From Chloroflexota bacterium (GTDB taxonomy: Bacteria; Chloroflexota; UBA11872; VXOZ01): a stretch of DNA of 33,513 nt. The stretch covers positions 1 to 33,513 of the forward strand of contig JAJEAH010000004.1 of the NCBI GenBank assembly GCA_022824225.1, written 5' to 3'. Position 1 is the first letter of the stretch; the number at the start of each line of letters is the position of its first letter. The notes under the pieces are model-generated. The model was not told where the DNA came from. It saw only the letters and a list, made by a program, of their open reading frames with translations, and did no database searches. This document shows, piece after piece, positions 1 through 33,513 of this stretch. The translations under genes and the position numbers were made by a program.

Positions 1-272
1 TTCGACAAGCTCAGGGCGAACGGTTGGGCGGCGGTGGGCGTGCCCTTCGACAAGCTCAGGGCGAACGGTTGGGTGGTGGCGGGCGTGCCCTTCGACAAGC
101 TCAGGGCGAACGGCTGGGTGGTGGCGGGCGTGCCCTTCGACAAGCTCAGGGCGAACGGTTGGGCGGCGGTGGGCGTGCCCTTCGACAACCTCAGAGCCTG
201 CCCGTACTGGATACGGGGGCGAACGGCTGGGTGGTGGCGACGGGTGTGCCCTTCGACAAGCTCAGGGCGAAC
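1..272 (+). repeat. 45-bp tandem repeat array, core TTCGACAAGCTCAGGGCGAA
   Basis: Four near-perfect 45-bp units start at 1, 46, 91 and 136. A decayed unit starts at 181 and a partial core at 252. Each unit is a 20-base core followed by a G-rich linker that varies by C/T changes. The array probably continues left of the window. It is open in several frames only because 45 is a multiple of three and the repeat has no stop. No ribosome binding site or non-repeat protein sequence supports a gene, so I treat it as non-coding. Confidence 0.9.
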
Positions 273-335
273 GTCATTCGTGCAGGCAAAATGGTCGTTC
301 GCGCAGACAGAATGGTCGTTCGTGCAGACAAGATG
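273..335 (+). repeat. 21-bp tandem repeat, three units
   Basis: Three 21-bp units start at 273, 294 and 315, each close to GTCGTTCGTGCAGACAGAATG. They directly abut the last 45-bp-type core. In one frame they read as seven-residue repeats (V-V-R-A-D-x-M), but no independent coding evidence was seen. The remaining bases to 447 hold nothing else I recognise. Confidence 0.8.
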
Positions 336-447
336 ATCGTAAACAAGCGCTAAGAGCTGTTGTGGTCAGGACAAGATATTCCCGGCGCTCAGCGTGAAAG
401 CAGCGGCGCAAACCCCCATAGCACAAGAGTGCGAGTGAAACGTAGCG

Positions 448-1701
448 ATGCAGAGATTCCGATCTGAAATGATGATCGTCCTGGTGGAGGAAGTCCGACG
501 CGCCCTCCGCCGCAAGCAGTACCTCATCGTCACGTTCACGCCGGTTGTCATACTGCTGGTATTGGCGGTAGGGGCGCCGGTGGCGCGGAGCTTCCTGGGC
601 GATGACGGCGGCGGCAGCGATAGCGGCGGGCGGGTCATCGCCATCGTCAACCACGCCGAAGACCTGACCTTCGCGGGACAGACCTCTGGCATCGTACGCC
701 TGTTCGACGACCGCCGGGACGCCGTCGCGGCCCTGCAAGCCGGTGACGTGGACGACATCTTCATCGTGCCCGCCGATTTCATCGGCGCCGGACGGGTGGA
801 GTGGCTGCATGCCGAGAGCGGCATCAGCGGCCTGATCGCGAGTGACGAGAGTGAAGTCCGCATGCGGGCGCTGCTCCTGCAGGCCTTGACAACAGCGGAC
901 CTCTCCGCCGCGCGGCTCGAGCGCTTGCGCTATCCCATGAATATCTCGCGCTTCACGGTCTCACCGGCGGGAGACGTTGCCGCGGAGGAAACCGGCCAGA
1001 TCGCCACCTTCTTTTCCGTTCCGTTCCTCTCGGCGTGGATCATGATCATGGTGATCTTCATGGGAAGCGGCAACCTGTTGCAGAGCGTTTCGGAAGAGAA
1101 AGAAAACCGGGTGGTGGAGGTGCTCATCACGTCGGTCTCGCCACTGGCTTTGATAGGGGGCAAAGTGCTGGGCTTGGGCGCTACCGGACTGCTGCAAGTG
1201 GGCATCTGGCTGGTTACCATTGCGCTGACGGTACCGCGCATCGTGAGCGCATTGCCGGCCATGAGCAGCGTGGGGCTGGCGCCGGTGCTGGCCGGGGGAA
1301 TCGTTGTCTTCTTCCTCGCCGGCTATTTCGTCTTTGCCGTGGTGATGGCAGGCATCAGCGCCGCCACGGTTTCCGCGCGCGAGGCATCGTCGTTCTCCAC
1401 CATCGTGCTCATGCCCGCCATCGCGCCGTTGATCCTCAGCGCGCCCATTTCGCTGGCGCCCAGCGGCGTTCTGGCCCGGGTGTTCAGCTTCATTCCCTTC
1501 ACGGCGTCCGCCACCATGATGATCCGGCTGGGCGTGACCGACGTGCCGCCTTGGGAAATCGCGCTGAGCCTCCTGATAACGATAGCGAGCGGCTTTGCGC
1601 TCCTCTGGCTTTCGGCCCGCGTGTTTCGCGCCGGCATTCTGGCCTACGGCCAGCGCATGAGCCTGCGCCGCTTGTGGTTGGCCCTGCGCCACGCCAGTTG
1701 A
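448..1701 (+). CDS. ABC-2 type transporter permease (NatB/YhaP-like)
   Basis: This 417-residue protein is probably the membrane subunit of an ABC-2 exporter; the substrate is unknown. It has one N-terminal membrane segment at about residues 25-45, a soluble outer domain at about 50-185, and five or six hydrophobic segments to the C terminus. After the second membrane segment it carries the SEEKENRVVEVLITSVSP stretch, which is characteristic of NatB-like permeases. The ATG at 448 gives the usual N terminus (an amphipathic stretch, then TM1), but no good Shine-Dalgarno precedes it. The ATPase partner normally lies just upstream; here only repeats lie upstream, so the partner is outside the window or encoded elsewhere. 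Family assignment is firm; function is general. Confidence 0.85.
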   Translation: MQRFRSEMMIVLVEEVRRALRRKQYLIVTFTPVVILLVLAVGAPVARSFLGDDGGGSDSGGRVIAIVNHAEDLTFAGQTSGIVRLFDDRRDAVAALQAGDVDDIFIVPADFIGAGRVEWLHAESGISGLIASDESEVRMRALLLQALTTADLSAARLERLRYPMNISRFTVSPAGDVAAEETGQIATFFSVPFLSAWIMIMVIFMGSGNLLQSVSEEKENRVVEVLITSVSPLALIGGKVLGLGATGLLQVGIWLVTIALTVPRIVSALPAMSSVGLAPVLAGGIVVFFLAGYFVFAVVMAGISAATVSAREASSFSTIVLMPAIAPLILSAPISLAPSGVLARVFSFIPFTASATMMIRLGVTDVPPWEIALSLLITIASGFALLWLSARVFRAGILAYGQRMSLRRLWLALRHAS

Positions 1702-1777
1702 GCTAGCGGGCACGAACGAGACTCCCGGACCTAGGCATTCCGCGCCCCGCCGCGCGCCAGCCTGGGTCTCCGCCCGC

Positions 1778-3070
1778 CTAGCGCAAGCGCAGGTCCGACC
1801 AGACCACGAGCCTGGCGCTATTGCGGGTGTCCCCCTGGGTGGTGAGCGTCAGGTCAAGCGCGCGCCCGGCGTACGCCGCTAAGTCGAGTTGCCGGATAAA
1901 CTCCCGGGCTTCCCCCGCAGCCGTGATGAGAATCTCTCGTTCAGTCACAAGCTCCTGCCCGTCCACGGCTACGGTCATACCCACCGCGATCGGCCCATCG
2001 TCAGGCGTCCACCGGCCCAGGTCCCCGTCGGCCCGCACGGTGAGCAGGGCGTTCGCGGGTATAGTAACGTCCCGCCACGCGACGGTCGTATTGACACTGG
2101 CGCGGAGGACAAGCCGGGGCGTGCCGTCGGCTGCCGTGGCGGGTTCCAGGGCAAAGGTGAGCTGCCTGTCCCACGTCTCCTGGGGCGCGATAGACCCCAC
2201 CGCCTGCTGGCGCAGGGCGTGGAGCAACTGAGGCGCCGCCGGGGCAGACGATGCGGCCCTGGGCGGCGCGGCGGCGTTGGCGTGGACGGCGGGCCGGTGC
2301 AGGCGCGGGTCGCCCCAAGACATGGCCAGGCCCACGAGCGGCAGGACAACCAGCAGCGCGACTATGTGCGGCGGTGATCCCAGCCGGCCGCCCGCGGCCC
2401 GCACCGCCAGCGACGGGATGACAAGCAGCACGACGATGAGGCCCAGCCACCAGAACCACGCGGGCACAATGCCCACGCGGATGCCCTGGAAGCGGTCCGT
2501 GACGGCCCGCGCCGCATCCGCCGCGCCGCGCCCGTAGAGGGGTTGGAAATAGAGGTCGCCGTGGGCGGGATCGCCATCAACGTACAGCTCACCGTGGGCG
2601 AACCCGTCGCTCCAGCACGACCAGGCCAGCGGAGCGGCGCCCAGGTTCGCGGCATCTGCGCCGGTGTCCGCAGGGCGGCGCAGGCGGACGGAATACGTCT
2701 TGCCGTCAGACTCGGCTTGAGAGGGAAAGACGACGTGGACGGTGTAGAAAGGATGGTTGGCCGGCAGGGGCAGCGTCGCCGCCGCGAGCGGCGTTGCCGC
2801 GCCCTGCGCGTCGTGGGCATGAAGCTCAACCGCTACCGCCGCGGCCGCGGTGGTGCGAAACGCCAGGGCGACGCCGCTGAGTCCGGGAGCGCGGCCCGCA
2901 AATGTCTGCGTCATCACATGGCCGGGCGCGATAGGCAACGCCACGTGCAGGCACCGCACCGGGGGATCGTAGGGTATGACGTGGCGCTGGCCGAACACGT
3001 GCCAGCCAAACCCCGCCCACAGCGCCGCCGCCGCCAGAATGCCAAGTAGGATGAGAAGGCGATGCAGCAT
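1778..3070 (-). CDS. Unrecognised membrane protein with two soluble beta-rich domains
   Basis: I do not recognise a named family. The start at 3070 gives 430 residues. Visible parts are an N-terminal membrane segment at about 3-28, a beta-rich soluble region at about 40-190, two hydrophobic segments at about 200-225 and 234-252, and a second hydrophilic, probably beta-rich domain at about 300-430. The reading frame stays open upstream, but that part overlaps the preceding gene and has atypical composition. The ATG at 3070 follows the TGA of the upstream gene by one base (TGA-G-ATG), so translational coupling is likely. The coupling suggests a role with the GT-C-like protein in envelope glycan or polymer metabolism; this is inference only. 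Confidence 0.7.
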   Translation of the reverse strand: MLHRLLILLGILAAAALWAGFGWHVFGQRHVIPYDPPVRCLHVALPIAPGHVMTQTFAGRAPGLSGVALAFRTTAAAAVAVELHAHDAQGAATPLAAATLPLPANHPFYTVHVVFPSQAESDGKTYSVRLRRPADTGADAANLGAAPLAWSCWSDGFAHGELYVDGDPAHGDLYFQPLYGRGAADAARAVTDRFQGIRVGIVPAWFWWLGLIVVLLVIPSLAVRAAGGRLGSPPHIVALLVVLPLVGLAMSWGDPRLHRPAVHANAAAPPRAASSAPAAPQLLHALRQQAVGSIAPQETWDRQLTFALEPATAADGTPRLVLRASVNTTVAWRDVTIPANALLTVRADGDLGRWTPDDGPIAVGMTVAVDGQELVTEREILITAAGEAREFIRQLDLAAYAGRALDLTLTTQGDTRNSARLVVWSDLRLR

Positions 3071-3071
3071 C

Positions 3072-4475
3072 TCAGAGATAGTACGCCGGTACCGTGTACG
3101 CAAAGAGACCGATGAGGTTGAGCACGAATAGGAAAGCAAGGGCGGCCCCCTGGGCCAAGGGCCGGAGCGTCTTGCCCAGCGGGAGCGCGGCAAAGCCGAG
3201 CATGATGAGCAGCGCAATCGGCACGATGGCCGGGAAGAGATAGCGGCCCTGTGTGGCGAAAGACGTGGCCCAAGACTGCCAGAACACCAAGGCCGTCATA
3301 CCCAGCGCCAGCAAGCCGAGCAGGACCAGGGCCGCCGGCTGAAAGGCTTCAAAGCGCCGCTGCCGCCATTGGGCCACCGCCCTCGAGCGACCGGCGCCTA
3401 TGAGCCAGCGCCCACCACCCCACGCCAGGCCCAGCGCGGCGGTGAGTGAAAACGCGCCCAGCAGCGCGTAATACGGCCAGAGAAAGTAGACTTCCAACTG
3501 CCCAAACGCGCCCCAGAACGTGCGAAAGACGAGGTACGGCGTGTCGCCCCGCAGGACGTCCAGCAACGAGAGGCCGTCCTCGCGCGGGGTGGTGCGCAGC
3601 GGGGCCAGGGCGCGCCACGCCGTCAGGTTGGCCTGAATGCCGATGGGATCGCCGGTCTGAAGGTAGCTGCGCACGAACCACCAGCCGGAGACCGCCGCGG
3701 CAACCCCACCGGCGGTGAAGAGCCGCGCCAACGCGTAGCCCACGCTGCCCCGCAGCGACAATCCCGCGACCAACAGCGCGAACGGCAGGATGACGTATCC
3801 ATTCAGCCGGCCCAACAGCACCAAGCCCAGGGCCAGCCCCAGCCAGGCGGCGCGGGAGAACGTCCAGCCATGCCGCCAGCCGGCGAGGAGCAAGTAGAGG
3901 CTCCAACTGCTCACCGCCATGGTGTAGGCGTCTTGGTTCACGTACGCGCCGGTGAGGCTAACCTGCGGAATCAACACCAGCAGCAGCGCCGCGCCCAACG
4001 CGACGTTGGGACGATCCGGCACGAGCAGCCGCCCGGTGCGGTAGGCGAGATAGACCGTAATCAGCACGCAGAGCGCGGACACCAGGCGCGCGGCGTACAG
4101 GGGCGCGTAGGGTTCGCCGCCGGGAGCGATACGCATGGCAAGGGCCGCCAGGACGTAGTTGAAGCCGGGCACCGAAGCATACGAGATGAACGCCTCCTCC
4201 CGGTTCACGACATACCCGTACATGTCGCCGTCGGGCGCGAACACGGGCAACCGGCCGTTGGTGTAGATGAAGTGGGCGACGCGGTAGTGCTCGGCTTCAT
4301 CCGGGCCTTTGTCAAAGGGCACGACCGTAGTCCACAGCAGCAGTAACGCCAGGGCCGCGCCGAGGAGCAGCGCCAGGGCGCGGAAATCGTGCACCGGAGC
4401 CGTTGGCGGGGTGAGCGCGGCGTCCCCGGGTTCGGGCGGATGCGCCGTATTCGGGTGTGCTGAATTGGCGCCCAT
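3072..4475 (-). CDS. Polytopic GT-C/DUF2142-like membrane protein (putative glycosyltransferase)
   Basis: This 467-residue protein has about ten to twelve hydrophobic segments. After the first membrane segment it has GPDEAEH (residues 57-63), where the acidic pair sits at the start of the first outer loop. That is the layout of GT-C lipid-linked-sugar transferases and DUF2142 proteins. A VNQDAY motif further on also fits DUF2142 members. GT-C enzymes move sugars from polyprenyl-phosphate donors on the outer membrane face; donor and acceptor cannot be told here. The first 30 residues are Pro/Ala-rich, and a later start such as the region before FRALALLL is possible. It is the first gene of a two-gene minus-strand unit with the membrane protein at 1778-3070. 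Confidence 0.7.
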   Translation of the reverse strand: MGANSAHPNTAHPPEPGDAALTPPTAPVHDFRALALLLGAALALLLLWTTVVPFDKGPDEAEHYRVAHFIYTNGRLPVFAPDGDMYGYVVNREEAFISYASVPGFNYVLAALAMRIAPGGEPYAPLYAARLVSALCVLITVYLAYRTGRLLVPDRPNVALGAALLLVLIPQVSLTGAYVNQDAYTMAVSSWSLYLLLAGWRHGWTFSRAAWLGLALGLVLLGRLNGYVILPFALLVAGLSLRGSVGYALARLFTAGGVAAAVSGWWFVRSYLQTGDPIGIQANLTAWRALAPLRTTPREDGLSLLDVLRGDTPYLVFRTFWGAFGQLEVYFLWPYYALLGAFSLTAALGLAWGGGRWLIGAGRSRAVAQWRQRRFEAFQPAALVLLGLLALGMTALVFWQSWATSFATQGRYLFPAIVPIALLIMLGFAALPLGKTLRPLAQGAALAFLFVLNLIGLFAYTVPAYYL

Positions 4476-4601
4476 GCGCGCGTTGCCTCTACGACGGTGT
4501 CTTGCGTACCACTGCTCTCATTATAGGCACTCACGCTGTGGCCCGGCGCATACGCGCCCAGCGCCCGACGCGTGCCCGTCCGCGGCCCGACGCCGCGGCT
4601 C

Positions 4602-6575
4602 TCAGCGGGTCGCCGGTGCGCGGGCACGCCGGTGAACGTGGACCATGAGCACGGCGATGTCCGCCGGTGTGACGCCGGCGATGCGTGCGGCTTGGCCGAT
4701 GGTGCGCGGCCGAAACTGCCCCAGCTTTTGACGCGCTTCCTCCCGCAGCGATGGCAGTTCTGCGTAGTCCACGTCCGCGGGCAGCGTCATGGCTTCCATG
4801 CGCGCCATCTTGCGCACCTGCGACTGCTGGCGCTCCACGTAGCCCGCGTAGCGCGCTTCCAATTCGATTTGCTCCACCGCCTCCGTATCGAGCCCGTCTG
4901 TCGATTCGCCCATGAGCGCGGCAACATCGGCGTAACGGGCGTGGGGGCGCTGCAACAGGCTGAGCGCCTTGGTCTGGCTGCTCAGCGGCTGCACGCCGGC
5001 CTCCTCCAGCGCCCTGTTTGTGCGGGGCGACGGAGCAATCCAGCGCTCGCGCAAGCGACCCAACGCGCGTTCGATGTGCTCGCGCTTTGCCGCCACGCGG
5101 GCAAAGCGCTCTGCCCCGATCAAGCCAATCTCGTAGCCCAGCGGCGTCAGGCGCAAGTCAGCATTGTCGTGCCGCAGCAGCAAGCGGAATTCGGCCCGCG
5201 ACGTGAACAGGCGGTACGGCTCGCGGTGTTCCTGGCTCACCAGGTCGTCCAGCATCACGCCGATGTAGGCCTGGTCGCGGCCCAAGACGACGGGCGGTTT
5301 GCCCTGCGCGCGCCGCGCGGCGTTGATGCCGCCGATAAGCCCTTGCGCCGCCGCTTCTTCATAGCCCGAGGTGCCGTTGATCTGTCCGGCAAAGTAAAGC
5401 CCGGCCACCGACTTGGCCTCTAACGTCACCTGGGTCTGGTCGGTGATCACGTGGTCGTACTCCACGGCGTAACCGTGGCGGACGATCTCCGCCTGGCGCA
5501 GCGCGGGCACGGTGCGCAACATGTCCGCCTGCACGTCTTCAGGCAGGCTGGTGTTCGCGCCCTGCACGTAGACCTCATGGGTGGTGAAGCCCTCAGGTTC
5601 CAGAAAGAGCTGGTGCGCGTCCTTGTGGGCAAACCGCACGATCTTGTCCTCGATGGAGGGGCAGTAGCGCGGCCCGGCGCCGGAAATGGCGCCATTGAAC
5701 ATGGGCGCGCGGTGCAGGTTGGCGCGAATGACGGCGTGCGTTGCCGGATTGGTGCGCACGAGATAGCAGACCATCTGTTGCCGCCAGGGCGTAACGACCT
5801 GATAGGGGTAGACCGGATCGGGTTGCGATTGCAGGATTTCGGCCTCCGGCACCGGCGCAAAGGAGAAGCGCAGCGGTTGCGCCGAGCCGGGTTGGGGGGT
5901 AGTGCGGGCGAAGTCGATGCTCTCGGCCAGGACGCGGGGCGGCGTGCCGGTCTTCAAGCGGCGCAGGCGAAAACCCAGGCGGCGCAGCGCACCGGAGAGT
6001 CCCTGAGCCGGCGCTTCCCCGGCGCGGCCGCCGCCGACGCGTTTCTCGCCCGTGATTAGCATGCCCTGCAGAAACGTGCCGGTGGTGAGCACCACGGTCT
6101 GCCCTTGGAACGTCCGGCCGGATTGCGTGCACACGCCGGTCACACGGCGGCCGGGTTTGGTTTCTGCCGTAGTGAGGTCTTCCACCAGGCCGTCGTGAAT
6201 GGTGAGTCCCGGCTGCCGCTCGAGCGTGCGCCGCATGGCGTCGGCGTAGAGGTGCTTGTCGCACTGGGCGCGCAGCGCCTGCACCGCCGGGCCTTTGCTG
6301 CTGTTGAGCAAGCGAATCTGTAGCAAGGTGCGGTCGGTGTTCCGGCCCATCTCGCCGCCCAGGGCGTCGATTTCCCGCACCAGGTGGCCTTTGGCGGGCC
6401 CGCCGATGGAGGGATTGCACGGCATGAAGGCGATGCGGTCGCGGTCGCCGGTGACGACGAGGGTGCGGCAGCCCATGCGGGCCGCGGCCAGCGCCGCTTC
6501 GCAACCGGCATGACCGGCCCCCACGACGATGACGTCATACGGAGTCGTCTGCGATTCGTTCATGGTTGCGCTCAT
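4602..6575 (-). CDS. mnmG: tRNA uridine-5-carboxymethylaminomethyl(34) synthesis enzyme MnmG
   Basis: MnmG works with MnmE to add the carboxymethylaminomethyl group to the wobble uridine of certain tRNAs, using FAD and methylenetetrahydrofolate. The 657 residues match the usual 620-660. Family motifs seen: FAD-binding GAGHAG (19-24), MPCNPSIGG with its conserved cysteine (51-59), the KGPAVQALRAQCDK stretch, GPRYCPSIEDKI with the second conserved cysteine, and GYEEAAAQGLIGGINAA. An alternative ATG lies four codons downstream (6563); both are plausible. MnmE is not in the window. The gene stands alone, bounded by the GT-C gene downstream and a repeat cluster upstream. Confidence 0.97.
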   Translation of the reverse strand: MSATMNESQTTPYDVIVVGAGHAGCEAALAAARMGCRTLVVTGDRDRIAFMPCNPSIGGPAKGHLVREIDALGGEMGRNTDRTLLQIRLLNSSKGPAVQALRAQCDKHLYADAMRRTLERQPGLTIHDGLVEDLTTAETKPGRRVTGVCTQSGRTFQGQTVVLTTGTFLQGMLITGEKRVGGGRAGEAPAQGLSGALRRLGFRLRRLKTGTPPRVLAESIDFARTTPQPGSAQPLRFSFAPVPEAEILQSQPDPVYPYQVVTPWRQQMVCYLVRTNPATHAVIRANLHRAPMFNGAISGAGPRYCPSIEDKIVRFAHKDAHQLFLEPEGFTTHEVYVQGANTSLPEDVQADMLRTVPALRQAEIVRHGYAVEYDHVITDQTQVTLEAKSVAGLYFAGQINGTSGYEEAAAQGLIGGINAARRAQGKPPVVLGRDQAYIGVMLDDLVSQEHREPYRLFTSRAEFRLLLRHDNADLRLTPLGYEIGLIGAERFARVAAKREHIERALGRLRERWIAPSPRTNRALEEAGVQPLSSQTKALSLLQRPHARYADVAALMGESTDGLDTEAVEQIELEARYAGYVERQQSQVRKMARMEAMTLPADVDYAELPSLREEARQKLGQFRPRTIGQAARIAGVTPADIAVLMVHVHRRARAPATR

Positions 6576-6785
6576 GTGTTTAGCTGGCGCTGCGCGTCCT
6601 CAGTGTGCCGCCGTCCCAGCAAGAATCTTGGCACGCCGTGATTGCCCATCTCCTACGAGCATAGAGGACGAGCAGGCAAGGAAACAAGGCGGGCTTGCCT
6701 GGCGCGGCGACGGACCCGCGGCGGGTCAGGTTGAGGAAAAACGGCCCGCGCTGATGGTCTCAGAGCGGCGCATCCCCACCCCAAC
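6576..6785. other. Intergenic region between mnmG and the repeat array
   Basis: No gene is supported here. It is the upstream region of mnmG on the minus strand and grades into the repeat array at 6786. I see no convincing -10/-35 pair or riboswitch. Confidence 0.5.
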
Positions 6786-6900
6786 CGTTCGCCCTGAGCC
6801 GGTCGAAGGGCCAACCCACCGCCCCAACTGCTCGCCCTGAGCCGGTCGAAGGGCACACCCACCACCCCAGCCGTTCGCCCTGAGCCTGTCGAAGGGCGCC
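6786..6900 (-). repeat. 43-bp tandem repeats, inverted relative of the array at 1-272
   Basis: Three cores of the form GTTCGCCCTGAGCCGGTCGA start at 6787, 6830 and 6873. They are the reverse complement of the core at 1-272. The linker has the same C/A-rich composition but is two bases shorter, giving a period of 43. It sits just downstream of thiE (end 6922, minus strand). The sequence GCCCT...AGGGC in each core can form a five-base stem. Confidence 0.85.
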
Positions 6901-6921
6901 CCGGCTGCGGCGCCCATGGGC

Positions 6922-7560
6922 CTATTCCCCCACAATAGCGCGCAGTTCCCGCGCGGCGGCGGCTACGTCGGGCGCAGCCACCACCGACGAGACCACCGCG
7001 ATGCCGTCCGCGCCCGCCGCAAGCACGGCCGCCGCATTCTGCGCCGTAATGCCGCCGATACCCACCAGCGGCACGTGGGGCGCGGCCTGCCGGAGCGTGC
7101 GGACCATTGCGGGACCCACGGGAGGTCCGGCATCGCGCTTGGTGTGGGTCGCGTACATAGGGCCAACTCCCAGGTAGTCCGGTTTGGCCGGAAGCGCGGC
7201 CTGCAATTCAGGGATGTTCCCCGCGGACATGCCGATGATGGCGTGCTCTCCCAGAATCTCACGGGCCGCGGCGGGGGGCAGGTCGTCGTGGCCGAGGTGC
7301 ACGCCGTCCGCACCCGCGGCGCGGGCCGCGTCCACGCGGTCGTTCACGATGCACGGGATGCCCGCAGCGCGGCAAAGTTCGGCAACGGCTTGGGCCGTTG
7401 CCAGAAAGGCGCGGTCGGTGGACTGCTTATCGCGCAGTTGGAGCATGGTCGCGCCGCCGGCAATAGCCCAGCGGGCTACGTCCACCACCGGCCGGCCGCC
7501 GGCAACGGCCGGATCCAGCACAACATAGAGGCGCAGGGCGCGGGAGAGGGATCGTGTCAT
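6922..7560 (-). CDS. thiE: Thiamine-phosphate synthase
   Basis: ThiE joins the pyrimidine diphosphate (HMP-PP) with the thiazole phosphate to make thiamine phosphate in the cytoplasm. The 212 residues and TIM-barrel layout are standard. Motifs seen: QLRDK (41-45) for the diphosphate, VNDR (72-75), GVHLGHDDLP (86-95), GVGPMYATHTK (131-141) with the conserved Thr-x-Thr-Lys, and GIGGI near the C terminus. No other thi gene is adjacent. I searched the leader (7561-7800, minus strand) for the conserved TPP riboswitch blocks and found none. It is transcribed divergently from parA. Confidence 0.95.
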   Translation of the reverse strand: MTRSLSRALRLYVVLDPAVAGGRPVVDVARWAIAGGATMLQLRDKQSTDRAFLATAQAVAELCRAAGIPCIVNDRVDAARAAGADGVHLGHDDLPPAAAREILGEHAIIGMSAGNIPELQAALPAKPDYLGVGPMYATHTKRDAGPPVGPAMVRTLRQAAPHVPLVGIGGITAQNAAAVLAAGADGIAVVSSVVAAPDVAAAARELRAIVGE

Positions 7561-7783
7561 GGTGTGGAATGGCGGCTTGCGGGACCGGCGTGCCGTAGGC
7601 TCACGCTGGCGGGCTTCGTGCGCGCTACTGGGCGCCGGGACAACGCGGCGCGAGAGCAGGCTGCGCGCCCGTTTCGGCGCACCCCCGCCGGGTTGGGCCG
7701 CTAAGAATCGAGCTCCGCATATTGCGCTGCCGCCGCGATATCTACAAGAATGTCAGTCAATCGGTTATTTGTGGGGGTATAGG

Positions 7784-7792
7784 TGGTATGAT
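7784..7792 (+). promoter_or_regulatory. Extended -10 promoter for parA-ftsZ
   Basis: TGGTATGAT has the extended -10 form (TG-n-TATGAT). It lies 25 bases before the ATG at 7818 and in the AT-richest part of the gap. The sequence around 7764-7769 (GTTATT) is a poor -35 match, as is common for extended -10 promoters. Assigned by pattern only. Confidence 0.5.
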
Positions 7793-7817
7793 ACACTACT
7801 GGGATGGAGCGCACTCC

Positions 7818-8624
7818 ATGTCCCTGGCAAGCAGCAAAGCGGAAGTAATGGCTCTCGTTATCGCCTGCGCAAACCAAAAGGGTGGTGTTGGCAAGACGAC
7901 GACGACTGCGAATTTGGGTGCCACGCTCGCGCAGATGGGCAAGCGCATACTGGCGATAGACATGGATGCACAAGCTAATCTGACCGCCCACTTCGGTCTG
8001 GAGCGAGAGCTCGAGTCCACGGTCGCCGGCGCGTTGCGGGACCGCGAGGGCGAACTACCCGTCTACCGGGTGGAAGACGACGCGGGCATGGTGATCGACA
8101 TTGTGCCGGCGTCGCTGGAGTTGGCCAGCGTCGAATTCCAGCTCGCCGCCGTTATCGGCCGCGAGTTGCGCTTGCGGGACCGGCTGGAACGCGTGCGCGA
8201 CAACTATGACTTCGTCCTAATCGACACACCCCCTTCTCTTGGTCTGCTCACGGTCAATGCGCTCGTGGCCGCGGACTGTGTCATAATCCCAACTGAGGCG
8301 CGGTTCTTCTCATTGCAGGGCCTGTACATGTTGCAGGAGACCATCTCCGAAGCGTCGGCCCTTAATCCTGGTATTGAAATCTTGGGGGTATTGCTGAGCA
8401 AGTACGACCGCAGATTGCGGGAGGAAAAAGCCGTCTGGCAATACCTGCACGAACGCTGGGGGGACCGGGTATTCGAGACGGAGATTGGCATTAACAGCAA
8501 GATTTTGGAAGCGGCGTCTGCGGGGGTTCCCGTTAGCGCGTATACTGGCGGCAAGAAAGCCACCACTGCATATCAGTTGCTAGCCAGAGAGGTATTAGAC
8601 CGTGTCGAAGCGGCCCGGCTTTGA
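7818..8624 (+). CDS. parA: ParA/Soj-family ATPase
   Basis: This 268-residue ParA-type ATPase belongs to a family that positions chromosomes or other cargo by ATP-driven dimerisation on DNA. It has the deviant Walker A KGGVGKTTT (residues 21-29), the Walker A' DMDAQANLT stretch and Walker B VLIDTPPS. The start is taken at 7818, preceded at a workable distance by GGAG; the ATG at 7848 (MALVIACANQKGG) also gives a normal ParA N terminus. The end overlaps ftsZ by 23 bases and there is no parB beside it. Both facts suggest a division-related role (compare MipZ, a ParA relative that positions FtsZ), but Soj-like segregation is equally possible from sequence alone. Confidence 0.9.
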   Translation: MSLASSKAEVMALVIACANQKGGVGKTTTTANLGATLAQMGKRILAIDMDAQANLTAHFGLERELESTVAGALRDREGELPVYRVEDDAGMVIDIVPASLELASVEFQLAAVIGRELRLRDRLERVRDNYDFVLIDTPPSLGLLTVNALVAADCVIIPTEARFFSLQGLYMLQETISEASALNPGIEILGVLLSKYDRRLREEKAVWQYLHERWGDRVFETEIGINSKILEAASAGVPVSAYTGGKKATTAYQLLAREVLDRVEAARL

Positions 8625-9813
8625 TCCCGACCGGTTGGAAAAGGTGAATGACACGAATCGCCCCCGCCCGGTGGTTCAGGATATCGTTACGCCCGGGACT
8701 GCGTCCCGCGATGAGAGCGGGCTCATTCAGATTCGCATAATCGGCGTGGGCGGCTGCGGCGGCAACGCCGTGAACCGCATGATCGAATCCGGTGTGGCCG
8801 GCGCTACCTACGGCGTTATCAATACGGACGCCCAGGCGCTGCAATTCTCCCGCGCGGAGGAAAAACTTGCCATCGGGGCCCGTATGACGCGGCTGCGGGG
8901 CACCGGCGGCGATCCTGAATTGGGCAGGAAGTCAGCGGAAGAAAACGCGCAGGAAATCGAGCAAATGGTCAGCGGCGCCGACATGGTGTTCGTTACGGCC
9001 GGGTTGGGCGGCGGCACGGGAACCGGCGCCACGCCTCTGGTCACTGAGATTGCCAAGCGGCAAGGCGCGCTCACGGTCTGCGTGGTCACGCTGCCGTTCT
9101 TGTTCGAAGGCAGACCCCGCCAACGGCACGCCGTCGCCGGCTTGGAAGAACTGCAGGGCCACGTGGACACGTTGATCGTCATCCACAACGACCGCTTGCT
9201 CGCGGCCGTGCCTCCTTCGGCCCCAATCAAAGAAGCGTTTGCGCTGGCTGACGAGATGCTGGTGAACGGCGTCAAGTCCATCACGGAATTGGTTACCACG
9301 ACGGGTATCATCAACGTGGACTTTGCCGACGTCCGCTCAGTCATGCAGGACGCGGGCACCGCCATGATGGGCATCGGCATCGGCTCCGGCGACCGGCGCA
9401 TGTTGGCAGCGGTGGAGGAAGCGATCAAAGACCCCCTCTCGGACCGGCCCATGAAAGGCGCCCGGGGCGTGCTGCTCAACTTCCGCGGCGGTCCCGATAT
9501 GTCTATTCAGGAGATCAGCGCGGCGGCGGAAGTGGTGAGCGCCGCGGTGGACCGCGAGGCCAACATCATCTTCGGCGCCACTATCGATCCGGCCAACCAG
9601 GAAGAGGTGCAGGTCACCCTCATCGCCACCGGCTTGCCCGGCGAGCAAGTCCAGCGCGCCGGACGGCCCCGGGCGGAACAGAAGAAGGCGCCCGACAGGT
9701 CGCCGGCGGATGAACCGGCGGATAGATTCGCGGACGATCCGGCGGTGGAAGAAGTGGAAGTCGAAGACCTCGACCTCCCGCCATTCCTGCGCCGCCGTCG
9801 CCGGGGCCGCTAG
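8602..9813 (+). CDS. ftsZ: Cell division GTPase FtsZ
   Basis: FtsZ is the tubulin-like GTPase that forms the division ring. In 403 residues it has GVGGCGGNA (48-56), the tubulin signature GGGTGTG (136-142), PFLFEGRPR, and the T7 loop NVDFAD (238-243) with the catalytic aspartate. After an acidic linker it ends in DLDLPPFLRRRRRGR, a good match to the C-terminal peptide that binds FtsA, SepF or ZipA-type partners. The GTG at 8602 is preferred because AGAGAGG lies nine bases upstream, inside parA. The GTG at 8644 would shorten the 40-residue N-terminal extension but has a weaker ribosome site. Translational coupling with parA is likely. No ftsA or ftsQ is next to it. Confidence 0.97.
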   Translation: MSKRPGFDPDRLEKVNDTNRPRPVVQDIVTPGTASRDESGLIQIRIIGVGGCGGNAVNRMIESGVAGATYGVINTDAQALQFSRAEEKLAIGARMTRLRGTGGDPELGRKSAEENAQEIEQMVSGADMVFVTAGLGGGTGTGATPLVTEIAKRQGALTVCVVTLPFLFEGRPRQRHAVAGLEELQGHVDTLIVIHNDRLLAAVPPSAPIKEAFALADEMLVNGVKSITELVTTTGIINVDFADVRSVMQDAGTAMMGIGIGSGDRRMLAAVEEAIKDPLSDRPMKGARGVLLNFRGGPDMSIQEISAAAEVVSAAVDREANIIFGATIDPANQEEVQVTLIATGLPGEQVQRAGRPRAEQKKAPDRSPADEPADRFADDPAVEEVEVEDLDLPPFLRRRRRGR

Positions 9814-9814
9814 A

Positions 9815-9870
9815 CCAAGCCGCCGCTGCCTTTGGCTTGGCGGAACCAGCCACTGTCGATGGATGGCTGG
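9815..9870 (+). terminator. Two consecutive hairpins after ftsZ
   Basis: CCAAGCC (9815-9821) pairs with GGCTTGG (9834-9840), and CCAGCCA (9846-9852) pairs with TGGCTGG (9864-9870). Both 7-base stems are perfect. Neither is followed by a T-run, so intrinsic termination is uncertain; they may instead protect the 3' end. Nothing else was found up to 10052. Confidence 0.4.
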
Positions 9871-10052
9871 CAGCCCCCACCGTAGGCTGCATCCAGCAGT
9901 CCAGCCGAAGCCCTGCCCCGGCTCGCCTCTCCCGTGATTGCCGCAACGCCGCGCGCGGCAAACGCCAGGCCCGCTGCCACCGGACTCGCCTCGTCTCAAC
10001 CCGTGCCACTTGCCCCAGCGACCGCCTAGGGCAGACTCCCCCTACAAGCGTG

Positions 10053-10856
10053 CTATGAACCGGGTTTCCTCGCCCGGATAGAGAACATCTGCGGGATGGA
10101 GTCGTTGTTTTCCGGGAAGCGCCACCAGCCATCTGCGCCCTGCACCATCGCGGGCAGCGCCTGGTAGTGGCAGTAGGGAAACTCGTGCAGAAATTCGAGC
10201 CGGAGACCCGCGTGTACCAGGGCGGTCACGATTTCACCCAGGCTGTGCTGCCATTCATAGTTGGGACTCGGAATCCGCTCAGCGCCGGCATACGTGTGCT
10301 CGCCGCCGGGAATGAATAGCTCCTGGCGAAAATAGCTATACACCGGGAGGGCGTCACCGCGCGCGGTGGGTTCATACGTTGTCAAGACCGGATGGAATTC
10401 CACCAGGTAGAACACGCCGCCCGGCCTGAGATGACGACTGATCACCTCGGCCCAGCGGTCGAGGTCGGGCAGCCAGACCAAGACGCCATACGACGTAAAC
10501 ACAATATCGAATTCTTCATCCAGGACCCCCGGCAGGTCGTAGACATTGGCGCAGATGAAACGCGCTTCCGCGCCGACTTCTTCGTTCAGCCCACGAGCCA
10601 AGTCGATTGCCGCATTTGAAAAATCAACGCCCGTTGCCCGCGCCCCCAGCCGCGCCCACGACATGGTGTCCAGCCCGAAGTGGCATTGCAGATGCAACAG
10701 CGACTTGCCGGCAACGTCACCGACTTCCGCGCGTTCGATGTCTTTGAGCGTGTTGCGGCCCGCCTTGAAACCGGCCACGTCATAGAACGCTGAGTCCGCG
10801 TGAACCGGCGTTCGCTCGTTCCAGTTGGCGCGGTTCGTTTCAAGCCGTCTATCCAT
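10053..10856 (-). CDS. Class I SAM-dependent methyltransferase
   Basis: A 267-residue predicted methyltransferase of unknown substrate. The SAM-binding fold is shown by LLHLQCHFGLDTMSWARLG followed by VDFS, then FICANVYDLP and FDIVFTSYGVLVWLPDL, the usual motif I to post-motif III order. The C-terminal part has NYEWQHSLGEIVTAL and many aromatic residues, as in small-molecule methyltransferases of the UbiE/Methyltransf_11/25 group. The ATG at 10856 is chosen because GAGGCG precedes it at normal spacing; an upstream in-frame start at 10910 lacks support. It stands alone on the minus strand. The methyl acceptor cannot be inferred. Confidence 0.88.
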   Translation of the reverse strand: MDRRLETNRANWNERTPVHADSAFYDVAGFKAGRNTLKDIERAEVGDVAGKSLLHLQCHFGLDTMSWARLGARATGVDFSNAAIDLARGLNEEVGAEARFICANVYDLPGVLDEEFDIVFTSYGVLVWLPDLDRWAEVISRHLRPGGVFYLVEFHPVLTTYEPTARGDALPVYSYFRQELFIPGGEHTYAGAERIPSPNYEWQHSLGEIVTALVHAGLRLEFLHEFPYCHYQALPAMVQGADGWWRFPENNDSIPQMFSIRARKPGS

Positions 10857-10950
10857 AGAAAACGCCTCAGGGGTAAGTTCCCACGTGTGCGGCAAGCACA
10901 ACTGGGGCAAGATGCAAGCTACCGCTTGATACTACCCTGCGTAGACTCTT

Positions 10951-11076
10951 TATGTCATTTCCGAGCGGAGCGTCGAACCTCGTTCGCGGGATCTAGAGCC
11001 CTGGGTCTACCGGTACCTGTGCCCCTGGGACTCCAGATTCCTCACTGTGCCGCGCTCCGTTTCGGAATGACATATG
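10951..11076. repeat. Inverted-repeat element, TGTCATTCCGAGCGGAGCG type
   Basis: The ends are near mirror images. TATGTCATTTCCGAGCGGAG on the left matches the reverse complement of the right end, which reads CGCTCCGTTTCGGAATGACA and then TATG. The centre contains GATCTAGAG and CCAGATTCC, the same arms found in the element at 15208-15290. It has no ORF and looks like a small non-autonomous palindromic repeat (MITE- or REP-like). It fills most of the gap between the methyltransferase and the dehydrogenase. Confidence 0.75.
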
Positions 11077-11229
11077 CACAAGGCTTGCCAGTCGCTTTGC
11101 GCCCCAGTTCCTTCCGTCGGGTCAGGCAAGCGGGAGCCTGACACGTGCCGCGCCGGCGCAGAGGCGCTGCAAGCATTTCCTCTACGCCGCGGGCCGCCGA
11201 CAGACGAAGCGCTGAGCGCGGCGCTCCCT

Positions 11230-12195
11230 CTACGTCACGATATTCTGCGGGCGGCCTTCCAGGAAGGCGATGACGTTGGAGACCACGCCTTCGTTTAGCA
11301 ACTCCACCCCCTCCGGGGTCTGGTCGGCAACATGGGGTGTCAGCACCACCTGCTCGCACGCCAGCAGGGGATGGTCCGGCGGCAGCGGCTCATGCTCGAA
11401 CACGTCGAGGCCCGCGCCGGCGAGGTGGTCGGACTGCAACGCCTCGATCAGGGCGGGGGTATCCACCAGTTCGCCGCGCCCGGCATTGATGAAGAGCGCG
11501 CCCGGCTTCATCAGACCGAATTCCCGCGCGCCGATGATGTGGCGACTCTCGTCACTGAGCCGGACGTGGAGACTGATAACGTCCGACTGCCGCAGGAGCG
11601 CATCCAGATCGACAAACTCAACCCCAAGCTCCCGCGCCCGCTCCGGCGAGGGATTGAACGTCCAGGCCAGGCAGCGCATGCCGAGCAAGTTGGCAAGGCG
11701 CGCGACCTCGCGTCCCACGTTGCCGGTACCGACCACGCCCAGGGTCTTGCCCTGCAGCATGACGTTCTGCTTTAGTGTCCAGCGTCCGGCTTTGAGTTCG
11801 CTTGTCTGAAACGCGGCGCGCTTGGCTGCGGCGAACATGAGGCCGAGGATGTGTTCGGCCACCACCGGCGCGGTGCGGCCCGGCTGGTTGGCCACGGCCA
11901 CGCCGCAAGCGCTCGCCGCCGCAACGTCAATGGAATCGACGCCGATGGAACACGTGGCGATGAGGCGCAGGTCCGGCAAGGCCTGGAGCGCAGGCGCAAA
12001 CCACTTGACGGCGCCGCGCGTATTCAGGATGACGTGCGCGCCCGCCGCGCGCCGGAGCTGCTCCTCCATGCTCTGCGGGCGGTCAAGATAGAGGTCCAGG
12101 TCGCCGTAGGGCTTGAGGCGGTCGAGGTGCGGCGAACCCTGGATCTGGGGCGGATCGTCGCCGGGGACGACGAATTTCAGTCGTTCTTGTGCCAT
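11230..12195 (-). CDS. D-isomer-specific 2-hydroxyacid dehydrogenase
   Basis: This 321-residue NAD(P)-dependent oxidoreductase interconverts a 2-hydroxyacid and a 2-oxoacid. The nucleotide-binding motif GTGNVG is at 156-161. The catalytic triad is Arg240 (INAGRGELVD), Glu269 (AGLDVFEHEP) and His288 (VVLTPHVADQT), positioned much as in SerA. The second beta strand of the cofactor domain ends in WTFNPSP, with no acidic residue where NAD-specific members have Asp, so NADP use is possible. Length without a regulatory domain fits glyoxylate, hydroxypyruvate or similar reductases. The ATG at 12195 is preceded by AAGGA at seven bases; longer starts add low-complexity residues. The substrate is unknown. 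Confidence 0.93.
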   Translation of the reverse strand: MAQERLKFVVPGDDPPQIQGSPHLDRLKPYGDLDLYLDRPQSMEEQLRRAAGAHVILNTRGAVKWFAPALQALPDLRLIATCSIGVDSIDVAAASACGVAVANQPGRTAPVVAEHILGLMFAAAKRAAFQTSELKAGRWTLKQNVMLQGKTLGVVGTGNVGREVARLANLLGMRCLAWTFNPSPERARELGVEFVDLDALLRQSDVISLHVRLSDESRHIIGAREFGLMKPGALFINAGRGELVDTPALIEALQSDHLAGAGLDVFEHEPLPPDHPLLACEQVVLTPHVADQTPEGVELLNEGVVSNVIAFLEGRPQNIVT

Positions 12196-13156
12196 ACGTG
12201 CGTCCTTGGTTGGGTGGCTGCTCGAGCTGGATTCTGCGCTGCTCGCGGAGCGAACGGGATGCGCAGGCGCGCGACCATATTTCTTGTGCAAGTCTTTGAG
12301 ATTAAAGGTAGTTGACTACGAGCTTGCACGCAATCGCGTCGGCTGCGCAAGCCAGGTTCGCCCTGAGCGCGTCGACTAGCTCAGCACGGGCTTGTCGCAG
12401 GGCGATTGGCACTGCCGAGTGTAAGCGAATAGCCGTCCACGCAGCGACAAGCGCTGCGCGCAGCCGGCTCCGCGCAGCCACTCAGCACGAACGAGTTTAG
12501 CGGCGCTCCGGACTCTCTCACAGCCTGATCACAATCGGCTTGATTGCACGAACGCCGTTCGCCCTCATGTATTGGCAGAGAAGGATAGAATGCGGACAGG
12601 CAGGGCAGAGCGGTTGGCCTTGGGTCTGCAAGACCGTAGCTCAGAGAGGTCGTCACGCCTGCCGAGGTGCCCCAAAGCCCGAAAAGCTACCCGGACACAG
12701 GGTCCGCATGCGTAAGGCTGCGACTGCGGGGGAGCGCCATCCCGTAGTATAGCAGGAGGGCGAAGAAGGCATGGTGCGGGCGGCGGCACAGTGCCGCGCT
12801 CCAGCGCCAGCTTGGGCTGCTGGACCGGAACTCCCGCGCCTGTCTCTAACCGGCCACATTGGTGGCAACGCGCTGCAACCCAGTGCTACACGTCTTCGCT
12901 GCCCGGCTGTGCGCAGCGGGTAAGCCCAAGCAGGCCGCGCTCACCGCCTGCATGCCCAAGCCGCTCTCCAGTCTCAACAGCGCGGTGGGCACGCAATCAG
13001 GGTGGCAGCCAACCACTGCCCCATGGCAGCCAGGACAGTTTCTGAGCTTGGTCGAAGGATGAACGGAAGCGGGCGGTGAATGCGCGGTCTCTGACCTGCG
13101 CTCCCGTGGTCAAGCTCCTCGCCTGCGTCCCGTTCACCCTTCGACAGGCTCAGGGC
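12196..13156. other. Gene-free gap with scattered repeat remnants
   Basis: No credible gene was found. Between about 12356 and 12500 there are broken copies of the window's repeat core (for example CAGCACGGGCTTGTCGCAG near 12380). From 12500 to 13130 open frames exist in several phases but have no family resemblance, ribosome site or codon signal. A small hairpin GGTCT-gca-AGACC near 12626 resembles a tRNA arm, but no full cloverleaf can be drawn. Confidence 0.6.
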
Positions 13157-13470
13157 GAACGGGACGGTGGGCAGTACGGATTAAGGGACGAACGGGACAG
13201 CGGACACTACGGGATAGGGGGTGAACGGGACGGTGGACACAACGGGATAGTGAGTGAACGGGACGGCGGACACAACGGGATAGTGAGTAAACGGAACGGC
13301 GGACACAACGGGATAGTGAGTAAACGGAACGGCGGGCAATACGGGATTGTAGGTGAACGGGACGGAGAGCAGTTTGGCATGGCGGGTAGTTTGGAATGTC
13401 GGGAGAACGGGATGATGGGCAGTATGGGTTTGGGGGGCAAATAGGACGGTGGGCAGTTTGGCATGGCGGA
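13137..13470 (+). repeat. 33-bp minisatellite seeded by a repeat core
   Basis: A core TTCGACAGGCTCAGGGCGAA (from about 13140) runs directly into 33-bp units starting at 13157, 13190, 13223, 13256, 13289, 13322 and 13355. Seventeen extra bases follow, then two more units at 13405 and 13438. Units resemble GAACGGGACGGTGGACACAA plus 13 further bases. Units 3 to 6 are almost identical and the outer ones more decayed, as in recent central expansion. Because 33 is a multiple of three, both strands read as 11-residue repeats. There is no start context or non-repeat domain, so I do not call a protein. Confidence 0.88.
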
Positions 13471-13701
13471 CAGCGCGGGATGATTGGGTAATTGGGTGCA
13501 GTCTCGGTCATACAACCTTTGCCCTGCGCGGCAGGGCTGCGGCCGGTCGCCGCGACGTTGCACCGCGCTGCCCAGGCATGGGCCGCATCCCATGAATCCG
13601 TCGTCTCTGCTATAGTTTCAGTGTCTCCTCATTCACTAGTAGCGCCTGCCCATTGTTGAGCCATCTCCGCAATCGTGACTTCGTCCTCTCCATTCAGGTT
13701 G

Positions 13702-13707
13702 TATAAT
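13702..13707 (+). promoter_or_regulatory. -10 element for fabF
   Basis: A perfect TATAAT at 13702-13707 lies 81 bases before the fabF start, in a region otherwise GC-rich. The best upstream hexamer (GTGACT, 13675-13680) is spaced too far at 21 bases, so the -35 is unclear. Confidence 0.5.
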
Positions 13708-13787
13708 CTCGTAGGGCGCGGCGCGTTCCGCGCACACGTGAGACAACCCATTCAGCAACCACGCCGCACACAGCCAAGAGGTATCGC

Positions 13788-15032
<1,245 letters not shown>

Positions 15033-15128
15033 GCTTGCCCTGGGTAGGCCTGCTCTGGACGCGATTAGTAGGTAAGGTATTGACTTAGGCTGCACAGATG
15101 TGGGTGTCAACGTAAGCGGCTGCTCATC

Positions 15129-15290
15129 GAAATGTCACTCTGGGATGTGCAGGCGAAATGTCATTCTAAGGAGTGCGCCCGAAACGTCATTCTGAGGAGT
15201 GCAGCCAAAATGTCATTCTGAGGAGTGCGGCGACGAAGAATCTAGAGTCGGGAGCAAACTAGATTCCTCGCTGCACTCGGAATGACATGA
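15129..15290. repeat. Four 26-bp tandem units ending in an inverted-repeat element
   Basis: Units of 26 bp start at 15129, 15155, 15181 and 15207, each near GAAATGTCATTCTGAGGAGT. The last unit is the left arm of a palindromic element: TGTCATTCTGAGGAGTGC...GAATCTAG (from 15210) mirrors CTAGATTCC...GCACTCGGAATGACAT (to 15288). The same arms occur at 10951-11076. So one end of the palindrome has been amplified in tandem. The remaining gap bases 15291-15441 hold the accB leader. Confidence 0.8.
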
Positions 15291-15441
15291 GATCAAGCCC
15301 AGCAAGGAGATCAAGCCCAAATCTCCCAATTCCCCTCTAGACGCGATTTGACGTGAGCCGTGGAATAGAGGACGGTGAAACGGCGGCCCGCACACGGTGG
15401 GCCGCCGCACCCGACAGCGGCGAGACAGAGAAAGGCAGACG

Positions 15442-15927
15442 GTGGCAGCGGCGCAGCGATCTGACGACATGAGCAAAACCGGCAGCGCAGCCTGGTTGGA
15501 GGATGTGCGCGACCTCATCGCCGCTCTGCAGGGCACAGCGGTGCACGAGGTGGAAATCCGCAGCGGCGATACGGTCGTCTTCCTGCGCCGCCGCCCGGGT
15601 GTCGTCTTGCAGGCGCGGACGGAAACAGCCGCCGCGGCCCCCGCGCCAGCGCAGGATGCACCGCCCCGCACCGCCGTCAAGGCGCCCTTGAACGGCCTCT
15701 ACTACGACCGGTCCAGCCCGGAGGCCGATCCGTACGTGCAAGTGGGCGACCGCGTTGAAGCCGGTCAGGTGGTGGGACTGATCGAGGCCATGAAAGTCTT
15801 CAACGAAATCCACGCGGACGTGGCCGGCGAGGTGACGGCGCTCCTCGTAGAACCCGGGGACATGGTACAGAGCGGCCAAAATCTCATCGCGCTTGACGTA
15901 ACGGAAGCCGGCGACGGAGGCGCGTAG
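15442..15927 (+). CDS. accB: Biotin carboxyl carrier protein of acetyl-CoA carboxylase
   Basis: AccB carries biotin between the biotin carboxylase and carboxyltransferase of acetyl-CoA carboxylase, the first step of fatty acid synthesis. The C-terminal biotinyl domain has IEAMKVFNEI with the acceptor lysine (about residue 118), the DPYVQVGDRVEAGQVVGL strand and a closing GQNLIALDV. An Ala/Pro-rich linker at about 62-78 precedes it, and the N-terminal helix WLEDVRDLIAAL is family-like. The GTG at 15442 is preferred because AGAAAGG lies seven bases upstream. The ATG at 15469 would give MSKTG... but lacks a ribosome site. Usually accC follows; here bioY does. Confidence 0.93.
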   Translation: MAAAQRSDDMSKTGSAAWLEDVRDLIAALQGTAVHEVEIRSGDTVVFLRRRPGVVLQARTETAAAAPAPAQDAPPRTAVKAPLNGLYYDRSSPEADPYVQVGDRVEAGQVVGLIEAMKVFNEIHADVAGEVTALLVEPGDMVQSGQNLIALDVTEAGDGGA

Positions 15928-15931
15928 CGGC

Positions 15932-15971
15932 GGGGCATTGCCCCCCACGAGCGATCCGGGGACAGGCCCCG
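15932..15971 (+). terminator. Two hairpins after accB
   Basis: GGGGC-att-GCCCC (15932-15944) and CGGGG-acagg-CCCCG (15957-15971) are perfect five-base stems just past the accB stop. There is no T-run. They may attenuate read-through into bioY or stabilise the accB message. Confidence 0.35.
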
Positions 15972-16148
15972 TTGGGCGTGGCCGCTGGGGAACGGGGCAG
16001 CGTACAGTGGCGTTGGGGGTAGACCATTGGGAGTGATTGTACCGGCTATATGCGGGGCAGCACTGTCCAGTAGCTATGGCGGCGCAAAGCCGGACCGCAC
16101 CGGCTGCGCGGCACACCATAAAGTGACGCGGGTAAAGGAGAAAAGCAG

Positions 16149-16745
16149 ATGACGGCACGAGAATCGCTACTTTCCGGCGGACGGGTGCGCGGCGTCCTGC
16201 ATGCCGTTGTGGTAGCGACGTTGGCGGCGGCGCTGGTGGCGCTTGCGGCGCGAGCGGAGTTTCACCTCTGGTTTACGCCGGTGCCCATCACCTTGCAAGT
16301 GCTGGCCGTTCTCATCGTTGGCTTGAGTCTCACCCCGCGCCAGTCGTTTCTCGCGTTGGCTGAGTATATTGGCGCTGGCATCGTCGGCTTGCCGGTGTTT
16401 TCTGGCGGCGGCTCCGGCATCGCCTGGTTGCTGGGGCCTACCGGCGGCTACATCTGGGGCTTTCTCTTTGCCGCGCCGCTCATCGGCGTGCTGGCGCTCT
16501 GGCTGGGGCGGCGCTGGTCCATCGCGGCGGCCTTGGCGGGCCTCGCCGTCATCTACCTTCTGGGCTGGTACCATCTTTCGCAGTGGTATTTTCTGGTGCG
16601 GGAGGAGGCAAGCCCCTGGCTGCTGGGCTACCGCAACGGCGTGGAGCCGTTTGTCCTGCTCGACGTCGCCAAAGCCGTGGTAGCCGTCGGCCTCGTGTAC
16701 GGCGGCACGCGTTTGGGCCTCACGTTGCCCGGAGTCAAGAAGTGA
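16149..16745 (+). CDS. bioY: Biotin transporter BioY
   Basis: BioY is the membrane S-component that binds and imports biotin, alone or with an ECF ATPase/transmembrane module. The 198-residue protein has about six hydrophobic segments. It shows the family signature TPVPITLQVLAVLIVGL (about 41-57), then GLPVFSGGGSGIAWLLGPTGGYIWGF (about 79-104; only its GPTGGY core is needed for recognition). AAAGGAG stands eight bases before the ATG. Its place directly after accB links biotin supply with the main biotinylated protein. No BirA-type operator palindrome was found upstream, and no EcfA/T genes are in the window. Confidence 0.95.
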   Translation: MTARESLLSGGRVRGVLHAVVVATLAAALVALAARAEFHLWFTPVPITLQVLAVLIVGLSLTPRQSFLALAEYIGAGIVGLPVFSGGGSGIAWLLGPTGGYIWGFLFAAPLIGVLALWLGRRWSIAAALAGLAVIYLLGWYHLSQWYFLVREEASPWLLGYRNGVEPFVLLDVAKAVVAVGLVYGGTRLGLTLPGVKK

Positions 16746-16840
16746 GGGGCAGGACGGCGGAGGCGTGAGGGCGTTACCAAGCTGTTACGGCACCCGGGTC
16801 TTTGGGCCGCGCTGAGGCGCGGGCTCAGCTACTTCCCGCC

Positions 16841-16909
16841 TCTCGCGGCGAGAAATGGTCGATGTCCCCGCCTGCACGCTTTCTAAACAGACGGCAGTGG
16901 ATATATACT
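16841..16909 (+). promoter_or_regulatory. Candidate promoter region for acpP
   Basis: TTCTAA (16881-16886) and TATACT (16904-16909) are spaced by 17 bases in a locally AT-rich stretch. The -35 is weak. A hairpin TCTCG-cgg-CGAGA (16841-16853) lies just upstream. If used, the acpP leader would be about 240 bases. No other feature was seen in the bioY-acpP gap (16746-17156). Confidence 0.35.
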
Positions 16910-17156
16910 TGAGAGTAGGCAAATTGCCGGATCCAAGCGTGACGCGGCATAGTCGCCGCAGCCCCGCGCGGCATGTGCGTCGCGTGCGGTCTGCCATGGC
17001 GCCGTGCCGCACCCCCGGTCTTTCGTCCGCGGTCTCGAGAGTCGAGGTCTTGCAGCGCAGTTGCCCCTATCCCCTGTGAACGCAGTCCCGGCAGCACTGG
17101 GTCTGCGTAGAGTCAATGTGCGTAGTAGCGGTTTGTGCAGCGTGGAGGAGCCACCA

Positions 17157-17396
17157 ATGAGCGATACGCTAGAGCAGGTCAAGTCGGTCGTAGCGGACAA
17201 ACTCGGCGCCGAAGTCGAGGAGATCACGGAGGACACCCGCTTCCAAGAAGACTTGGAAGCGGATTCCCTCGATCTTGTGGAGCTCATCATGGCGCTCGAA
17301 GACGAATACAGCATCCAGATTTCGGACGAAGAGGCGCAGGAGATTCGCAGTATCAGGGATGCGGTAGCGTACATCGACGCGCAGAAGTCCGGCTAG
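17157..17396 (+). CDS. acpP: Acyl carrier protein
   Basis: ACP holds growing acyl chains as thioesters on a phosphopantetheine arm. The 79-residue acidic protein has the attachment serine at residue 37 in EADSLDLVELIM, the classic DSL motif. GGAGGAG lies six bases before the ATG at 17157, which decides the start over upstream in-frame codons. It is followed after 16 bases by an SDR gene and then rnc and smc. This keeps part of the common fabG-acpP-fabF-rnc-smc order, although fabF lies about 2.1 kb upstream, before accB-bioY. Confidence 0.97.
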   Translation: MSDTLEQVKSVVADKLGAEVEEITEDTRFQEDLEADSLDLVELIMALEDEYSIQISDEEAQEIRSIRDAVAYIDAQKSG

Positions 17397-17412
17397 CGCC
17401 TACGGCTTGGCG

Positions 17413-18231
17413 ATGGACCTTGCACTAGACGGACGCGTTGCCCTGATCACCGGCGCCAGTCGCGGCATTGGCAAAGGCATCGCGCAGGCGCTGGCACGGG
17501 AGGGCTGCAAGCTGGTAATCTGCGCGCGCGGCGGCGCGGGCTTGGCGGAAACCGCCGGGGCGCTGCGGGCGAGCGGCGCCGCGGTCCGCGACGTTGCCTG
17601 CGACGTGACGGAACCCGACGCGCCGCAGCGGCTTGTGGATGCCGCCGTTGCCGCTTACGGCCGGCTCGATATTCTCGTGAATAACGTGGGCGGCAATAAT
17701 CGCACGCCGTTTGCCGAACAGAGCGACGCCGAATGGCAGGAGGTCATCGACCTGAACCTGCTAGCCGGTGTGCGCATGACCCGCGCGGCGCTGCCGCACC
17801 TGGCAGCGGGCGACACCGTCGTCGGAACGAACACCGCCGCCGGCGACGACGCCGCTGCGAACGGCGGCGCCGTTGTGTTCGTTTCCTCCATCTGGGGCCG
17901 TGAACTGGGCGGGCCCGCGGTGTACGTGAGCACGAAGGCGGCCATGATCGGGCTGGCTGGTAGTCTTGCCCGCGATCTCGCGCCGCTGGGCGTGCGCGTG
18001 AATAGCGTCGCACCGGGGTCAATCCGCTTCCCAGGCGGGAGTTGGGACCGGCGCGTGCAGGCGGACCCGGACGGCATGGCCGAATTCGTCAGCCAGGAGA
18101 TTCCCGGCGGTCGCTTCGGCACGGTGGCGGAGGTGGCGGATGTAGTCGCGTTCCTGGTTTCGCCCAGGGCAAGTTGGGTGAACGGTACGTGCATCCCCGT
18201 GGACGGGTGCCAGTCTCGTTCCCTTATCTAG
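17413..18231 (+). CDS. Short-chain dehydrogenase/reductase (FabG-like fold)
   Basis: This 272-residue NAD(P)-dependent SDR has TGASRGIG (13-20), NNVGG (90-94), and the catalytic Ser-Tyr-Lys as Ser159, Tyr171 and Lys175. Its place after acpP suggests a 3-oxoacyl-ACP reductase. However, it carries an extra loop of about 20 residues (GDTVVGTNTAAGDDAAANGG, 133-152) before the catalytic strand. The C terminus VDGCQSRSLI is also more like catabolic SDRs than FabG. So FabG identity is possible, not shown. The ATG at 17413 is chosen; a TTG two codons earlier is also in frame. The ribosome site is weak, so coupling to acpP is likely. Confidence 0.85.
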   Translation: MDLALDGRVALITGASRGIGKGIAQALAREGCKLVICARGGAGLAETAGALRASGAAVRDVACDVTEPDAPQRLVDAAVAAYGRLDILVNNVGGNNRTPFAEQSDAEWQEVIDLNLLAGVRMTRAALPHLAAGDTVVGTNTAAGDDAAANGGAVVFVSSIWGRELGGPAVYVSTKAAMIGLAGSLARDLAPLGVRVNSVAPGSIRFPGGSWDRRVQADPDGMAEFVSQEIPGGRFGTVAEVADVVAFLVSPRASWVNGTCIPVDGCQSRSLI

Positions 18232-18303
18232 GCAGGCTGCGTTTCCGCGCGTCTTGTAGCGCGGGGCGTGTGTCCCTGGTTTGTTGAGCGGCAACGCGGG
18301 GTT

Positions 18304-18324
18304 GGGCAGCCACAAGGGCTGCCC
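18304..18324. repeat. Perfect 8-bp stem hairpin between the SDR gene and rnc
   Basis: GGGCAGCC (18304-18311) and GGCTGCCC (18317-18324) enclose ACAAG. CTACGGGTGTTTTC follows. It resembles a widespread bacterial palindromic repeat and could act as a weak terminator for acpP-SDR, separating it from rnc-smc. The rest of this 280-base gap holds no gene. Confidence 0.5.
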
Positions 18325-18524
18325 CTACGGGTGTTTTCTGGCTGTGGAGCAAACGGAATCGACCGTGACCAAGCTTGCCGCCAAACGGCAGAGTTCCCTT
18401 TGAGCCACGCTCACCGCGGGGCGGTGGCGTGCGTCCTCCGTCGGCACGACACCGGAACGGCATATGCCGCCAACATTGCCCGCAAGAGCACACGCGTCCC
18501 CGCGAGGAACGATTGGATCGCATC

Positions 18525-19265
18525 GTGACCGTTGACTGCACGTTTCCTTCCCTTGATGCGCTCCGGCGGCGGCTCGGCTTTCCCGGCGCAGACTCGCTCC
18601 TCCTCACCCAGGCTCTCACGCATCGTTCCTACACCCACGAGCACGGCCTGAAGAAACGCGATAGCAACGAACGTTTGGAGTTCCTCGGCGACGCCGTCAT
18701 CGGCGCCATCACCGCGGCGTTTCTCCACGTGCGGTTTCCCGCCAAGTCCGAAGGAGAGTTGTCGCGCTTGCGCGCGGCGCTGGTGCGCAAAGAGCAATTG
18801 AGCCGGTTTGCCCAAGCGGTGGCGCTGGGCCCGTTGCTCCGCCTGGGCAAGGGGGAGGAAGCCACGCGGGGCCGTGAGCGCGACTCCAACCTCTCCAGCG
18901 CATTCGAGGCCGTCATGGGCGCGCTCTATTTGGAAACGTCATACGAGCACGTGCAGGCCTTTCTCGCGCCGCAACTCGAAGCCGCGGTCGAGCACATTCT
19001 GAGCACGGCGAGCGACCGCAACGCCAAGACGGAATTGCAGGAGCACCTGCAGGCCCAGCGTAATACGACGCCCACGTATCGGGTGATCAGCGCCAGCGGC
19101 GCCGACCATGACCGGCACTTCGTCGTCGGCGTCTATCAAGAAGAGACCCTGCTCGCCGTGGGGGAAGGCTCCAATACCCAGAAGGCCGAGCAAGCGGCTG
19201 CGGCCCAGGCGCTGGCGCTGGTCGTCCCCGCGCGTCCGGCGGCAAGCCCCACGGCGGTACGCTAG
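18525..19265 (+). CDS. rnc: Ribonuclease III
   Basis: RNase III cuts double-stranded RNA, including rRNA precursors. The catalytic domain carries the signature [11 protein letters not shown] (48-58) and later [17 protein letters not shown] with the second acidic pair. A double-stranded-RNA-binding domain occupies about 168-235, ending in [14 protein letters not shown]. The start is not certain. GTG at 18525 gives 246 residues. TTG at 18513 has GAGGAA just upstream and would add four residues. The longer open frame to 18375 is Arg/Pro-rich and atypical. The stop is five bases from the smc ATG, so the two genes are very likely co-transcribed and coupled. Confidence 0.95.
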
Positions 19266-19270
19266 ACCAC

Positions 19271-22200
19271 ATGTACCTTACGCACCTTGACATACACGGC
19301 TTCAAGACGTTTCCGTCCCGCACGAAACTGGCGTTTCCCCAGGGCCTCACGGCCATCGTCGGCCCGAACGGCAGCGGCAAGAGCAATCTGGCCGACGCCA
19401 TCCGCTGGGCGCTGGGCGAGCAGAGCATGCTCGCGCTGCGCGGCCGCAGGAGCGAAGACGTGATCTTCGGCGGCACGCCGGGCCGCGCTCCCGCCGGCAT
19501 GACCGAGGTGGCGCTCACGTTCGCCAATGAGGACGGCGCGTTTCCGCTGGAACTGGCCGAAATCAGCATCGCCCGGCGGGCCTACCGTTCCGGCGAAAAC
19601 GAGTATCTCCTGAACGGCAAGCGGGTGCGGCTGCGCGACATCCAGCAACTGCTCGCGGAAGCCGGCATCGGCCACGGCATGATGATCGGCCAGGGCCTCA
19701 TCGACCAGGTGCTGGCGCAACGGCCCGAAGACCGGCGCATCCTGCTGGAAGAAGCGGCGGGCGTGCGCGCGCTCTACATGCAAGAGCACGAGGCGGACAA
19801 CAAGCTGCTGCGCGTCCAGGACAACATGACCCGGGTGCGGGACATCCTGCTGGAACTGGAGCCCCGCCTGGCAACCCTCGCCGGCCAAGCAAAGGCGGCC
19901 CAGCGGGCGGAGGCGCTGCAACGAGAACTCGCCCAGTCCTTGCACACGTGGTACGCGGCGCAACTGGCCGAGCTTGTGGGCGAAGAAGAGGCGGCGAGCC
20001 GCGATACGACACGCGGCACGGCGGCCCTGGCCGCGTTGGAAACCCAGCTCGCAGACCACGCCCAGGAGCGCCAAAGCCTGGAGCACGCCATGGGGGAGCA
20101 GGAGCAGGCTCTGCACCGCTTGGACGCCCGCGCCGGGGGTCTCCGGAACCGCCTGCACGACCTGACCCAGCGCCAGGCCGTGCAGCAGGAACGCCAGACC
20201 CACTTAAGCCGCAGCGTGGCGGAAGCGCGCGGGCGGGAAGCCGACCTCGCCCAACGGCAGGAAGCGGTGGCGGCGCGCCTGCCCGAGCAGGAAGCGGCCC
20301 TGGTGACCGCGACGACGGCCCGCGCCGACCTCCAGGGCGAGTGGCACGCGGTGCAGGGCGGCATCGAGCGCAAGGAAGAGGCAAGCCGGGAAGCGGAGGA
20401 CGCGCTTCAGCGATTGCGCCAGGACGGGGTTGCCGTTACGACCCGGCTGAACAGCCTCACCGCCGCCATCGACGACGCCAAGCGCCAGCGAGAGGACGTG
20501 CTGACCCGCGCCGCGGAAGCCGCCGAGCACCTGCAGCACGCGCGCCAGCGGCAGCGGGAGCGCGCTGCCGGCCTGAAGAAACTGCAAGCCAACGCCGAGG
20601 AACGCCAGGCGCGCGCGGCGGCGGCACAATCTGAAAACGAGCAGGCTGAAGCCGCCTTGGCGGACGTGGAACGGGCCCTGCAGGCGCTCGAGCAGGAACG
20701 CCAGGAGCCGCTGCGTCGCCGCGCAGACCTGGAAGGGCGCGTATCGGGGTTGCGGGCCCTGCTCGCCGGGGCCGTGGGCGATGACGAAGGCGCGCCCGCG
20801 GCCGTCGCGGCGCGGGCCGGGGTCAACCTGCTGCCCCCGTTGACGGACGTAGACGTGCCCGCGCGCATCGCCACCGCGCTCGCGGCCGCGCTGCCCACTG
20901 AGACTTTGCTCACGGCCAACAGGCAAGACGCGGCAAAACTGGTCACCCACGCGGTCGCTGCCGCGATCGCCCAGACCACCGTGCTGGCGGCCGATCTCTT
21001 GGCCGGTGAGCAGCGCACAGTTCCGGCGCTGCCCGGCGTGGTGGGCCGCGCCGCCGATCTGGTGACCTTGCCGCCGGCAAGCGCCGCGCTGGCACCGGTG
21101 CTGCGGGCAATCCTGGTGGTGGAAGACGTACCCGCCTTGCTCGCCGTTGCCCAGGCAACGCCATGGCCGCTGCTCGTCACGCTGGACGGTGTGGTCTACA
21201 GCGGCGGCGTCTTCCGCTATGCCCAGGCTGCCGTACAACGCGGACGGCAGCAGGCGCAGTACCGGAAGCTCACCGCGCAGTTGGCGGAATTGCGCCGCCG
21301 GTGCGAGCGGTTTGCGGAACAGGAAGCGACCCTGCGTGGACGGCAAGAGGAACTGCGCGGCGCCGCCCGGCAAGCGGCCCAGACCCACGCGCAGCGCGCG
21401 CAAGAGGCGCAAGCCGCCGCGGCCGCCGCGGCGCGGCAGACCAATGAACGCGACGAATTGGCCCGGCAATGCGCCTGGTGGGAGCGCGTGGCGGAGGAAA
21501 CCCAAGACCGCCGCGCGGAACTGGAAGAGACCATCGCCGACCGGGAACGGGAAGCGCCCCTGGCCGTGGCGGCCAAGGAACGGCTGACCCGCGAGCTTGG
21601 CGAGCGGGAACGCGCGCGCGACGAACTGCGTCAGGAATTGGAGTCTCAAAGGGCCAGGGTAGGCGCTCTGCAAACGCAACTCGCCGTGCAACAGCAGCGC
21701 AAGGAGCACCTCACCCGCGCAATTGCCCAACTCCGCGCCGAGCGGCAGGGGTTCGTGGGCGAACGCACCAAGATGGCCGCCCTCCGCGCCGAGCGGGAAG
21801 AAGCCCTGGGCGCGCTGCAGACGGACATGGCGGCGACGGCTGCCGCCGTCCGGCAGACCACGGGCCAGCGGGAGGCAGCCGACGCCGAACGCGCCGCGCA
21901 ACGCGAGCGGCTCGTCCGGTTGCGGGAACAGCACGGCGTGCTCGCCCGCACGCGGGGGGACTTGGAAGCTCAACGGTCCGCTCGCGCGGCGGAGCTTAGC
22001 CGCGCCGAGCAAGTGTTGGCCGGTGTGCGGCAACGGCGCGAGGATACCGTGGTGCGCTGGTTGAGCGACGAGCCCGATGCGGAGCCCATCCCCCAGCCGG
22101 CCGCGGTGTCCCTGGAAGAGTTGCAGCAGCAGGTGACGTCGCTGCGGCGGCGCTTGCGCCGCATTGGCCCGGTCAACCCGCTGGCGGTGGAAGAACATGG

Positions 22201-22801
22201 ACTTCTGGCGCAACGCGCCACGTTCCTCCGCGAGCAAATCGCCGACCTGGAAGCCGCTACTGGGGACCTGGACGAGGTCAAGCGGCAACTGCGGCGCGCC
22301 ATTCGCCGTGACTTTACGGCGACGTTCCAGCAGGTGGCGACGGACTTTCGCCGCATGGTGCGCGTGCTCTTCGACGGCGGCGACGCAGAACTGAGCCTGA
22401 CCGACCCGCAAGACCCCGCGCAGACCGGCATCGAGATTACGGTGCGGCTGCCGGGCAAACGGCGGCAGCCGCTCTCGCTGCTTTCCGGCGGCGAGCGGGC
22501 GCTGGTGGCGCTGGCCTTGCTCTTCGCGCTGCTGAGCGCGCGGGCCGCGCCGCTCTGCTTGCTGGACGAGGCCGACGCTATGCTGGATGAAACGAACGTC
22601 GTCCGCTTTTGCCGCCTGCTCCGCGAGTATGGCCGGGAAACCCAATTCCTGATCATCACCCACAACCGGGGTACCATGGAGATGGCAGACGCCCTGTTTG
22701 GTGTTAGCATGGCGGAAGAGGGTGTGTCGCAAGTGCTTTCCCTCCGCTTGGAGGAACTCCGCGAACAGGTGCTCTCGCCCACGGGACCAATCAGCAGCTA
22801 G
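19271..22801 (+). CDS. smc: Chromosome segregation protein SMC
   Basis: SMC is the ATPase of the bacterial condensin complex with ScpA and ScpB. Its 1176 residues match the family. Walker A GPNGSGKS is at 31-38, with the R-loop region RWALGEQS following. Two long coiled coils rich in Gln, Glu, Arg and Ala lie at about 165-500 and 660-1000. A hinge lies between them (about 500-655), with [11 protein letters not shown] and [15 protein letters not shown]. The C-terminal head has [19 protein letters not shown] and Walker [14 protein letters not shown] (more usual is DEVDAALDE). The start has no ribosome site, consistent with coupling to rnc. scpA and scpB are not in the window. Confidence 0.97.
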
Positions 22802-22818
22802 AGGCATCGCGAATCACA

Positions 22819-23760
22819 ATGGACCAGCCAGGCCCAGCGGGTTTCACAGGACCCGGCGACCCAGCACAACCGCGCAAATCCGGCGGCAAGCCACCGGAGC
22901 CCCCATCGCGATGGGGGATTCCCCTGATCTTCCTGGCCGTCATCGCCGCGCTCTGGCTTGGCTTTCGCATGGCGCCGGACCTCAGCGGCTTGCTAGTAGA
23001 CGTGCCAATTCTGTCGCCGTCCGGCGCGAGTGAACCGAAGATATCCATTCCCGCCGTGGCCGAGGCCAGTCCCACCCCGGCGCCCGTGCCCACCGCCGGC
23101 CCAGCGCCCCAGGGGTCGCCCACGCCGCGCACCACCGTGCCGAATCTCATCCAGTCGTCTGAAGAACGGGCCATCGCCCTGCTGGAACAGCACGACCTCA
23201 CTGGGGAATCGGAAGAGGTGTTCAGCGACAGCGTCGCGCCCGGCCGGGTGGTGAGCCAATCGCCGGAGCCCAACACCGAGGTGCCCACCGGGCAGACGGT
23301 CATCATTCGCATCAGTCAAGGTCCGGAGGTGCCCGTCATGCCCGACGTGGTGGGTGCGGCCGCGGCCAATGCGCGCCTACAGTTGGAACCCTTGGGCGTG
23401 GAAGTGGAGGAAGTCGAGCAGGGAGGCGATGAGTCTACTGCGGGGTTGGTGCTGGCGCAAGAGCCGGCCGCGGGCGTGGAAGTGGCGCCGGGCGACACCG
23501 TGCGCCTGACGGTGAGCACCGGGGTGGAGCGCGTGGTGGTGCCGAACGTCACCGGCTCACAACTTGCTATTGCCATAAATGACCTCTCCGAGTTCGGTCT
23601 GCGCGGTGTACTGGGCAGCACCCTCACCGACGATCCGGGCACGTGCGGCACCGTCGCCGAACAGAACCAGCGCCCAGGGCTGCAGGTGGATAGCGATAGT
23701 GAGGTAGTCCTGCACGTGCGCGGCCGCCCCGGCTGCACCCCGGGGGAGCAGGGCCAGTAA
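22819..23760 (+). CDS. Membrane-anchored protein with three PASTA domains, no kinase
   Basis: A 313-residue protein with a Pro-rich cytoplasmic tail of about 30 residues, one membrane segment (about 33-50), a Pro/Ala/Thr linker and three PASTA repeats at about 105-168, 170-235 and 237-303. Each repeat starts with a V-P-x-(V/L) pattern (VPNLIQSS, MPDVVGAA, VPNVTGSQ) and ends in a strand like VIIRISQG. PASTA domains bind peptidoglycan fragments and usually sit on Ser/Thr kinases or class B penicillin-binding proteins; neither is fused here. It follows smc by 17 bases and is probably co-transcribed. A cell-wall sensing or scaffold role is inferred. Confidence 0.9.
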   Translation: MDQPGPAGFTGPGDPAQPRKSGGKPPEPPSRWGIPLIFLAVIAALWLGFRMAPDLSGLLVDVPILSPSGASEPKISIPAVAEASPTPAPVPTAGPAPQGSPTPRTTVPNLIQSSEERAIALLEQHDLTGESEEVFSDSVAPGRVVSQSPEPNTEVPTGQTVIIRISQGPEVPVMPDVVGAAAANARLQLEPLGVEVEEVEQGGDESTAGLVLAQEPAAGVEVAPGDTVRLTVSTGVERVVVPNVTGSQLAIAINDLSEFGLRGVLGSTLTDDPGTCGTVAEQNQRPGLQVDSDSEVVLHVRGRPGCTPGEQGQ

Positions 23761-23766
23761 CCGGCG

Positions 23767-24037
23767 CTCCCTACTGGCGGACTGCTGTTACCGGCGGAGT
23801 GCTAAGGCGAGAGCGCCAATGTCGGCGGACTGCCGTTACTGGGGGAATGCCGATGTGAGAGCGCCAAAACCGGCGGCTCGCTCTTGCTGGCGAATAGCCA
23901 AGGTGACAGCGCCACTGTTGGCGGCTTGTCGTTACCGTGGGAATGCCGGGGTGACAGCGCCATTGTTGGCGGACCGCCGTGTTCCGGTGAAATGCCAGAG
24001 TGACAGCGCAGATACCGGCGGAATGGCGTTACCCGCG
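23767..24037. repeat. 48-bp tandem repeat array, six units
   Basis: Units start at 23767, 23815, 23863, 23911, 23959 (49 bp) and 24008 (partial). The shared skeleton is GCCAnTGTTGGCGG...GTTACCG...GAATGCC...GTGACAGC. Units differ at about a fifth to a third of positions. The array starts six bases after the PASTA gene stop. Reading frames are open on both strands, giving 16-residue repeats. No start signal or unique domain is attached, so I regard it as non-coding. Confidence 0.85.
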
Positions 24038-24115
24038 TATCGCATTCAGCAACAAACCCCCACCCAACCGTTCGCACACCCGAACGTTCGCACACCCGAC
24101 AGTTCACGCACCCTT

Positions 24116-24228
24116 CCGTTCGCACTGAGCTTGTCGAAGTGCCTCCGAACACCAGTGCCGTTCGCACTGAGCTTGTCGAAGCGCCTCCGAACACCAGACC
24201 CGTTCGCACTGAGCTTGTCGAAGTGCGT
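24116..24228 (-). repeat. 42-bp tandem repeats of the hairpin core, reverse orientation
   Basis: Units start at 24116, 24158 and 24200 (partial), each with GTTCGCACTGAGCTTGTCGA. The core has GCACT...AGTGC where the arrays at 1-272 and 6786-6900 have GCCCT...AGGGC, a paired change in the stem. The middle unit has AGCGC and breaks one pair. The stretch 24229-24350 holds no recognisable gene. Confidence 0.85.
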
Positions 24229-24350
24229 TAGGGTGACGTAAACGGTTACAGAGCAAGCCGGATAACGCGACACCCACGTTCTGCCGCACACTGCACACTC
24301 AGAGTGCCAGCGCCAACAGGGGGCGACCTCGCAAGCATCCGACGCCTGCA

Positions 24351-24512
24351 CTTCGACAAGCTCAGCGCGAACGGACTTAGTGCGCTTCGACAAGCCCAGC
24401 GCGAGCGGACACGTGGCACTTCGACAAGCTCAGCGCGAACGGGTCAGGGGTGCCTCGGCGGGCTCAGCGCGAGCGGACTTAGTGCTCTTCGACAAGCTCA
24501 GCGCGAACGGGG
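24351..24512 (+). repeat. 34-bp tandem repeats of the hairpin core, forward orientation
   Basis: Five units start at 24351, 24385, 24419, 24453 and 24487, with a strict 34-bp period and core CTTCGACAAGCTCAGCGCGA. The fourth unit is the most changed. They face the 42-bp array at 24116-24228, so the two together form a large imperfect inverted repeat about 400 bases across. Past the array, TGGGAG-ggaa-CTCCCA (24547-24562) is a perfect hairpin downstream of livM on the minus strand. Confidence 0.85.
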
Positions 24513-24659
24513 TATAGGCGCATCGACGCGCCTGGCGTGCACGGATTGGGAGGGAACTCCCAGTGCTTCTCCGGCGGCTTTCCTCTGCATCGAACGGTGG
24601 GGTCCGCCCCCAGCGGCGGTCTCGCCGGCCGTCGCCATGCCGTCTCCTGCAGTAGAGTC

Positions 24660-25640
24660 TCACAGCCGGGAGACGTACCGTTCCTCACCCAGGATGCCTT
24701 TGGGTCGGAAGAGCAGCATCAGCACGAGCAGCGTTTCTATCAGCAGAAAACGGACGTGGGGCGCGCGGGAGTTGAACTCGTGCGGCACCAGCGCGTCGGT
24801 GGCGAACTGCGAGCCCGCCCAGATCGCCCAGAATACGAACGCCCCCAGGATTGCGCCTTTCGTGTTGCCGCTGCCGCCCAGGATCAGCATCACCCACACG
24901 ATGAACGTGCCAAAGACCGGTTCGAAGACGCCGGGGCTGATGGTACCGGCGTTGTGGGCGTACAGCGCGCCGCCGACGCCCATCACCATGGCGCCGAGCA
25001 CCAGCGCCTGCAGCTTGAAGGCAAAGACGTTCTTGCCGTAGGCGGCCGCCACCACCTCATCTTCCCGGATGGACCGCAACACACGTCCCCACGGCGAGCG
25101 GAGCAAGCGCTCCAGCAAGACTGCAACCACGGCCAGCGTCAGGACCACAATGCCCAGGTACACGTAGTTGTAGTATTCGGGCGCCACCTGATCGTAGAAG
25201 GGCCGCGGGATGCCCACCAGGCCCTTGGAGCCGTTCGCCAGCCACTCCTCGTTGTTGAACACCAGCCGGATGCTCTCGGCGATGCCGATGGTGGCGATTG
25301 CCAGGTAGTCCTCGCGCAAGCGCAGTGTGGGAATGCCGATCAGCAAAGCCACGAGCCCGCACACCGCAGCCGCGGCAATCACGCCCACCAGAAACGGCTG
25401 GTCCAGGCCCAGCGCCTGCTGTGTGTAGACCGCAAGCTCGCCCGTGGGCAAGGGCTTTGTGACCAACGCCGCGGTGTACGCGCCGATGGCGAAGAAGCCG
25501 GCAATGCCGAAGTTGATAAGACCGGTGCCGCCGAAGTGCACGTTCAGGCCCAACGAAAAGAGGGCGTAGATGCCGGCAACGATCAGAAAGCCGATGAGGT
25601 AGTTGAGTATGCCGGATGTCAGGATGGCCTCGATTGTCAT
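24660..25640 (-). CDS. livM: Branched-chain amino acid ABC transporter permease LivM
   Basis: One of two membrane subunits of a HAAT-family importer, which takes up branched-chain amino acids or, in many bacteria, amides, urea or aromatic acids. The 326 residues have about eight to ten membrane segments. LivM features include GGTGLINFGIAGFFAIGAY near the N terminus, the cytoplasmic coupling stretch SPWGRVLRSIREDEVVAAAYGKN, and a C-terminal FRPKGILGEERY. The ATG at 25640 is 74 bases after livH. Substrate cannot be told without the binding protein. Confidence 0.95.
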   Translation of the reverse strand: MTIEAILTSGILNYLIGFLIVAGIYALFSLGLNVHFGGTGLINFGIAGFFAIGAYTAALVTKPLPTGELAVYTQQALGLDQPFLVGVIAAAAVCGLVALLIGIPTLRLREDYLAIATIGIAESIRLVFNNEEWLANGSKGLVGIPRPFYDQVAPEYYNYVYLGIVVLTLAVVAVLLERLLRSPWGRVLRSIREDEVVAAAYGKNVFAFKLQALVLGAMVMGVGGALYAHNAGTISPGVFEPVFGTFIVWVMLILGGSGNTKGAILGAFVFWAIWAGSQFATDALVPHEFNSRAPHVRFLLIETLLVLMLLFRPKGILGEERYVSRL

Positions 25641-25714
25641 GGTGCTCTTCGCGCTCCCGGCGCGCCGCCTGTCCGCATTGCGTCCATCTCTCGTGTGTCC
25701 CGCGTGCCCAGCGG

Positions 25715-26632
25715 CTAGAACCCCCTCTGCTCGCTGCCCAGAATGCCCTGGGGCCGGATGAGCAGCACGAGTATCAGGATGACGAAGGCTACGGCGGGCT
25801 TGTATGTAGGCAAGAGAAACGCCGTGGACACCTGCTGCACGATGCCGATGGTCATGCCGCCGACCAGCGCGCCGTAGGGATTGCCGATGCCGCCCAGGAT
25901 AGCCGCGGCAAAGAGCGGCAAGAGCAGGTTCCAGCCCATTTCCGGCCGCAGTTGCGCATCGATGCCCAGCAAGATGCCCGCCGTGGCCGCCATGGCCGCG
26001 CCGATGGCCCAGGTCCAGACCATCATGCGCTCCGTGTCGATGCCGCTAATGCGGGCCAAGTCCGGGTTGTCCGCCGTGGCCCGCAGCGCCTGCCCCAGCC
26101 TGGAGCGCCGCAGGAAGAGGTAGAGACCCGCCACCATAGAAAGGCACGCCGCCATGATGAAGATCTGGTCCGGCTTGACCCGAATCTCGTACGGCAGTTG
26201 CAGCGCCGGTCGCAGGGCTTGCGTGAAGAAGTGAAACTCCGGCCCCCAGATGATGAACAGCAGCGCCCGCAGCGCAAAGGCGGCCGCCAGCGAGCCGATG
26301 ACGAACATGACTGGGGCGTACTGCCGCCGGCGCATGGGACGGAACACGAGCCGATCGACGATGACGGCCACGACCGCGGTGGCCAGCATGGCCAGCGGCA
26401 GCGCCAGCAGCATGGGCAGGCCGAACGAGAGCGGCCCAAACGTCGCCGCCGGCAGATCCAGCGCGGCAAAGACCGTGTTCACGCAGAAGAACGCCACGTA
26501 CGCGCCCACGGCCATCAAGTCGCCGTGGGCAAAGTTGGCAAAGCGCACAATGCCGTAGACCAATGTCAGGCTCACTGCTCCCAGGGAGAGTATGCTGCCC
26601 AGAATGATGCCGTCGACTACCAAGGCAATCAC
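25715..26632 (-). CDS. livH: Branched-chain amino acid ABC transporter permease LivH
   Basis: The partner membrane subunit, 305 residues. It has GAVSLTLVYGIVRFANFAHGDLMAVGAY at the N terminus, the coupling region SRLGQALRATADNPDLARISGID, and LLIRPQGILG near the end, all LivH-like. The start is a GTG at 26632 with GGGAGG six bases upstream. It lies 208 bases after livF, and that gap holds three palindromic hairpins. livH-livM may therefore be expressed less than, or separately from, livG-livF. Confidence 0.95.
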   Translation of the reverse strand: MIALVVDGIILGSILSLGAVSLTLVYGIVRFANFAHGDLMAVGAYVAFFCVNTVFAALDLPAATFGPLSFGLPMLLALPLAMLATAVVAVIVDRLVFRPMRRRQYAPVMFVIGSLAAAFALRALLFIIWGPEFHFFTQALRPALQLPYEIRVKPDQIFIMAACLSMVAGLYLFLRRSRLGQALRATADNPDLARISGIDTERMMVWTWAIGAAMAATAGILLGIDAQLRPEMGWNLLLPLFAAAILGGIGNPYGALVGGMTIGIVQQVSTAFLLPTYKPAVAFVILILVLLIRPQGILGSEQRGF

Positions 26633-26691
26633 GCCGTGCCTCCCAGGAGTTTCCCGTGTCGGGATACGGGGCAGATTCTACTCAACCCCTG

Positions 26692-26829
26692 CCCCCTTGA
26701 CGGGGGAAAGCCGGGATGGGGGTGAAAGGGGCGGTCGGCACGCAATTGGAAACGGTAAACGCGCCGCTGGATTCCGGCGTTCGCCGGAATGACGGGGTGG
26801 CTCAGATGGATTCCGGCTTTCGCTGAAGT
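26692..26829. repeat. Three REP-like hairpins between livF and livH
   Basis: CCCCC-ttgac-GGGGG (26692-26706), a perfect ATTCCGGC-gttc-GCCGGAAT (26771-26790) and a decayed relative ATTCCGGC-tttc-GCTGAAGT (26810-26829). The second belongs to a palindromic repeat common in many bacterial genomes. On the transcribed strand they fall between livF and livH and could stop or process the message. Confidence 0.75.
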
Positions 26830-26840
26830 GACGGAGTGAT

Positions 26841-27551
26841 TCAAAGGTCTCCTCCCAGGTAGAGCCGGGCGATTTCCTTGTTTGCCAGCAGCGCGCTGCT
26901 GGCGTCCGTATAGCGGTTCTCCCCGTCGGCCAGCACGTAGCCGCGCCGGGCGTGTTCCAGCGCCATGCGCGCGTTTTGCTCCACCATGAGCACGGCAATG
27001 CCCTGGGCGTTCACGTGGGCAATCCGCTTGAAGACCGTCTCCACGAACACGGGGGCCAGACCCGCCGTCGGCTCGTCCAGCATCAGAAGTTGCGGCTTCA
27101 ACATGAGCGCCCGGGCCATGGCGACCATCTGGCGCTGGCCGCCGCTCAACGCCGACACTTTCGTGCCCCGGCGGTCCTTGAGATCGGGAAACAGGTCGTA
27201 GACCATCGCCGACTGGGCCGCGATCGTGTCGGAGCGCAGAAACGCGCCCATGGCCAGGTTCTCCTGCACCGTCAGGCTCAGGAACGTGTTATCCGCCTGG
27301 GGCACGTAGCTCAAGCCTTGGCCGACGATGGCATGGGGCGGCTGTCCCGTGATGTCGGCGCCCCGGAACGTGACCGTGCCCGCGGTGGGCGTGAGCAAGC
27401 CGAAGATGGTCTTCATGAGGGTGGACTTGCCGCAGCCGTTGGGACCGATGATGGCCACCACTTCGCCCGCTCCCACGCTCAGGGAAACGCCGTGCAGGAT
27501 TTCCAGGTCGCCGTAGCCGGAGACGATGCCGGCTGCTTCCAACACGTTCAC
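26841..27551 (-). CDS. livF: Branched-chain amino acid ABC transporter ATPase LivF
   Basis: This 236-residue ATPase subunit has Walker A GPNGCGKST, signature LSGGQRQMVAMARAL, Walker B LLMLDEPTAGL and the following EQNARMAL H-loop region, where histidine is replaced as usual in LivF (VEQN). Length and the YVPQADNTF Q-loop stretch also fit LivF. The GTG start at 27551 overlaps the livG TGA by four bases (GTGA), so translation is coupled. Confidence 0.95.
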   Translation of the reverse strand: MNVLEAAGIVSGYGDLEILHGVSLSVGAGEVVAIIGPNGCGKSTLMKTIFGLLTPTAGTVTFRGADITGQPPHAIVGQGLSYVPQADNTFLSLTVQENLAMGAFLRSDTIAAQSAMVYDLFPDLKDRRGTKVSALSGGQRQMVAMARALMLKPQLLMLDEPTAGLAPVFVETVFKRIAHVNAQGIAVLMVEQNARMALEHARRGYVLADGENRYTDASSALLANKEIARLYLGGDL

Positions 27552-28384
27552 CGGTTCTGGCCTCCCAGGTACGCTGCCAGCACCTGCTCGTTCTGCTGGA
27601 TTTCAGCGGGTGTGCCCTCCGCCAGCTTCTCGCCGTTGCTCATCACGATCACGGGATCGCATATGCCCATCACCACCGCCATATTGTGCTCGATGAGCAG
27701 GACCGTAATGCCCCGTTCGCTGACCAGCCGCTCGATTTGCCGCATGAGGCTGTTCAAGAGCGATGGATTCACGCCCGCGCCCGGTTCATCCAGCATGATG
27801 AGGCGCGGGTCCGTCATCATGGCGCGGGCAAGCTCCAGCAGCTTCTTCTGGCCGGTGGAGAGATTGGCCGCATATTCGTCCCGCAGGTGGGCCAGACTCA
27901 CGAACTCCAACACGTCCAGCGCCTTGGCGTAGGCAGCGCGCTCTTGCTTGCGAATCTGCCACGGCACGAACCAGGCCGCGCCCAGGCGTTCGCCCACCTG
28001 GCCGGTGGGCACGAGCAGGAGGTTCTCCAGCACCGTCATCTGCTTGAGTTCCTTGGGCACTTGAAAGGTGCGGCAGAGACCGCGGCGGAAGACCCGGTGC
28101 GGCGGCAGGCCGTCGATGCGCGTGCCCTGGAAGATGATGCGGCCGGTGTCCGGCGGGTGGAATCCGGAGATGAGGTTGAATAGGGTGGTCTTGCCCGCGC
28201 CATTGGGCCCGATGAGGCCCGTGATGGCGCCCGGGCGCACCTGCAGCGAGCAGTTGTGCACCGCGTATAGGCCGCCGAACGTCTTGGTGACGTTCGCAAT
28301 TTCCAGCAACGGCTGTGGGGTCTCACCGGCCACGGTCCGCTTCCACCTTGGCTTGCCGCGCACGGGCGCCGGCCTGTTTGACAT
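27548..28384 (-). CDS. livG: Branched-chain amino acid ABC transporter ATPase LivG
   Basis: This 278-residue ATPase subunit has Walker A GPNGAGKTT, the LivG-type FHPPDTGRIIFQG, signature LSTGQKKLLELARAM and Walker B LIMLDEPGAGVNP, with IEHNM at the H-loop. The first 25 residues are basic and Pro-rich; the ATG at 28384 is kept, with GAGG close before it. It is the first gene of the livG-F-H-M group. TATTAT lies about 20 bases upstream and could be a -10, which would leave a very short leader. No periplasmic binding-protein gene is adjacent on either side. Confidence 0.93.
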   Translation of the reverse strand: MSNRPAPVRGKPRWKRTVAGETPQPLLEIANVTKTFGGLYAVHNCSLQVRPGAITGLIGPNGAGKTTLFNLISGFHPPDTGRIIFQGTRIDGLPPHRVFRRGLCRTFQVPKELKQMTVLENLLLVPTGQVGERLGAAWFVPWQIRKQERAAYAKALDVLEFVSLAHLRDEYAANLSTGQKKLLELARAMMTDPRLIMLDEPGAGVNPSLLNSLMRQIERLVSERGITVLLIEHNMAVVMGICDPVIVMSNGEKLAEGTPAEIQQNEQVLAAYLGGQNR

Positions 28385-28776
28385 GCGCCTCTATAATACT
28401 GCACTGGCGCACCGTCCGGGCAGGTGGGGTGGTGAGTGGGTTCTGGGTTAAAGGGTCCGGGCGCTGCCACGCGTGCCAGCGGTGCTGCGACGGGGCTCAG
28501 CACGGATGGAAAGAGCAGGCGTCGTTGTGAGTCGCGTGCCCCGGGCTTGAGCACGTTTCTGGACTCTCCTGGAACTTCCCACGTGCTGCGACGGACTTGA
28601 CACGGGCTTGTCGCAGTGCCGAAGCGCAAACGGACGATGTGCCACGGAGATAGGCAGCATCAGCACAAGCGGCGCAGCAGATTCCAGACATTTGGCCTGG
28701 GCACGAGTGGATTTCGGGCAAGCTATGATAGGTGGAAGATACCGCAGACACTGAGCACCAAGAGGAGTATTGCCCG
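28385..28776. other. Divergent intergenic region, livG to the RraA-like gene
   Basis: No gene was seen. Two hairpins are visible: GTGCTG...CAGCAC (28482-28503) and CTGCGAC...GTCGCAG (28586-28616). Both are variants of the local repeat core (GGGCTTGTCGCAG). The ribosome site of the RraA-like gene (AGAGGAG, 28761-28767) closes the region. Confidence 0.5.
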
Positions 28777-29448
28777 ATGTCAACCGGTTCCCCCAGTGAT
28801 CCGTTTCTCGACCGCCTGCAGCACGTCTACGTGGCCGTGGTTTCCGACGCGCTGGACGCCCTGGGCCTGCGGCACCAGGTGATGGCGCCCCGGATGCGGC
28901 CGCTCTACCCGGAGGCGCGCATCGTGGGGCGCGCACACCCCATTCACTTCCGGCCGGCGGAGCGCGTGCCCTCGCAGGCGGAGTACCACGCTATGGAGAT
29001 CGAAGCCATGGACAGCCTGCGGCCCGGTGAAGTGTACGTCGCCGCGCTGGACGATGCGCCGCCGTGCGCCCTGTGGGGCGAGTTGTTTTCCACCTGCGCC
29101 CAGGCGCGGGGCGCGACGGGCGCGGTGATCGACGGTCCCGTGCGCGATAGCGGCATGATCATCGCCAAGCCGTATCCGGTTTTCGCCGCGGCCTTCTGCG
29201 CCGCCGACGCCGCGGGCCGCGCCGAGGCCATCGCCCACAACGTGCCCATCACGTGCGGCGGCGTGCTGGTGCACCCCGGTGACTACATCTTGGCGGAATA
29301 TGACGGCGTGGTGGTCATCCCCCAGCGGCATATCGAAGAGGTGCTGCAACCGGCGGAAGCCAAGGTGCGGGGCGAGAACACCGTCCGCGCCGAACTCGCC
29401 GCCGGGGAGGCCATGCGCGCGGTCTTCAGCCGCCACGGCATTCTGTAG
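28777..29448 (+). CDS. RraA-like protein / HMG-type aldolase family
   Basis: A 223-residue member of the RraA family. Relatives include 4-hydroxy-4-methyl-2-oxoglutarate aldolases, oxaloacetate decarboxylases and the E. coli RNase E regulator. Features are VSDALDALG near the N terminus, WGELFSTCAQARGATGAVIDG followed by PVRD (the Asp and Arg that hold the metal and oxoacid in the aldolases), and a C-terminal DGVVVIPQRHIEEVL. The start is fixed by AGAGGAG nine bases before the ATG. In a neighbourhood of transport and oxoacid genes a catabolic aldolase or decarboxylase is more likely than RNase E control, but the substrate is unknown. Confidence 0.88.
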   Translation: MSTGSPSDPFLDRLQHVYVAVVSDALDALGLRHQVMAPRMRPLYPEARIVGRAHPIHFRPAERVPSQAEYHAMEIEAMDSLRPGEVYVAALDDAPPCALWGELFSTCAQARGATGAVIDGPVRDSGMIIAKPYPVFAAAFCAADAAGRAEAIAHNVPITCGGVLVHPGDYILAEYDGVVVIPQRHIEEVLQPAEAKVRGENTVRAELAAGEAMRAVFSRHGIL

Positions 29449-29488
29449 ACCCGGCGTACCCCCCAAATGGTGCCGCCTTGAAGCCTGC

Positions 29489-29580
29489 GCCTGAGCCGTT
29501 TGCCCTTCGACTCAGCTCAGGGCGAACGGCTCAGGCACGAGACCGTCGGTTTTGGGTCATCTACGCGCCGTTTGCGCTTC
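29489..29580. repeat. Long inverted repeat with conserved 3' arm, copy 1
   Basis: GCCTGAGCCGTTTGCCCT (29489-29506) pairs with AGGGCGAACGGCTCAGGC (29519-29536), an 18-base stem with one wobble. Next comes an arm reading GAGACCGTCGGTTTTGGGTC then ATCTACGC. The same stem and arm recur at 33219 and 33427. Confidence 0.8.
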
Positions 29581-29590
29581 GACAGAGCCT

Positions 29591-29642
29591 GTGCTGAGCT
29601 TGCCTGCCCTGAGCCTGTCGCAGGACCGAAGTGGCTCAGCAC
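29591..29642. repeat. Perfect 9-bp inverted repeat enclosing a core variant
   Basis: GTGCTGAGC (29591-29599) pairs with GCTCAGCAC (29634-29642). The interior contains CCTG-tcg-CAGG and a CCCTGAGCCTGTCG core. It sits between the convergent RraA-like and ComA genes and may serve as a two-way terminator. No gene was found in 29643-29870. Confidence 0.6.
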
Positions 29643-29870
29643 GAACGAATAGAACTGAAGCCATCCACTTAAGCGCAACACCATTGCCTCGCCGCGCTGG
29701 GCGCCGCACGTGGCGGCGGCAGCACATGGCGTTGCCAACCCCCGCAGCCCCATGCGAGCCGAAAGAGAATAGGACGCCGCCCATGCGCGAGCGGCGTCCC
29801 GATAGCCGTTGAAGAGAATGCTGGTGCAGACGTCTATGCAGACGCCTGTGAAGATGCCGGCGGTTGGCGG

Positions 29871-30680
29871 CTAGTCCTGGGGCCAGGTGCCGGCCAGCGC
29901 GCGCTTCAGCGTATCGCCGCGCATGCCGCAGCGCAGCGCTTCCAGCGCCAGGATGTCGTCCGGAGGGATATTGCCCAGGTTGACGTTCGGCCCAAACTCG
30001 AGGATGAGCCACTGCTGCTGGTTCTTGATGGGGGCTTCCCAGATGAGGTCGTCCACGTTGTTGATTCCGCCCAGGATTTCCGCCACCATGTCGGACTGCA
30101 CGTCGCCGCCGGCATCGAAGATGCCGACGCCGTGGCCGGACTCCCGCGCTTCCACAATCACCTTGTGCGCGCCTTCCGCCAGGTCGCTGGCGATCTGTTC
30201 GTGCATGGTGGTGGTCTCGATCGCGTCTTTCGGGTCTTTCTTGCCCACCTCGGTGAGCACCTTGAAGCCGGCGTCCTTGGCGCGCCTTATGATGTCGCTG
30301 CGGGTGGCCGCGTCCATCTCGATGGTGCCGTCGGAGACCTCGATGGTGCTGAAGCCCAGTTCCTTGGCGCGGGCAACGTAGGCCGGCAGCTTGCCCTGGG
30401 CCACCGCCGCTTCCAGAAACGTGCCGCCGGGATAGATGTCCACACCGGCCGCCTCGACCAGCGCGATCTTTTCGCGGAGCACCGCTTCATCGTAGAACGC
30501 CGACGTGCCGAACGTGAGCTTGAGCGAATCGATCACATGATTCGCCATGCGCATCAAATCGGTCGTGGCGTGCAGGCCGAGCCCCTTATCCAGCACCATG
30601 GTGTAGCCCGTGGCGCGCGGTTTGTCCTGGACCCGGCTGCGCACCGGCGGATCGACAATTCCTTCCCAAGCCTGTGGCAT
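29871..30680 (-). CDS. comA: ComA-type phosphosulfolactate synthase
   Basis: This family adds sulfite to phosphoenolpyruvate to make (2R)-phospho-3-sulfolactate, the first step to coenzyme M in methanogens and to sulfolactate in Bacillus spores. The 269-residue protein has the family pattern KPRATGYTMVLDKGLG (20-35). It continues with LKLTFGTSAFY, DIYPGGTFLE, FSTIEVSDGTIEM, VLTEVGKKD and WLILEFGPNVNLGNIP, all placed as in a TIM-barrel ComA. The ATG at 30680 has GAGAGGAAAG before it; the longer open frame upstream is atypical. It follows the HprK-like gene by 177 bases on the same strand. comB and comC homologues were not recognised nearby. Plant HSA32 proteins share this fold, so the activity is probable rather than proven. 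Confidence 0.88.
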   Translation of the reverse strand: MPQAWEGIVDPPVRSRVQDKPRATGYTMVLDKGLGLHATTDLMRMANHVIDSLKLTFGTSAFYDEAVLREKIALVEAAGVDIYPGGTFLEAAVAQGKLPAYVARAKELGFSTIEVSDGTIEMDAATRSDIIRRAKDAGFKVLTEVGKKDPKDAIETTTMHEQIASDLAEGAHKVIVEARESGHGVGIFDAGGDVQSDMVAEILGGINNVDDLIWEAPIKNQQQWLILEFGPNVNLGNIPPDDILALEALRCGMRGDTLKRALAGTWPQD

Positions 30681-30857
30681 GTGCTTTCCTCTCTCTTGCG
30701 TTGTGAATGCGTTGTGCTCTTGGCTGTACGTTCGGATTAAGTGCGGCGGGCAACCTACCCGCGCGGGTCGGCGCAATAGAATCCCGCTGTTATTGGATTC
30801 CCAGTGGCGAGCCGCGCGTCCGGGTTGCGCAGCGCCGCGCCGCCACAACGCTGCGTT

Positions 30858-31898
30858 CTAGAGCCCTTCCATGCAGTTGTGGGTGCCCGCCAGGATGTCC
30901 TTGGCGCGGAGGATGATGTCGCCGTGCTCGTGCACCAGGCGGCGCATGCCGTCCCAGCGTTTGGCGGCGATGTCCGGGGCGTCGGCGCCCGGCAGCGGGA
31001 TGCGGTCGTAGAGCAGGGCCGAGCCGCCAATCTTCTCGGACGCGTTGTCATAGAGCAGCTTCACCATCTTCGGCCCGGGCGCCACGTCGGAAACCACCGC
31101 GGCCTCCCGGCCTGATTCGATCTTGGGGAAGAGCAATGAGAGCCTGGGGTTGACGATTTCGTCGGCCTCCGGGGCCACCGGCGCCAGGTCCACGGCCAGT
31201 TTGTGCGCCCAGACGTTCTCCACGGCGGGCAGGTCCAGGCCCAGCCGTTCCGCCACGTCGGGAAAATCGTGGACGAAATTCCCCTGGCGGATATTGTCCA
31301 CCAACGAACCCTTGTGGAAGACCACGTCGTCGCCGCGAAACTCCAGGTGGGTCATTTCGGTGCTGTACACCTGGTAGCCGCGCCGCAGCCCTTCCAGCAG
31401 GAAGACCGTCTTGCCCGCGCCCGCGCCGCCCACCACCAGCATGAGTTCATTGCGGTCGGGGAGGTACATGGCGGAGGCGTGGAAGCTGAAGATGCCGTAG
31501 CGCCGCTCCAGCAACGCTAAGGCAAAGCGGAAGAACAGGCCCAAGTTGCCGAAGAGCGAACAGCGCCGGTCTGAGCACGCCGCCTCCAGCGCGCTGAAGT
31601 CCGCCGCGGCAAAGACCTCGTCCGTGCCAAGCCGGACGGACGGCGGCGCCCCGGGCAGGTCCAAGATGTACATGCGCCCGTCCAGGGGCTCGGCAAACGG
31701 GACTTCGGGCACGGCCAGCACGTTGGTAACCAGCGACTGGATGACGGTGCGGCTGGTGAAGAACTCCGGGTTGCTGATCAGCGCGGCGTTATTGGAGATC
31801 AACCCGAACCGCGCCCGGAGGATACCCACGGCCCGCCGGGCCATGCCGCCGTTCACGGGTCCGGTCGCAGTTGTTTCGGGCAGGCGCTCTACAGCCAT
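30858..31898 (-). CDS. HprK-like P-loop protein
   Basis: A 346-residue protein whose middle resembles the catalytic domain of HPr kinase/phosphorylase. SFHASAM (138-144) corresponds to the SIHG strand, the P-loop GGAGAGKT (157-164) is followed by a helix and RRGYQVYSTEMTHLEF (172-187). In HprK the last stretch carries an Asp-Asp pair (VADD) needed for metal and catalysis; here it reads S-T-E. The first 120 residues and the C-terminal 100 residues match nothing I recognise. The start at 31898 lacks a clear ribosome site; ATG at 31844 is an alternative. No HPr is nearby. Upstream of comA on one strand, it may regulate or act on the sulfolactate pathway; that is inference. Confidence 0.7.
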   Translation of the reverse strand: MAVERLPETTATGPVNGGMARRAVGILRARFGLISNNAALISNPEFFTSRTVIQSLVTNVLAVPEVPFAEPLDGRMYILDLPGAPPSVRLGTDEVFAAADFSALEAACSDRRCSLFGNLGLFFRFALALLERRYGIFSFHASAMYLPDRNELMLVVGGAGAGKTVFLLEGLRRGYQVYSTEMTHLEFRGDDVVFHKGSLVDNIRQGNFVHDFPDVAERLGLDLPAVENVWAHKLAVDLAPVAPEADEIVNPRLSLLFPKIESGREAAVVSDVAPGPKMVKLLYDNASEKIGGSALLYDRIPLPGADAPDIAAKRWDGMRRLVHEHGDIILRAKDILAGTHNCMEGL

Positions 31899-32188
31899 GG
31901 CGCGAGTGTTCTGTCGCGGTGAAGAAGTGCGCTTGGTAACGGGGTTGTTGCTGCTTCACTCTAGCACGGCGCCAGGCCGCGTTCAAGATGGCGGCGGTTG
32001 ACTGCCGGCGGAGGCGGAGAGTGGTATTGATTGCTGTCGATTCACCCACGGCGCGCGCGGCAGCCCGGCAGGCGCCGGACCCCACCCCGGGCCTATGCGC
32101 GAGACCGCCCGCGCGCCGCCGGCCCCGGGTCTTCGGGCGAATGCCGCCAATCTTTGTCAAATAGTCTCGTACTCCTGTAGGTACGTAC
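31899..32188. other. Divergent upstream region, HprK-like gene to the RRM gene
   Basis: No gene is supported. Sequence from 32025 to 32130 is GC-rich and without clear repeats. Promoters for the HprK-like gene must lie here but no good hexamers stand out. Confidence 0.4.
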
Positions 32189-32216
32189 TTGCAAAACCCA
32201 CGGAAAGTGGTAGAGT
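32189..32216 (+). promoter_or_regulatory. Candidate promoter for the RRM gene
   Basis: TTGCAA (32189-32194), 16-base spacer, TAGAGT (32211-32216), with TGG directly before the -10 making it an extended type. It matches the TGG-TATGAT form of the parA promoter. It would give a leader of about 365 bases. Confidence 0.4.
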
Positions 32217-32219
32217 AGA

Positions 32220-32586
32220 TGGAGTATGTCTTAGGCCTGGTATGGATTCGGTGCTAATGTGAACGCGAAGAGGATGTGTCTGCGGCGGCGTGCGCGCTTT
32301 GCCCAGGTCCGGTCTTTCGTATATGACAAAGTGTCCGCTACCCTTTCCAGGCGTGTTGTGGGAAAGGAGAAGGGGATAGCGTAGTAGGCTTTTAGCGCAG
32401 CGCTGGGAGCGTCTAGCGGCTACCCACTACCGTGTGGTGGTCTTTTCACTCCGGAGCGGAGCGCACCAGCAACGCCGTGCAGGATACGAGGCGCACATGG
32501 TGCGTCGCGGCATTTTAGTTGAAACCACGAGATGGGGGCTGTCGGCCGGCGGCGTCAGGCGGCAGTCTGAGAAAAAGGAATAGGCT
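32220..32586 (+). promoter_or_regulatory. Long structured leader of the RRM gene
   Basis: A gene-free stretch with several strong local hairpins: CCTTTCC...GGAAAGG (32342-32367), a GTGGTGG hairpin followed by TCTTTTC (about 32433-32456), and GCGCAC-atg-GTGCGT (32491-32505). The ribosome site AAGGAA lies near 32576. Long leaders occur on cold-regulated RNA-binding protein genes in cyanobacteria; a similar role is only a suggestion. Confidence 0.4.
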
Positions 32587-32880
32587 GTGAATATCTACGT
32601 AGGGAATCTTCCCTATTCGACGACCGATGAGGACCTCCGAGAGTTGTTCGGCCAGTATGGCGAGGTCGCCTCGGCTTCCGTGATCATGGACCGCGACACC
32701 GGCCGCTCGCGCGGCTTCGGCTTCGTGGAGATGCCGTCGCAGGCAGAGGCAGAGGCCGCCATTAGCGCGCTCAACCAGAAGTCGTTTGGCGAACCGGGCC
32801 GCGAGCGCGCCCTTAACGTCAATCAGGCTCGTCCGCGCGGCGAACGCCGCCCGCGCGAGTACACGCCGCGATCCTGGTAG
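32587..32880 (+). CDS. RNA-binding protein with one RRM domain
   Basis: A 97-residue single-RRM protein. RNP2 is IYVGNL (3-8) and RNP1 is RGFGFVEM (42-49), with the aromatic residues that stack on RNA bases. The tail NQARPRGERRPREYTPRSW is short, basic and Arg-rich. This is the type of small glycine- or arginine-tailed Rbp found in cyanobacteria and other bacteria, often linked to cold or RNA chaperone functions. The start is a GTG at 32587 with AAAAAGGAA upstream; no ATG fits. It stands alone with its own leader and terminator. Confidence 0.95.
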   Translation: MNIYVGNLPYSTTDEDLRELFGQYGEVASASVIMDRDTGRSRGFGFVEMPSQAEAEAAISALNQKSFGEPGRERALNVNQARPRGERRPREYTPRSW

Positions 32881-32992
32881 GTCGCGCCGCGTTCGCCGCC
32901 GGGTGAGCCCGCAAGGCTCGCGTAGCGGCGCAACGAACCAGACCGACAAGTACAGAACGATAAGCCGCCTGCCGATGAGGGGCTGGGGAAAT

Positions 32993-33022
32993 GCGGGTGT
33001 TACAGCCCGCGTTTTCTTTTTT
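32993..33022 (+). terminator. Intrinsic terminator after the RRM gene
   Basis: GCGGG (32993-32997), eight-base loop, CCCGC (33006-33010), then GTTTTCTTTTTT. It lies 112 bases past the stop codon and is the clearest rho-independent terminator in the window. Confidence 0.8.
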
Positions 33023-33115
33023 GTTGCGCGGGCCCCCCAATGGTGTCGCGCGGCTTCCCCCCATGGTGTCGCATTGAGGGCCGGGCCTGAGCCGTTTTGA
33101 AGACTGTGCCGTTCT

Positions 33116-33218
33116 AGTGCCTGTGCCTGCGCCGCTCTAGTGCCTGTGCCTGCGCCGTTCTAGTGCCAGCACCTGAGCCCTTCTAATGCCCGCGCCTGAT
33201 CCGTTCTAAAGCCCGCGC
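33116..33218 (+). repeat. 23-bp minisatellite, first block
   Basis: Units of 23 bp similar to GCCTGTGCCTGCGCCGTTCT plus AGT run in tandem up to the inverted repeat at 33219, with at least four full units. The unit's end (CTGATCCGTTC) grades into the left arm of that inverted repeat, so the array was seeded from it or the reverse. Confidence 0.8.
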
Positions 33219-33303
33219 GCCTGATCCGTTCGCCCTGAGCCAAGTCGAAGGGTGAATGGATCAGGCACAAGCGCGAGATCGTCGATTTTGAGCCATCTAC
33301 GCC
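33219..33303. repeat. Long inverted repeat with conserved 3' arm, copy 2
   Basis: GCCTGATCCGTTCGCCCT (33219-33236) pairs with AGGGTGAATGGATCAGGC (33249-33266), with two wobble-type differences. The 3' arm is GCGAGATCGTCGATTTTGAG then CCATCTACGCC. The loop contains GAGCCAAGTCGA, a core variant. Confidence 0.85.
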
Positions 33304-33332
33304 CCGCTTGCGCCTGTGCTGAGCCTGCCCAC

Positions 33333-33426
33333 ACCTGCGCCGTTCTAGTGCCCGCGCCTGCGCCGTTCTAATGCCCGCGCCTGCGCCCCTCTAGAGCCTG
33401 CGCCTGATCCGTACTAATGCCCGCGC
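33333..33426 (+). repeat. 23-bp minisatellite, second block
   Basis: Four or so further 23-bp units (GCCCGCGCCTGCGCCGTTCT plus AAT type) again run into an inverted repeat at 33427. Together with the preceding block this makes two composite minisatellite-plus-palindrome copies in a row. Confidence 0.8.
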
Positions 33427-33513
33427 GCCTGATCCGTTCGCCCTGAGCCAAGTCGAAGGGTGAACGGATCAGGCGCAGGCGCGAGACCATCGCTTCTGAA
33501 CCTTCTACGCACC
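33427..33513. repeat. Long inverted repeat with conserved 3' arm, copy 3 (reaches window end)
   Basis: GCCTGATCCGTTCGCCCT (33427-33444) pairs with AGGGTGAACGGATCAGGC (33457-33474), one wobble-type difference. The 3' arm GCGAGACCATCGCTTCTGAA then CCTTCTACGC is the most diverged of the three copies. Confidence 0.85.

Follow-up and report, generated by a model that had tools for sequence, protein, structure and literature searches.

A conserved HprK-like and ComA gene pair in Chloroflexota as a candidate module for sulfolactate breakdown

The stretch of Chloroflexota DNA analysed here (the window, 33,513 nt) carries a gene for a homologue of the phosphosulfolactate synthase ComA beside a gene for a P-loop protein of an unnamed family, and raises the question of whether the two proteins work together and, if so, in which direction ComA would act.

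The gene pair within the window

The first-pass annotation had placed the ComA homologue directly downstream of the P-loop protein on the same strand, and reading-frame analysis of the window confirmed both genes there, on the minus strand (Table 1). The ComA frame is open from 30848, and the ATG at 30680 was chosen as the most likely true start because a ribosome-binding site, GAGAGGAAAG, is located just upstream.

Downstream of ComA and on the same strand is a set of Liv-type ABC transporter genes encoding two permeases and two ATPases (24660–28384), with an RraA-like gene on the plus strand (28732–29448) lying between these genes and ComA. Short repeats with CTCAGGGCGAACGG-like and GGATCAGGCGC-like motifs are present around the gene block (about 29490–29640 and 33090–33513), and low-complexity ORFs on another contig of the window genome (C73, L125) resemble translations of similar repeats.

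Table 1. Positions of the gene pair and of its sequence motifs within the window
Feature	Position	Strand	Basis
HprK-like P-loop protein, 346 aa	30858–31898	minus	open frame, family alignment, profile match to HprK-like proteins
S-F-H-A motif, residues 138–141 of the HprK-like protein, before the P-loop	31476–31487	minus	10/10 invariant; aligns with the HprK-like HASA
P-loop GGAGAGKTV, residues 157–165 of the HprK-like protein	31404–31430	minus	alignment of 10 relatives
S-T-E-M, residues 179–182, at the place of the HprK A-D-D stretch; Glu181 invariant	31353–31364	minus	family alignment and profile comparison
177-nt intergenic gap with likely ComA ribosome-binding site (about 30684–30693)	30681–30857	minus	sequence
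ComA, phosphosulfolactate synthase homologue, 269 aa	29871–30680	minus	PF02679 and TIGR03849 scores; 1QWG/1U83 alignments
ComA R-E-S-G-x-G-x-G segment, residues 179–186	30123–30146	minus	residue comparison of ComAs

The P-loop protein and its relation to HprK

No Pfam or NCBIfam model matched the P-loop protein above its cut-off, and searches of the PDB with the single sequence and with the family profile returned nothing relevant. A match to PF07475 (HprK) was also absent from the window genome at E 0.001. In profile–profile comparison, a profile of the 10-member family gave a 96% probability for a match to a set of HprK-like proteins from Chloroflexota, across 70 columns that span the HASA motif, the P-loop and the next strand. 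The HprK core layout described in the first-pass annotation therefore holds at the level of profiles, with no counterpart among Pfam or NCBIfam models above cut-off or among PDB entries. By these comparisons the protein is likely a distant relation of the HprK core and, by score, not a member of PF07475.

Across the 10 relatives, the P-loop residues G157 and G160-A161-G162-K163-T164-V165 are invariant, as are F139-H140-A141, E181-M182, H184, K196-G197, D201-N202, R204, K233, N250-P251, F257-P258, I260-E261 and N285-A286 together with E288. The stretch equivalent to the HprK VADD motif had been read as S-T-E, which agrees with the alignment. Because the Ala-Asp-Asp of HprK is aligned with Ser-Thr-Glu, the second acidic position is kept, as a glutamate, and the first is lost. 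The Asp-Asp pair corresponds to Thr180-Glu181, the glutamate being invariant in 10/10 relatives, and the earlier description of a lost Asp-Asp motif is correct for the first aspartate but not for the second. A structure model of the protein failed, at a pLDDT of 31.6, with a shallow input alignment whose sequences were 82–85% identical to the query. Searches of plasmid and viral contigs found no relatives of the HprK-like protein.

Identity of the ComA homologue

The window ComA scored 311.7 bits against PF02679 and 338.9 bits against TIGR03849, the NCBI equivalog model for archaeal ComA (cut-off 280), and could be aligned with 1QWG and 1U83, two relatives of solved structure. It keeps the residues that archaeal, Bacillus and Xcb ComAs all share. 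Five ComAs linked to an HprK-like gene, one per independent locus, pass TIGR03849 with 286–339 bits against the cut-off of 280, the four besides the window copy scoring 286–335 bits. In contrast, ComA-family paralogues without an HprK-like partner fail the same model (ComA2, 166 bits; a Tct-linked copy, 172; two copies on contig C105 of genome G120, 158 and 178). The HprK-linked, archaeal, Bacillus and Xcb ComAs all have R179, S181, G184 and G186 together, a combination that the ComA2, Tct-linked and C105 paralogues lack. In a tree from which HSA32 sequences were left out, the window ComA branched with ComA and Xcb-type proteins; together with the equivalog score, this placement gives no reason to set it aside as HSA32-like, a possibility that the first-pass annotation had raised.

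The HprK-linked ComAs form one group with those of two further Chloroflexota genomes, G199 and G298 (support 99/98), within which support is weak (90/83) for where exactly the G199/G298 pair belongs. These two closest other relatives sit in clusters for coenzyme M synthesis of the Xcb type. XcbD passes its model in both genomes (624.5 and 679.7 bits for G199 and G298, cut-off 600), and G199 also has XcbC- and XcbE-like genes that score below their cut-offs. Where this ComA branch makes coenzyme M it thus adjoins the next-step lyases, and no Xcb genes were seen among the annotated neighbours of the HprK-linked ComAs. According to PMC11507031, coenzyme M genes of this kind had been known from no organisms other than methanogens and aerobic bacteria that use alkenes; the Chloroflexota examples beside Xcb-type genes are at 5244–9945 of locus L087 (G199) and 9947–13757 of locus L088 (G298).

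ComB (PF04029) is absent from the whole 3.37-Mb window genome, extending to genome scale what had been noted for the locus, and is also absent from 6/6 genomes of the window's genus and from genome G197, which carries the pair in another class. Genome G120 of that class contains one ComB, located apart from the pair. Several Ldh_2 genes, the family of ComC, are found elsewhere in the window genome.

A second, diverged ComA (ComA2, about 36% identical) is encoded on contig C24 of the window genome (L036, 7107–13534), amid genes for a DegT aminotransferase, an epimerase, an amidohydrolase, an AP_endonuc_2-type protein and a sulfatase. Because of these surroundings and of its score (166 bits, cut-off 280), it was set aside as an alternative ComA. 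Five genomes of the genus contain ComA2, L037 being the counterpart in a sister species. G120 is rich in ComA-family genes (L089, L090; C105, C110), three of which share a stretch of about 13 kb, and one of which immediately follows TctC-TctB-TctA.

Conservation and linkage of the pair

The HprK-like protein is encoded in 6/6 genomes of the window's genus and in 0/35 others of its class, and a close ComA has the same distribution. The two genes are adjacent and co-directional in five of the six members (MAG contigs of the genus: VXOZ01000422, JAAXIC010000025, CATQHC010000006 and JAPPLM010000020), and G038 has both at contig ends. Among 400 genomes sampled from the phylum, the HprK-like family was strongly matched only in the window's genus, in G197 and in G120, the last with three matches. 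The latter two genomes belong to one other class and are the only strong carriers among its 29 genomes, bringing the carriers to three genera in two classes. A close ComA is present in all eight genomes that carry the HprK-like protein. Counted by genus, all three HprK-like carriers (3/3) fall among the five of 224 sampled genera with a close ComA (at least 45% identical), corresponding to a hypergeometric p of about 5e-6, a figure that ignores phylogeny.

The HprK-like protein and ComA occur together more than chance would give, and most loci have the two genes side by side. The first-pass annotation had suggested that the two proteins are functionally linked, and had asked whether the pair extends beyond this genome and co-occurs across Chloroflexota more often than by chance. 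Its conservation in three genera and the co-occurrence value, with phylogeny ignored, answer both questions positively, and conservation and linkage together support the functional link.

Genes adjoining the pair

Key genes of the related loci were read from ORF lists and by tblastn. The gap between the HprK-like and ComA genes, 177 nt in the window, measures 233–430 nt in most of the sister species but shrinks to about zero in G197 and on G120 contig C78. The stop of the HprK-like gene overlaps the start of the ComA gene in G197; on C78, where a gene for a GntR/UTRA regulator lies upstream, about 3 nt separate the two. On G120 contig C25 a single strand encodes TctA, TctC, an HpcH/HpaI aldolase, a 2-hydroxyacid dehydrogenase, LarA, the HprK-like protein, pyruvate kinase and ComA. 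A third G120 contig, C84, carries LarA, pyruvate kinase, ComA, a class II aldolase and ABC transporter genes; further on, on the opposite strand, are an aldehyde dehydrogenase, an alcohol dehydrogenase and the HprK-like gene, about 9 kb from the ComA set. The pyruvate kinase paralogue and the tripartite transporter (TTT) genes adjoin the pair only in G120, and neither was seen among the annotated genes of the window. Beside the pair, no gene for oxidising or exporting sulfite was found.

In four sister species LarA directly follows ComA (about 70 nt where read closely) and is itself followed by an M20-family gene. In a fifth, G040 (L030, about 6121–8996), an insertion of about 1.6 kb interrupts LarA, which may be broken as a result. 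The one sister-species LarA tested scored 509.5 bits against the LarAH5 malate racemase model (cut-off 462). In the window genome, the corresponding LarA (77% identical) and the M20 gene are present on contig C73 and have therefore been moved rather than lost.

A D-2-hydroxyacid dehydrogenase at 11230–12195 of the window, earlier named as a distant candidate for a sulfolactate dehydrogenase, was unconvincing in that role and was rejected as a partner of the pair. It is 18 kb away, has housekeeping neighbours (FtsZ, a methyltransferase and a ketoacyl synthase), and is about 39% identical to the pair-adjacent dehydrogenase of another genus.

A proposed route for sulfolactate breakdown

The HprK-like protein and ComA may form the core of a catabolic module that breaks down sulfolactate, a reading to which a probability of roughly 0.5 is assigned. 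A little short of even odds is given to the specific form of this module, an undescribed, ATP-neutral route that would combine a first, HprK-related sulfolactate kinase with ComA as the C–S splitting enzyme and pyruvate kinase. The activity, substrate and direction given here are inferred. A LarA-type nickel-pincer racemase would interconvert (S)- and (R)-sulfolactate. The HprK-like protein, as a proposed sulfolactate 2-O-kinase with Glu181 and the P-loop probably in its active site, would use ATP to phosphorylate the 2-hydroxyl and yield (R)-2-phospho-3-sulfolactate. ComA, acting in reverse, would convert this phosphosulfolactate to PEP and sulfite by elimination, and pyruvate kinase would turn PEP into pyruvate and regain the ATP, leaving no net ATP cost.

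LarA-family enzymes racemise 2-hydroxyacids, and malate corresponds to sulfolactate with a carboxylate in place of the sulfonate as the sole difference. ComA makes the (R)-phospho form and, to our knowledge, has been characterised only in the synthetic direction. In the SuyAB pathway, conversion of (S)- to (R)-sulfolactate precedes cleavage (PMC12421959), and TTT importers of sulfolactate are known in other bacteria (SlcHFG; PMC5812351). SuyAB is named as the sulfolactate-splitting enzyme in recent literature (PMC12890257, a 2026 review; PMC12421959, 2025). Neither the phrase ‘sulfolactate kinase’ nor such a route was found in the open-licence literature, where absence is weak evidence, and the stem ‘sulfo’ is absent from the main text of the LarA literature searched.

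The pair could instead serve synthesis: ComA would combine PEP with sulfite into phosphosulfolactate, and the HprK-like protein would replace ComB by dephosphorylating this product, as in HprK/P phosphorolysis, before the sulfolactate is exported or converted to another sulfonate. The tight linkage of the two genes and the missing ComB of the window's genus would fit this role, and HprK/P does combine kinase and phosphorylase activities in one active site (PMC9138534). However, the pyruvate kinase encoded in the G120 operon would draw away PEP required for synthesis, the TctA and TctC genes upstream suggest import, a racemase would be unnecessary for making one isomer, and a later biosynthetic step of the Xcb or ComDE type was not seen beside the pair; synthesis is accordingly considered unlikely. 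Somewhat less likely still is a purely regulatory role, in which the HprK-like protein would sense ATP or phosphorylate a protein, either ComA or another, and so control the module rather than act as a metabolic enzyme. Characterised HprK does act on a protein, and the change of the first aspartate to threonine could agree with such a role, but the HprK-like protein keeps to one small set of genes, unlike a global regulator, its gene lies inside a run of enzyme genes on G120 C25, and the two classes share an invariant P-loop along with many further invariant polar residues. The least probable alternative keeps a kinase and a ComA-family lyase and changes the substrate to another 3-substituted 2-hydroxypropanoate, cleaved to PEP with a leaving group that is not sulfite. 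Diverged ComA-family paralogues in other gene contexts (ComA2, Tct-ComA and C105) do exist in these genomes; unlike them, the HprK-linked ComAs pass the equivalog cut-off and keep the R-E-S-G segment.

Breakdown is preferred because synthesis would lose PEP to the operon's own pyruvate kinase and would require ComB or a substitute. The LarA, pyruvate kinase and TTT importer genes suggest a kinase in breakdown rather than a phosphatase or ATP sensor in synthesis, and the phosphatase-replacement and ATP-sensor roles put forward in the first-pass annotation, while possible, are less favoured given these genes. The strongest of these clues, pyruvate kinase and the Tct genes, come from G120 and not from the window genome. 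Also weighing against the module are the extent of the HprK relation, which covers about 70 columns with the first aspartate lost, the presence of the nearest ComA relatives in coenzyme M clusters, the one ComB of G120, the split LarA of G040 and the lack, next to the pair, of a gene for sulfite oxidation or export. The pair is a real, conserved module for which a new role is plausible.

Sulfolactate is a common intermediate of sulfosugar and organosulfonate turnover. If the breakdown reading is true, the kinase and ComA would constitute a second solution to sulfolactate splitting besides SuyAB, ComA would be acting in reverse, and a function would be assigned to an unnamed protein family; the presence of comA in a genome would then not necessarily signal synthesis of coenzyme M or sulfolactate. 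Confirmation would establish a new breakdown route that frees the carbon and sulfur of sulfolactate.

Comparison with known systems

HprK and the HprK-like P-loop kinases share with the protein described here the H-A motif, the P-loop and an acidic residue at the second aspartate position. They differ in having Asp-Asp where Thr-Glu is found here, the alignment covers about 70 columns, and the protein falls below the cut-off of every HprK model (PF07475, TIGR00679). Archaeal ComA (TIGR03849, 1QWG), which functions with ComB and ComC in coenzyme M synthesis, is matched above the equivalog cut-off and in its conserved residues. However, the window's genus and G197 have no ComB, the partners are instead an HprK-like protein and a LarA-type racemase, with pyruvate kinase in G120, and the reverse direction is proposed for the reaction. 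Bacterial coenzyme M synthesis of the Xanthobacter type (XcbB-XcbC-XcbD-XcbE) uses a ComA of the nearest branch, as in G199 and G298, but its ComAs adjoin Xcb lyases whereas the HprK-linked ComAs were seen without Xcb neighbours. The nickel-dependent malate racemases LarAH5 and LarAH6 are the closest parallel for LarA, the sister-species protein passing the LarAH5 model, although sulfolactate is the substrate proposed here. The SuyAB pathway, with racemisation by SlcC/ComC and uptake by SlcHFG, would share with the proposed module the overall conversion of sulfolactate to pyruvate and sulfite, and both its stereo-conversion and its TTT-type uptake have counterparts there. In the proposed module, the place of SuyAB would be taken by phosphorylation, ComA and pyruvate kinase, and that of the dehydrogenase pair by a LarA racemase.
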